Shown in pieces: positions 1-54,797 of a DNA stretch of 54,797 nt (position 1 is its first letter; the number at the start of each line of letters is the position of its first letter). This DNA comes from Verrucomicrobiota bacterium (lineage in GTDB: Bacteria; Verrucomicrobiota; Kiritimatiellia; SS1-B-03-39; UBA6053). The translations under genes and the position numbers were made by a program. Location of the stretch: positions 1 to 54,797 of the forward strand of contig JAFIGD010000035.1 in NCBI GenBank assembly GCA_020831625.1. The letters are read 5' to 3'. The notes beneath the pieces were generated by a model that worked only from the letters and a program-made list of their open reading frames with translations, ran no database searches and was not told the origin of the DNA.

Positions 1-3000
1 CGGTGTACAATGACGGAATGTTGACGGTCATCAACTGCGCCTTTTCAGACAACAATGCCACTTTCGGCGGGGGCATTGCCAACGACGGGGTCACAATGAT
101 TGTGAACAGCACGTTTGTTGAAAACGGAGCGTTTCAAGGCGGCGCGCTCCATTCTATCGGTAACTCTCTGCTTTTACATATCACGGTTGCCGGAAATACA
201 GCGGACGCGGGGGAAAGTCTTTGGATTGATGCCGGCGCGGAGGTGGTTCTGAATAATTCCATCGTGCTCGGTCCGATTGAGGGCGCATTCCTCGATACGG
301 ATTCCAACCTCATCGGGGGAACTTTTGAGGATGCGGGGCTGGAAACGGACGGCTCCGGAGGGCTGGTGTTTCAAAACAACTGGGGGCAGACACCGACCAT
401 CGCCTTGGTTGCGGGCAGCCCGGCCCTGTTCGCGGGGATGCCGGTCGAAGGGGTTCCCGCAGACCAGCGAGGTGTCGCGCGTCCGCAGGGATTCGCGCCC
501 GATCTCGGAGCGTATGAAGCCGAGATCAATGCGGATGTCATCCTCGGTGACTTGACACAGACCTTTGACAATACGCCGAAAGCCGTCAGCGTCACCACTG
601 ATCCGGCGGATTTGGTTGTCCGCGTCACCTACGACGGATCCTCGGAAGCGCCGACCGATGCGGGATCCTACACCGTGGTGGCCGTCATTGAAAGCGACGG
701 CTACTTCGGCGGCGCCACAGACTCACTGACCATCAACAAGGGTGACCAGACCCTCGACTTCACCGCCATACCCGACCAGGAACCCGGCAACACGGTGACC
801 CTGGCGGCTAGCGCCGGTTCCGGCCTTCCGGTCAGTTTCGCGGTGACATCCGGTCCCGGCACCATCACCGAAGGCGACCAACTCAGTTTCACCGGCGAGG
901 GCCCGGTCGTGGTGACCGCCAGCCAGGGCGGAGACGACAACTGGAATGCCGCCGAACCGGTCAGCCAAACCATTGAAGTCAGAGAATTTTCGCAACTGGA
1001 ACTGGTTATTGATCTGGCGGCGCAGGAAGTTTATATGATCGGGACGTACACGTCTCCAGAGGTGGAGTACGGAAGTGATGCGCCGGGAAGTTTTCGGTTG
1101 GGCTTCAATGGCAATGTGGGAGGGCATATAATCGCTGGTGCGGTCGCGAGTTCCAGCAGCCCGTCTTCTGATTTTGATGAACTTGTAAACGATATTGTAG
1201 TCAGAGGTTCTGCTGAAAGTCTGACGGTTCGTTTAGGCGAATTTTTCAGCTTCGATGCCACCCTGGAAACCGCCCGAATCACGGTGACCGGGAATGGCGA
1301 GAAACGTTCTTTTGCCGGAATCCCCCTGGCAGAAAAAACTTTTTTAACGACTCTGGATGGCCGTACGCTCTATTTTCAACGATTAATCAATGTATCGTCC
1401 TTTGAAAACATCGCCGCCGCGGGGACGATTCAGGTGATCGGAGACAAATTTGACCAGAGCATCACTTTCTCTCCCGAGCCCGAATCCGAACAATGGATCA
1501 ATGCGGAGGTTACATTGGAAGCCGGCGCCGACTCTGAACTGCCGGTAAGCTTCGCGGTCACGGATGGCCCGGGCGCGCTTAACGAAGGGAACAGGTTAAG
1601 CTTCACCGGCACGGGAGATGTCGAAGTAACCGCGACCCAGGCGGGCAATGATGTTTGGAACGCCGCCGAATCGGTGGTGTTGACGTTTACCGTCACCAAG
1701 GCTCCCGCCACCGTAACGATCACCGATTTGGAACGAATCTTTACCGGCGGTCCCATAGAGGTTACTGTCACCACCGTCCCCGACAGCTTGACGGTTAACC
1801 TCACCTACGACGGGGAAACCGATGCCCCCACCGCCGTCGGCAGTTATACCGTCGTTGCCACCATTGATAATCCGATCTATGAAGGCTCCGCCACCGAAAC
1901 GTTAACCATTGCGGAAGTCCCCTCTTTGGTCGTGACCACGCTGGATGATGTGATCGATCCCACCGACGGGCAGACCAGTCTGCGCGAGGCCATTGCTCAT
2001 GCCGAGACCCTGGCCGGACCGCAAACCATCACTTTCTCCGACACGGAGGCCGCTGGTGCCGTCGATTTCCACGACGGCACCTTCCGCACCATCACTTTGG
2101 GCGGCACCCAGTTGACCGTGTCCAGTGATGTCACAATTGAAGGGCCGGGGGCGGACCGTCTGGCGATCAGCGGCAACAATGAAAGCCGGGTGTTCGAGTT
2201 TTTGTCCAACAGCACCTCCACGCTTTTCGGCCTGGGCATCACCGAGGGAAATTCAATCGGAACCGGGGAAGGTGGCGGTATTTTGAATAATGGCGGCAGC
2301 CTCCTGGTGGATTCATGTCGAATTGTGGGCAATTCCGCCTCGAATGGAGGCGGCATTTCGACCCGGAACGGACAGTTGGTGGTTCGCGACAGCACGCTTT
2401 CGGAAAACACAGCGGTCACCAATGGCGGCGGGATCAGTATTTTTTCCGGCACTGCGACCATCCTCAGCAGTACCCTTGCTGACAATATGGCTGAATCCGG
2501 AGGAGGGGTGTACACGTTCACCCTCAGCGGAGGTTTGACTTCTTCGCCCGCGACCATCATTCGCAACAGTACCCTCAGTGGCAATACCGCGGACTCCTCA
2601 TTTGCTCAAAGAGGTGGCGGGGTGGCCAATTTTAATGGGGTCACCGAGATCACCTCCAGCACGATCACGGCGAATACCGGGGAGGGGTCCAGCGGCATCT
2701 TTTCCTTTAATGACAGTGTGACCGTGACTCGCATCGGGCAATCGATTGTGGCCGGCAACGTTGGTCCGGAACTCAGAGGCCAGAATACCATTCAACGTTT
2801 TGTCAGTCTTGGCCATAACCTCATCGGGGTCGCCGGGGACAATGTCGATTTCGACCTGGATTTCAACGAAACGGGCGATCAGACCGGCATCACCGAACCG
2901 CTGCTAGGGCCCCTCGCCGACAACGGTGGGCCGACGCTGACCCATGCGCTGCTTCCAGGCAGTCCGGCGATCGGCGCTTCGGTGGTCGTGGCCGGAGTCG

Positions 3001-6000
3001 ACACCGACCAGCGAGGCGTGCCCCGTCCGCAGGGTGACAATCCGGATATTGGGGCGTATGAACGGGGACTGAGTCCGCAGGCACTTGACTTCCCGGTGAT
3101 TCCCGAACAGTTGGCTCCCGTTCCGCTGACCTTGTCCGCCACCGCCTCCTCCGGCCTGGAGGTCACGTTCGAGGTTCTGGGCGGTCCGGCCACCCTGGCG
3201 GGCAACACGCTCACTTTTACCGGCGAAGGCTCGGTGCAGGTGCAGGCCACCCAGGCCGGCAATTCCGAGTTTTTGCCCGCCGACCCGGTGGTGCGCTCCT
3301 TCGAGGTGGTGAAGGCAAACGCCACTATTTTTCTCGGCGGGCTGACGCAAACCTTTAATGGTTCACCCAGATCGGTCAACATTACGACAAGTCCCTCGAG
3401 TCTGGATTTTGTAAAAACCTACGACGGACTACCGGATCTTCCCGTCAATGCCGGGACGTATCTTGTTTCGGTTGAAGTGGTGGATGATTTCTATGAAGGC
3501 GTGATCACCGATATTCAATTTACAATTCAGCCCGCCAACCAAACCATCACCTTCGCGGAGATCGATGATCAAATCGTGAATCAATCCATCCCCCTGACCG
3601 CGACGGTGAACTCTGGTTTGGAAATCGTTTACAGTGTAACCGGTCCGGCCAGCTTATCCGGAAGCACCCTCACCGTCACCGGAACGGGTCTCATAGAAGT
3701 GACCGCCACCCAGGAGGGTGATACCAATTGGAATGGGGCTGAACCGGTCACCCGGACGTTCACCGGGCGGGAAACTCCCTCCCTCGTTGTCACCACTGTG
3801 GAGGATGTCGTCGATCCTACCGATGAACAGACCAGTCTGCGGGAGGCGATCACGTATGCTGCCACATTGGACGGACCGCAGACGATCACCTTTTCCAACA
3901 CCGAGGCCAACGGGGCGGTCAATTTCCATGATGGCTCCTTCCGCACCATCACCTTGAATGGGAGCCAGTTGACCGTTTCCAGCGATGTCACGATCGAGGG
4001 ACCGGGGGCGGAATTCCTGGCGATCAGCGGCAATAATCAAAGCCGGGTCATGCGTTTTACGTCAGGGACCACCAGTACCCTCGAGGGGCTGTCCCTTACC
4101 CAGGGTGCCACGGATGGCTCCGGCGGGGGCATTTTCAGTGAGTTGGCCTCGCTTACCCTCACGCGAATGACGATTTTTAACAATCAGGCTGACGATCTAG
4201 GCGGGGGCGTTCACCACTTTAACGGGACGTTGCATGTCAACCAGAGTACAATATCCGGAAATTCCGCCTTTAGGGGGGGCGGGATTCATACCCAATCGGC
4301 TGCGGGTTCGGCGACAGACCCGGCCGGCATCATGATTCGCAACAGCACGATCAGCGGAAACACCGCTACAGATACGGGCGGGGGCGTCCGGAATGTTAGC
4401 GGAGTGATGGAAATCACCCACAGTACCCTTACCTCCAATACCGCTAATTCCGGAGGAGGCGTGTGGTCTTGGAATGACGGTGATACCGCCACCCGGATCG
4501 GTCAATCCATTGTCGCGGGAAATAGCGGAGGAGAATTGGTAGGGTTTTTCACCCTTCAGCGTTATGTCAGCCTGGGTCACAACCTGATTGGTCAGGACGT
4601 TGTGAATGTTGATTTCAACATCGAGTTCAACGAGACCGGCGATCAGACGGGCATTGCCAATCCATTGCTGGGACCGCTGGCCGACAACGGCGGTCCGACC
4701 CTGACCCACGCGCCGCTCGCGGGCAGTCCGGCACTCGGCGCTTCGGTGGTTGTGGGGGGCGTGAACACCGACCAGCGGGGCGTGGCCCGTCCGCAGGGTG
4801 CAGCGCCGGATATCGGTGCGTTTGAGCGGGTGTTGACGGATCAGGAGATCACGAATGTTTCGCTGGTGGCGGGCACCCGGGTCGCGGTGAATTCTTCGGT
4901 GACGTTGAGCGGGACGGCATCCAGCGGCCTGGCGGTTGAATTTGAAAGCCTGACCCCCGACACGGTGGAGATCAGCGGAGACACCGCCACCTTCATCGGC
5001 ACCGGGGATGCCCGGATTCGGTTCAGTCAGCCCGGAGATGCAAGCTGGAATCCAGCCGAGCCGATTGACATCGACGTGATCGTCGGCGGCGAGATCACCG
5101 GAATTTCGCCGGACAAAGCCAACATCGGCGGCGGAATTGAGGCGGTGATTTCGGGCAACGGACTCGGAAACGGCTCGGACATCAGCGAAGTGCTGCTTGC
5201 GGGGGTGCCGGCGGCGATTCTCTCGCAGACCGCCGGTTCGGTGACGGTACGTGTGAATGCCGCCGAAACCGCCGGGGCAGGGGATGTGGTGGTCACATCG
5301 GCTTCGGGCGGAACAATGGTGCTGGAGGACGGCTTCGAATACCTGTTCCTGGCCGCGCCGGAGCAGCTGGATCCGGTTGACATCACTTCCGAAAGCCTGG
5401 TGGCCCGATGGGAACTGGTGCCAGAGGCGGACAACCATCTGCTGGATGTGGGGCTCGATCAGAACTTCGACACCTACCTGCCCGGATTTGAAAAGCTGGA
5501 TGTGGTCAATGCCACCCAGCAACTGATCCCCGGCCTTACGGAAGGGGAATGGTACGCGGTCCGCCTGTTCGCCCGGAATGAACACGGGTTGAGTCTGCCG
5601 TCCCGCACGGTGTGGGTGCCGACCGGAAACAACCTGCCGTTTGTCACCAACCCGCCGACCTCGGGGCCGGTCTCTTCGGGGGCCACCCTGTTCTTCAACC
5701 CGGCGTTTATGTTCCACGGCTCCGGCATGATCTATTCTGTGGCCTCCAGTGATTCGAATGTGGTGGATGCCGCCATAAATGCGAACGGTTTGCTGCGGAT
5801 GGAAATGATGCAGCCGGGTCAGGCGGTGATTACGGTGACCGCCACGGATCCGGACACCGGTTACAGCAGCAGCCACGCGTTCACCATTGATGTGGTGGAC
5901 GATCAGCCGACGGTTGAACGCGACGAATTCCTTCCCCGCGAGCCCTGGAACATGCGGTTCACGCAACAGGTGGAGATCCGGAACACCTCGGGCATGGACG

Positions 6001-6497
6001 CGATCGGGGTGCGGGTATTGTTCTCAGATCTTGCTCCCGGAACCACCGTGGAAAACCGCACCGGCGAGGCCGAGGACGGCCGGCCGATTCTGGACGTGAC
6101 CACCGGCTTCCCGGCGGGGGATGTGCTGACGTTCAACATTGTGTATCTGGCCACCACGGTGTCACCGGAGGCGCAGCCGCCCACCTTGGATTTTGAATAC
6201 ATCCTGACGGATTTCCGGCCGCCACTGCCGGGGGTCGGGACGATGATCACCCGTCAAATCCTGTTGCAGGACGGAACCGGGCGCATGGTGCTGGAGTTTG
6301 AAAGTATTCCCGGAGCCCTGTACGCCATTGAATACATGAATCATTTTCCCGATGGCGATTGGATTGAGGTGCCGCTCCGGCTGCGGGCGGGTGCGAACCG
6401 CACCCAGTGGATCGATGCCGGCCCGCCGGCCACGCTGCCCATGGAGGGTGTGCGGGTCTACCGTGTGAAACAAATGGGTGAAGGAGAAGGACAATGA
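1..6497 (+). CDS. Giant secreted beta-helix/MBG repeat protein, 5'-truncated by the window edge
   Basis: The reading frame is open from the first base, so the N-terminus, including any signal peptide, lies outside. The visible 2,164 residues are modular. A partial right-handed beta-helix domain (about 1-175) ends in a DQRGVARPQG-type motif. CSLREA-like beta-helix modules follow at about 640-1025 and 1258-1612, each opening with a TSLREAI motif and rich in SGN/GGG turns. Between them lie MBG/Ig-like domains with YDG motifs and repeated sandwiches containing a QTLDF/QTITF start. A TIG/IPT domain (about 1696-1781), a fibronectin III-like domain (about 1785-1873) and two further beta domains complete the protein. 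I infer a surface or extracellular adhesin-like protein. No catalytic motif is evident. The next gene overlaps by four bases (ATGA), so the two are probably co-expressed. Confidence 0.85.
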   Translation, partial: VYNDGMLTVINCAFSDNNATFGGGIANDGVTMIVNSTFVENGAFQGGALHSIGNSLLLHITVAGNTADAGESLWIDAGAEVVLNNSIVLGPIEGAFLDTDSNLIGGTFEDAGLETDGSGGLVFQNNWGQTPTIALVAGSPALFAGMPVEGVPADQRGVARPQGFAPDLGAYEAEINADVILGDLTQTFDNTPKAVSVTTDPADLVVRVTYDGSSEAPTDAGSYTVVAVIESDGYFGGATDSLTINKGDQTLDFTAIPDQEPGNTVTLAASAGSGLPVSFAVTSGPGTITEGDQLSFTGEGPVVVTASQGGDDNWNAAEPVSQTIEVREFSQLELVIDLAAQEVYMIGTYTSPEVEYGSDAPGSFRLGFNGNVGGHIIAGAVASSSSPSSDFDELVNDIVVRGSAESLTVRLGEFFSFDATLETARITVTGNGEKRSFAGIPLAEKTFLTTLDGRTLYFQRLINVSSFENIAAAGTIQVIGDKFDQSITFSPEPESEQWINAEVTLEAGADSELPVSFAVTDGPGALNEGNRLSFTGTGDVEVTATQAGNDVWNAAESVVLTFTVTKAPATVTITDLERIFTGGPIEVTVTTVPDSLTVNLTYDGETDAPTAVGSYTVVATIDNPIYEGSATETLTIAEVPSLVVTTLDDVIDPTDGQTSLREAIAHAETLAGPQTITFSDTEAAGAVDFHDGTFRTITLGGTQLTVSSDVTIEGPGADRLAISGNNESRVFEFLSNSTSTLFGLGITEGNSIGTGEGGGILNNGGSLLVDSCRIVGNSASNGGGISTRNGQLVVRDSTLSENTAVTNGGGISIFSGTATILSSTLADNMAESGGGVYTFTLSGGLTSSPATIIRNSTLSGNTADSSFAQRGGGVANFNGVTEITSSTITANTGEGSSGIFSFNDSVTVTRIGQSIVAGNVGPELRGQNTIQRFVSLGHNLIGVAGDNVDFDLDFNETGDQTGITEPLLGPLADNGGPTLTHALLPGSPAIGASVVVAGVDTDQRGVPRPQGDNPDIGAYERGLSPQALDFPVIPEQLAPVPLTLSATASSGLEVTFEVLGGPATLAGNTLTFTGEGSVQVQATQAGNSEFLPADPVVRSFEVVKANATIFLGGLTQTFNGSPRSVNITTSPSSLDFVKTYDGLPDLPVNAGTYLVSVEVVDDFYEGVITDIQFTIQPANQTITFAEIDDQIVNQSIPLTATVNSGLEIVYSVTGPASLSGSTLTVTGTGLIEVTATQEGDTNWNGAEPVTRTFTGRETPSLVVTTVEDVVDPTDEQTSLREAITYAATLDGPQTITFSNTEANGAVNFHDGSFRTITLNGSQLTVSSDVTIEGPGAEFLAISGNNQSRVMRFTSGTTSTLEGLSLTQGATDGSGGGIFSELASLTLTRMTIFNNQADDLGGGVHHFNGTLHVNQSTISGNSAFRGGGIHTQSAAGSATDPAGIMIRNSTISGNTATDTGGGVRNVSGVMEITHSTLTSNTANSGGGVWSWNDGDTATRIGQSIVAGNSGGELVGFFTLQRYVSLGHNLIGQDVVNVDFNIEFNETGDQTGIANPLLGPLADNGGPTLTHAPLAGSPALGASVVVGGVNTDQRGVARPQGAAPDIGAFERVLTDQEITNVSLVAGTRVAVNSSVTLSGTASSGLAVEFESLTPDTVEISGDTATFIGTGDARIRFSQPGDASWNPAEPIDIDVIVGGEITGISPDKANIGGGIEAVISGNGLGNGSDISEVLLAGVPAAILSQTAGSVTVRVNAAETAGAGDVVVTSASGGTMVLEDGFEYLFLAAPEQLDPVDITSESLVARWELVPEADNHLLDVGLDQNFDTYLPGFEKLDVVNATQQLIPGLTEGEWYAVRLFARNEHGLSLPSRTVWVPTGNNLPFVTNPPTSGPVSSGATLFFNPAFMFHGSGMIYSVASSDSNVVDAAINANGLLRMEMMQPGQAVITVTATDPDTGYSSSHAFTIDVVDDQPTVERDEFLPREPWNMRFTQQVEIRNTSGMDAIGVRVLFSDLAPGTTVENRTGEAEDGRPILDVTTGFPAGDVLTFNIVYLATTVSPEAQPPTLDFEYILTDFRPPLPGVGTMITRQILLQDGTGRMVLEFESIPGALYAIEYMNHFPDGDWIEVPLRLRAGANRTQWIDAGPPATLPMEGVRVYRVKQMGEGEGQ

Positions 6498-7720
6498 GGC
6501 GTTTCAATATCATTTCGGACTCGAAATTACTGTTTAGTGTTGTTCTTGCCCTGAGCACGGGCGCTGTTTCTGCGGAGTGGGTGGTGGAGGCCGGCCCGTG
6601 GTATCGCGGGGACATGCGCATTCGGGTGGAGGGCGGTTCCCGCGCCGCCGAAAGCGGGCGACAGGTGTCCCGTCCCGGAGTCGCGGGCGGATTTGCCGCA
6701 GTGGATCTGTCCGGCAATGCGGACGACGGTTCCGCGCAAATCCTCCGTTTCTTTGATGACGGTTTTGTGGGGCCTTCCGGGTTGCCGCTGTTTTTTAACG
6801 ATGGGCAAACCGCGTTCTTCGGTTTTCAAAGCGACAGCCAGCATGACGCGGGTTCCGGAACGCTGACGTTCACCCGTACACTGAGCGGGCAGGACTCGGC
6901 CCGGCGCACGGTGACCACCCTGAATTCTGAAGGCGGAACCTGGCGGGACGCGGGGGATTTGGACGGCGCCGGGGTCAACGTCCGTTTGGGCCGGGTGCTG
7001 GTCCGCAGAGAAGGGCTGGATGTCAGCGCGCAACTTCAGGGCGGCTGGCTGGGCGGTATTGACCGGACCCTGCAGTCCCGCAACGCCTTCCGGCAGACCT
7101 CACTTGAGACCATCCGGGAAACCCGTTCCGAACGCGCCGAGAGCACCCGGTTTGTGTATGACACCTTTGGAAATCCCGTTTTTCCCTCGGCGCCGTACGC
7201 CATGGAGGATCCGGAGGGGACGGGGCCGTTACTTTCCGACACGCCGATTGCGGTGTTGCCCGGAGCGGCCACGCAATCGCTGAGTGATCAGGTGACGGGA
7301 CGCCGTCAACAGACCGCCGTGAGCCAGGTGCGGCTTCAGTCCGAAGCGGAACTGTTCGTTTTCGGTCTGGGCCCCCGGATCCGCTGGACGGTCACCGATA
7401 CGGTCTCGCTTTTTGTGGAGGGAGGCGGGACCTTGAACCTGCTGGATGCCAGCCTGCGGCGCAGTGAAACCTTTGCGGTGGATACCGGCCGGGTGTTGGG
7501 GCAATGGAGCGACCGCGCCGATGAACAGAAATGGCTTTGGGGCGCGTCGTTTTCTCTGGGCGCGCAATGGCGCCTGAATGACCGGCTGCACCTGAGTGTC
7601 GCCGGCGGGTACGACTGGGTGGAGTCGACCCGGATCGCGGTGGGGCCCGACCGGGTGACCTACGATTTGAGCGGGTATCAGGTGGATCTGGTCCTTGGCT
7701 GGCGTTTCGGGAACCGGTGA
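6494..7720 (+). CDS. Probable outer-membrane beta-barrel protein
   Basis: 408 residues. A typical signal peptide (hydrophobic stretch then VSAEW) predicts cleavage near residue 28. The mature part is rich in alternating polar/hydrophobic strands, and the last strands (HLSVAGGYDWVE, YQVDLVLGWRFGNR) look like the end of an outer-membrane barrel. The start overlaps the stop of the giant repeat protein as ATGA, which indicates translational coupling. A reasonable inference is that this protein anchors or exports its large partner, but nothing in the sequence proves that. No family name is certain. An alternative is a periplasmic beta-rich protein. Confidence 0.75.
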   Translation: MRRFNIISDSKLLFSVVLALSTGAVSAEWVVEAGPWYRGDMRIRVEGGSRAAESGRQVSRPGVAGGFAAVDLSGNADDGSAQILRFFDDGFVGPSGLPLFFNDGQTAFFGFQSDSQHDAGSGTLTFTRTLSGQDSARRTVTTLNSEGGTWRDAGDLDGAGVNVRLGRVLVRREGLDVSAQLQGGWLGGIDRTLQSRNAFRQTSLETIRETRSERAESTRFVYDTFGNPVFPSAPYAMEDPEGTGPLLSDTPIAVLPGAATQSLSDQVTGRRQQTAVSQVRLQSEAELFVFGLGPRIRWTVTDTVSLFVEGGGTLNLLDASLRRSETFAVDTGRVLGQWSDRADEQKWLWGASFSLGAQWRLNDRLHLSVAGGYDWVESTRIAVGPDRVTYDLSGYQVDLVLGWRFGNR

Positions 7721-7741
7721 GCACGGAAAGCGTCCGCGGTC

Positions 7742-7770
7742 TTGCAAGTTTTGCGCGGAGAGCATATACA
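7742..7770 (+). promoter_or_regulatory. Sigma70-type promoter for folK-yidD
   Basis: TTGCAA (7742-7747) and TATACA (7765-7770) are separated by exactly 17 bases, a near-consensus housekeeping promoter. Transcription would start near 7777, about 38 bases before the folK start. It lies in the 94-base gap after the barrel gene, so folK is probably independent of the upstream pair. Confidence 0.7.
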
Positions 7771-7814
7771 GTGCGCGGATTTGATGACACCGCAACCTTT
7801 AACCGGAAGATCCT

Positions 7815-8336
7815 TTGAACACGGACCGCATACAGATCGGATTATCACTGGGCACCAATTTGGGTGACCGGATTCGCAACATGTCCAATGCGCGGGCGGC
7901 GATTTTGGCGACCGAGGATGCGTGCGAGGTCGGAAAGAGTTCGCTTTGGGAGACGGAGCCTGTGGACGTGAAGGCGGAATATCAGCATTTGAAGTTTTTG
8001 AACGCGGTGCTGATTATTGAAACGGCGCTGACCGCTCAGGAGTGGTTGCTGTATATCGCCAAACTGGAGGCGGATTTCGGGCGCAGACGGGAGGGCGGCG
8101 ACAAAAACGCGCCCCGCGAAATCGATATTGATATCATTTTCGCCGGGGATCAGTTGATCGGTTCCGGCGGTTTGGTGGTGCCGCATCCGCGCTGGGCTGA
8201 GCGCCGCTTTGTGGTGCAGCCTCTGGCAGAACTGCAGCCGGAGCGGATCCTTCCGGGCAGTGAACGGACGGTGGCGGAGATTTTAGCGGACCTGCCGGGC
8301 GAGGAGGAACTGGTGAGGCTGGACCGGGATTGGTGA
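7815..8336 (+). CDS. folK: 2-amino-4-hydroxy-6-hydroxymethyldihydropteridine pyrophosphokinase
   Basis: 173 residues, normal for the family. HPPK transfers pyrophosphate from ATP to 6-hydroxymethyl-7,8-dihydropterin in cytosolic folate synthesis. Visible family marks are the N-terminal SLGTNLGDR loop, the SSLWETEPVD segment, FLNAVLIIET, and the ATP/Mg-binding APREIDIDIIFAG motif, followed by VPHPRWAERRFVVQPLAEL. The start is TTG at 7815 with GGAAG at 7804-7808; no in-frame ATG precedes the conserved region. The stop TGA overlaps the GTG start of yidD, so the two form a bicistron driven by the promoter at 7742. Confidence 0.93.
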   Translation: MNTDRIQIGLSLGTNLGDRIRNMSNARAAILATEDACEVGKSSLWETEPVDVKAEYQHLKFLNAVLIIETALTAQEWLLYIAKLEADFGRRREGGDKNAPREIDIDIIFAGDQLIGSGGLVVPHPRWAERRFVVQPLAELQPERILPGSERTVAEILADLPGEEELVRLDRDW

Positions 8337-8737
8337 AGACGCTGCGGATTGTTCTGGCCTCGCCGTTTCTGGCGTTGCTCTATGCCTACCGCTGGCTGCT
8401 TTCGCCGGCGCTGCATCTGGTTCTCGGACCGCTGGGCGGAGGGTGCCGGTTTCAACCGACGTGCTCACGGTACGCGATTGAGGCGTTGAAGACGTACCCG
8501 CTGCACCGGGCGCTGTGGCTGATTGTGCGGCGGGTGGGGCGGTGTCATCCCTGGGGCGGGGAGGGGTATGACCCGGTGCCGCCCCGGATGCATGTTGTTG
8601 ATTTACGAACGAAATGCGGTCAGGATCGAACGGATCACGAAGACGACCGCGCCCACGCCCAGCGCAATGAGGGCGAACCAGAAGAAAAAGATGAGCATGA
8701 GCGCAAACAGGGCCAGTCCGGCCAGGCCGATGAGTAA
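8333..8737 (+). CDS. yidD: Membrane protein insertion efficiency factor YidD with a C-terminal extension
   Basis: The first ~85 residues are a complete YidD: an amphipathic N-terminal helix, GGGCRFQPTCSRYAIEAL with the conserved cysteines, and CHPWGGEGYDPVP. YidD assists YidC-dependent insertion of inner-membrane proteins. Family members usually end right after the DPVP motif. Here the frame runs on for about 50 residues of charged, Glu/Asp/Arg/Gln-rich sequence. That extension is exactly antisense to the 3' part of the small membrane-protein gene at 8603-8851, so it is probably a read-through tail produced by loss of the original stop. GTG at 8333 overlaps the folK stop; TTG at 8330 is possible. 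Confidence 0.85.
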   Translation: MKTLRIVLASPFLALLYAYRWLLSPALHLVLGPLGGGCRFQPTCSRYAIEALKTYPLHRALWLIVRRVGRCHPWGGEGYDPVPPRMHVVDLRTKCGQDRTDHEDDRAHAQRNEGEPEEKDEHERKQGQSGQADE

Positions 8738-8851
8738 GCCGACAAGGGGGTGAACCTGTTTGACGGAGTAATTAAAGCTGTAGACCCGCTCGCCGGTTTC
8801 TTCGGAGTCTCGGCGGTGCGGGGGCGGTATGTGTTCGGGGGTGTATTCCAT
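8603..8851 (-). CDS. Small two-helix membrane protein
   Basis: 82 residues. A charged, proline-rich N-terminus (about 1-30) is followed by two closely spaced hydrophobic helices (about 35-55 and 58-76), rich in Leu, Phe and Ala, with a short basic C-terminus. I do not recognise the family. The strong hydrophobic pattern and normal start suggest a real gene rather than a shadow of yidD. It converges on yidD and shares 135 bases with it. It lies 60 bases downstream of the toxin gene on the same strand and could be transcribed with it. Confidence 0.6.
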   Translation of the reverse strand: MEYTPEHIPPPHRRDSEETGERVYSFNYSVKQVHPLVGLLIGLAGLALFALMLIFFFWFALIALGVGAVVFVIRSILTAFRS

Positions 8852-8911
8852 AGCCTTAAGGTGTCCCAGCTTATTGAAAATGCAATATTTGTTCTGACGG
8901 ATTCGAAGAAG

Positions 8912-9331
8912 TCAGTTTGGTTGTATCAATTCCACAGAAGGAAAATAGGTTTGATAACGCGACACATCGGCGGTTACAATTGGACATGACAGGACCTGAG
9001 CGTGAGCACCAATAAAAAAGTCAGGTAATGGAATTTTGGTGGTGGGTATGGGGCCGGAAAGACTACGGGCATTCAGATATTCAGCAAAGGCTGATGCCGC
9101 CACATCCGCTGACTCCCATGGCAGGTCCATCAATTGGATTCCCAAGCCTTGAAGTCGTTTTGTCAGGGTGAATGGATTTTCATCACCAACCGCCAGCTCT
9201 GCAAGAATGATTGGGTTTACAAAAGCCTCCCGCTTGATAATGCCTTCCGAAAGCTTTTGCTTAGACCACGTGTGAAAGGAGGATGCCAGGTCAAAACTGT
9301 AGATTAAGATGTTGGTGTCAAACAGTTTCAC
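8912..9331 (-). CDS. vapC: PIN-domain ribonuclease toxin (VapC family)
   Basis: 139 residues, the usual VapC size. PIN toxins cut tRNA or rRNA using Mg2+ held by acidic residues. The expected set is visible: D5 in MKLFDTNILIYSFD, E45 in ILAELAVGDE, D104 in LPDFFIGAHA and D122 in IVTADVSRY. The ATG overlaps the antitoxin stop by four bases (ATGA), the classic toxin-antitoxin coupling. The pair is on the minus strand, and its own palindromic operator lies upstream of the antitoxin. The RNA target cannot be read from sequence. Confidence 0.88.
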   Translation of the reverse strand: MKLFDTNILIYSFDLASSFHTWSKQKLSEGIIKREAFVNPIILAELAVGDENPFTLTKRLQGLGIQLMDLPWESADVAASAFAEYLNARSLSGPIPTTKIPLPDFFIGAHAQVLSCPIVTADVSRYQTYFPSVELIQPN

Positions 9332-9561
9332 AGTTCACGTGTATCCTTACAAAGTCCATCCCAGGATCTACGTGGGGTTAATGCGTATTCGGACCATCGT
9401 CTTTCCTGTTCGGTTTGGGAAAACGTCTGCGTTGTTTCCTGAGGAACCAAACGCAGTAGTTCCAGATGCCCGGCTTCAATTTCCCGGACCTGGAAGCACT
9501 CCCCTGGCGAAATCCCAGGAAGCACGACTCGTTTTTTTTGGTCGGCAATGCAAACTTTCAT
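9328..9561 (-). CDS. AbrB-like antitoxin of the VapC pair
   Basis: 77 residues. The N-terminal half (VCIADQKKRVVLPGISPGECFQV) has the pattern of an AbrB/MazE swapped-hairpin DNA-binding domain, expected to bind the operator and repress the operon. The C-terminal half, with an ERRWSEYAL segment, would wrap the toxin. The start codon and first codons lie inside the right half of the 43-base palindrome at 9549-9591. No Shine-Dalgarno sequence is visible. The promoter position predicts transcription starting at or next to the ATG, that is, a leaderless mRNA. Confidence 0.75.
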   Translation of the reverse strand: MKVCIADQKKRVVLPGISPGECFQVREIEAGHLELLRLVPQETTQTFSQTEQERRWSEYALTPRRSWDGLCKDTREL

Positions 9562-9596
9562 AGTGGGATTGTCCCACTATGAAAGTTTGCAGTCAA
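9549..9596 (-). promoter_or_regulatory. Palindromic operator and promoter of the toxin-antitoxin operon
   Basis: A perfect inverted repeat has 20-base arms (9549-9568 and 9572-9591) around a 3-base loop. On the minus strand, TTGACT (9596-9591), a 17-base spacer and GACAAT (9573-9568) form a promoter. The ATG follows six bases after the -10. The palindrome covers the spacer, the -10, the start codon and the first codons. Binding there by the antitoxin would block polymerase directly. As RNA, only the part from the start codon onward would be transcribed. Confidence 0.7.
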
Positions 9597-9667
9597 GGAA
9601 ATTCAGTGTAAACAACCGATTCCCCCTTTGTTTCGACAATACGGCGATTGACGTTCCTTTGAGGCCT

Positions 9668-10654
9668 TTACCGAAATCTCGGAGCAATGGGGAGTTCGCT
9701 CCATCCGTTGAGGCTTTCGGTGAGTTCCCGGGCGGTGAAGAGGTAGATGACGGCGCGTTTGTTTTCGAGCCAGTCCATGTCGCGGGCGGCTTTGCGGAAG
9801 AGGCTCATGCGGGGCGGGGTGGAGGCGGAGCCGCGGTTGGCCATGCGGTCGATCGGCAGGGAGAGTTCGAGGGCGAGATGTTCGAGAAAACCGCTGCCGC
9901 GGGCGTGCATGTCGCCGCCGTCGCTGAAGACGTAGGTGTGGCTGTCGCCCAGCAGGAGAATGGGCGAAGATTCCTGGCGGATACTTTCGCCGTCGGTGCG
10001 CTGGACCCGTCGGGCCATGAGGGTTTCGGTCGGATCTCCGGCTTCGGTGAGGTCGCCCTGGAAGGTGATCTCAGCAAAGCCGCCGGATTCCAGTTCGATG
10101 GTGGGAATGTCTTCGAGGTCGGCGACTTCACGGACGCGTTCGGCCACGCGTTCGGCGGCGAATTCGGCGCCGCGCGGGGACCAGTGGGTGTCGGTTTTGC
10201 AGTAGACCTGGGTCATGTGTTGGGCTTCGGCGAAGAAGCTGCGGAGGTCAACGGTGTGAAAGCCCTCCTCCTTAAGCTGAGCGACAAAGGGGGCGGGGCG
10301 CTGCGAGGGAGGAAGCGGTCCGCCGGGGAGCGCGTCGGTTTGAATGGCGGCTTTGGCGGGGACGGGGACGATGATGAGGGGGATGCCGAGTTCGTCGAGC
10401 TGGCTTTTCAGGAGCCGCAGCGCGGGCAGGGGGTCGGCATTGGCTGGTTCAGGCGGCGTGGCGGGATTGATCCAGTCGGTGCCGCGGGCGAGGTGGCGGA
10501 GTTCGGAGGCGAGAAAGAGCCAGCCGTCCTCTCCGGCGATGACCCGGGCTTCGGGATTCGCTTCGAGCAGTTCGCTCGCGCGTGCGGCCAGCGGCTCGTC
10601 GGCGTGTAGGTTGACGGTGAAGAGGGCGGTGAGGAGAAGAAGGGTGTGTTTCAT
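9668..10654 (-). CDS. AlgJ/AlgX-like SGNH polysaccharide O-acetyltransferase
   Basis: 328 residues with a signal peptide (about 1-18, LHA/DE). The SGNH fold of AlgJ/AlgX is supported by GDSH at 236-239 (nucleophile Ser) and DTHW at 155-158 (catalytic Asp/His), plus GEDGWLFLASELRHL near 41-55, typical of these proteins. They move acetyl groups in the periplasm from the MBOAT protein onto an exported polysaccharide. It is the last gene of a three-gene minus-strand operon and overlaps the preceding gene as ATGA. The acetylated polymer is unknown because no polymerase or alginate gene is in the window. Confidence 0.82.
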   Translation of the reverse strand: MKHTLLLLTALFTVNLHADEPLAARASELLEANPEARVIAGEDGWLFLASELRHLARGTDWINPATPPEPANADPLPALRLLKSQLDELGIPLIIVPVPAKAAIQTDALPGGPLPPSQRPAPFVAQLKEEGFHTVDLRSFFAEAQHMTQVYCKTDTHWSPRGAEFAAERVAERVREVADLEDIPTIELESGGFAEITFQGDLTEAGDPTETLMARRVQRTDGESIRQESSPILLLGDSHTYVFSDGGDMHARGSGFLEHLALELSLPIDRMANRGSASTPPRMSLFRKAARDMDWLENKRAVIYLFTARELTESLNGWSELPIAPRFR

Positions 10655-12240
10655 GGCTGATAGCTTTCGATCCAGAAGGGTTCGACGAGTAGAAGATCGG
10701 GGTTGTCGAGCACGCTGACATTGAGCCCCCCGAATTCATCTTCGACATCCATAAAGGGGATAAGGTTCAAAGAAATGACCATGCCGGGGCGGAGGCGGGC
10801 GGCGTCGGTGAGGGTGTGGTTCCGCATGCTGAGGACGCGGGCGACGGTTTGGCCGCCGGTGACGGCGCCGTCCGCGCTTTGGAGATTGGTCAGGTGCAGG
10901 GTGATGACATGATCGGCATAGGGCACCTGTCCGGGGCGGGGGAAACTGCTGATTTCGGCGATGCGGGCGGTGCCGGTGAAAGGCTCAAAGCCGTCGATGA
11001 GCGGGGCGTCGTCCGGGGTTTCGGACGGCGCGGGGCGTTCCCGCGCGGCTTCGGGCAGTTGGATGAGGGACCAGTCGCCGAAACTGAGTTCGCGGGCGGC
11101 GAACTGCCAGACGACGATTTCGATGCCGTCGAGCCGGTTGGTGCCGCGGGCGAGGTCCTGCGCGAGCATCTTGCGGGTGGCGGAGGCTCCCGCGTCGTTT
11201 CGGCGCAGGGCGCGGACGGGTTCGCCGAGGGCGGCGCCGAGGTGTTCGGCGAGTCCGCCGCCCGCGCCCCAGCCCATGCCTTCGAGGCTGAAGATGTTGC
11301 TGAAGCTGTCGCCGAGGAGCAGCACCCGCTCGGGGGCGGCATTCTGTTCCACACGCTGATGGCGGACGGTTTCGGGCGCGATGAGGGTTTGTCCTTCGGG
11401 AAAGGAGAGCATCTCGGCGATGTCGCCGAAGTGGGTGATGTCGGATTCGATGATGTCGTACGGAACCGGATCGCGGGCGGAAAGAATTCCGAGGTCTTGG
11501 AGGCGTTCGGCGGTGAGGCGGGCGGCGGCGGACATGCCTTCGGGGGTCCAGTGGGTGTCGGTTTTCAGGTAGGGCAGTTCGCGGGCGTGCGCGGCGAGAT
11601 CAACCGCCGGGATGCCTTCGGATTCGAGGGCTTCGAGGAAGGGCTGTTCAGAGGGGTTGCGCAGAGGGGGCGAAAGCGGGCGTGCCGAGAGGCTTTCGGG
11701 ATGGATCTGAGGTTTGACGGGCGCGGGAACAACAACCAGGGTGATTCCGCGTTCGGCGAGCTGTTCTGAGAGGTCACGAATGGCGGCGAGAGGGGCTTGG
11801 ACGTCAAACGCGGGGCCGGTGACGTGGTCGATATCGGGCTGAAACAGCATCCAGTCGCCGCGGCCGCGCACGGCCTGTCCGTTGCCGGAGCCGAGCCGCC
11901 AGAGCAGGGGCTGGAGGGTGTCGAGCAGGGCGGGGCGGAACCAGGCATCGTCTTCGAGGTCGTCCTCCCAGTTTTCCATGGCGGTGAGCAGGGCGCGGTT
12001 GGCGCGGAAAAGACGGGTGCCTTCGGCGTCGCGGTTCCAGGCGCGGACGGCGGGTTCGGGGATGCGGCTGAATTCGCGGAGCACTTTGGTTTTCAGAAAA
12101 AGCTGCGCGACGGTGCCGAGGAGGAACAGAACCGCCAGACCGGCAATCAGGGTCCATGCGCCGGCGGGCCGCAGGTCGGTGTGGCCGATTTCGCGTTTGG
12201 CCTGCGCTTCGCGTTCCGGAATGGGGATGGGATGTGCCAT
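10651..12240 (-). CDS. Membrane-anchored AlgX/AlgJ-like SGNH acetyltransferase
   Basis: 529 residues. A cytoplasmic N-terminus of about 30 residues is followed by one membrane helix (about 31-48) and a periplasmic SGNH domain with DTHW (228-231) and GDSFS (310-314). The arrangement of a substrate-like loop (VVVPAPVKPQIHPE) before DTHW matches AlgJ/AlgX. The C-terminal ~150 residues form a beta-rich domain that may bind carbohydrate, as AlgX does, though this is inferred. It lies 11 bases after algI and overlaps the next gene, giving a membrane-tethered plus a soluble transferase in one operon. Confidence 0.82.
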   Translation of the reverse strand: MAHPIPIPEREAQAKREIGHTDLRPAGAWTLIAGLAVLFLLGTVAQLFLKTKVLREFSRIPEPAVRAWNRDAEGTRLFRANRALLTAMENWEDDLEDDAWFRPALLDTLQPLLWRLGSGNGQAVRGRGDWMLFQPDIDHVTGPAFDVQAPLAAIRDLSEQLAERGITLVVVPAPVKPQIHPESLSARPLSPPLRNPSEQPFLEALESEGIPAVDLAAHARELPYLKTDTHWTPEGMSAAARLTAERLQDLGILSARDPVPYDIIESDITHFGDIAEMLSFPEGQTLIAPETVRHQRVEQNAAPERVLLLGDSFSNIFSLEGMGWGAGGGLAEHLGAALGEPVRALRRNDAGASATRKMLAQDLARGTNRLDGIEIVVWQFAARELSFGDWSLIQLPEAARERPAPSETPDDAPLIDGFEPFTGTARIAEISSFPRPGQVPYADHVITLHLTNLQSADGAVTGGQTVARVLSMRNHTLTDAARLRPGMVISLNLIPFMDVEDEFGGLNVSVLDNPDLLLVEPFWIESYQP

Positions 12241-12251
12241 GGGTCGTTTGC

Positions 12252-13688
12252 TTAGAAAATGAAGTAGATGAAGGGGTTGAAGGCCTGAATGGTCATGTAG
12301 CCCGCCGAGGCGAAGAGGGCGAGAAGGGTGAGGGCGATTTTCCAGGCGGGGAGCTTGCGGGTCCAGTCCCAGGTTTGGGGGGCGAACCAGGTGATCAGGG
12401 CGGCGGCGGCCATGCTGAGAAGGAAATAGGGGCTGTAGAGCTGGCCGCCGACAAGGGCGGCGCGGTCGTCACCGCCGCCGCCGAAGAGGGTGGCGACCAT
12501 GCGGAAGGCGTCGCGCACGGTGTTGGCGCGGAAGAAGATCCAGGCGACACAGACGATGAAGAAGGTGACCGTTTTGCCGAGCAGGCGGGGGAGGTTGGGC
12601 TTGAAGGCGCGTTCGAGGGCGAGAAAAACGCCGTGGATGCCGCCCCAGACGACGAAGGTCCAGGCGGCGCCGTGCCAGAGGCCGCCGATGAGCATGACCA
12701 GGGCGAGGTTGATGTAGGTGCGGTGAACGCCGCGCCGGTTGCCGCCGAGGGGGATGTAGAGGTATTCGCGCAGCCAGGTGGAGAGGGAGATGTGCCAGCG
12801 GCGCCAGAATTCGGTGATGGAGGCGGCGTGGTAGGGGGAGTCGAAGTTTTTGGGAAAGACAAAGCCGATCATGAGGCCGAGGCCGATGGCCATGTCGGTG
12901 TAGGCGCTGAAGTCGAAATAGATTTGGAAGGCGTAGGCGAGGGTGCCATACCAGGCGTCGGTTGTGGAGACGGCCCCGGCGTTGAAAACGAGGTCGGCGA
13001 TGTTGCCGGCGGGATTGGCGAGCCAGATTTTCTTGGTCATGCCGAGGGCGAAAAAGGCGACGCCGCGCGCGAATTTCTCCGGAGTGTGGGAGCGGGTGAT
13101 GATCTGGTCGGCGACTTCCTGGAAGCGGATGATGGGTCCGGCCACCAACTGGGGGAAGAGGGAGACGTAGCAGGAGAAATCGACAAATTTTCGGATGGCT
13201 TTGGCTTCGCCGCGGTAGCAGTCGATGGAATAACTCATGGACTGGAAGGTGTAGAAGCTGATGCCCAGGGGGAGGACGACATTGAGGGTGCGTTCGAAGA
13301 GCGGGGCGGCGGCGCCGAAGAGGAGGGCGAGTTCGTTGACGGAGTCGACGAAAAAGTTGAAGTATTTGAAGAAACCGAGAAGGGAGAGGTTGGTGAGAAT
13401 GGAGACGATGAGAGCGGTGCGCTGGGAGCGGGTGCGCGGGGCGCCGATATCGAGGGCTTCGATTTCACCGTTCGGGCCGCGGGCGGGGGCGGCGATGACC
13501 AGACCGCAGATGTAGTCCACCACGGTGGAGAAAAACATGAGAAAGACAAACAGGGGGTTGGCCCAGCCATAGAAAAAGTAGCTGAGGAGGGTCAGGAACA
13601 GCGTCCGCCCTTTGGACGGGCAGGCGTAGTAGCCAAGCAGCACGATCGGCAGAAACCAGAAAAGAAAAAGATGTGAGCTGAAAACCAT
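12252..13688 (-). CDS. algI: MBOAT O-acyltransferase, AlgI type
   Basis: 478 residues, multi-spanning membrane protein, normal AlgI length. Family marks are the N-terminal FSSHLFLFWFLPIVLLGYY, FPQLVAGPIIRF, the EFWRRWHISLSTWLREYLYIPLGGNR block with H299, and GLWHGAAWTFVVWGG with the catalytic His (H339). AlgI-type MBOATs pass acetyl groups across the inner membrane to periplasmic SGNH partners, which here are the next two genes. The gene name marks the family; alginate itself is not implied. First gene of the operon. I see no convincing promoter or Shine-Dalgarno in the ~70 bases upstream. Confidence 0.9.
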   Translation of the reverse strand: MVFSSHLFLFWFLPIVLLGYYACPSKGRTLFLTLLSYFFYGWANPLFVFLMFFSTVVDYICGLVIAAPARGPNGEIEALDIGAPRTRSQRTALIVSILTNLSLLGFFKYFNFFVDSVNELALLFGAAAPLFERTLNVVLPLGISFYTFQSMSYSIDCYRGEAKAIRKFVDFSCYVSLFPQLVAGPIIRFQEVADQIITRSHTPEKFARGVAFFALGMTKKIWLANPAGNIADLVFNAGAVSTTDAWYGTLAYAFQIYFDFSAYTDMAIGLGLMIGFVFPKNFDSPYHAASITEFWRRWHISLSTWLREYLYIPLGGNRRGVHRTYINLALVMLIGGLWHGAAWTFVVWGGIHGVFLALERAFKPNLPRLLGKTVTFFIVCVAWIFFRANTVRDAFRMVATLFGGGGDDRAALVGGQLYSPYFLLSMAAAALITWFAPQTWDWTRKLPAWKIALTLLALFASAGYMTIQAFNPFIYFIF

Positions 13689-14187
13689 GGGAAAATAATC
13701 TGAAAGATGTGTTTCGTGTTATGCGTAAAGAATTGCAGAAAAATCGCAAACTAAAAATACACGGGCGTTTTCCCGTAATCAGAACCCGCCTGGGATGAAC
13801 CTTGGATCTTGACAAAGCTGATGGGTTTTTCGATGCCGTGGAACTGATCGAGTTCATTGGCGTGAAAGATGTCATAGACCATGCCCCCCCCCTGGCCGCA
13901 GAACGTTTGCCGTCCTGAAGCAGGGGGAACCCCGGGTGCAGAGTGTTCCGCAGTGAACGCAGGGACGGCCATGAAGAGAGGCATCTGAGGAATCTGTCAT
14001 ATTGAAGTATTCACTGACAAATAGATTGTGCGGAATTTTCAGCTTTAAGGTGGCTCGAAATCTGCTCTTTCCTTTTTGCGCTTAAAAGTCGCATCACCTC
14101 TTGACCTCCTATGAGTCTTGTGTTTTCTTATAGGTATAACAGGAATCCACGTGCTTTGCCATTCGTCATGCTTACCCGGAGAGAACC
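13689..14187. other. Divergent intergenic region (about 500 bases)
   Basis: This separates algI (minus) from the transglutaminase-like gene (plus) and should hold both promoters. TTGACC at 14101-14106 and TATAAC at 14135-14140 are visible, but their spacing (28 bases) is wrong for a simple promoter, so I do not assign one. ACGGG and CCCGT arms around 13763-13778 form a short hairpin followed by T-rich sequence on the minus strand. A nine-base C run occurs near 13886-13894. A possible gene remnant at 13751-13984 is listed separately. Confidence 0.5.
13751..13984 (-). pseudogene. Possible small ORF or gene remnant interrupted by a G9 run
   Basis: 77 codons. The part after the nine-base homopolymer (from MVYDIFHANELDQFHG) has a strong preference for C or G in third positions, like real genes nearby. 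The part before it reads more coherently in the next frame (for example SLRNTLHPGFPLL). This suggests an ancestral gene frameshifted at the homopolymer, a phase-variable gene, or a sequencing error. The end overlaps a weak terminator-like hairpin. I do not recognise a family and would not rely on this call. Confidence 0.25.
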
Positions 14188-16449
14188 ATGTTTTTATTAA
14201 GTCCCTTTGCCCGACGTGTTCAGGCCTCCTTTCTGAGCATTCTTTTGTTTGCAGCCACACTGTTCCCATCCGCAGTCATTCTCGCGGCCGAACCCTTTTC
14301 GGAGATGAGCCCGGATCAGCAAATGGAAACAATGGAGGAATTTTTCCGGGCGGCCCGGGCCTACCGGGACACGCTGAGCGGTGAGGGGTACGATCCTGCC
14401 GGGCTGGTGCGCAGGATTGGGAATGATCCTCAAGTCCTTTTGGACTGGGTCATGGAAAATACCGTCGAAGTTCTGTACGAGGGGCGGCTGCGTTCTCCCT
14501 CCGCCGTTATGATGGATGGCACCGGAAATTCTCTGGACCGTGCTGTTTTTCTGGCCAGGCTTTTGGAATTGGGCGGCCATCAGGTTAAGCTGGCCTCCGC
14601 CGAAGTGGAACCGGTCCCGTTCAGCGGCGGTGTCCCTCTTCGTGATGCGTGGCTTCCACCGGTTCAGGCAATTCCTGACGATGCCGAAGACCTCGACGGG
14701 CTGGCCCAACTGAGCGAAATGACCAGCATGTTTGAGCGGCGTATGGAAAGGATTGCCGCACGGATGGACACACAAATCCCCGTTTTGCACGCCTGGCTTG
14801 AGACGGTCGAATCCCCGCGGGAGTCTCCGCGTTTCACGCCGGCCAGGATCTGGTGGGTGGTTGTCGGAAACAACGGCGAAGAGAGGATCCTCAACCCGGC
14901 CGGGGGGGAGGTTCCGAATCCCGACACAGAAGTGCGTGTTGAGGATTTGGATGATGCGCTGTATCAGCGGGTCACGTTTGAAGTCCGGGTTGAACGCCGG
15001 GATGAAAATGGATTTCACACCGAGACCGCACTGGAGCACACGCTGCGTCCGGCGGATTATACCCACGCACATTTTGAGATTGGGCTGATGAGCGACGATT
15101 TAAATTTGAGTTTGGAAAGGATGCGTGAGCTTGAAGACGATTATTTTCATGAAGTCATGCGGCAAATGAAAGAAAGCTCCAACTGGATTCCTTTTCTTGA
15201 AATCGGAAATGATTTGATCATACAGATGGGGTTCGATGACAAAGGTGTTCTGAATGATAATCATTTGCAAAGCGCCACTGGACGGGCGGTCACCCGGGCG
15301 ACCGGTGCGCTGGGGGGCATCGGGCTCAGAGGCGCAGACCGCCGCCCGCAGAGTCTCCTGACCGGAGTGGATCTGGTGTTTCAATGGGAGCATCCGGGCG
15401 GAGAGGTGCGCAGGGAGGTCCGGCGGGTTTACGATGTTTTTCCGGACGACCCGGCCAGGCAACAGTCCCATGCGGAAGGGATGGAACTGAGCGACGAAGA
15501 TAAAATCGTGCGCGGAATGGCCCTGAGCCGTCAGTCCAGCGTGTTAATGCAAACGGGTTTCATGGAGCGTGAATTCTCTTCCGCCCGGCAGCTGGATCAT
15601 CTGCTGGCCAGCCGGCCCGCCATGCTGGGGGCCCTGCATTTTGAAGCCGGAAACAACACGGCTCAAGTCCAGGCCTCGTTGGAAAACTTAAATGTTTTTC
15701 CCGAGGAATTATATGACTGGGCCACCACCCGCGCGGAATTCAATCCCTTCATGAATGAGATTTTTTTAGCAGAGGCGAATCTTGTTGCCTGGCATACGCA
15801 GCCAATGCCTGGTGAGGAGGGGGAAACGTATCTCCGCACCGGTATAGATATTCTCGGCAACCGTTTGAAATCCACGGACGGGGAAACCGAACCGGTGTTT
15901 ATGCAGGGGATGGTGGACGCACTGGTGGAATCTGTGATTGTGGAAATGCGAAATCCGGACATGGTCAGCACCTCCCTGTTAATGGAGCGAACCGGAGCGG
16001 ATGCCTGGATTGCCCTTGGATCGCGCGGGGATCTCGAGGCGCATTCGTTTTCGCCAAGAATTCAGCATCAACTGGTAAAAGCCCTTGAACAGGGTTTGGT
16101 GCTGATGATCCCGGATTCACTGGGCGGTCTCCCGTATGAAGAAACGGCATGGTGGGAACTCAATCCCGAAACCGGAGAAATTATGGGCCGGATCGGAGAG
16201 GAGGGGTGGGGCGGCGGAGCAGCCATGTACGGCGCGAAAGTCGTTCTAATTGGAGCAAAACTGGTTGCCCTTCTGGCCTCAATGTATGTGTGTCATCAAA
16301 ATATGTCCGCTGCATGTTTTATTTGTAACTATGTTGGGGCTCTCCTGCTGGTCTTTGCCGCAATTTCCGGTCCGGGCGCTGCGGTGGGATTGCTGTTCGC
16401 CGGCGTTTACAGGACCGTTGGTTGTGGTCTCGCCATAGGATTGTCCTGA
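14188..16449 (+). CDS. Transglutaminase-like exported protein lacking the catalytic triad
   Basis: 753 residues with a signal peptide (about 1-34). Residues ~75-240 have the order of a transglutaminase-like fold: a helix (QVLLDWVMENTVEVLYEGRLR), the nucleophile helix as GNSLDRAVFLARLLELGG, then IWWVVVGNNG and ILNPAGG. Serine 115 sits where the active-site Cys normally is, the His position reads Ile/Trp, and the Asp of the usual LDP reads Asn. It is therefore probably a binding or scaffold domain. The middle (about 250-660) is helical with no recognised motif. The last ~80 residues are Gly/Ala-rich and hydrophobic, with two or three membrane-like segments and several cysteines. It is followed after 17 bases by the giant VWA gene. 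Confidence 0.75.
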   Translation: MFLLSPFARRVQASFLSILLFAATLFPSAVILAAEPFSEMSPDQQMETMEEFFRAARAYRDTLSGEGYDPAGLVRRIGNDPQVLLDWVMENTVEVLYEGRLRSPSAVMMDGTGNSLDRAVFLARLLELGGHQVKLASAEVEPVPFSGGVPLRDAWLPPVQAIPDDAEDLDGLAQLSEMTSMFERRMERIAARMDTQIPVLHAWLETVESPRESPRFTPARIWWVVVGNNGEERILNPAGGEVPNPDTEVRVEDLDDALYQRVTFEVRVERRDENGFHTETALEHTLRPADYTHAHFEIGLMSDDLNLSLERMRELEDDYFHEVMRQMKESSNWIPFLEIGNDLIIQMGFDDKGVLNDNHLQSATGRAVTRATGALGGIGLRGADRRPQSLLTGVDLVFQWEHPGGEVRREVRRVYDVFPDDPARQQSHAEGMELSDEDKIVRGMALSRQSSVLMQTGFMEREFSSARQLDHLLASRPAMLGALHFEAGNNTAQVQASLENLNVFPEELYDWATTRAEFNPFMNEIFLAEANLVAWHTQPMPGEEGETYLRTGIDILGNRLKSTDGETEPVFMQGMVDALVESVIVEMRNPDMVSTSLLMERTGADAWIALGSRGDLEAHSFSPRIQHQLVKALEQGLVLMIPDSLGGLPYEETAWWELNPETGEIMGRIGEEGWGGGAAMYGAKVVLIGAKLVALLASMYVCHQNMSAACFICNYVGALLLVFAAISGPGAAVGLLFAGVYRTVGCGLAIGLS

Positions 16450-16466
16450 ACGAGGAGGAGATGAAA

Positions 16467-19400
16467 ATGAAAATACTCTTCCCCGCACTTTTCGTTGCCG
16501 CCTGCCTGAACGTTTATGCCGTGCCGCCGCTGGTGGTCACCTCGGATTTAGAAGGGCGTTTGCGTCCCTGCGCTGACTGTCCGGCGGCCACCGGGTATCC
16601 CGGTTTGGCCCGGATTGCCGCCGGGGTTTCGGCTTTGCGCGACCGGCATTCCGATCTTTTATTTGTCGATGCCGGGAATGCGCTGATGGGGAGCGACAGC
16701 ACCGCCAGCCGCGGAGCTTTGGCGGCGGAGTTGCTGATGCGGATTCAGCCGGATGCTCTGAACATCAGTCACCGCGACTTCCGGTTCGGCGCGGAGCGTT
16801 TGCTGGAGGTGCTGGCGGAGAGCAGTCTTCCGGCCGTGTCTGCCAATGTGCGGGCGGCGGATGGAACTCAACTTTTTGAACCGTACCGAATCCTTCGGGA
16901 TACAGTTGTTCTTGGTTTGACCGAAGTTCCCGCCGGTATGGCATTTCTTCCGCATTTAAGACAGCAGTTGGAAGGCGTGGAGATTCTGAATCCGACTGAA
17001 GCTCTCCGGTCTTTGGCACCCGATTTGCCGGGCAGCGGTTCGTTGGTGATCCTTTATTATGGTGGCCGTCCCGGAGCAGAGGCCCTGGCAGCGACGGCAC
17101 TGGAATTGTTTCCGGGACGTGAAATCCGCATGGCGCTGGCGGGTGCGGCCGAGGCGCGGTTTGACGGGGTGGACATGATTCCGGCGGACGTGAGCGGGAA
17201 AACCCTGGCGGTCAGCGGCGGGGCGGAGCCGGTGGAGGTGTCGGATCTTGAGCCGGATCCGGGGATGGCTGCGATGCTGTCAGACCGACTGAAACCCGCC
17301 GCGGATGAACCGGTTGAAGACGCCGCGGATTCAGCGCGGATCGATTTTTCAGCGGAGCGCACCGTGCTGGCGGCACCGGTGCGGGGATCCAACCGCGGAT
17401 TTTCGGCGGCGGTGTTCGGGGTGGAGCGTCCGGCGGATCTGGGGGGACTGTCCCCGGCGGAGGACGCGCAGTGGCTGGTGCTGGATGTGCAAATTGAAAA
17501 TGATCAGGCGATTGATCTGATGCTGGAGCTGGACTACGAGGAGGCGCTGCTGCTGGGGCCGCTGCACCGTCAGTTGTTTGTGGTTGTGAATGGTATCCAC
17601 GCGCGGCCCGCGGCGCGGCCGGAGGGAGATGTCGCGGGATTGTTTCCGAATACCTCGCGTCTGTTGCGGACGGGAGACGCTGTCCGGGGCAGAATTGCAT
17701 TCGAAGTGCCGGAGGGGGAGGTCCATTCGCTTTCGCTGCATTATTATCATGATCTGTTTCCGCCGCTGCAGGTGGACATTGGCGGGGATGTGGCGCGGGA
17801 GGAAACGGACGCGCTGCATCATGGGGTGTCGGAGAATCAGATGGCGGTGTGGGTGACGGGGGTGGAGCGGCTGAATGAGATCGCGGGCGTCCCGGCGCCG
17901 GAGGGAATGGACTGGCTGGCGGTGGATCTTCTCGGCCAAGGCATGCGCATGGATGAGATTGACGCGCTGGCGGTTCAGCGGGGTGCGGACTTGAACGAAA
18001 AGGTCGGGAATGCCCGGGTGACCGATTACTTAAGGGCTGACGGACTCATCCAGCTGGTGGTGGACGGCGGGGATGTGTATGTGCGGGACGAACGGGTGTC
18101 GGTTTTGCCGATGAACCCGACGTTTCTGCCGGATGCGAAAACGGGCGGACGCATGGTGTTTCCGGTGCCGCGGGATGCGAAGGTGCTGGAGCTGGCGCTG
18201 GATTTTCCGGAGTACCGCGGTGCCGCGGGGGCGCGGTTTCCGGACGCGATCCGCTTTGTGCTGGAGGGGGATCCCGAAACGCTGCGTGCCTCTGAGGCGC
18301 TGGCGCGCATCGAGGATGATCCGTTGCCGCTGGAGATTTTGTCGGCGCGCTGGAGGGAGAATCCGGTGTCGCTGGAGGTGGAGGCGCAAATTCGGAATGT
18401 GAGCAACACCGGCGGGATGTATCAGGGGGTGCGGCGGGCGCGGCTGCGGATGCCGGATCAGTCTATTCTCAACGCCACTGCGACCCGTCTTCGCGGCGGG
18501 CTCTCCACGCCGGAAGAAATGTGGCTGCCGCCGGGCGGCGAGCCGCGGCGGATCTGGTTTGTGTTTGAGCCGGAGGAGACGGCGCGGCGGGTGGATTTCC
18601 ATTACAACGGTGTGACCTCCGGGGGGACGGTGCCGCTGGATTTTGAGAACGGAACTGTGAGCGCCTCCGAGGTGGAGGTTGCGGAGGGTGAGGCCGGTGA
18701 AGCTCGGGAGGGACTGGCGCGGGTGACGGAGGCGGAAGAGGAGACGGCGACGGGCGTGCGGACAGAAGTGCACCGTCCGACGCCAAGCCGGCCACCGGTG
18801 GATTTTCCTCTTTCGAAACTGGCGGAAGATCCGGAGGCCGAGCCGCCGGAAAACCCCATCGTTTTGAATTTGACGGGACGAAACGAGCGGATTGAGGTGG
18901 AGATGCCGCACGCGTTTTTGTTTGAGTCCATTCACGGGAGTGCTGTGGAGGACGACAAGCTGATGTTGGGCGTTCAGGTGCGGGTTCAGCGGCGCGGGGA
19001 TACCGATGCGGGAAGGGATGAGCAGTATGTGCAGCGGAACTGGGAAGAGACGATTTTCGCGGTGGATGGCCGGGGATATTTGATTCCGGCGGAGAGGGTG
19101 CGGCGGGATCCGTTGTCGATGTCCGGCGGAATCCGCCTGCAGCGGACGGGTGAACCCGGGGAGGGCTTGCTGTATTTTCCGATCCCGGCAGAGAATCTGG
19201 GTCATGTGGAGTTGCTGTGGATGGACGCGGAATACGGTCACATGCGCTTTCCGGTGTTTCCGGTCGGGGAGACGGTTCCAGAGCCGGATCCGTTGCTTGC
19301 GGGAACGAATCCGGTGGCCTCGGTGCAGGTGCACGGTTTCGGGCCGGCGGAGACATTTGAAGGCCGCGAGGCTTCTGAGGGGCAGTGGCTGGTGCTGGAT

Positions 19401-22136
19401 CTTCGCGGGCGGAATTTGCGGCCTCCGATGGGAAATCATGTGGATGCGGCGCCGTTGTTTCCGCGCGGGTGGAGCGATCGGCTTTTCCTGGTGCTGGACG
19501 GACGTCATATGTTCTCGGTGCCCCTGCGGGGCACCGATCTTCCGGAGAACTGGATGTTTATGCCGCAGCGGCATTCCGGAGGCCGGGTGGCGTTTTCGCT
19601 GCCGGAGGGCGCGTGGGAGGCCGCGCAGTCGGCGGAACTCATCTTCGGTTTCGGCCCGCACACGACCGGTCCCGGCGAACGCCTGCGGGTGCCCGATCTG
19701 ATTCGGATTCCGCTCAAAGGCACGCCCCCGCCGCCGGTGCCGCCGGAGGAGATTCTGGTTGAGGATTCTGATTCTGACCTGAGGATGCGGGTCACCGGTT
19801 TTGATCAGCCGGAACTTGTCCCGGGTTCCCGTTCCGCTTCGATCTGGTTCACGGTGGATTTTGAGTTGGAGGCGCTTCACCCGGAAGGTGTGACCGTGGA
19901 TCCGCAACACCGCTTCCGGCTTTTTTCGGCAAATGGAAACGCATATCGGTTGGCCTATTTGTTTTGGGGAGAGAAAAATCAGATCTCCAGTCGCGGGGAT
20001 CAGTCCCGCTGGCTGCCCCCGGGGGTTTCTCTGCCGCTGCGGATGGTTTGGCGGGTGCCGGCGGAGGAGCAGGCGGATTTACGTTTGCTTCACGCCGGGG
20101 TCTGGACCTATGCGATGCATCCGATTGGTCCGAAAACGGATGATGCAGGCACGGCCGGCTTTGACCCGGCATTTTCGGGTCACGGGATTCGTTTGTGGGA
20201 TCATGGACTGGAGCCCAAGGGGATTGAAGGGGTGGGGTTGACGCCCGAAGAGGTGAACGGAGCGATTGACCGGGGGCGCGAGTTTCTTTGGGAGCGGCTG
20301 CAGAGCAATTATGTAAGACGGGATCGTTTAAGCGGCCGCCGGTTTATGATTATTTCGATCTATGCCCTGGTGAATGTGGATGCTCACCGGATTTATCCTG
20401 AGTTTGACGCGCTGGTCCGGGAGTATCTGCACCGGGTGAATCCGAATGATTTGCAGGTGTATGAGATTGGACTGCTGGCAATGATCATCCGGGCGTACGG
20501 CGACCCGGAGTTTCACGGCAAGCTGGAGCAGGTGGCCCGCTGGCTGGTGGAGGCGCAGGGCGAAGAGGGCACCTGGCATTACAGCGCGGACGTGCCGGAG
20601 CATTTTTTTCCCTCTCTTGCGCTGGAGGAGCCCGAAGCTGCCGGTCCGTTTCAGATTGAAGGCGGTGAGCCGCCCCCCGAGAAGGATGAACGGGATCCGG
20701 AGGATGAAATGCACCGCACGATTTCGTTTCGGCGGGGACAGGACGGCGACAATTCGACCACACAGTTCGCGGTGCTGGGCCTATGGTCGATCGCCCGGGC
20801 GGGGCTGAAGCTCGATCCGGACATTTGGGAGCGGACGCTGATGCGGGCCGCCTTGAATCAGAGTCTGGAGGGCGGCGATGATCTCGGCGGCTTCAGTTAC
20901 CGGGGAATGGCCCGAAGCACCTACGGCTCCATGACGGCGGCGGGGTTAAGCACCATCGCGCTGGCCATGCGGCATCTGGACACCGAGGCGGATGTGCGCC
21001 ATCATCCGCGAATGCTGAACGCGCTCGGCTGGCTGGCGAATCAATTCAGCGTGAGCGATCATCCCGGCCGCACTGGATACAATTATTACTACCTCTACTC
21101 GGTGGAGCGGGTGGGTCAGATTCTCGGAACGGAGTTTATTGGGGAACATGAATGGTATCCTTTGGGGGCGAGGCATTTGGTGGATACCCAGTCCGCGGAC
21201 GGAAGCTGGCCCACGCGCAGCGGGGAGGGCAGCTCGATGCTGACGACCGCGTATGCCCTGTTATTTTTGATCCGGGCGACGCCGGCGATGGACGAGGAGA
21301 TTGTACCGGAACCGGAGCCGGAGGGCCCGGGGCGGCTTACGACCTCCTTCACATCTCCTCCTCCTCCTCCGCGATTGTATTTGATTTTCGACGCGTCCGG
21401 CTCGATGCGGGCTCCGATTGACGGCAAAATGAAGTTTGATATTGCGCGGGACGCTGTTCGCGATTTGGTGGAGGTGCTTCCGGATGGCGTGGAATTCGCG
21501 TTGCGGGTTTACGGGCACCGCCGCAATGCGCTGCACGAAGAGGCAAATTTGGATTCGGCACTGGAGATGCCGTTTACACCATTGGACCGTGAACGGATCA
21601 ATGCAACGCTTGACCGGCTGCGTCCGGTGGGCCGCACCCCGCTGGCGTACAGTCTGGATGAAGCGTTGAAAGATATCGGGGGGGGGCGCGGTCGGGAAAC
21701 GCTGGTGTTGCTGTTGACGGACGGCGGGGACGACACACGCTCTAATCCGGTCGCCTCCGCCCAGGCGTTTGCCGGACTGGACGCGGTGGAGTTTCATATT
21801 TTGGGATTTGATATTAATCGCCCGAACTGGACACGGCAGTTGACGCAAATGGCCGAGGCCGCGGGCGGGCGGTATCAACCGGTCGCCGAGGCGTCGGAAC
21901 TGGCCCGGGATTTGCAGGCGATGGTTTCCCCTCCGGCCCCGACCTTTCAATTACGCGCGGTGTCCGGTGATGTTGTTGCTGAAGGCCGGTTTGGGGAGGA
22001 AATCCCGAATCTTGATCCCGGGGAATATCTGTTGCAAACGCGGTTACCCTCCGGTGTTCAGGAAACCCGGCTCTGGGTGCGTCCCGGGAGGACAACATCG
22101 TTGTCCTTCAACTGGCAGGAGGCTCTTCGTCCATGA
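16467..22136 (+). CDS. Giant exported protein: degenerate metallophosphoesterase, beta modules, alpha/alpha toroid and VWA domain
   Basis: 1,889 residues from ATG 16467, which sits 8 bases after AGGAGG; ATG 16461 is too close to it. A signal peptide (ALFVAACLNVYA) is followed by a region like the calcineurin-type 'EPCGC...GGLARR' phosphoesterases: SDLEGRLRPCADCP, GYPGLARIAAG, VDAGNALMG, then ISHRDFRFG where active enzymes have GNHEF. Most metal ligands are absent. Several related beta-sandwich segments follow (nt ~17,400-20,200) with recurring QWLVLD/DWLAVDL phrases. An alpha/alpha toroid like the terpene-cyclase/prenyltransferase fold spans nt ~20,240-21,290 (GGFSYRG, DTQSADGSWPT). A VWA domain with MIDAS DASGS and LLLTDGGDD occupies nt ~21,365-21,920, then a small beta domain. 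Probably periplasmic or surface-exposed; function unknown. Confidence 0.85.
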   Translation: MKILFPALFVAACLNVYAVPPLVVTSDLEGRLRPCADCPAATGYPGLARIAAGVSALRDRHSDLLFVDAGNALMGSDSTASRGALAAELLMRIQPDALNISHRDFRFGAERLLEVLAESSLPAVSANVRAADGTQLFEPYRILRDTVVLGLTEVPAGMAFLPHLRQQLEGVEILNPTEALRSLAPDLPGSGSLVILYYGGRPGAEALAATALELFPGREIRMALAGAAEARFDGVDMIPADVSGKTLAVSGGAEPVEVSDLEPDPGMAAMLSDRLKPAADEPVEDAADSARIDFSAERTVLAAPVRGSNRGFSAAVFGVERPADLGGLSPAEDAQWLVLDVQIENDQAIDLMLELDYEEALLLGPLHRQLFVVVNGIHARPAARPEGDVAGLFPNTSRLLRTGDAVRGRIAFEVPEGEVHSLSLHYYHDLFPPLQVDIGGDVAREETDALHHGVSENQMAVWVTGVERLNEIAGVPAPEGMDWLAVDLLGQGMRMDEIDALAVQRGADLNEKVGNARVTDYLRADGLIQLVVDGGDVYVRDERVSVLPMNPTFLPDAKTGGRMVFPVPRDAKVLELALDFPEYRGAAGARFPDAIRFVLEGDPETLRASEALARIEDDPLPLEILSARWRENPVSLEVEAQIRNVSNTGGMYQGVRRARLRMPDQSILNATATRLRGGLSTPEEMWLPPGGEPRRIWFVFEPEETARRVDFHYNGVTSGGTVPLDFENGTVSASEVEVAEGEAGEAREGLARVTEAEEETATGVRTEVHRPTPSRPPVDFPLSKLAEDPEAEPPENPIVLNLTGRNERIEVEMPHAFLFESIHGSAVEDDKLMLGVQVRVQRRGDTDAGRDEQYVQRNWEETIFAVDGRGYLIPAERVRRDPLSMSGGIRLQRTGEPGEGLLYFPIPAENLGHVELLWMDAEYGHMRFPVFPVGETVPEPDPLLAGTNPVASVQVHGFGPAETFEGREASEGQWLVLDLRGRNLRPPMGNHVDAAPLFPRGWSDRLFLVLDGRHMFSVPLRGTDLPENWMFMPQRHSGGRVAFSLPEGAWEAAQSAELIFGFGPHTTGPGERLRVPDLIRIPLKGTPPPPVPPEEILVEDSDSDLRMRVTGFDQPELVPGSRSASIWFTVDFELEALHPEGVTVDPQHRFRLFSANGNAYRLAYLFWGEKNQISSRGDQSRWLPPGVSLPLRMVWRVPAEEQADLRLLHAGVWTYAMHPIGPKTDDAGTAGFDPAFSGHGIRLWDHGLEPKGIEGVGLTPEEVNGAIDRGREFLWERLQSNYVRRDRLSGRRFMIISIYALVNVDAHRIYPEFDALVREYLHRVNPNDLQVYEIGLLAMIIRAYGDPEFHGKLEQVARWLVEAQGEEGTWHYSADVPEHFFPSLALEEPEAAGPFQIEGGEPPPEKDERDPEDEMHRTISFRRGQDGDNSTTQFAVLGLWSIARAGLKLDPDIWERTLMRAALNQSLEGGDDLGGFSYRGMARSTYGSMTAAGLSTIALAMRHLDTEADVRHHPRMLNALGWLANQFSVSDHPGRTGYNYYYLYSVERVGQILGTEFIGEHEWYPLGARHLVDTQSADGSWPTRSGEGSSMLTTAYALLFLIRATPAMDEEIVPEPEPEGPGRLTTSFTSPPPPPRLYLIFDASGSMRAPIDGKMKFDIARDAVRDLVEVLPDGVEFALRVYGHRRNALHEEANLDSALEMPFTPLDRERINATLDRLRPVGRTPLAYSLDEALKDIGGGRGRETLVLLLTDGGDDTRSNPVASAQAFAGLDAVEFHILGFDINRPNWTRQLTQMAEAAGGRYQPVAEASELARDLQAMVSPPAPTFQLRAVSGDVVAEGRFGEEIPNLDPGEYLLQTRLPSGVQETRLWVRPGRTTSLSFNWQEALRP

Positions 22137-22183
22137 GGGCGTATTTCGACTTTCCTGAACGCGTGATCTGTTGAGATTACCGC

Positions 22184-22211
22184 TTGACCCCGCAAAGATA
22201 CGCTTTAGTCT
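22184..22211 (+). promoter_or_regulatory. Possible promoter of the CsgG-like gene
   Basis: TTGACC (22184-22189) is followed after 16 bases by TAGTCT (22206-22211), which has the first, second and last bases of a -10 element. It lies about 40 bases before the csgG-like ATG. The -10 is weak, so read-through from the giant VWA gene is also possible. Confidence 0.35.
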
Positions 22212-22251
22212 GTTCCTTAACGCATAACCCAATAAACCCATAGGATTCCAT

Positions 22252-23028
22252 ATGAAAACAAAGACATCATCGCTTCTTGCAGTCTTCGGACTTTCCCTTT
22301 TAGTTGTCGGCTGTCAGGCTCCGGGCCCCACAAGCTCCGCCAGCCAGTCCCAAATGACAAATCAAGTGGGGCAATACCCCGCGCCGCCCTCGGGGATTCA
22401 GCGCGTCCGCGTGGGCGTGCCCATGTTTCAGGTGGACACCCGCCAGGGTGCGGTCGAGGGGATGAATGTGGTGGCGGCGGATCAGGCGACCACCCTGTTG
22501 ATGAACACGGGCCGTTTCGGTGTGATCGAGCGCTCCCAGCTTGAACAGCTTTTGAAGGAGCAGGAACTTGAGGGGATTGTCCGCTGGGACGAGATGGCGG
22601 AGATGGGAGAGGTCCGCGGCGTGGATTATCTGCTGATCGGCCGGGTGACCAGTTTCCGGGTTCAGGCTTCCCAGAGTTCCAGCAACTTCGGAATCGGGCG
22701 CACCCAGATTCCCTTTGGCGGGGCGCTGGGCGCGTTTGATTTCAGCAACCGGAATTCGCGCATTGATGTCGAATGCGGCATTGACCTGCGGCTGGTGGAT
22801 CCCAGCACCGGTGAAATTGTCTCCGCGCAGTTTTCCGAGTACACCCGGACCGACAGCATTGGCGGATTCAATGTTCAGGTGCTCGGGGTTTCAACGGGCG
22901 CGGACGCCAACCTGCAGCTTCAGGAAGGCGATGAGGGACGGATTCTGCGCCTCGCCATTGACGACGCCATTTACAAGATGCTGCCGCAGGTGGACAATTA
23001 TCTGCTGACACGCACTCCGGCGGAATAA
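22252..23028 (+). CDS. CsgG/HfaB-family outer-membrane lipoprotein
   Basis: 258 residues. A lipoprotein signal (LVVGC, Cys21, then Gln-Ala, consistent with outer-membrane sorting) is followed by a CsgG-type domain: RVGVPMFQVDT, ADQATTLLMNTGRFGVIERSQLEQLLKEQELEG, RGVDYLLIGRVTSF, and a C-terminal segment with DDAIYKML. CsgG forms the outer-membrane pore for curli, and relatives serve other surface polymers. No CsgA, CsgE or CsgF is visible nearby, so curli export is not supported. It lies 115 bases after the giant VWA gene on the same strand. A strong hairpin follows the stop. Confidence 0.85.
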   Translation: MKTKTSSLLAVFGLSLLVVGCQAPGPTSSASQSQMTNQVGQYPAPPSGIQRVRVGVPMFQVDTRQGAVEGMNVVAADQATTLLMNTGRFGVIERSQLEQLLKEQELEGIVRWDEMAEMGEVRGVDYLLIGRVTSFRVQASQSSSNFGIGRTQIPFGGALGAFDFSNRNSRIDVECGIDLRLVDPSTGEIVSAQFSEYTRTDSIGGFNVQVLGVSTGADANLQLQEGDEGRILRLAIDDAIYKMLPQVDNYLLTRTPAE

Positions 23029-23050
23029 CCGCCTTTCGCATCGTTTTGAG

Positions 23051-23108
23051 CGCATACTTCAGGACAACCCGCAGGCTTCAAGGACCTGACGGGTTGTCCT
23101 GAAGTGCG
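23051..23108. terminator. Long hairpin between convergent csgG-like and rnhC genes
   Basis: Arms 23056-23071 and 23090-23105 are perfectly complementary (16 pairs), and a nested CAGG/CCTG pair (23072-23075 with 23085-23088) extends the stem around a 9-base loop. CGC/GCG pairs flank it across a 2-base bulge. It contains the rnhC stop codon and last codons. There is no T tract, so it may act as a transcript-end stabiliser or bidirectional terminator rather than a textbook one. Confidence 0.65.
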
Positions 23109-23985
23109 TTTTGGCGATCTGTTCGAGGATGTCGGGGCCCTTTTGTTTGACGAGGGTCTCGGCGGTGGGCCGGACATGGGTGGCACCTTTGGGGAGCGGG
23201 GCTCCGGCTAGATCGGAGAGGGTTTTCATGGCGTCGACAAAGCCGGAGCGGGCGAGAATCGAGGCGGCGGCCACGGCGGGATCGGATTCCGCTTTGTGGC
23301 GCTGAATCAGCTCGATCTTTTTCCCCCGGGTTTTCAGGGCGTTTTTGATTTGGTGCTCGGGACCGAACTGGTCGGCGACCGCCTGGGTGATGTCGGGAAA
23401 GCGGGTGAGGAGTTCCTCGAGCACGGAGGCGTGACCCCAGGCGAGGAGCCGGTTGACGGTTCCCATGCGTTTGACGAGCCGGTTGTAGGTTTCGGGCATG
23501 AGGGTGATGACTTTGCACTGCCGCGGAGCGCGGGCGTGCAGGGCGTGCGCGATTTTCTGAATCTGGACGTCGTTTTTGATTTGTTTACTGTCTTTGACCC
23601 CGAGATCGCGGAGGAGCGGCTCGATGTCGGGGGTCAGGAGAAATCCGGCGACGACCAGCGGACCGAAGAAATCGCCTTTGCCGCTTTCGTCGATCCCGAT
23701 CCGCGGGGGGAGCGTTTTGCCGTCATCGGATTGCGCGGGCGCGTTCAGCAGAGCCTCGAGAATGAAGGGCTCGAAAATGAATTCCACCCATTCGGCGGTG
23801 TTTTTGCCCTGCACCACAAGCTTTCCGCTTTCGTACAGAACAAGATTGAGGCCCTCTTTTTTTCCGGCGATGACGGCGTGGGCGACATCGCGGAGTTCGT
23901 AATGATCCTCCCGAAGGTGGCGAATGAGGCGGTCTTGCGCCCCGGCGGACATTTTTTGGGTGAAGGTTGTCATAGAGGTTGTCAT
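23059..23985 (-). CDS. rnhC: Ribonuclease HIII
   Basis: 309 residues from ATG 23985, which fits the family. A GTG at 24042 would add 19 residues without family character. The N-terminal TBP-like substrate-binding domain (about 1-90, with LVLYESGKLVVQGK) precedes the RNase H catalytic domain, which starts at RIGIDESGKGDFFGPLVVAG with the first acidic residues. VKDSKQIK, the TLMPETYN region and a late KAESDPAVAAASILAR follow. The enzyme cuts RNA in RNA-DNA hybrids in the cytosol. No close Shine-Dalgarno is visible for either start. The stop lies within the hairpin at 23051-23108. Confidence 0.9.
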   Translation of the reverse strand: MTTSMTTFTQKMSAGAQDRLIRHLREDHYELRDVAHAVIAGKKEGLNLVLYESGKLVVQGKNTAEWVEFIFEPFILEALLNAPAQSDDGKTLPPRIGIDESGKGDFFGPLVVAGFLLTPDIEPLLRDLGVKDSKQIKNDVQIQKIAHALHARAPRQCKVITLMPETYNRLVKRMGTVNRLLAWGHASVLEELLTRFPDITQAVADQFGPEHQIKNALKTRGKKIELIQRHKAESDPAVAAASILARSGFVDAMKTLSDLAGAPLPKGATHVRPTAETLVKQKGPDILEQIAKTHFRTTRQVLEACGLS

Positions 23986-24084
23986 GGTGCGGGTTTTGCC
24001 GAAGTTGCAGGGGAAAGGCAATGCAGAAGACAACCTTTTCACCCCGGTTCTGATAAACGGATAAAAAAAAGACGATAAATCGGC

Positions 24085-24112
24085 TTGACCATATCCTATT
24101 TATGCTTATGTT
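24085..24112 (+). promoter_or_regulatory. Promoter in the rnhC-glgB intergenic region
   Basis: TTGACC (24085-24090) and TATGTT (24107-24112) are separated by 16 bases. The start would be near 24118-24119. It lies 220-250 bases before glgB and drives either the small RNA/leader described next or, with read-through, the glgB operon. Confidence 0.6.
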
Positions 24113-24117
24113 GGATG

Positions 24118-24256
24118 CGTGATCGGAACATTGGTTGTGTTCTGATTGTTTCATGTTTCTCCTGTCCTTGTGTTGTTGCACTTGTGTTGTTGCACCAGTG
24201 TGTTGTTGCACCGGGCGGGCTTCGCGGAGGAGACGCGGGGTCCGCCCATTTTTTTT
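24118..24256 (+). ncRNA. Candidate small RNA or attenuated glgB leader
   Basis: From the predicted start near 24118 to the T run at 24256 the transcript would be about 139 bases. It has three parts. A 10-pair hairpin comprises arms 24121-24130 and 24138-24147 with a 7-base loop (two G-U pairs). Three direct copies of GTGTTGTTGCAC follow at 24170, 24184 and 24200. A strong intrinsic terminator ends it. I see no known riboswitch core. A 36-codon frame from ATG 24154 is Cys-rich because of the repeats but has no ribosome-binding site. No RNA family is claimed. Confidence 0.5.
24213..24256 (+). terminator. Intrinsic terminator ahead of glgB
   Basis: Arms 24213-24226 and 24234-24247 form a 14-pair stem (three G-U pairs) around a 7-base loop. 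One A is followed by eight T residues (24249-24256). This is the clearest Rho-independent terminator in the window. It lies between a promoter and the gene in the same direction, 77 bases before the glgB start, which is the geometry of an attenuator or an independent small transcript. Confidence 0.8.
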
Positions 24257-24332
24257 GGCGTAAATGACATTTGACGGGAGGCGGGGAGTCTGTCATCGTG
24301 GTCTCAATCACGGAAAGGATTTGAAAACCATT

Positions 24333-26540
24333 ATGGCAAAAAAAACTGTTGAATACGCGGAGGATATCCAGAGGCTGGTGGATGCGAATCATTTTAATCC
24401 ATACGGGGTTCTCGGACCGCAGCCGGTTAAAGAAGGCCGTGTGGAGAAGGGGTGCCGGATCCGGACGTTTCAACCGCATGCCAAATCGGTGACGGTGCTC
24501 GCGGGTGAAGCCCGGCATGAGATGGAGCGGGTTCATCCGCACGGGGTTTTCGAGGTGACGCTGGAAGAGGCCCCGGTTCGGTATCATTATGAAATGGACG
24601 ACCGCGAGCACGGTCTTCGGGAACTCGAGGATCCGTATGCGTACCGGGTTTCGATTCCGGACACGGATTTGTATTTGTTCGGAGAAGGGACGCACTACCG
24701 GACCTTTGACAAGATGGGTGCGCATGTGATTGAACTTGACGGAGTCTCCGGGGTGCGGTTCACGGTTTGGGCCCCGAACGCGGAGCGGGTGAGTGTGATC
24801 GGTGATTTCAACCGCTGGGACGGCCGGACCCATCCCATGCAGAATTTGGGGGCCTCGGGCATTTGGACGGTGTTTCTGCCGGGGATGGGGCTGGGGGACC
24901 TGTATAAATTCGAGATCCGGGGGAAAGACGGGTTTCTGGCGCATAAGTCGGACCCCTACGCGTTCAGCGGGGAACTTCGCCCGCGGACGGCATCGCGGGT
25001 GTGGGATATTCACGCGTATGAGTGGAAGGACGACGAATGGATGAAAGCCCGCCGGGAACAGGAGGATTTTTTAAACCGTCCGGTTTCGGTGTATGAGTGT
25101 CATTTGGGCTCCTGGAAACGGGTCACGGATGAGGGTGACCGCTTTTTGACCTATCGCGAACTGGCCGACGACCTGTTGCATTATGTGAAAGAGCTGGGAT
25201 TCACTCACATTGAGCTGATGCCGGTGACCGAGCATCCTTTTGACGGATCGTGGGGGTATCAGACCCTGGGCTATTACGCGGTGACCTCCCGTTTCGGCAC
25301 GCCGGACGATTTCAAATTTTTCGTGGACCGCTGTCATCAGGAGGGGATCGGCGTGATTCTCGACTGGGTGCCGGCGCATTTCCCGAAGGACCCGCATGGT
25401 CTGGCATATTTTGACGGATCGCATTTGTATGAGCATTCCGATCCGCGCAAGGGCGAGCACATGGACTGGGGGACGCTGATTTTCAACTACGACCGCAACG
25501 AGGTCCGGACCTTCCTGCTGAGTTCGGCGATGTTCTGGGCGGATGTGTATCACCTTGACGGAATCCGGGTGGACGCGGTGGCCAGCATGCTGTATCTGGA
25601 CTACAGCCGCAATGCCGGTGAGTGGGTGCCCAACGAGTTCGGCGGCCGTGAGAACCTGGGCGCGGTGTCGTTTCTGAAACAGTTTAATGAGATTGTTCAC
25701 CGGGAATATCCCGGATTTCTGACCTTCGCCGAGGAATCCACCGCCTGGCCGATGGTGAGCCGTCCGGTGTATCTGGGCGGGCTGGGTTTCGGGCTGAAGT
25801 GGAACATGGGCTGGATGAACGACACCCTGGAGTACATTCAGAAAGAGGCGATTCACCGCAAGTATCATCACGGCGAAATCACCTTCTCGCTGATTTACGC
25901 CTTTAATGAGAATTTTATTCTGCCGTTTTCGCACGATGAAGTGGTGCACGGCAAGAAGAGCATGCTGGACAAGATGCCGGGCGATTTCTGGCAGAAATTC
26001 GCGAACTTACGGCTGTTGTACACCTATATGTGGACGCATCCGGGCAAAAAACTTTTGTTTATGGGCTCGGAATTCGGTCAGTGGTCCGAATGGAACAGCA
26101 ACGCGCAGTTGGAATGGCAGTTAACCCGGTTTGAGCCGCATCACACCCTGCGGAATCTGGTGCGGGATTTGAACCGTCTGCATCAGGAGATTCCCGCGCT
26201 GTATGAACTGGATTTTTCCGGAGAAGGGTTTGAGTGGATTGATCTGCACGACAGTGAGCAGAGTATTCTCTGTTATCTGCGCAAAGGCAAAAACCCCAAG
26301 GATATTGTGGTGGTGGGCCTGAATTTCACGCCGGTGGTTCGTGAGAATTACCGGATGGGTGTGCCGTCTCCGGGATTTTACCGGGAGATTTTAAACAGCG
26401 ATTCCGAGGTCTACGGCGGCAGCAATCAGGGCAACGCCGGCGGCGTGCAAAGTGAAGCCACGCCGTGGATGGGCCGTCCGCATTCGGTCAAGGTCACCCT
26501 GCCTCCGCTGGGGGCGGTGCTGTTGCGTCTGGAGTCGTAA
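24333..26540 (+). CDS. glgB: 1,4-alpha-glucan branching enzyme
   Basis: 735 residues from ATG 24333 with AAGGA upstream at 24315-24319. GlgB cuts alpha-1,4 chains and rejoins them as alpha-1,6 branches in glycogen. An N-terminal carbohydrate-binding/GlgB-N region (FNPYGVLGP) and a CBM48 ([23 protein letters not shown]) precede the GH13 barrel. The catalytic residues are D414 in GIRVDAV, E467 in FAEEST and D535 in [10 protein letters not shown]. All three sit nine positions after the E. coli counterparts 405, 458 and 526, a strong sign of an intact enzyme. The C-terminal all-beta domain is complete. No other glycogen gene is in the window. Confidence 0.95.
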
Positions 26541-26588
26541 GACACCTCGCGTTGTACAAACTGCTGAAAGTGGTGTATCCTCAAGAAT

Positions 26589-27449
26589 ATGACACGAGTA
26601 ACCGTTTTTTTGAAGGTTTTGCTTTTGCTGGCCTGGTTCGGGAGTGTGGGATGGTTGATCCGTTACGAGGCGTTTCCCCACTGGTTTGAGGATACGGTGC
26701 AGGGGTACCGGACATTAACGCGGGACATGCCCGCCGTGCGGGACAGCTGGATGAAAATTTACTCGGGGGACGTGCATGTGGGATATGCGAATTCCACGGT
26801 GGAGCTGGAGGAGGTGGACGGGCGGGAGGATTTGGTGTTGAAATCACAGTTTCAACTGATGGTGGAGATGCCGGACGCGATCACCCCGCTGCGGGTCTCC
26901 AGCGCGGTGCATATCCGGAATCAGCATCAGTTGTCGCATTTTGACGTTCAGTTTCACTTTCAGCGGATGCAGGGGCATGTGGAGGGGCACCGAACCGAGG
27001 GCGATTTGTTTGATGTGGAGCTTAGCGCGGGAAACGCGCAGATGCGTCGCCGGGTGACGATTCCCCCGGATGTGGTGCTGAACAGTCCGTTTGCGGAAGC
27101 CGCGATGCGGAATTTGCGGCCGGGTCAGCAGGTGCGGATGCGGACCCTGGATCCGCTTTCGCTGAGCGGGGAAACCCGGGAGTTGGTGCTGAGGGGCGAG
27201 GGAGAGGAGACCTTGACCCTGCGGAACGGACGTGAGCATCAGGCCCGGCGGATGACCATGACGATGGGGGATATAACCCTGAATGTGTGGATCAATGAGC
27301 ACGGCATGGTGCTGAAACAGGAAACACCGTTCGGACTGACGATGGAGGTGGGGGAGGTGAGCGAGGCCATCCGGATTCCGGAGGAGAACGCGCTGAATTT
27401 GTTGGAACTTCTGGGACAGCCGGGATTGGTCCCGCTGCAAAGCTTATGA
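26589..27449 (+). CDS. Membrane-anchored beta-rich protein of the ABC exporter operon
   Basis: 286 residues. One N-terminal membrane helix (about 6-24) is followed by a periplasmic, beta-rich part with alternating polar residues. The C-terminal portion (NVWINEHGMVLKQETPFGLTME) resembles beta-sheet domains that often precede transglutaminase-like domains, but no such domain is present. I do not recognise a named family. It lies 48 bases after glgB, and its stop overlaps the ATP-binding gene (ATGA). It may be an accessory subunit of the exporter. Confidence 0.7.
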   Translation: MTRVTVFLKVLLLLAWFGSVGWLIRYEAFPHWFEDTVQGYRTLTRDMPAVRDSWMKIYSGDVHVGYANSTVELEEVDGREDLVLKSQFQLMVEMPDAITPLRVSSAVHIRNQHQLSHFDVQFHFQRMQGHVEGHRTEGDLFDVELSAGNAQMRRRVTIPPDVVLNSPFAEAAMRNLRPGQQVRMRTLDPLSLSGETRELVLRGEGEETLTLRNGREHQARRMTMTMGDITLNVWINEHGMVLKQETPFGLTMEVGEVSEAIRIPEENALNLLELLGQPGLVPLQSL

Positions 27450-28165
27450 TTAAACTGGAGCATCTACAAAAAAAATACGGCAATGTTCAGGCGGTGAATG
27501 ATTTGTGTCTGGCGGTTCCTGAGGGCGAACTTTTCTGCTTTCTGGGTCCCAACGGCGCGGGCAAAACCACCAGTATTAAAATGATGACCGGGCTGGTGCG
27601 TCCGGATTCCGGACAGATCACGCTTGCGGGAATTGACGCGCTGAAAGATCCGGTGGCGGCCCGCAAGGCGCTGGGATATATTCCGGATATGCCGTTTCTG
27701 TATGAGCGGTTGACCGCCATGGAGTTTCTGTATTTCACCGGGGACCTGTATCATATGCCGAGGGAGGAGGTCCGCGAAAAAGCACCGCGTCAGCTGGAAA
27801 TTTTCGGACTGCTGGACCGGGCGCACACGCTCACCAAGGATTTGTCGCACGGGATGCGGCAGCGGGTGATTTATGCGGCGACGCTGATGCATGAGCCAAA
27901 GGTGCTGCTGGTGGATGAGCCGTTCATTGGACTCGATCCGCACAGCATCCGGCTGATCAAGGATTTGCTGCGGGAGCACACCCGGCGGGGCATGACGGTG
28001 CTGATGACCACCCATATTCTGGCGATCGCCGAAGAGATCGGCGACCGGATCGGCATTATCGACCAGGGAAAACTGGTGGCATGCGGAACCCTTTCTGAAC
28101 TGCACGCGGCCTCGGAACGAACGGAGCGGCTGGAGGATTTGTTCCTGCGGCTGACCATGCACTGA
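27446..28165 (+). CDS. ABC transporter ATP-binding protein
   Basis: 239 residues. Walker A GPNGAGKTT starts at residue 34, then a Q-loop region, the signature LSHGMRQR (a variant of LSGGQ), Walker B VLLVDEPFIGLD, and the switch His in MTTHIL. This is the exporter-type cytosolic ATPase that pairs with the large permease downstream (6-base gap). It overlaps the preceding gene. Substrate cannot be told. Similar pairs often move lipids, antibiotics or proteins, and the GlgB neighbour does not settle it. Confidence 0.92.
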   Translation: MIKLEHLQKKYGNVQAVNDLCLAVPEGELFCFLGPNGAGKTTSIKMMTGLVRPDSGQITLAGIDALKDPVAARKALGYIPDMPFLYERLTAMEFLYFTGDLYHMPREEVREKAPRQLEIFGLLDRAHTLTKDLSHGMRQRVIYAATLMHEPKVLLVDEPFIGLDPHSIRLIKDLLREHTRRGMTVLMTTHILAIAEEIGDRIGIIDQGKLVACGTLSELHAASERTERLEDLFLRLTMH

Positions 28166-28171
28166 GGGGGA

Positions 28172-29869
28172 ATGATGCGACCGGCCCTGCTTTTAATTCG
28201 AAACCATCTTTACGAACTCCGTCACGCGGTGCAGCACGTTCACGAACAGCCTTCGCTGAAGGTTCTGGTGATCGGCACGTTCATGACCTCCTGGCTGTTC
28301 GGGCTGAGCTGGCTGTTTTATGAGGCGTTTGATTTTATGTACCGGCTGGGCGGAGTGGCGTTTTATTTGATTCCGCGGATGTTCACGCTTTTTTTCATGG
28401 GACTGGGGGGGATGCTGATGCTGTCGGGGGCGGTTTCGGGATACGGCAATCTGTATCAATCGGCGGAAACCCGGCGGCTGCTGACCTGGCCGGTGCCGAT
28501 GCGGGATCTGTTTTATTTTAAGACCCTGCAAACCATGCTGATGAGCAGCTGGGCGTTTTTCTTTATCATAGTTCCGTTTATCGGCGCGTTCGGGATTTAT
28601 CGGCAGTGGTCCTGGACCATGCTTTTCTGGGCCATCGCCTATTCGCTGCCGTTTGTGATGGTTTTTTCCGGGCTGGGCATTCTGGTGATGCTGCTGTTTC
28701 AGGGGGTGCTGTCGGTTCTGAGCCGGATGCTTGGCCGGTGGCGGAACCGGTTTTTATGGCTGGCCGCTTTTGCGGCGCTGGTCCGGATGGTTTTCGGGGC
28801 TCTGGCGTATTTGGAGCAGGTGCGGGTGCAGCGCAGCGACGAGTTTGTGGTGATGGTGCGAATGGTGCCGGGTCTGAGCCTGGCGTCGAATCCGCTGTTG
28901 CCGAACTGGTGGATGGCGCAGGGCGTGCTGGGCATGGCGGCCGGCGACACGCAACGAGCGCTCCTCTTTCTGGTGCTGCTGGTGAGTTCGGTGGGGGTGC
29001 TGTCGATGGTTGTGGCCCGGGTGGGGGGCTGGCTTTACCCGGCGAGTATGCAGCGCCATTTGACCGCCGCGAGCGACCTGGCGACCCGCGCTTCGCCTCT
29101 CTCGCGCGCGGTGCAGTGGAGCCTGTCCGGCGGCGGCGCGGTGCGGGCGTACCTGTTCAAGGATCTGCTGATCTTTCTGCGGGACCCCTCGCAATGGACC
29201 CAATTCCTCATCTTTTTCGGTCTTTTGGGGTTATATTTCTTCAATTTGGGATCTCTGGGATACGATCAGTTGGATCCGACCTGGGCCAATTTAATCTCTT
29301 TTCTGAACATGTTCAGTCTTTCGGCAGTGATGAGTTCGCTGAGTTCCCGCTTTGTCTATCCGCAGCTGAGCCAGGAGGGACGGATGCTGTGGATGGTGGG
29401 ACTGGCGCCTCAGAGTCTTTCGCGGCTGATGCTGATTAAGTTTTTGCTGGCGGGCGTCAGTTTGATCGCCATCAGTCTGACTCTGTCGGGTCTTTCCAAC
29501 AGCATGTTGAACGTCCCGGAGTTCAGCCGGCGGCTCACCCTGGTGCTGATGCCGAGTGTGTCGCTGGCGCTGGCGGGGATGGCCACGGGTCTGGGGGCGG
29601 TGTTCATGGATATCGAGGCCAAAACCCCCACACAGATTTTAAGCGGATACGGCGGAACCCTGAACCTGATTCTGACGCTGTTGACCGTGATCCTTCTGGT
29701 TCTGGTGCCCGGAATTGTATCCCATTTGATGACCGTGGGCTCGTTACCGTCTTCGGTTGCGGGGATCGCGTTACCGCTGACTGCGGTCTACATTGTCGTG
29801 ATTTCGCTGCTTGCGGGCGGGTTGCCCCTGTGGATCGGGCACCGAACCCTGGTGCGGCGGGATTTCTAA
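28172..29869 (+). CDS. ABC transporter permease, large exporter type
   Basis: 565 residues with about ten to twelve hydrophobic helices in two halves (about 30-300 and 340-560), separated by a hydrophilic stretch near 290-320. It looks like a fused or large single-chain permease for the preceding ATPase. GAGGGGG at 28164-28170 is followed by two consecutive ATGs (28172, 28175); the second has the better spacing. The stop overlaps the stop of the opposite-strand dehydrogenase by four bases. Confidence 0.85.
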   Translation: MMRPALLLIRNHLYELRHAVQHVHEQPSLKVLVIGTFMTSWLFGLSWLFYEAFDFMYRLGGVAFYLIPRMFTLFFMGLGGMLMLSGAVSGYGNLYQSAETRRLLTWPVPMRDLFYFKTLQTMLMSSWAFFFIIVPFIGAFGIYRQWSWTMLFWAIAYSLPFVMVFSGLGILVMLLFQGVLSVLSRMLGRWRNRFLWLAAFAALVRMVFGALAYLEQVRVQRSDEFVVMVRMVPGLSLASNPLLPNWWMAQGVLGMAAGDTQRALLFLVLLVSSVGVLSMVVARVGGWLYPASMQRHLTAASDLATRASPLSRAVQWSLSGGGAVRAYLFKDLLIFLRDPSQWTQFLIFFGLLGLYFFNLGSLGYDQLDPTWANLISFLNMFSLSAVMSSLSSRFVYPQLSQEGRMLWMVGLAPQSLSRLMLIKFLLAGVSLIAISLTLSGLSNSMLNVPEFSRRLTLVLMPSVSLALAGMATGLGAVFMDIEAKTPTQILSGYGGTLNLILTLLTVILLVLVPGIVSHLMTVGSLPSSVAGIALPLTAVYIVVISLLAGGLPLWIGHRTLVRRDF

Positions 29870-30888
29870 GCCATCGTCTGCAGGAGGGTTTCGGTCACCT
29901 CGTAGAGGGTTTCCTCTCCCTGTCGGAGGCGGTCATATTCGGCGATCATGTAGTCCGCCATCCGGACGACTTCCTGATTGATCGAGCCCGCGATGTGGGA
30001 ACTGAGATGAACATTGGGGAGGGTGTAGAATTCCGAACCCTTTTCCGGCGGTTCAGGGTAAGTGACATCCAGCAGGGCGGTGAGGTCGGGGCGTTCGCTG
30101 AGAACCTGAATGAGGTCTGCCTCCACCACCTGGGCGCCGCGGCCGGTGTTGATGAAGGTGGCGTCGGAACGCATTTTCGCAAACAGATCTCCATTGAGCA
30201 TGCCTTTGGTCGCGGGAAGATTGGGTAGATGGTTGGAGACCACATAGGCGGTTTCAAACGCCTCCTCCAGCGTGGCGCGTCGGCAGTTGTGCGCGGTGAG
30301 CACTTCGTCGGTGACATAAGGGTCCACCACCATCACGTCCATGTGAAAAGGACGGAGAAGGTCCGCGAGCTTACGGCCGATCATGCCGAAACCGATCAGG
30401 GCGACCTTGTTATTGTAAATGCCCAGACCGGAATGTAGCTGTCCGCCGGTCCGCTCCTCCCAGGTGTCGCAGCCCCGGGTGTTTCGGAAATACCCTTTGC
30501 AACTGAGCAGAATCTGCGCCAGCGAAAATTCGGCCACCGGAATGGCGTTGGCGGCCCAGGCACTGAAAATTTTCACGCCGCATTTCAAAAAAGGACGTGC
30601 GAAACCCTGCACGGAACCGGCCGCGTAAAAAACCGCTTTCAATTCGGGGAGTTTGCGGATCTCCTCCTCGGATAGATCGGGCATGGACCAGGTGGAGAAA
30701 ATATACTCCAGATCTTGAAGCCCTTCAAGGTGCTCACCGAAATTTGATTGACTGATCACGGTTGGATACAGCTCGCAGCGTTCCACAACCGCCGCGGATT
30801 GCGGCTCCCTGTACACATAGTCAAGATGGCGCTTATGGTTGAGAAAAAATGCGGCTTTTGGACGGTTCAAGTTCATATTTTTGTTCAT
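29866..30888 (-). CDS. NAD-dependent D-2-hydroxyacid dehydrogenase family protein
   Basis: 340 residues. The C-terminal Rossmann domain has GFGMIGRKLADLL with an acidic residue after MVVD, consistent with NAD. The catalytic set is visible as Arg in INTGRGAQVVE, Glu in the YPEPPEKGSEF region and His in SSHIAGSI. The family reduces 2-keto acids or oxidises D-2-hydroxyacids; the substrate is not evident. Its ATG shares one base with the stop of the GH42-like gene (TAATG), so the two are translated from one message and probably serve one sugar-acid or glycoside pathway. Confidence 0.87.
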   Translation of the reverse strand: MNKNMNLNRPKAAFFLNHKRHLDYVYREPQSAAVVERCELYPTVISQSNFGEHLEGLQDLEYIFSTWSMPDLSEEEIRKLPELKAVFYAAGSVQGFARPFLKCGVKIFSAWAANAIPVAEFSLAQILLSCKGYFRNTRGCDTWEERTGGQLHSGLGIYNNKVALIGFGMIGRKLADLLRPFHMDVMVVDPYVTDEVLTAHNCRRATLEEAFETAYVVSNHLPNLPATKGMLNGDLFAKMRSDATFINTGRGAQVVEADLIQVLSERPDLTALLDVTYPEPPEKGSEFYTLPNVHLSSHIAGSINQEVVRMADYMIAEYDRLRQGEETLYEVTETLLQTMA

Positions 30889-32957
30889 TAGTCGTTTGAA
30901 GTCCTTCTGGCAATTGATAAAAGTCCTAAACCGCGTTTATTGAGTTGAATGTCAATCGTTTCCGAGGGTTTCACCCGATGGGTCTCCCCGGTTTCCAAGG
31001 TGATTTGACATGCGAGTGATGTGGTGACTTTCAGGATCCGGTTTCCGTTCTCATCGATCAGAATACCTGTGAATCCTTTTGGGGTGTTGAGGAGCCGCAG
31101 GCGGGAGCCGGGGCCGGGTTGCGCGAGTCGCACCGGGGCCTGGACGCTGTCGGGAAGCAGGGACTGAAACCAGGTCCGGGAGGCCGGGGCGGGGTCGATG
31201 AGGAAGCGGTGGAAAAACCAGGTCCGGATCCAGCGGGCGGAGCCGGCTCCGCAGTCATGGCGATGGAGCGGGCCGGTGTCGTCCGTTTCGGAATCGGTGA
31301 TCACGCGGTATCCCCAGGGCGCGGGCGGATGTTGGTCGTTGGGCAGGACCCGGGCGTTTGCAAAGGCCTCCACATCCACCAGCGGAACTCCGAAGAGGGC
31401 CTTCCAATGCGGCTGACGTTCCAGGGCGAGGTGTCCGGTGGGCTGTTTCCATCCGACGGCGCCGTCGGCAATGAAGTGACCGCCGTTCCGGACAAACGGG
31501 ATCAGGGTTTCGAGGGTGCCGTCGCTGAGCGCCTCCAGGCCGGGGGCGATGAGGACGGCGTTCCGGTTGTCGGGATCTTTTGTGAAGGCGGCGAGTCCGG
31601 ACTCCTCGACATAGCCGGTTTCGATGCCCAGATCGGCCAGAAGCAGGGCTGCGCCGCAGGCGCTGTCGGCGGGGCGCATGCGGTTGCGCGGGTCGCGCGG
31701 ATCGGGTTCATCCTGACGTTCGACCCAGGCCAGCCGTTCAGCGGCGTCGGAGCGCAGGATGTACACTGCGGGTTTGTAGGGGCGGCTGTCGCGGAACCAG
31801 TCCGCATGGCGTTCGAGGGCGCGGGCGACGCGGGTGGCGGCGCGGAGGCGGGGGGAGGGGGAGCCGTCGAGGCGGGTGAGATGCCATTCGCCGGCTTCGA
31901 ATCCTTCATCGCGCCAGTTAAAACACCAGAAAATCGATGCCTTGGCGCCGGCGCCGATGCCTTCCCACAGCCAGCGCTCCACTTCGTCGGGGGCGGGGCA
32001 GTCGGCCGAATCGGCGGAGTGCAGGGTGGTGCCGCCCTGGAGTTCGGTGACCCAGAAGAGGCCGTCGGGGTGTGGCGTGGCGGAGCGCATGAGGTCGGCG
32101 AAGATTCCGAGTGAGCGGAGCCAGCGGTCCCGACCGAACCGGGTGGCGTGCCAGACGGGATGGGAGGAGCATCCGAGGAAATCGACGCAGGCGGCTTCGC
32201 GCCAGACGGACTGACCGGCGTGCTGGACATATCCGCCGAGGCCGTGGGGGTTGACGTGCACGGGGTGATTTGCGTCGTGCGTGCGCACATGATGCGCGAT
32301 GCGGTGGAGGTGGGCGCACAGTTCGGAGACCGCGAATTCCTGCCAGTAGACTTTGTCCGCGAATCCGGAAAACTCCAAATCCACGGCCCCGTCCGTCCGT
32401 GCGGCCCCGATGTCATCAAACGACGCATAGGTTTGGAACAGGGTTCGGTTCAGGGCCGCCAGATCCCCGGCGAAGCGGGCCTCGAGGTAATCCCGGAATT
32501 TTCGGAGCGCGGCGGGGGTGCGGGGCGGGATTCTGGAGGCCTCATTCCAAAGGATCCACGAGTGCAGCGCGGGGTGGTCCGCCCAGTGGTTCACCACGGT
32601 TTCGATATAGTGTTCGCTTTGACGAATGAAATCCGGATCCTCCAGGTCCGCCACCGACTGGGGACCGCCGGTGCGCAGCGTCCAGCCCGGCGGCGAGACG
32701 GACATCAGGGTGGGAACCACTCCCATGCCGAGGGGTTCGGCGGTATCAAACACCGCGTCATAGGTGGTGAAATCCCATTTGCCGGGCGCGGGTTCGACAT
32801 GATCCCACAGGATGAACAGACGGATCAGCTTCAAGCCCGCCCGGTGCATGGATTCAACCCAGGTCCTCGCCTCGTCCGTGGAAGTGGAATGATTGATAAA
32901 AAGCTGACTGCCGATGCAGGGATTGGAATAAAACATCGCCGGATTATAGGGTTTCAA
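30888..32957 (-). CDS. GH42-like beta-galactosidase family glycosidase
   Basis: 689 residues. A TIM-barrel glycosidase pattern is clear: GLKLIRLFILWDHVEPAPGKWDF, WILWNEASR with the acid/base E139 and FWVTELQGG with the nucleophile E305. A trimerisation/flavodoxin-like domain (about 390-560) and a small C-terminal beta domain follow, as in GH42. No signal peptide is seen, so it is probably cytosolic and acts on short beta-galactosides or related sugars. First gene of a two-gene minus operon, back-to-back with tsaC. Confidence 0.85.
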   Translation of the reverse strand: MKPYNPAMFYSNPCIGSQLFINHSTSTDEARTWVESMHRAGLKLIRLFILWDHVEPAPGKWDFTTYDAVFDTAEPLGMGVVPTLMSVSPPGWTLRTGGPQSVADLEDPDFIRQSEHYIETVVNHWADHPALHSWILWNEASRIPPRTPAALRKFRDYLEARFAGDLAALNRTLFQTYASFDDIGAARTDGAVDLEFSGFADKVYWQEFAVSELCAHLHRIAHHVRTHDANHPVHVNPHGLGGYVQHAGQSVWREAACVDFLGCSSHPVWHATRFGRDRWLRSLGIFADLMRSATPHPDGLFWVTELQGGTTLHSADSADCPAPDEVERWLWEGIGAGAKASIFWCFNWRDEGFEAGEWHLTRLDGSPSPRLRAATRVARALERHADWFRDSRPYKPAVYILRSDAAERLAWVERQDEPDPRDPRNRMRPADSACGAALLLADLGIETGYVEESGLAAFTKDPDNRNAVLIAPGLEALSDGTLETLIPFVRNGGHFIADGAVGWKQPTGHLALERQPHWKALFGVPLVDVEAFANARVLPNDQHPPAPWGYRVITDSETDDTGPLHRHDCGAGSARWIRTWFFHRFLIDPAPASRTWFQSLLPDSVQAPVRLAQPGPGSRLRLLNTPKGFTGILIDENGNRILKVTTSLACQITLETGETHRVKPSETIDIQLNKRGLGLLSIARRTSND

Positions 32958-32986
32958 TTTCTAGGTTCAATGGTAATCTGAACCGC

Positions 32987-33976
32987 ATGAAACATTGGTT
33001 CCCGAATGAAAATGACTTTGAAGAGGCGGTTGAGGCGCTCCGGCGCGGTCAGCTCATGGGCTGGCCGACGGAAACCGTGTACGGTCTGGCGGGAAACGCG
33101 CTGGACGCGGACGCGGTGGCCTCGATTTTCGAAGCGAAAGGCCGGCCGACGTTTGATCCGCTGATTGTGCATGCGGCGGATACGGCGGCGGCTTTCGCGC
33201 TGGCGGACTCTGTGCCGCCGGAGGCGCGGGATCTGGCGGAACGGTTCTGGCCGGGGCCGCTGACGCTGGTGCTGCCGCGGCGGCCGGATCTGCCGGATTT
33301 GTTGTCGGCGGGATTGAACACGCTGGCGGTGCGGGTGCCGTCGCATCCGGTCGCGCGCGAGGTGCTGGTCCGGAGTGGTCTGCCGCTGGCGGCGCCGAGT
33401 GCGAACCGGTTTGGACGGATCAGCCCCACCTGCGCGGAACATGTGCTCGAGGAAATGCGTGGTCAGCCCCGGGTTGCGGGCGTGATGGATGCCGGTCCCT
33501 GCGCGCTGGGGGTCGAATCGACGGTGGTCGGATTTCCAGGACGGGGAAGGGTGGTGGTGTACCGCACCGGCGGACTGCCGGTTGAAAAATTGCGCGGGGC
33601 GGTCCCGGCGCTGGAGGTCGTGGATGTCCGGCGCGCGGAGGACGATCCCGAACTGGCGGTCCGGGGAGAGCAGTCTCCCGGGATGCTGGCCCGGCACTAC
33701 GCCCCCTCAACGCCGCTCCGGCTTTTGGAGGCGGGAGAGACCCCGGCGGTTTCGGTGGGACGCCGGGGCTGGCTTTGTTTTTCGGAACGGCCCGAAGTGG
33801 AGGGGCCGGTGGAGGTGCTCAGCAAACAGGGGGATTTGGCGGAGGCGGCGACCCGGCTGTTCGCCTGCCTGAGGCGGCTGGACGCGGCCGGAGTGGACGA
33901 GATTATCGCCTGGAAAGTGCCGAATCAGGGGCTGGGACGGGCGATCAACGACCGCCTCAGCCGGGCGGCGTTTTAG
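32987..33976 (+). CDS. tsaC: Threonylcarbamoyl-AMP synthase (YrdC/Sua5)
   Basis: 329 residues: a YrdC domain (about 1-190) plus a C-terminal Sua5 domain (about 220-329), the longer Sua5 form. Visible marks are GWPTETVYGLAGNA, KGRPTFDPLIVH, the SHPVAREVLVRSGLPLAAPSANRFG block and ESTVVGF. The enzyme makes threonylcarbamoyl-AMP from Thr, bicarbonate and ATP for the t6A37 modification of tRNAs reading ANN codons. It is divergent from the GH42-like gene with only 29 bases between starts. The nearby tRNA-Leu is not a t6A substrate. Confidence 0.93.
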   Translation: MKHWFPNENDFEEAVEALRRGQLMGWPTETVYGLAGNALDADAVASIFEAKGRPTFDPLIVHAADTAAAFALADSVPPEARDLAERFWPGPLTLVLPRRPDLPDLLSAGLNTLAVRVPSHPVAREVLVRSGLPLAAPSANRFGRISPTCAEHVLEEMRGQPRVAGVMDAGPCALGVESTVVGFPGRGRVVVYRTGGLPVEKLRGAVPALEVVDVRRAEDDPELAVRGEQSPGMLARHYAPSTPLRLLEAGETPAVSVGRRGWLCFSERPEVEGPVEVLSKQGDLAEAATRLFACLRRLDAAGVDEIIAWKVPNQGLGRAINDRLSRAAF

Positions 33977-34020
33977 CCGTTTTTTCTTACGGCGCCTCCG
34001 CCCCGCCAATGCTGCGATTC

Positions 34021-34116
34021 ATTCGTCACTCGTCATTCCCCCATTCGTCAGTCGTCATTCCCCCCATTCGTCACTCATCACACTTCTTTCTTGCCATGGG
34101 GGCGAGTGATGAATAG
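34021..34116. repeat. Short tandem repeat with an inverted last copy
   Basis: Three units of 22-23 bases begin at 34021, 34043 and 34066, each with ATTCGTCA followed by CGTCATTCCCC-like sequence. A diverged reverse copy (GAGTGATGAAT, about 34104-34114) can pair with the third unit to form a hairpin. The same core occurs in the mutL linker at 54541-54735. It sits between tsaC and tRNA-Leu and encodes nothing evident. Confidence 0.8.
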
Positions 34117-34142
34117 AGCGGGGAGGCGAAAGTTTTGCTGAG

Positions 34143-34228
34143 GCCCGGGTGGTGGAATGGCAGACACAGGGGACTTAAAATCCCCCGGCCGCAAGGCCGT
34201 GCGGGTTCGACTCCCGCCCCGGGTACCA
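34143..34228 (+). tRNA. tRNA-Leu (anticodon UAA)
   Basis: 86 bases with encoded CCA (34226-34228). The acceptor stem is 34143-34149 with 34218-34224 (one G-U pair). The anticodon stem is GGGGA (34169-34173)/TCCCC (34181-34185), with TAA at 34176-34178. A long variable arm is present. The T arm is GCGGG TTCGACT CCCGC at 34201-34217. The long variable arm and anticodon identify a class II leucine tRNA reading UUA/UUG. No attachment-site duplication or integrase is seen beside it. Confidence 0.97.
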
Positions 34229-34280
34229 TTCGACCACCATTACAACTTGAATCCTTCGGCGGGATGTCTATAGATCAGGC

Positions 34281-36875
34281 ATGAAACGTTCCGTCAAAAT
34301 TTTATCGGGTTGTCTGATCTCTCTTCTGTTGGTCTGGGTGCTGTCTGTGGGGGCTGCGTTTCTGTTTCTGGACGGGGTGATGGATATCCTCTGGTACAAT
34401 TCCCTGGGATATTTGCGGCTGTATTTCCTGAAGCTGGGTTACAAGTATTTGATCTTCGGGGGGGTGACGCTGCTGTTTTTCTCGGTGTTGTTCCTGAATT
34501 TCTGGGTGGCATCCCGGTATCTGGGCGTGAACGCCGAGGATGACGCGGCGGCGGTGGGCCGGTCGCAGCGCTTTATCCGCGGGTTTCGGAACGGTTCGCT
34601 GAAAGTATACACCCCGCTTTCGCTGCTGCTGGCGGTGGCGCTGGCCCTGCCGCTGTACCGTGAATGGGAAAAGGCGCTGCTGTTCTTCTTCGCCCCGGCG
34701 ATGAACCTGCGCGACACTCTTTTCAGCCTTGATATCAGCTATTATCTTTTTTCCCTTCCGATTTTCAGTCTGCTGCAGGGGCGTTTGTTGCTGACGCTGG
34801 TGGTGATGTTCCTGGCGCTGGGCCTGCTGTATGTTGCGGAAATGCGGGTGCTGGAGCGTCAGGGGCAGGCGCTCTATTTCGGGGCCAAGCTGCATCTGTC
34901 GGTGGTGGTGATGCTGATTTTCATGGTGCTGGCCTGGGGTTATGTGCTGGAGGCGCATATGCTGCAGTACAGTATGAACAATTATCCGCTCTTTTACGGC
35001 CCGGGGTTTGCAGAACTGCGGGTGACTCTTCCGCTGATCTGGGCTTCGGGAGGGTTGACGCTGCTGCTGGCCGGTTCGCTTATTTTCTTTGTGCACGCCC
35101 ACCGCGGACTGCCTGCGGTGATTGTATTCAGTGTGCTTACGCTGCTCGCCCAGGGCTTGCGGAACTGGGGTTTTCTGATTGACAGTGTGAACCAGTATCT
35201 GGTGAAACCCAACGAGCTGGAATATCAGTACCGTTTCATGTCGTCCTCGATTCAGGCCACCCTGGAGGCGTACGATCTTCAGAATGTGGAGCGCCGCGAG
35301 TATGAGCAGTTGCGCACCGATGAGCGGATTCCCGAACTGGGCGAGCGCACCGACATGGAGAATATTCCGCTCTGGGACTATGAACTGCTGGGCGATGTGT
35401 TCCAGGAGGTTCAGGTTATCCGTCCGTATTACCGCTTCAGCGATGTGGACACCGCCCGCTATGAGATTCAGGGTCAGTTGCACCAGGTGTATCTGGCCGG
35501 CCGCGAAATTCATTCCGAACAGCTTCCCGAACAGGCCCAGAACTGGATCAACCGTCATTTGAAATATACCCACGGGTTCGGCGCGGTGATGATTCCCGCC
35601 GCGCAGCGCGGGGAGGAGCGCATGCGCTGGTTCCTGCGCAACATGCCGGCGGAATCCGATGTGGGGCTTCACCTCGGCAATCCCTCGATTTATTACGGAA
35701 CCGGAACCTACCCCTTCGCGATCGCGCCAAACAAGAGCCGCGAATTACATTATACCGGGCAGGAGGATGAAGTGCTCAGCGACTACACCGGCACCGGGGA
35801 TGTGCGGCTGGGCGGACTCTTCCGCAAGCTTCTGTTCGCGGTGTACTTTCAGGACCGCCACATTTTCTTCACCCGCCAGAATCTGCCCGAAAGCCGGATG
35901 CTGTTCCGGCGCAACATCCGCGAGCGCATCGAAACGCTCACGCCGTTTCTCAAGCTCGACCGCGACCCGTATCTGGTGATTACCGATGAGCAGATGTTCT
36001 GGATTCAGGACGCCTACACCACCAGCAACTGGTACCCGAATTCGGATTCACATAAGGAGGACGCGTTCAACTACATCCGGAACTCGGTGAAGATCGTGGT
36101 GGACGCGTATAACGGGTCGGTGGATTATTATGTGTTTGAACCGGACTGTCCGATTGTGCGGGCGTATCAGCGGGCGTATCCGGGGGTGTTTAAGCCCAAA
36201 AGCGAGATGCCGGCGGAACTGATGGCCCAGGTGCGCTATCCCCGGGATTTGTTTGACATTCAGATGCATATGTACTCGCTGTATCATCAGGAGAACCCCG
36301 CCACGTTCTACAAAGGCGAGGACCGCATGGCGTTCGCGGAGATTCATCATCAGGACACGCTGATCCGGATGGAGCCGTACTATCTGACCCTCAATCTGAT
36401 TGATTTTGATCAGCCGGAGTTTTTTCTTATCACTCCGATGCTCCCCATTAACCGCGACAACCTGCGGGCGCTGGCGCTGGCGGGCTGCGACGGGGAAAAC
36501 TACGGGCGCATCATTCTCTACACTTTTCCGAAGGGAAGCCAGATTTTCGGACCCTCACAGATCAACGCGCTGATCGATCAGAACACCGAAATCGCCCAGC
36601 ACATCACGTTGTGGAATCAGCAGGGGACAGAAGTGCGGCGGGGCAAAATGATCGTGCTGCCGCTGGGGAAGCATATTCTGTATATTCAGCCGCTGTATTT
36701 GGAATCTGCCGGACGCCCGCGCATCCCGCAATTGAAGCGGATCATCGTGAGCGCCGACGAGTTTGTGGTGATGGACACGACGCTTGAACGCGCGATTAAC
36801 CGGCTCCAGATGCTGCTCGACAGTGAGCGGATTGAGCGGGCGGGTGAAACGATTTTGGAAAATACCGGTTTGTAA
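34281..36875 (+). CDS. UPF0182 family membrane protein
   Basis: 864 residues, close to the ~900 usual for the family. The first ~310 residues hold about seven membrane helices. The rest is a large extracytoplasmic domain with family phrases such as [42 protein letters not shown] and [10 protein letters not shown]. The biochemical role of this widely conserved family is not established. The gene starts 52 bases after the tRNA and stands alone. Confidence 0.9.
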
Positions 36876-37110
36876 GGGGACGTTGCGATTGAAGCGGCGT
36901 TGAACCGCGGCAGCATCGTATTGACCCGTTTCGTCGTTCTTTCTTCTATTTGACTGAAAGAAAAGATTGCTTTTTCCAATGGCACTGCCATAGTGATCCC
37001 GTCAGTTGGCCGTTTTTTTGGCTTTGTGATCTGTTTCCGCCCTTTTTATGGCATCGAGTGTGGAGCGGTTTTTTTTGTATGATGATGCCTGGAAAAGAAC
37101 AGAAACGACG

Positions 37111-37521
37111 ATGAATATTTACGTGGGCAATTTGCCCTACACCATGAATGACGCTGAGCTTGAAGCCCTTTTTGCCGCTTACGGCTCAGTACAGTCCGCC
37201 AAGGTCATCCAAGACCGTGACACACAACGTTCCAAAGGCTTCGGCTTTGTGGAAATGGACGACGAAGGCGGACGCGAAGCGGTCGCTCAACTGAATGATT
37301 CCCCCATCGGAGGTCGCCCCCTCCGTGTCAATGAAGCCCGTCCCCGCGAAGATCGCGGCGGTGGTGGCGGATTTGGCGGCGGCGGCGGCGGTGGCGGTGG
37401 CTATCGCGGTGGCGGCGGCGGCGGCGGTGGATACCGCGGCGGCTCCGGCGGCGGTGGTGGCGGCGGTTTCCGCGGCGGTGATCGTCGCGGAGGCGGTGGT
37501 GGCGGTCGCGACCGTTACTAA
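37111..37521 (+). CDS. Glycine-rich RRM RNA-binding protein
   Basis: 136 residues from ATG 37111. The upstream in-frame extension to 37048 has no family character. A single RRM (about 1-80) carries RNP2 IYVGNL (3-8) and RNP1 KGFGFVEM (42-49), followed by ~55 residues of Gly-rich sequence with Arg and Tyr (RGG/GYRGG). Such small RRM proteins in cyanobacteria and PVC bacteria are often cold-induced RNA chaperones; that role is inferred here. The ~235-base gap before it is T-rich and likely carries its promoter and leader, but I see no clear -35/-10 pair. Confidence 0.92.
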   Translation: MNIYVGNLPYTMNDAELEALFAAYGSVQSAKVIQDRDTQRSKGFGFVEMDDEGGREAVAQLNDSPIGGRPLRVNEARPREDRGGGGGFGGGGGGGGGYRGGGGGGGGYRGGSGGGGGGGFRGGDRRGGGGGGRDRY

Positions 37522-37559
37522 GCCCTGCTGATTCCGGCGTTTCCGAACGTCGGAATTCT

Positions 37560-38486
37560 CTAAAACCCTTTTTCCGAAGTTCGGAAAAAGGGTTTTTTGC
37601 GTTTCCGATATTCGGAAGGGGTCATGCCGGTGTAGTCGCGGAAGCCGCGGTTGAAGCGGGAGAGGGTGGAATAGCCGACGTGGGCGGAGATGTCGGCGAT
37701 GAGGTCGTCGGTTTCGAGGAGGAGTTCGCAGGCGCGGTTGAGACGGACTTCGGTGAGGTAGTCTTTGAAGCGGAGGCCGGTGGTTTGATGGAAGAGGCGG
37801 CTGAGGTGCTCGGCGGAAATGCCGCATTCTTCGGCGAGGTCGCCGAGACGGACGGGCTGGCTGAAATTTTGCCGGATGGATTCACAGATGTAGTGAATTT
37901 TGGCGGGGAGGACGTTTTCGGGGGGGATCGCGCCGGCGGGCTGCTGGTCCTGGAGGCGGCGGTGAACATCGCGGAGGCCGAGGTCAATCCAGTGGCGGAT
38001 GGCCTGAATTTGTTCGGGGGTGAACCGGGGGGCGGTCCGCCATTGGTTTTTCCATTCGACCCAGGAGAGGGGGCCTCCGGCGCGGGCGGTGTGGGTCCAG
38101 GCGGTCCGGGTTTCGTCTTCGCCGCTGTCGGGATCGCGGTAGCCGATGAGCAGGAGGTGGCCGAGGGTTTGGTCGTTGATGCGGAGGGGGTGGATAATTT
38201 GGCGGAGGCCGGCGGTGCAGCAGAGGGGCGCGGGATTCTGCGGGTCGAGGTTGGTGAGGAGGCTGAGGCGGTGGCGGATGCAGGTGTTGCGGGTGGTGGG
38301 ATGGGTGTGGAGGGCGCGGCAGAGGGGGCGGGTTTCGCGCCGGGGGTGGCTGAGGAGGTTGTTGCCGAGGGGGTCGAGGAAGAGGGTGTCGAGTCCGGTG
38401 AGGTGATGGAGGTGCTCGAGGAGGGTCCGGAAGGCGGGGGCGCGGAGGAGGCGGGCGCGGAGGGCTTTCTGGAGGCTGTCGGGCAT
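37560..38486 (-). CDS. AraC-family regulator with a PocR-type sensor domain
   Basis: 308 residues. The N-terminal ~165 residues match a PocR ligand-binding domain, with conserved cysteines (RPLCRAL, RNTCIRH, PLCCTAG) and HPLRINDQTLGHLLLIGY. The last ~100 residues are a double helix-turn-helix of AraC type (LAEECGISAEHLSRLFHQTTG, VGYSTLSRFNRGFRDYTGMTPSEYRKR). It would bind DNA in response to a small molecule, possibly a hydrocarbon derivative as for PocR. It is last in the minus operon from the transglycosylase, 3 bases after the CPBP-like gene. The C-terminal tail coincides with the terminator hairpin. Confidence 0.92.
   Translation of the reverse strand: MPDSLQKALRARLLRAPAFRTLLEHLHHLTGLDTLFLDPLGNNLLSHPRRETRPLCRALHTHPTTRNTCIRHRLSLLTNLDPQNPAPLCCTAGLRQIIHPLRINDQTLGHLLLIGYRDPDSGEDETRTAWTHTARAGGPLSWVEWKNQWRTAPRFTPEQIQAIRHWIDLGLRDVHRRLQDQQPAGAIPPENVLPAKIHYICESIRQNFSQPVRLGDLAEECGISAEHLSRLFHQTTGLRFKDYLTEVRLNRACELLLETDDLIADISAHVGYSTLSRFNRGFRDYTGMTPSEYRKRKKPFFRTSEKGF
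37562..37596. terminator. Perfect hairpin terminator shared by convergent genes
   Basis: 17-base perfect arms (37562-37578 and 37580-37596) flank a single base. A-rich and T-rich ends make it a terminator in both directions: for the RRM gene on plus and for the AraC-type gene on minus. The last ~11 codons and part of the stop codon of the AraC-type gene form the hairpin itself. Confidence 0.85.
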
Positions 38487-38489
38487 GGA

Positions 38490-39197
38490 TCAGTCGACGA
38501 GGGTTTGAATGGCCTGTGCGGAGCCGTTGTAGAAGAACCAGCCGAGGCCGGTGGTGAAGATGAGCTGGCCGTAGAGGGCGTGTTCGAGGCAGGTGAGGCG
38601 GAGGCTTCGGGTGCGTTGCCAGGTGTCGGCGAAGAGGAGGCCGGCGATGAGGGACAGGAGGGGGGCGAGGGGGTTGAGGAAGAAGGCATGGGCCCAGCCG
38701 AAGAGGAGGGCGTTGACGATGAGCATGAGGCGTCCGTCTCCGAAGAGGGGGCGGTAGCGCTGCAGGAAAAAGGTGCGGAAAAGAAAGTGCTGTGGGAGGA
38801 CGGAGAGGAGGGGGTAAAGGAGCAGGATGAGGAGCCAGAGTCCGGTCCGCTCGCGGGGGAGGCGGAAGAGGAGGCCGGGATACAGGAGGAGGGTGAAGAG
38901 GCTGAGGAGGAGGGCGGCGGTGAGGAAACGAAGAAGGATGCGGCGGAGATGGGGGCCGGCGGGGGGGCGGGGGGGCGGCTGGCTGAATTGAACCCGGGGG
39001 TCGAAGAGGGCGAGCAGAATTGTGAGCGCGGTCATGCCGAGGAGGATGTGAAGAAAGGGGATGCCGCCGTGGAGCTGCAGGTGAATGAGGAGGACGGGTA
39101 GGAGTCCGTACAGAAGGGCGCATTCGATCCAAAGGTAGGCGGTGCCCGGGGCCGTTTGCGGAAGTTTTGCGCGGAGGGTGTTGAACGCGGCGTGCAT
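38490..39197 (-). CDS. CPBP-type intramembrane protease-like protein with altered first motif
   Basis: 235 residues, about six to seven membrane helices. The CPBP (CAAX protease/bacteriocin-processing) pattern is recognisable: a first motif at LPQHFLFR (136-141) in place of the usual EExxxR, a second FGWAH (H170), and a third EHALYGQ (H206). The two glutamates of motif 1 are Gln and His here, so protease activity is doubtful. Members act in peptide processing or immunity. It sits between the hypothetical gene at 39208 (10-base gap) and the PocR-AraC gene. Confidence 0.75.
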   Translation of the reverse strand: MHAAFNTLRAKLPQTAPGTAYLWIECALLYGLLPVLLIHLQLHGGIPFLHILLGMTALTILLALFDPRVQFSQPPPRPPAGPHLRRILLRFLTAALLLSLFTLLLYPGLLFRLPRERTGLWLLILLLYPLLSVLPQHFLFRTFFLQRYRPLFGDGRLMLIVNALLFGWAHAFFLNPLAPLLSLIAGLLFADTWQRTRSLRLTCLEHALYGQLIFTTGLGWFFYNGSAQAIQTLVD

Positions 39198-39207
39198 GGG
39201 GCGCGGC

Positions 39208-40191
39208 TCAGAGAAAGGGACGGCGGTTCAGCACCTGGCGGAGGGGGCGGCGGGTGCGGATATAGCCGGGAAGTATTTGCTGGAGTTCGGCGATGGCGCA
39301 GAGGTCGCGGGCGGTGATAACGAGGTCGGTCATGCGTCCGGCCTGCGCCTGTTCTTTGAGATAGCGGAGCCAGCGGTGGGAGAAGCGGCGGAGGATTTGC
39401 AGGCATTCCTCGTGGCGGTGGGGGGTGATGCGCATGGACCGGGAGAGGGCGTAGATCAAGGGGAGTTCCCTGGCTTTGAGGTCGCGGCTGAAGAGGGACC
39501 AGTTGCTTTCGAGCATGTCAAGGATGGTGTCGATGAGCCTCCAGGGGAAGGGATGGGGCATTCGCGCGGCGTTATAGGCGGTCAGGACGGGGAAGAGTCC
39601 TTCAAGGTAGGGGAAGAGGGTGTATTGTTCGAGGAGAATCACGGGGGTGACACAACCTTTTTTGAGGAGGCCTGTGTGTTCGTCAAAGGCGCGGTTGAAC
39701 CAGTGGAACCAGGCGTCCTCCCAGTGATGGGAGGCTTCATCTCCCAGGGTGAGCAGGGTGTAGACGGCGGCGGACAGGGTCCCGGCGGCGGCGGGCTCCT
39801 CCTCCCACGGGAGTTTTTCGAGGAGGATGGGGAGTTCGACGGGGTCGGCATAGGCCATAAGGCTGTGCGGGGTGTGGGAGAGCCGCATATCGAAGCATTC
39901 AAGGGCGGCGGCGCAGGCGGCGGTGGCGACGGGGTCGGGCTGACCGTTGATTTGAATGAGTCCGGTGGTTTTATTTTGGGCGCTTCGAAGTTCGCTGATC
40001 CATTTGTCGCGTTTTCCGCTGTGGCCTGGAAAGGAGCCCAGGATATAGTGAAGGTTCACTGCGGCGGCGGTGGCGACCGGATCCTTTTCGCCCCCGGGGG
40101 TTCGCGCGTACGCACCGGGTTGACCGAGATCGCAGGAAGATAAGAGTTGGGTGGCGGTGTCGAGGATGGCTTGGATATCGATTAAGAGCAT
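39208..40191 (-). CDS. Alpha-helical hypothetical protein
   Basis: 327 residues without signal peptide or membrane helix. Regular helix pairs and motifs such as DPVATAAAVNLHYILG and DPVATAACAAALECFD (an internal repeat near residues 37 and 86) suggest an alpha/alpha-toroid-like fold. No catalytic residues stand out. I do not recognise the family. It is the second gene of the transglycosylase-to-AraC run, with short gaps on both sides. Confidence 0.7.
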   Translation of the reverse strand: MLLIDIQAILDTATQLLSSCDLGQPGAYARTPGGEKDPVATAAAVNLHYILGSFPGHSGKRDKWISELRSAQNKTTGLIQINGQPDPVATAACAAALECFDMRLSHTPHSLMAYADPVELPILLEKLPWEEEPAAAGTLSAAVYTLLTLGDEASHHWEDAWFHWFNRAFDEHTGLLKKGCVTPVILLEQYTLFPYLEGLFPVLTAYNAARMPHPFPWRLIDTILDMLESNWSLFSRDLKARELPLIYALSRSMRITPHRHEECLQILRRFSHRWLRYLKEQAQAGRMTDLVITARDLCAIAELQQILPGYIRTRRPLRQVLNRRPFL

Positions 40192-40241
40192 TTCCCCGTT
40201 AAAAAATCAGGTTGTAAAAATAATGCGAGAGAAAAGAGAGG

Positions 40242-40769
40242 TTACTCTTGCGGGTTGCGGTAGAGCTGGAGAATGCGGGTGACGTAGGCGCGGGTGCTGG
40301 GGAAGGGAATGAAGGCGAGGAGTTCTTCGGTGGTGTCGACTTCCCGGGCCCAGGCGCGGATGCGGGAGGGGCCGGCGTTGTAGTAGGCGAGGGCGAAGGG
40401 GACGGGGTCTTCGCGGTCGGCGAATTCGTCGAGCCCCTGCCGCAGATACCAGGCGGAGATGCGGGCGTTGAGGGTGATGTTGAAGAGTTCCTCTTCGGTG
40501 GGCACGGGGTTTTCGGTGCGTTCGGCCCAGTGGCGGGCGGTGTTGGGCATGATTTGGAACATGCCGATCTCGCCGGCGGCGCCGCGGGCGCGGGGGTTCA
40601 TGCGGCTTTCCTGAATGGCGACGGCGCGGAGGAGGCGCCAGTCGACGCGGTGTTCGCGGGACGCGGTGAGCAGGGCGCGGTCGGTTTGGTGGGCGCGGCG
40701 CAGCACCGGGGTTCCGATCAGCAGGGGCAGGCTGAAGAGCGCAATGCGGAGGAGGTGTTCGGTTCTCAT
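40242..40769 (-). CDS. Soluble lytic murein transglycosylase-like protein (SLT domain)
   Basis: 175 residues. An N-terminal hydrophobic segment (about 8-22) is a signal or anchor. The SLT fold shows AVAIQESRMNPRARGAAGEIGMFQIMPNTA with catalytic E54, and FALAYYNAGPSRI near the end. It would cleave the MurNAc-GlcNAc bond of peptidoglycan with anhydro product. It is short for the class, essentially the catalytic domain only. First gene of the minus run; divergent from priA across ~45 bases. Confidence 0.9.
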   Translation of the reverse strand: MRTEHLLRIALFSLPLLIGTPVLRRAHQTDRALLTASREHRVDWRLLRAVAIQESRMNPRARGAAGEIGMFQIMPNTARHWAERTENPVPTEEELFNITLNARISAWYLRQGLDEFADREDPVPFALAYYNAGPSRIRAWAREVDTTEELLAFIPFPSTRAYVTRILQLYRNPQE

Positions 40770-40774
40770 GGTTG

Positions 40775-40804
40775 TTGACTTTATTTTCAGTGAGTTTCTG
40801 TCAT
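40775..40804 (+). promoter_or_regulatory. Possible priA promoter
   Basis: TTGACT (40775-40780) and TGTCAT (40799-40804) are separated by 18 bases, just before the priA start, predicting a very short leader. The -10 is poor. CATAGT (40802-40807) fits better but sits 21 bases from the -35. Confidence 0.3.
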
Positions 40805-40814
40805 AGTGTGCCGG

Positions 40815-43064
40815 ATGTCAATGCCCGCTTTTTCTGATCCGTCTGATTCGTGCCCGAAAGTTGCGCGGGTGGTGGTGGATGTGTCGCTGGACAAGGTGTT
40901 TGATTATGCGGTGCCGCCGGAACTGGCGGGGCGGCTGCATGTGGGGTCGCAGGTGACGGTGCCGTTCGGGCGGCGGGAGGCGGAGGGCTTTGTGGTGGGG
41001 TTCGCGGCGTCGTCGGCGTTTGCGGATCTGAAGCCGGTGAAGGGGACGAAGGATGACCGTCCGCTGGTGGATCCGAAGCTGATGCGGCTGGCGACGTGGA
41101 TGGCGGAGTATTACGCGGCCCCGATCGAGGCCGCGATCCGGACGGTGCTGCCGGGGGCGGTGCGGCGCAGGAACAGCGGGTTCCGAAAGCAGTTGTTCGC
41201 GTATCCGACGGAGAAGGCGGGGATGGAGGCGGCGCAGGCGGAGTTGCGGAAGCGGGCGCCGCGTCAGGCGGCGGCACTGGATATTCTGCTGAGCGGGACG
41301 CAGATGCTGGTGTCGGATCTGGTGCGGGCGGCACGGGTGACGCATGCGACGGTGCGGGGCCTGGAGGCGTCGGGGTTTTTACGGATTGAGGAATCGGTGC
41401 TGGGACGGGATCCGCTGGCGGGTCAGACGTTTTTGCGGACGAAGCCGCTGCGGCTCAACGGGGAGCAGGAGGAGGCGTTGAAGAAAGTCGTGGAGGGACT
41501 GGACCGGGAGAAACCGGCGGTGGTGCTGTTGCACGGGGTGACGGGTAGCGGAAAGACGGAGGTGTATTTGCAGGCCCTGCAGCATGCGCTGGACACGGGG
41601 CGGGACGCGATTGTGCTGGTGCCGGAGATCGCGCTGACACCGCAGACGGTGGAGCGGTTCCGGGGTCGGTTCGGGGAGGGGCTGGCGGTGCTGCACAGTC
41701 ATTTGTCAGACGGGGAGCGGCACGATGAGTGGCACCGGATTCGGAACGGGGAGGCGCGGATTGTGGTGGGAGCGCGGTCGGCTCTGTTCGCGCCGGTGAA
41801 GCGGCTGGGGCTGATTGTGGTGGATGAGGAGCACGAGGGGACGTATAAGCAGGAGGAGGCTCCGCGGTATCACGCGCGGGATGTGGCGGTGATGCGGGGG
41901 CATATGGAGGGGGCGGTGGTGGTGCTGGGTTCGGCGACGCCGTCGGTGGAGAGTGTGGTGAATGTGCGGCGGGGCAAATATGAACTGGCGCGGCTGGATG
42001 TGCGGGCGGATGACCGGAAAATGCCGGTGATGCGGGTGGTGGACATGAAGCACGAGAAGTACGAGGGGCGGCCGGTGCTGTTTTCGAATGATCTGGTGGA
42101 GGGCATCCGGCTGCGGTTGACGCGGGCGGAGCAGGTGATTCTGTTTTTGAACCGGCGGGGGTATTCGCATAATCTCTGCTGTCCGGAATGCGGGCATATT
42201 CCGGAGTGTCCGGATTGCAGTGTGTCGCTGACCTTCCACAAGCGCCTGGGGTATTTGCGCTGTCATCTGTGCGGCCACGCGGAGCGGGTGCCGGAGGGGT
42301 GTCCGGGCTGTTCGGCGGGGGACTGGAAGTATGTGGGAACGGGCACGGAGAAGATCGAGTCGACGATCTGCAAACTGTTTCCGCAGGCGCGGGTGAAGCG
42401 GATGGACAGTGACACCATGACGTCCAAGCATGCGTATCAGCATGTGTTGGGGAGTTTCCGGAAGGGGGAGATTGATATTCTGATCGGCACGCAGATGATC
42501 GCCAAGGGTCTGCACTTTCCGAATGTGACGCTGGTGGGGGTGATCAACGCGGACGGGACGCTGCACATGCCGGATTTCCGGAGCGGGGAGCGGGCGTTTC
42601 AGTTGTTCACGCAGGTGGCGGGGCGGGCGGGGCGCGGGGATGTGGCCGGGGAGGTGATTTTACAAACCTATACGCCAACGCATCCGGCGGTGCAGGCGGC
42701 GCGGCGGGGGGCGTATGACACCTTTATCGATCAGGAGATCGAGTTCAGACGGGAACTGGAGTATCCGCCGTTCACGCACATGATTTGTGTGCATATCCGG
42801 GGACCGGAGGAGCGGCAGGTGGAGTTTTTCGCCGAGCAGTTGTTCCGGGAGCTGGAGCGCTTTGTGGAGGAGGACAAGGTGCGGCTGGCACCGCCGGCGG
42901 CGGCGGCGATCGCCAAAATCCAGCGGAACTACCGGTATCAGATTCTGGCGCGGGCGGACCGGGTGAAGGATTTCACCGCGCCGTACCGGCATATTCTCAA
43001 GCACATGAGCGTGCCTGGAAAACTGCAGGTGATTCTCGACGTGGACGCGGTGAGTCTGTTTTGA
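40815..43064 (+). CDS. priA: Primosomal replication restart helicase
   Basis: 749 residues from ATG 40815; ATG 40821 is also possible and a GTG at 40806 is upstream. PriA binds stalled forks and reloads DnaB. An N-terminal DNA-binding domain (VVVDVSLDKVFDYAVP) precedes the helicase core: Walker A HGVTGSGKTEVYLQ, Walker B VVDEEHEGTYKQEE, GSATPS, and the zinc-binding cysteines in CCPECGHIPECPDC, CHLCGHAE and PEGCPGC. Helicase motif V/VI regions (GTQMIAKGLHFPNVTLVGV, QVAGRAGRG) are intact. All expected parts are present. Confidence 0.95.
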   Translation: MSMPAFSDPSDSCPKVARVVVDVSLDKVFDYAVPPELAGRLHVGSQVTVPFGRREAEGFVVGFAASSAFADLKPVKGTKDDRPLVDPKLMRLATWMAEYYAAPIEAAIRTVLPGAVRRRNSGFRKQLFAYPTEKAGMEAAQAELRKRAPRQAAALDILLSGTQMLVSDLVRAARVTHATVRGLEASGFLRIEESVLGRDPLAGQTFLRTKPLRLNGEQEEALKKVVEGLDREKPAVVLLHGVTGSGKTEVYLQALQHALDTGRDAIVLVPEIALTPQTVERFRGRFGEGLAVLHSHLSDGERHDEWHRIRNGEARIVVGARSALFAPVKRLGLIVVDEEHEGTYKQEEAPRYHARDVAVMRGHMEGAVVVLGSATPSVESVVNVRRGKYELARLDVRADDRKMPVMRVVDMKHEKYEGRPVLFSNDLVEGIRLRLTRAEQVILFLNRRGYSHNLCCPECGHIPECPDCSVSLTFHKRLGYLRCHLCGHAERVPEGCPGCSAGDWKYVGTGTEKIESTICKLFPQARVKRMDSDTMTSKHAYQHVLGSFRKGEIDILIGTQMIAKGLHFPNVTLVGVINADGTLHMPDFRSGERAFQLFTQVAGRAGRGDVAGEVILQTYTPTHPAVQAARRGAYDTFIDQEIEFRRELEYPPFTHMICVHIRGPEERQVEFFAEQLFRELERFVEEDKVRLAPPAAAAIAKIQRNYRYQILARADRVKDFTAPYRHILKHMSVPGKLQVILDVDAVSLF

Positions 43065-43130
43065 ACAGGAGATAACGGAGAGAGCAGAGGGGAAAGGCGG
43101 TGGATTGGCTTTGTTGTCTTTGTTACCTCC

Positions 43131-43300
43131 TGTTGCCCCAACGGGGCGATGCATACCAGCCCAGCGCAACGCGCCGGGAAAAGGGTTTGCACACAGAGCA
43201 GTCTGAAGGACAGCCGTATATTCATTTGCATGGGCTTTTTCTTGGGACACCGATTATGCGGCGTTCCTTCAGAACGCACCTTTGGCTCGATCCATGTTGA
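43131..43300. repeat. Decayed copy of a dispersed palindromic repeat
   Basis: Two hairpins stand in series: GCCCC-AAC-GGGGC at about 43135-43147, and CCCAGCGC-AA-CGCGCCGGG-type arms at 43160-43178 with one mismatch. A segment with TGAAGG and CCTTCA follows. Read as protein, one frame gives HTSPAQRAG, close to the 'SPGQRPG' phrase produced by a repeat common in PVC and other genomes. It fills most of the gap between priA and the small exported protein gene. No ORF or transposase is present. Confidence 0.55.
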
Positions 43301-43336
43301 CAGTAGTGGAGTCAATCAGCCGGGCAGGTTATTCAA

Positions 43337-43351
43337 AATAAGCGGCTTATT
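43337..43351 (-). terminator. Palindrome over the stop codon of the first small exported protein gene
   Basis: AATAAGC and GCTTATT (7-base arms, one-base loop) enclose the TAA stop at 43347-43349. On the minus strand the arm runs into TTTTG. This is a weak terminator at the end of the first pseudopilin cassette. Confidence 0.4.
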
Positions 43352-44102
43352 CGCCGTCCATCGCGGTTCGCAGGGGGCGGATGCGGTGAGAGCGTCCGGC
43401 GCCGGAGGAGTGGATCCAGAACAGGTTCACGCTGTCGGGCCGGACATATTGGATGCCATTATAGGATTGCCGCCAGCGGCCCTCCTCATCCTGATAAAAC
43501 AGTTGAGGGCTGAAGCGGGCGTTGCCGTTCACCAGACGTTCCTGAAGTTGCCTGCGGGGAATGGTAAGGGTTGAATAGGGCGCGAGGGCATGCACTTGGC
43601 CTTGAATGACCATTTGCAGAGGGGTGTCGGTGCCGTTGAAAAAGGTGCCGACGCCGACCCGCAGACGTTGAGGATCGAAGTTGAGAACACTGGACTCAAT
43701 TTTGCCCCCGCCTGCGCGGCGTTCGGGGAAAAGCACAATGACGGCCCGGTTCCAGGAGGCCGGAACGGCGGCGTCAAAATAGGGCACTGTCGTGGTTTCG
43801 GCTTCCGCCGCGGTGTTTTCCTCGGAGCGGACGGTGTCCCGGCGGTGAAATTCAAACCGTCCGGTATGGGGCACGGTGACCACAGGCCCCATGGAGCCGC
43901 GGGCGGCCCGGAAGGGAATTTCGTTTGAACCCTGTTTGAGCACAATGTTCGGAATATGCTCCACATTGGAGTCTCTGGAAAGCAAACCGGTTCTCGGCCA
44001 GACATACAACTGGAGCTGAATCTCCCGCGCGGAAGAAATTCCTGTGCATGCAAGAGAGAAAACAAACAGAAAGAAAGAGAGGGTTTTGGTTGACGAGATC
44101 AT
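43347..44102 (-). CDS. Small exported protein of pseudopilin cassette 1
   Basis: 251 residues from ATG 44102, four bases after the preceding stop; ATG 44117 is an alternative that overlaps it. A signal peptide (FFLFVFSLACTGISSA) precedes a beta-rich mature protein with phrases such as LQLYVWPRTGLLSRDSNVE, AAVPASWNRAVIVLFPE and FNGTDTPLQMVIQG. The protein at 48953-49834 has the same order of blocks (FAIFVWPETGILTEGSEV, LTVPRSWRQALFILFPG), so the two are paralogs. I do not recognise a named family. Constant linkage to the giant pseudopilin suggests a joint role. Confidence 0.75.
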   Translation of the reverse strand: MISSTKTLSFFLFVFSLACTGISSAREIQLQLYVWPRTGLLSRDSNVEHIPNIVLKQGSNEIPFRAARGSMGPVVTVPHTGRFEFHRRDTVRSEENTAAEAETTTVPYFDAAVPASWNRAVIVLFPERRAGGGKIESSVLNFDPQRLRVGVGTFFNGTDTPLQMVIQGQVHALAPYSTLTIPRRQLQERLVNGNARFSPQLFYQDEEGRWRQSYNGIQYVRPDSVNLFWIHSSGAGRSHRIRPLRTAMDGE

Positions 44103-44106
44103 GTGT

Positions 44107-47100
44107 TTATATTTCATCCGCGCTCAGCCAGCGGAAACCGATGACCCGGAAGCGCCGGCCGAAAAATTGGTTAATGGGGGAGAGGTCCTCAGGAAGATCG
44201 CCCGGTTCATTGGACAAGGGGTTCGCAGGATTATCGGCATCATGAAACACATAGTCGCCGAAACGTTGCACAATGATTTCGCACCAGGCCTGTGCCGGGG
44301 AATCTCCGGCGCCGTAGCTCCCGTAGGCGCGGATCTTGAAGGTGTCGGAACGCGGCTGAATGAACCCTCCGATTTTGGCAAGAATATCCTGTTGAATCAT
44401 CGTGCCGGGCGCGCCGAGGTTGGCCAGGGTGTTGTCGATATTTTCGATGTGCCGTCCCATGAGGTAGGGGGTCGTCCCGTCTGAGCGAAGATGAGTCATA
44501 TCCCAGTCGTCTTCAGTGACGAGGGTTGTGTTGTCAAGGCTGCTGAAGGCGACGGCGTGGTTGATCCCGGAACGGTCGATGGCCTGTTGCAAGGCACCTT
44601 TTTTGCGGTGTTCAGCGACGTTGGACGAGGGGTCACGGTTGATAAAATCGGCGAGGGAGTAGAAGGGCCCCCGTTCGCGGATGGCTTCGACAATGGAGAC
44701 CGCGAGGCCGGTGTTGTTGACGGGATCCCAGATTTCTTCCGGACTGAGTCGTCGGTATCCGCGATAGAAGCTTTCGGTAAGGTAATCATCGCCCTGCGAG
44801 GGAGAAAAGGCGGGGCCTTTGGGATGGGTTTGGCGGGTGAAGGGGATTCGGTCCTCACCGTGAAAGCTGTCGGTCACATCCCCGGGCAGGCCGGTCACCT
44901 CCAGACCGTAGAACGATCCCAGCAGTGCCGCCCAGGCGGCGACGCTGGTTGAATTGATGTTGAACGCGCCGTCGATCAGGAGACGGTTTGCCGACAGATT
45001 GAAGTCCCGGTCAATCCCGTTTTCCCATTGCAGGCGGCTGTTTGCCTGACCGGTCAGCATATAATCGTCCCACAGGGCGTTGTTCAGGAAAAAAGACTGG
45101 TCGTATGTCGGAATTTGTCGGAAGCTGCCGTATGTCCTTTCCGTGAGCCCGGTGGTAAACCGCTGATTCCAAGGCCCCGGATGGAGTGAAGGAAACCCCT
45201 GATTGTGGTGGGCCAGGTTTTGAGTATAGAGACTCCGAAAGGTTTGGTTTGACGGGATAAGCGGATTCGCCATCGAGCCACCGACAGCATAGAGCGGATT
45301 GATATCCGCAGCGAGATAGGTTGTGTCATTGTGGTGAAAGAGGTCCATGAACCCGCGGTCAAATTCAGAATTATTTCGCGAGGTGGACATGCCGTATGAA
45401 TGCAGCTGGGCATGCATGAGCTGGCCAAGGGAGCCGAGGTCCTCGAAATTCCGCGGAACCTCCAGCAGAACCGCCCGGCTGTTCGTTGTGTTGCGCCCCT
45501 GGTGACCGATGTTCACGCGTTGATTGTTTGGTCCCGATGAATAGTTCAGGGGATCGAGAATATCCTGATCCTGAGCCATTCCCCCAATCCAGGTTGGCGT
45601 GTTCCCCACGCCTCCGGCGCGCAGGGGCCTTACGGAATACGGGTCCGGGCCGGTCCAGGTGGTCACAGGGTTGTAGTGTGACAACCAGGGGATATCCACC
45701 ATCATTTGCGGATCGCCCCCCTCAATGCCATGGTCGGGCATGCGCATGGCGAACATCCAACCGTAACTTAAGCTTAGAGCGTTGTCCGCGTCTCCGGTGG
45801 TAAAGGGGCCTGTGGGCATGCTCAATTCGCTGAGGTTCAACCCTGTGGTGGTTCCCAGGAATATCGGGGGTTCGCTGTTGAAAGGGAAGGCGTTGGTTTC
45901 ACCGCCCAGAGGGTCGCCGAAAAAGGCGGTGGGCAGTTCCGGTTCAACACCGGAGATGACAATGAACGGGCGTTTTTGATCCCCGTATACAACATCTTCA
46001 TCGGCGGGAGTGGGGTGAAATGCGATCAGTCCCCGGCCTGGATCACGAATATCGCTATCCATACTGTACCCGCGGGTGATATTCCCCGGGAGGCTCCCGG
46101 CCATGCCAAGACGCACTTCAAGGATATCCCACCCGGTGTTAATTCCCGAGCGGTCGACAGCGACCGAATCGGGAGGCGTTTGGTCCTGTTGGCTATACCC
46201 GCCGCCGGGACGGGCGGGAGATTCATAGATGATGCCATGCTCATTATAGGTCAGCGGGAAGACCTTTTTGTTTCGCCATTGCTCAGTCGTGTCGGGTGTG
46301 GTTTTGCGAATAAACCAAGGATTGATTGGAAACTGATTGTTGTTATTCCCGTGACTCCCTCCGTTTTCTGTCCATTGATGCATCATTTGGGCGGGGAAAT
46401 CATATTCTTTAAGAGCATTCCCTTCTGAGTCATGACCAACGGTTCGGTAAAGCTTACCCGAGAAAATATCTTCTTCCAGTGCTGCGATTTCCCGGCCACT
46501 GTCGTTTACTCCAACAATATTGAATTCATGTGTTCGCGTGACATTTGGACTTGTGTAGAGGCGATAATTAAAAGAAGGGGTGGGGTAAACGGGCCATCTT
46601 TGATGAGTTTGCCGTGTATTCGGGCTGTTTGCCTGATATTCCGCCCTGAAGAGAATTTCTTTTTCAAATGTGTGTACAGGTTCGGTGGGTTCCGGCATAT
46701 TATTGTGGTTGGAGCTGAAAGGCGCGATCCAGCCACCGGCCTCTGTTTTTGTGCGGTAGGTGAGGTTTTCCTCCACATACAGGCTGTATCCGGCATCGTT
46801 GTTCAGGCCTTCGACCATGGGAAAGTACGAATCCTCGTTGCTTGCATTTTCGAGGTATGGATGACCTCTTTGGTCACCTTCCCGGGTTCTAAGTGTCTCT
46901 TCGCTCCAGGGAATGAAAGAGTATCCGCTGGAGTGCCATGCCCTCCGGGTGGAATGTCCGGTGGCCGATCCTCTATCCACAAAGCGAAGTCGGTGATGTT
47001 GGCCCAATTCAAACCAAACCGTTTCGCCCGGCTCATACACTCTCTCCGGGAAGCGAAGTAAAATGGCGTATTGCGAATGCGCCGGATCATTACCCTGGTG

Positions 47101-48777
47101 ATCTCTGGGGAGCGTGTCGTATGGAAGTCTCGGGCGAAACTGATGCGGCGGAGTCCAGAAACCCTCGCTTTCATCGGGCTGAGTATGATAGGACGGATGA
47201 CGCACGCGGAAGTAGAGCGGCACTCCGGCAAGCTGGTTTAACCCGAAGAGACTGGACATATACAATTCGGGCATCCGCACCCGGGTGTTGTAGGGATTCC
47301 ACATGGCGACGGCGGGAAGGATATGAAATCTCACAATGTAACTGCTGCCCCGGGTATCCAGGCTGAAGCGGAAGCGGTAGTGAAAGCGGATCGGCACCGC
47401 GCTGATGCCGTATTGTGGGCCGCCCATATGTCTGGCGGCATCCACCACAAATCCTCCGCTGTCTGACCCTCCGCGATGTTCGGCGTAGGTCATGTATTGC
47501 AGCAGTTGCCGCCATTGGGGGCCACCCGGATCTCCGACGCTATCACTTCGGTTCGCACTGTAGGTGCTGGGCGGGAAGATTTTATGCATGTCGAGAAATT
47601 GACCGACGTTCTGCCAACGGATGTGGGTATTATTCCCGCTGAGCTGGGTTTCGCGAAGGGGCAGTGCCCGGTGGAGGACTTCGTCGTGCATATTTTGCGA
47701 CTGAAGCAGGAGGCTTTCCTCCAGTCTGCGTTCCTGACGCCGGGTGTTGAAGGCCACCAGTTCCTGATATTCCGGGAGACTCAGACTGATTCCGGTGTCA
47801 CCGGCATCAATTGCCGCTTCGATGATGGCGGTCAGGTCGCGTTTAAGACCGCCCCGTTTCATGTTCACGGGCAATCCGAGTGAATGTGAGGTCACGTCGT
47901 GAAAAAAGCTTTTATACACGTTGTCGTCCAGGCCGGGGTTGAGGGCCTGCGCCAAAAGTCCCCACTGTGGATCTGAATGCACTCTGGCGGTGAGTTCGAG
48001 GTGATCCGGATTTTCGGGATTGAGGCCTGGAACCGTCCATTCGGGCCCGAAGCGCTGGGCGTTGGAGAGGCTCCAGGGATTGTTTTCGGTTTCCCGGTAG
48101 GGATCGGTCATGTTCAGCTTGGCCTTCATGCTTTCATCGGAAACCCAGAAGGCGAATTTTCCGGCCGGTGTATCTCCGGGGTTGAGAATTTCTTCGGCGG
48201 GGACGGCGACAAAGTTATCCGGTATACCGTCACCATCCTGATCGAGTCCGGCAGGCGTGGAGCCGGAGCCGACCAGGAGCGCGTTACCTTCCCGCACCCG
48301 CACATTCCCTCCTCCCAGAGGTTCGAGGGGGTCATACTCTCTCGGGTCTATTGGGCTCTCTCCGGAAATGAGCCAGCCCAGATGCGCCTGGTAATTGTCA
48401 TTCACAATGAGATTGCCGCCGGCATCCCGGGTGAATTCTTCAGCATCGCGTATGCCGGTGAAATGACGGTTGTGAAGAGGGAGAGGGTCGCCTTCGCCCG
48501 ACAGGAGGTCTTCCTCCACCCAGGCGGGCAGAGTGATGCGTTGATCCGGTCCGGCCGCGATTTGCAGACGCGCCACCGCGAGTTCCGCGCCCAGCCTTGC
48601 GTTGGCGCGTGCCTGCATGAGTTCCTGATGGGCGACGACCTTGCGCAGTTCCATGCGGACCACGACAGAGAGGCTGAGAACCATAACCAATAAAAGACTG
48701 ACCACCAGCAGGGTGACCAGAAGGGCACTGCCTTGGTTTGACGAATCTGAACGGGGTGTGGGGCGATTCTGTTTCAT
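44107..48777 (-). CDS. Giant GspK-like pseudopilin, Verru_Chthon cassette protein A type (copy 1)
   Basis: 1,556 residues. After a short basic leader, the N-terminus has a prepilin-like helix (SALLVTLLVVSLLLVMVLSL) and the block MELRKVVAHQELMQARANA, shared almost exactly with copy 2. The body is long, hydrophilic and rich in Asn, Arg, Tyr and Trp. The C-terminal part has the GspK-like phrases SLADFINRD and FIQPRSDTFKIRAYGSYG. This matches what I recall of Verru_Chthon cassette protein A; cassette proteins B-D are not in the window. It would be inserted in the inner membrane and may cap or join a type II secretion-like pseudopilus. Start: ATG 48777 with AGGA eight bases upstream. Confidence 0.82.
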   Translation of the reverse strand: MKQNRPTPRSDSSNQGSALLVTLLVVSLLLVMVLSLSVVVRMELRKVVAHQELMQARANARLGAELAVARLQIAAGPDQRITLPAWVEEDLLSGEGDPLPLHNRHFTGIRDAEEFTRDAGGNLIVNDNYQAHLGWLISGESPIDPREYDPLEPLGGGNVRVREGNALLVGSGSTPAGLDQDGDGIPDNFVAVPAEEILNPGDTPAGKFAFWVSDESMKAKLNMTDPYRETENNPWSLSNAQRFGPEWTVPGLNPENPDHLELTARVHSDPQWGLLAQALNPGLDDNVYKSFFHDVTSHSLGLPVNMKRGGLKRDLTAIIEAAIDAGDTGISLSLPEYQELVAFNTRRQERRLEESLLLQSQNMHDEVLHRALPLRETQLSGNNTHIRWQNVGQFLDMHKIFPPSTYSANRSDSVGDPGGPQWRQLLQYMTYAEHRGGSDSGGFVVDAARHMGGPQYGISAVPIRFHYRFRFSLDTRGSSYIVRFHILPAVAMWNPYNTRVRMPELYMSSLFGLNQLAGVPLYFRVRHPSYHTQPDESEGFWTPPHQFRPRLPYDTLPRDHQGNDPAHSQYAILLRFPERVYEPGETVWFELGQHHRLRFVDRGSATGHSTRRAWHSSGYSFIPWSEETLRTREGDQRGHPYLENASNEDSYFPMVEGLNNDAGYSLYVEENLTYRTKTEAGGWIAPFSSNHNNMPEPTEPVHTFEKEILFRAEYQANSPNTRQTHQRWPVYPTPSFNYRLYTSPNVTRTHEFNIVGVNDSGREIAALEEDIFSGKLYRTVGHDSEGNALKEYDFPAQMMHQWTENGGSHGNNNNQFPINPWFIRKTTPDTTEQWRNKKVFPLTYNEHGIIYESPARPGGGYSQQDQTPPDSVAVDRSGINTGWDILEVRLGMAGSLPGNITRGYSMDSDIRDPGRGLIAFHPTPADEDVVYGDQKRPFIVISGVEPELPTAFFGDPLGGETNAFPFNSEPPIFLGTTTGLNLSELSMPTGPFTTGDADNALSLSYGWMFAMRMPDHGIEGGDPQMMVDIPWLSHYNPVTTWTGPDPYSVRPLRAGGVGNTPTWIGGMAQDQDILDPLNYSSGPNNQRVNIGHQGRNTTNSRAVLLEVPRNFEDLGSLGQLMHAQLHSYGMSTSRNNSEFDRGFMDLFHHNDTTYLAADINPLYAVGGSMANPLIPSNQTFRSLYTQNLAHHNQGFPSLHPGPWNQRFTTGLTERTYGSFRQIPTYDQSFFLNNALWDDYMLTGQANSRLQWENGIDRDFNLSANRLLIDGAFNINSTSVAAWAALLGSFYGLEVTGLPGDVTDSFHGEDRIPFTRQTHPKGPAFSPSQGDDYLTESFYRGYRRLSPEEIWDPVNNTGLAVSIVEAIRERGPFYSLADFINRDPSSNVAEHRKKGALQQAIDRSGINHAVAFSSLDNTTLVTEDDWDMTHLRSDGTTPYLMGRHIENIDNTLANLGAPGTMIQQDILAKIGGFIQPRSDTFKIRAYGSYGAGDSPAQAWCEIIVQRFGDYVFHDADNPANPLSNEPGDLPEDLSPINQFFGRRFRVIGFRWLSADEI

Positions 48778-48819
48778 AGAATCATCCTACACAGGAAAAC
48801 GGGTGTCGTTAAAGGTAAA

Positions 48820-48840
48820 ATTCGGTTAAACTAATAATAA
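48820..48840 (-). promoter_or_regulatory. Conserved upstream element of cassette 1
   Basis: This 21-base stretch matches the one at 53884-53904 in 17 positions, with a common AACCGAAT core and a TTATTAT end. CCTTTAAC and GTGTAG motifs follow in both. Upstream positions on the minus strand act as a -10 (TATTAT here). The leader is about 45-55 bases. Confidence 0.55.
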
Positions 48841-48952
48841 AGTTATGCGGGCGGTTTAAAATATATTAAATGAGTTAATCCAGATCAGAGGGAAGCATCA
48901 TCCGAACAGCGGCTGAAGTCCCCGTTCGCTGAATATTCAGGGAATCAAGGAA

Positions 48953-49834
48953 TCAAGGGCGGTTGGCGTTCCGTTGTTGGGAGGGCGGCTCCGGCTCAGG
49001 CGTTGGTGTCGGTGTGGGGGTGGGCGGGGGCTCGTGACCGCCGACGCGCAGGAGGCGGAGTTGTCTTCCCGCTTCAAAGAGAAGATATAGATTGCTTTGT
49101 CCTTGACGCGCCACAATACGGGAGGTGAGGTAAAGCCTTTCGGTGCCATCGGGATTCACGCCGTAAAAGTTTCCCCTGAACATACGAAAGTCTCCGCTTC
49201 CGGGCGGTCTGAAATCCAAAATACCTTGAGCGTCTAATCGATGGACCGTACCTTGAGCCTCCAATACCAAACTTTGAGAGGTGGTGTTATGAATTCGGAT
49301 GAAATCTGGACGCACCTGATCAATATCATATCGAATCGGCAGAATTCGTAATTGCCCTTTAGAGTCGGTTTGACCGGGAAAAAGAATAAACAGAGCCTGC
49401 CTCCATGAGCGGGGAACCGTAAGCGACGCAAGCGGGTATTTTTGGATTTCGATTGTAGGCGGTGTGTCTGGCGGAGCATCTTCGGGAGGCGGCACTTCGA
49501 TACGGCGAATGTCGAACAGTTCCAACGGCAAAGGCCCATGATAGGGCATTAAAGGCGAACTGACGTTCCGGGCGACTGGTACTTGCCTCATTCCTTCCAG
49601 AGATTCGTAAAAAATTCTGGGTACCCCGGAAACTTCCGAACCCTCTGTAAGAATTCCGGTTTCCGGCCAGACAAAGATCGCAAAGTTAAAACGGACTGAA
49701 TCCTGAATCGGCTGAGGCTCTTCTTCAGGGGGCGGTTGAGACGACGGTGCCGTTTGAGCGGTAAGGACCGGCTGTATAAAATAAAGTAAACAAAAGAAGA
49801 GTCGATTGGCATTCAGGGTGGCAAGAAAATTCAT
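48953..49834 (-). CDS. Small exported protein of pseudopilin cassette 2
   Basis: 293 residues from ATG 49834, five bases after the preceding stop, parallel to its paralog. An N-terminal hydrophobic signal region (about 8-26, ending LTAQTA) precedes a beta-rich mature part, with FAIFVWPETGILTEGSEV near the start and SLTVPRSWRQALFILFPGQ in the middle. The C-terminus has a Pro-Thr repeat (PTPTPTPTPEPEP) that the paralog lacks. Function unknown. Confidence 0.75.
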   Translation of the reverse strand: MNFLATLNANRLFFCLLYFIQPVLTAQTAPSSQPPPEEEPQPIQDSVRFNFAIFVWPETGILTEGSEVSGVPRIFYESLEGMRQVPVARNVSSPLMPYHGPLPLELFDIRRIEVPPPEDAPPDTPPTIEIQKYPLASLTVPRSWRQALFILFPGQTDSKGQLRILPIRYDIDQVRPDFIRIHNTTSQSLVLEAQGTVHRLDAQGILDFRPPGSGDFRMFRGNFYGVNPDGTERLYLTSRIVARQGQSNLYLLFEAGRQLRLLRVGGHEPPPTPTPTPTPEPEPPSQQRNANRP

Positions 49835-49839
49835 ACGAA

Positions 49840-52800
49840 CTAGATATCTTCCTGATTCAGCCAACGAAAGGAAATAATGTTAAAACGGCGACCGAACATG
49901 CGGTTTAATTCACTTAGTTCCTCAGGCAGCGCATCACTTGTGTTTTCAGTGTCCACAAAATCAGGAACACGTTGAACCGTGGCTTCGATCCAAGTGCGGG
50001 CCCCGGAATTACCGTCTGATCCCAATGAGCCGAAAGCCCGGATTGTGAAGGTGTCGGAGCGGGGTTGGAGTACCGCTCCGATTCGGTTTAGAATATCGGA
50101 TTGAAGTAGATAGCCAGGTGATGCTGCTGCTCGGGAACCAACAACATTTTCTGTGTAAAGACCATGAAATGCTGTATTTCCAGTTGTTCCTCCCCAGGAT
50201 CCTTGGAAATCCGACTCTGTAAGCCAAATTTCATCCCCGGGGACACCCATGGCATCATTAAGACCCGCATCATTTATAGCTGCTTGGAGTGGCCCCATTC
50301 GTCTCCGCTGGTCCTGATTTGATTCGATTAGCATTCGGTTTACAAATTCTGAAAGTGACAGGAAGGGGCCTCTCCGTTTCACCTGCTCAACAATCTGCTG
50401 AGCCAGCTCAAAAATTTCATCCTGTGTAAGGCGGCGATAACCGGAGTAAGCATGGCGATGGGTTAAGTCTTGGCCTGCATTAGGGCTGAGGGCGGCGGAC
50501 ACAGGATCCAAAAACCGTGACATTGGAATTCTTTCCTGATCCGGACTTGCTTCGTCGGAACCGTCCTGTGAGGACAACTCAACATCAAGCATTGCGCTTA
50601 GCATTGCGGCCCAAGCGGTTACGGAAGTGGAATTGACATTAAATGCACCCGAAATTTTCACTTGAGATGCAGAATCATTAAAATCTCTGTTACGGTCACC
50701 ATCTCGCCAGATCATACGCCGGTTAGATGAGGGGGTAAGAATAAAATCATCCCAAAGAACTTTGTTGTAGAGGTAAGAGGTATCATACATTGGAATGTAC
50801 ATGGTCGTGTCAGGGTCAGGTCCCCCTTCGCTCAAGTTGCTTGTTGTAACAGGAATACCTGTCTGAAAATAGGGCGGCGAACCTGAGGGCGCTGAAGCGG
50901 TCGGTCCTGAAAAAACAGAATGAGTCGCTTTGTGCCCGGGTACAAATTTTGATGCAAATGAGTTCCCTATAGCGTAGGTGGGGGAATTGGGGAGGTGATC
51001 CGATGCCGGATAATTGTTGGTGGTTGTCCCGAAAGCCCACCAGGACAAAAGACCGCTTTCTTTAAAAGCATGGCCCAGACTGTGGGGGCGCGCATGCATG
51101 AATGCGGCAAGTGAAGCTATTTCTTCTGAGCCTCGAATAATTGCGGCGTTTTGTTCATCAGGATCAGGAAGACCCCTAGGAATTTCATACAGGACAAGAC
51201 TTGGGTTGCTTCCTGTCTCCCAGAATGGGGAATCGCCCAAACCGATATACATATTATCTGTTTCAGGCGGGTTCATTTCATGATATCGGAATTGACGGTC
51301 GTCAATGGAAAAACCTCCGATGTAACTGGCTGGCTGTACATACCCACCATATCGATAATTTTGAGCAGCAGCTACAGAATTCGGATCCCCTAAAATAAAA
51401 GGGGATGTGGGGTTGTAATCCACAAGCCAGCGTGAGGGGGCCGTGAAATTTGACCCCTGGACTTCAATATCTGACCCGTCTCTTGTCACCTGCTCGCTCA
51501 GACGGGTAAGCGGCATACGAAGGCCCCAGGCCATTCCCCAACTTGGGAAGGCCGGGTCAAGCCCTTCGATAAAAGGACGCGTTTGTCCCCCAACACTTGG
51601 CATGTCATCAAATGAAGGCGGAGGGCCTCCGAAAAAATTAAGAAGATTCGGTTTGTCCGGGTCGTCAAGTGAATCAACATTCGCCAGGCTGAGAACTTGA
51701 GGTGTTCTCATGTATAAGTGCGTTATGTTTAGGACCGCATTTGTGTTCTGTCTTAAATCACTGGTGTTTCCAACCCAGTTAGCATCCCGGGATAGCAGGT
51801 GAAGGCCCCTATCTCTGAACCGGTTGTTATGGCCAATGTTAACGAGCATCACGCTGTTTTCAATATTCCAATTTGAAAAACCCGTTTCGTTTATTGCAAT
51901 ATGCCGGATTGGTTCATCGTCTGCGGATCTGTAAAGCGGCAGACCGCTAAAGTAATGAGGTCTTCCCTGATCAATTCTGAATTGTGCACGTTCTTTAAAG
52001 TGTTCCTCAATATTTCTTTCAAGATAAAAGCTGTATCCTCCATCATCAAACAGTCCTTGGATTAAATCAATACGATGAAAACCGGACTGTGTTCCCACTG
52101 AATTACTGGGAACAGGCTCATGGCCGTTTAATGAAAAGATAATAGCCTGGCCGGGTGGAATAACGATATTCGGGTCATCTGGTGCTCTTAAAAGTCTGAA
52201 GTGCCACCAATTGTAAGAGCCCGAGATGGCATTAAAGAAAATATGGGTGTCGTTTGTGGGGGTCCAGACAGGGTTGCCACCATTCCAATCATCGTGCTGC
52301 ATTAGGAATCGATAGATTAAACCCCGCATGTGATCTGTCTCGAATTTTTTCACAAAATGCCATGCCTCTCCTTCTGCTGGCCCGATAGGCACATTGTAAG
52401 GATTCCATAAAACCACAACAGGCACATGATGGATGCGAAGGATTGGCCAATCCAATGTTAAATAAAAATTATACGATAAACGGGCTAAGACGGGGTTAAC
52501 TTGACTGGACCTTTCAGACGGCATATTCACTTGTAGAAAAGTTCCTGAGTTATCCATGAGGCTCTGCCTCTTTGTGGCATGGCTTAGGAGTTGCCGCCAG
52601 TTTGCTCCGCCGGGGTCATGTTGGATGCTCATATCGCTGTTGGGAGGGAACACTTTTTCACGTAAATGCGGGTTACTGAATAAGCGGTTGTTGTTACTGC
52701 TATGATGCGTATTCGGACGGTTTTGATCCTGCCGAAGGCTTATTGCGTTCAGCGCATTCCAGCGGTGGGGTAGCATGCTGCCGGGTTGGGACGCACCCTC

Positions 52801-53841
52801 CAGAGCCAATGTTTGGTCCCTCCATCGTTGCATGCGCGTCTGTTGAAAATCAAAAAGGGCCTGCAATTGATCTTCATTGTTGGTATTATTGCGAAGGTTG
52901 TCCTCCATTTCGCGCATGACGGGGGTCAGATCCCTTCGGAAGCCGCCGGACTGGACATTCACAGGCAAGCCAAGACTTTGGAGGGTGATGCCGTGAAAGA
53001 AGTCTTTGGCGGTTTCGTTGCCCACGAAAGTGGTCAGGTCCAGTTGACTGTTGAGAATGACACGCCCCAGGACATCCTGATGATCCACGTTGTCGGGATC
53101 GAAATTGGGAAGCAGCAGTTCCGAGGCGACCCGCTGGGCGGTGATGGCCTGTTCTCTGAAGTCGAGACGGCCTTCACTTTCGATGCGAAAGGGGTCAGTC
53201 AGATTAATCTGTGCCTGCAGGCCGTTATCCCGGATATGGTATGCATATTGCCCGGTCACATTCCCTTGAATGGATTCGATATCCCGAAGTGGTGCGGCAA
53301 CATAGCCATCGGGTACCCCATAGGGGTTTGTGATGACATCAGATCGGACAGACCCCGGCCCGACGAGAAGTGTGTGGCCGTCCAGCAATTCCGTTCCCCC
53401 CAGATAGGGCCAATAGTTGTTGGGGTTAAAGGCTTCATTCGGATCGTGAGAGATAAAATACCCCCTGGCTTGCCCATAGGCCTCATTCAGCTCAAGACCG
53501 CCGCCATTGCGTATAAAGGGGGCAGAGTCGATGGCTTGTCCAATGTGCAGGGTGTTTGGTCGGTTTGATTCATCGGTGAGCAAGGGCGCGGTGACGCGGG
53601 TGTCGGGACCGGCGGCGACCTGGAGTTTGGCGATGGCCATTTGCAGGCCAAGTTGCGCGTTGGCGCGGGCCTGCATGAGTTCCTGATGGGCGACGACTTT
53701 GCGCAGTTCCATGCGGACCACGGCCACCAGGCTGAGAACCATCACCAGAAGGAGGCTGACCACCAGCAGGGTGACCAAGAGCGCGCTGCCGGATTTTATC
53801 GTGTTTGTATCTGAAACGGCGTGTGAATCTGAGGCTTTCAT
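49840..53841 (-). CDS. Giant GspK-like pseudopilin, Verru_Chthon cassette protein A type (copy 2)
   Basis: 1,333 residues. The prepilin-like N-terminus and the MELRKVVAHQELMQARANA block repeat copy 1. The GspK-like end also recurs (FLSLSEFVNRM, VLQPRSDTFTIRAFGSLG). Middle sections share order and phrases (LRNNTNNED-type linkers, NPYN, MARP/MHARPHS) but have diverged more. The first ~300 codons (nt 53,000-53,841) are GC-rich, whereas nt ~50,600-52,800 are visibly AT-richer, unlike most of the window. Start ATG 53841 with GGAAGGA just upstream. It is followed by its small exported partner, and the cassette has the same upstream motif as copy 1. Confidence 0.82.
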   Translation of the reverse strand: MKASDSHAVSDTNTIKSGSALLVTLLVVSLLLVMVLSLVAVVRMELRKVVAHQELMQARANAQLGLQMAIAKLQVAAGPDTRVTAPLLTDESNRPNTLHIGQAIDSAPFIRNGGGLELNEAYGQARGYFISHDPNEAFNPNNYWPYLGGTELLDGHTLLVGPGSVRSDVITNPYGVPDGYVAAPLRDIESIQGNVTGQYAYHIRDNGLQAQINLTDPFRIESEGRLDFREQAITAQRVASELLLPNFDPDNVDHQDVLGRVILNSQLDLTTFVGNETAKDFFHGITLQSLGLPVNVQSGGFRRDLTPVMREMEDNLRNNTNNEDQLQALFDFQQTRMQRWRDQTLALEGASQPGSMLPHRWNALNAISLRQDQNRPNTHHSSNNNRLFSNPHLREKVFPPNSDMSIQHDPGGANWRQLLSHATKRQSLMDNSGTFLQVNMPSERSSQVNPVLARLSYNFYLTLDWPILRIHHVPVVVLWNPYNVPIGPAEGEAWHFVKKFETDHMRGLIYRFLMQHDDWNGGNPVWTPTNDTHIFFNAISGSYNWWHFRLLRAPDDPNIVIPPGQAIIFSLNGHEPVPSNSVGTQSGFHRIDLIQGLFDDGGYSFYLERNIEEHFKERAQFRIDQGRPHYFSGLPLYRSADDEPIRHIAINETGFSNWNIENSVMLVNIGHNNRFRDRGLHLLSRDANWVGNTSDLRQNTNAVLNITHLYMRTPQVLSLANVDSLDDPDKPNLLNFFGGPPPSFDDMPSVGGQTRPFIEGLDPAFPSWGMAWGLRMPLTRLSEQVTRDGSDIEVQGSNFTAPSRWLVDYNPTSPFILGDPNSVAAAQNYRYGGYVQPASYIGGFSIDDRQFRYHEMNPPETDNMYIGLGDSPFWETGSNPSLVLYEIPRGLPDPDEQNAAIIRGSEEIASLAAFMHARPHSLGHAFKESGLLSWWAFGTTTNNYPASDHLPNSPTYAIGNSFASKFVPGHKATHSVFSGPTASAPSGSPPYFQTGIPVTTSNLSEGGPDPDTTMYIPMYDTSYLYNKVLWDDFILTPSSNRRMIWRDGDRNRDFNDSASQVKISGAFNVNSTSVTAWAAMLSAMLDVELSSQDGSDEASPDQERIPMSRFLDPVSAALSPNAGQDLTHRHAYSGYRRLTQDEIFELAQQIVEQVKRRGPFLSLSEFVNRMLIESNQDQRRRMGPLQAAINDAGLNDAMGVPGDEIWLTESDFQGSWGGTTGNTAFHGLYTENVVGSRAAASPGYLLQSDILNRIGAVLQPRSDTFTIRAFGSLGSDGNSGARTWIEATVQRVPDFVDTENTSDALPEELSELNRMFGRRFNIISFRWLNQEDI

Positions 53842-53883
53842 ATCCTTCCACTCTACACTGTCTAAACGACAAAGTTAAAGGGT

Positions 53884-53904
53884 ATTCGGTTTAGATTATA
53901 ATAA
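53884..53904 (-). promoter_or_regulatory. Conserved upstream element and promoter of cassette 2
   Basis: This is the counterpart of 48820-48840. It contains a perfect TATAAT on the minus strand (53900-53895), with ACGACA as a possible -35 18 bases upstream. Transcription would begin near 53888 and give a leader of about 47 bases. CCTTTAAC follows as in cassette 1. Confidence 0.6.
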
Positions 53905-53945
53905 TTGTATTTTAGGTGTCGTTATCAAAAAAGTATTATGGAAAA

Positions 53946-54797
53946 TCAGTCAGAAAGGCCGAATTTTCGGCGGAGTTCGCGGAAGCCCATATGAATGAGG
54001 GTGGGGCGTCCAAAGGGGGTGGTGTAGGGCATGCGGCAGTGTTGGAGATCGGTGATGAGCTGTTTGAGCGCGGCTTCGGGCACGGGGCCCCGGGACTGGG
54101 CGGCGAGGCGGCAGCAGGAGCGGGCGAGGGCCTCGCGGAGCGCTTTGGGGGTGTCGATGCGGTTGGCTCCGGTGTCGAGGTCGCGGGCGAGGGCCTGGAG
54201 GACGGGTTCCGGGGCGGCATCACCCATCCACGCGGGGAGAGCTTCGATGATAAAACTGTCGCCGCCGAAGGGTTCGATGCCGAATCCGAGGGCTTTGGCC
54301 TCCTCGAGGCGGTTGCGGAGGGATTCGGCCTCGTCGGGCGCGCAGGTGACGGTTTCGGGAAGCAGTAGCGGCTGGGCGGCGGGAACGCCTTTTTGAATCT
54401 CGTCCATGGCCCGCTCGTAGAGAACGCGTTCGCGGGCGGCCACGGGGTCCATGATCACCAGACCGTCTTCGGTCTCGAGCAGGACAAAGCGGTTGCCGGT
54501 GACGCCGAGGAGGTCGGCGTGTTGCCAGGGACCCTGGGGGAGTGACGAGTGTCGAGTGTCGAGTGACGAATGGGGAGGAGTGTCGAGTGACGAGTGACGA
54601 GTGACGAGTGACGAATGGGGAGGAGTGTCGAGTGACGAATTGGGGAGTGACGAGTGGGGAGGAGTGTCGAGTGACGAATCGGGGGGAGTGACGAATGACG
54701 AGTGACGAGTGTCGAGTGTGGAGTGACGAGTGTCGAGGGAGGGCCGGCGCTGCAGACGGGGCGAAAACTGACATGGATGAAGGCCCTGTTGGACGCG
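53946..54797 (-). CDS. mutL: DNA mismatch repair protein MutL, C-terminal part (5' end outside window)
   Basis: The frame is open to the window edge, so the ATPase domain lies beyond it. The dimerisation domain is clear: GPWQHADLLGVTGNRFVLLE, GLVIMDPVAARERVLYE, QPLLLPETV, LGFGIEPFGGDSFIIEA and CRMPYTTPFGRPTLIHM. Between the linker (FSPRLQRRPSLDT) and this domain lie about 65 residues of HSSLDTPP/RHSS-type repeats, encoded by the tandem array at 54541-54735. The array has no stop in this frame, so the gene appears intact but with an enlarged linker. No QEHA metal-binding endonuclease motif is visible in this part. Confidence 0.88.
   Translation of the reverse strand, partial: RVQQGLHPCQFSPRLQRRPSLDTRHSTLDTRHSSFVTPPDSSLDTPPHSSLPNSSLDTPPHSSLVTRHSSLDTPPHSSLDTRHSSLPQGPWQHADLLGVTGNRFVLLETEDGLVIMDPVAARERVLYERAMDEIQKGVPAAQPLLLPETVTCAPDEAESLRNRLEEAKALGFGIEPFGGDSFIIEALPAWMGDAAPEPVLQALARDLDTGANRIDTPKALREALARSCCRLAAQSRGPVPEAALKQLITDLQHCRMPYTTPFGRPTLIHMGFRELRRKFGLSD
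54541..54735. repeat. Tandem repeat array within the mutL linker
   Basis: Many copies of GAGTGACGAGTG, GAGTGACGAATGGGG and GGAGTGTC lie head to tail, about 195 bases. The core is the reverse complement of the intergenic units at 34021-34081. Unit lengths are mixed, but the mutL frame stays open, giving the protein repeats of SSLDTPPH and TRHSSLVT. Confidence 0.85.

Follow-up and report, generated by a model that had tools for sequence, protein, structure and literature searches.

A conserved gene trio encoding a transglutaminase-like protein, a giant VWA protein and a CsgG-family lipoprotein with degenerate enzyme folds in one order of uncultured PVC-group bacteria

The window analysed here is a whole contig of 54,797 bases from a genome of 4.89 Mb in 111 contigs (completeness 96%), and contains three consecutive plus-strand genes encoding proteins P0001, P0002 and P0003, separated by 17 and 115 bases, respectively (Table 1). 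The original prediction described them as an exported transglutaminase (TG)-like protein with Ser, Ile/Trp and Asn at the three catalytic positions; a 1,889-residue protein beginning 17 bases later that combines a phosphoesterase-like domain deprived of its metal ligands, beta modules, an alpha/alpha toroid and a VWA domain with an intact MIDAS; and a CsgG-type lipoprotein. All of these readings were borne out by the reading frames, alignments and profile searches presented below. A scan for promoters and terminators gave counts at or under the shuffle expectation. Elsewhere in the window, the minus strand carries an alginate-type acetylation cluster (9668-13688), in which one protein looks MBOAT-like on visual inspection, a second has an AlgX domain (PF16822, E 1e-28) and a third is a similar exported protein. 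The same strand encodes a pair of giant paralogues whose hydrophobic N-termini resemble those of pilins (44107-48777 and 49840-53841), the former without any Pfam match; on the plus strand, positions 3-6497 encode another giant, likely a surface protein, in which MBG_3 and TIG domains were recognized.

Table 1. Position and basis of the features of the three-gene locus in the window
Feature	Coordinates	Strand	Description and basis
P0001	14188..16449	+	Exported TG-like protein, 753 aa; N-terminal hydrophobic segment 15-33, orthologs
P0001, degenerate transglutaminase-like domain	14395..14922	+	~residues 70-245; domain alignments, PF01841
P0001, triad positions	Ser115 (14530), Ile221 (14848), Asn236 (14893)	+	Alignments
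P0001, C-terminal module	16150..16446	+	WWxxNPETG...GWGG, then hydrophobic Cys-containing tail with 2-3 possible membrane segments
Ribosome-binding-site-like AGGAGG ahead of P0002	16453..16458	+	Sequence reading; P0002 ATG at 16467
P0002	16467..22136	+	Giant exported protein, 1,889 aa
P0002, UshA/5'-nucleotidase-like domain	16530..17216	+	Metal ligands gone; CxxC (PCADCP) retained
P0002, beta block 1	17382..18776	+	Modules M1-M3, ~residues 306-770; profile cross-matches
P0002, beta block 2	19002..20321	+	Modules M4-M6, ~residues 846-1285; tandem copy of block 1
P0002, alpha/alpha toroid	20274..21281	+	Squalene-hopene-cyclase-like type, ~residues 1270-1605
P0002, VWA domain	21363..21926	+	~residues 1633-1820; PF13519, MIDAS motifs present
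P0003	22252..23028	+	CsgG-family outer-membrane-type lipoprotein, 258 aa

P0001 by itself had no Pfam or NCBIfam match; its transglutaminase assignment comes from the alignment of the domain, in which 14 of 22 sequences matched Transglut_core (PF01841; best E 1.1e-9). Where active transglutaminases carry Cys, His and Asp, P0001 has Ser115, Ile221 (followed by Trp222) and Asn236, and the alignment recovered no intact catalytic set. The degeneracy originally read from this one protein extends across the family for the Cys position, at which each of the nine full-length members has Ser, Gln or His, whereas His and Asp are kept by most of them (HWWV...LDP) and are both gone in the window and in genome G145; thus, the family-wide loss concerns Cys only. 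The domain shares homology with the N-terminal parts of RHS proteins found throughout the class, where the Cys position is altered too, and the loss of Cys is ancestral and older than the three-gene system. No RHS repeats were detected in P0001 with Pfam. Its last 100 residues form a separate conserved module, constituted by the motif and cysteine-bearing tail listed in Table 1 and confined, among 289 genomes of the phylum, to full-length P0001 relatives, except for one marginal match (E 0.0098). No NCBIfam model supported reading the tail as a halocin-like peptide or as another bacteriocin. Profile searches of the PDB with the TG alignment gave no match, viral contigs scanned with the same alignment contained no relatives, and a plasmid search with P0001 was likewise negative; structure prediction from a two-row alignment gave an unusable model (pLDDT 29).

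P0002 begins with a region (residues 22-222) similar to 5'-nucleotidases of the UshA/CD73 type, in which only Asp27 remains of the two-metal ligands when compared with intact relatives from the class: DxH has become DxE, GD has become GN, GNHE has become SHRD, and both C-terminal His motifs are gone. These ligands are absent in all P0002 relatives, whereas stand-alone nucleotidase relatives elsewhere in the class retain the motifs; furthermore, the C-terminal nucleotidase domain found no Pfam match in P0002 or its relatives. Of the seven sequences aligned, five carry the CxxC motif. In the middle of the protein, a beta block of three modules occurs twice in tandem, as revealed by profile cross-matches pairing M1 with M4, M2 with M5 and M3 with M6, and a single block occurs in one relative (G015 C65). 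The toroid that follows is homologous to secreted squalene-cyclase-like (SQHop_cyclase-type) proteins, some of them fused to DUF4159, and displays DGDNST where the DxDD of squalene-hopene cyclase aligns, a position at which the related proteins vary. At residues 1638-1753 the VWA_2 model (PF13519) was matched with an E-value of 1.4e-6, and the MIDAS motifs are intact (DASGS, GRTPL and TDGG); DxSGS, T and TDG are kept in the five relatives, out of five, that cover this domain.

P0003 matched the CsgG family (PF03783, E 6.4e-21) and has a lipobox ending at Cys21, which is kept in those CsgG relatives whose N-terminus is intact. Compared with E. coli CsgG, its profile match has a probability of 89% at 21% identity, and the segments corresponding to the two barrel hairpins of that protein are both present with comparable or greater length (54 vs 41 residues for the first), unlike LpoB, which stops just past its TGEI motif. 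The amphipathicity computed for these inserts is a non-discriminating measure, since the inserts of E. coli CsgG itself do not stand out in it. Prediction of the P0003 structure from a two-row alignment gave an unusable model (pLDDT 41), the CsgG alignment had no match in a profile search of the PDB, and viral contigs scanned with it held no relatives. Neither CsgE nor CsgF was matched in the genome, the E. coli control being positive, and no curlin-like or small unfolded cargo was found among the linked genes. Within the class, the linked CsgG proteins group as a single clade, separate from the remaining CsgG-like proteins and joined by one decayed relative in G121 (G121:C1:35581-36088; L069, L091) that is interrupted by stop codons in a genome with no TG-like match. 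C-terminal zinc ribbons, unusual on envelope proteins, were observed in G149, G147 and G152 on CsgG-family proteins that are exported, and in G147 on the giant as well (L097, L101, L095 and L098).

The system is carried by 7 of the 12 genomes of the order, in which TG-like genes adjoin a P0002 relative at eight of nine loci, and a CsgG gene of the single clade lies beside six of the eight TG-giant pairs. Its position differs: downstream of the pair in the window and in G145, upstream in G149 and G152, and upstream as a tandem duplicate in G015 and G146. A second pair in G015 has no CsgG gene alongside, and G147 contains a pair, an unlinked CsgG gene and a lone TG-like gene (C99; L099 9782-12112) without a giant neighbour. 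In the order's other five genomes, which are without the pair, a CsgG of the linked clade is missing as well. Several relatives sit at contig ends, and some gene neighbourhoods are therefore incomplete. Across the class, for which 288 genomes were searched, full-length P0001 was confined to the order, the nearest named record being PXDP01000306.1 ('PVC group bacterium isolate T3Sed10_339R1'); these genome-by-genome searches covered one phylum, and beyond it one scan of species genomes for close relatives was carried out. Because the trio recurs in related genomes, it is not a chance neighbourhood. Of the conserved order across PVC genomes that the original prediction put forward for testing, the adjacency stood, within one order only and with a variable place for CsgG; the TG-like and giant homologs do adjoin, and the linked CsgG clade has no consistent tie to other genes. 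In G145, a gene with an N_methyl pilin-type signal (L100 8548-8976; PF07963, E 0.0015, under the Pfam cut-off) lies directly upstream of the TG gene, an arrangement not seen in the window.

Purifying selection acts on each of the three genes. Against the nearest ortholog, in a single ortholog pair for each estimate, omega was 0.20 for the TG-like gene, 0.18 for the giant and 0.12 for CsgG (138 CsgG codons); within the giant, it was 0.22 for the nucleotidase-like domain, 0.21 for the beta modules, 0.11 for the toroid and 0.12 for the VWA domain, the last two being the most tightly constrained.

With the integration of these findings, we tentatively propose, at a probability of about 0.42, that the trio constitutes a lineage-specific, non-enzymatic scaffold or tether of the cell envelope. 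P0001 and P0002 would enter through the Sec route, P0001 being held in a membrane by its hydrophobic C-terminal tail while its dead transglutaminase fold may bind peptide segments. P0002 would form a long rod with a nucleotidase-like head, two three-module beta blocks and a toroid, whose terminal VWA domain could grip a partner protein via the MIDAS metal; P0003, probably oligomeric, would contact the other two proteins and tether the complex to the outer membrane, acting as an anchor or ring rather than as an export channel. This reading is the simplest since the features that survive are binding features, namely the MIDAS, the tandem beta modules, the toroid, the lipid anchor and the membrane tail, while catalytic sites were lost from folds still under selection: the MIDAS was kept as the TG Cys and the nucleotidase ligands disappeared from all relatives, and the lipobox persists in the CsgG relatives with a preserved N-terminus. 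It is further favoured by the low omega in all three genes (one ortholog pair), by the TG-giant adjacency and its one-clade CsgG companion, by the joint absence of both from the remaining genomes of the order, and by the surface peptide binding earlier suggested for inactive TG domains (PMC3482391); the zinc ribbons shared by CsgG proteins and one giant weakly suggest common contacts. Counting against it are the unlinked CsgG and lone TG gene of G147, and the second G015 pair without CsgG. The original idea that catalytic folds were re-used as binding modules is therefore upheld as regards catalytic loss under selection, with binding itself being what we infer.

The changing position of CsgG, together with the 115 bases that precede P0003 in the window, is what would be expected if the TG-like protein and the giant formed a functional pair and CsgG were an independent envelope lipoprotein placed nearby by chance; we regard this as a credible but rather unlikely account, as the adjacency persists despite the changed position and the linked clade is missing from genomes of the order without the pair. 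Alternatively, P0003 could be a CsgG-type outer-membrane pore for which P0001 and P0002 gate or supply cargo. Its match to E. coli CsgG and its two segments of hairpin length, in contrast to LpoB, agree with such an export machine, which nonetheless seems unlikely to us given a genome without CsgE or CsgF matches, linked genes without curlin-like cargo, inserts whose amphipathicity does not discriminate (nor does that of E. coli CsgG) and a model of low pLDDT. The original proposal of CsgG as an export outlet is thus unproven, its variable position and its unlinked state in one genome adding to the missing partners.

The layout of P0001, in which a signal peptide is followed by a dead TG domain, a long middle part and a motif-led C-terminal module, could be that of polymorphic toxins, its hydrophobic cysteine tail then being a membrane-active effector of a conflict or toxin-like system. 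Homology to RHS N-termini across the class and the separate, conserved character of the tail, with its 2-3 hydrophobic segments, are compatible with this; we nevertheless hold it to be improbable, because RHS repeats are absent, a single tail type is found unswapped among relatives, no conserved small immunity-like gene was found nearby, and neither bacteriocin models nor the defence-system models of PADLOC gave any match. Still less probable is a trans-envelope system not described before, made up of a CsgG-type ring, a dead-fold scaffold bearing a metal-gripping VWA domain, and the dead TG protein, which together would export its membrane-active Cys tail or present it at the surface. Finally, two domains without catalytic residues might indicate pseudogenization; however, apart from truncations at contig edges, seven genomes have open frames, and the selection estimates (omega 0.12-0.22, including the dead nucleotidase domain) contradict decay, which makes this explanation exceedingly unlikely.

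If the trio forms one complex, it would represent a re-use of enzyme folds as structural or binding parts of the bacterial envelope, provide a testable role for inactive TG domains, whose function has been a suggestion since 2012, and extend the CsgG family to a setting without a found CsgE or CsgF partner, albeit within the narrow range of a single order of uncultured PVC-group bacteria. For the combination, of which the original prediction knew no described system, no paper in the library searched mentioned CsgG, von Willebrand and transglutaminase jointly; the degenerate TG kind is known: inactive transglutaminase domains have been reported from RHS polymorphic toxins, with peptide binding at the cell surface as their suggested role (Zhang et al., 2012; PMC3482391). 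The TG domain of P0001 belongs with them, sharing the TG fold after a signal peptide, the lost triad and homologous N-termini, but in place of RHS repeats it is followed by a middle part specific to the lineage and by a hydrophobic tail with cysteines. P0003 shares with the curli channel CsgG of E. coli the Pfam family, the lipobox and both hairpin-length segments, and differs in its low identity, in the missing CsgE and CsgF, and in the zinc ribbon that ends some of its relatives. P0002 resembles UshA/CD73-type nucleotidases, including the UshA-like PCGU protein of NCBIfam NF041198, over its N-terminal region only, lacks their metal ligands and C-terminal domain, and is fused to a giant scaffold; its toroid, homologous to that of secreted squalene-cyclase-like proteins including the DUF4159 fusions, is joined instead to a VWA domain and beta modules.
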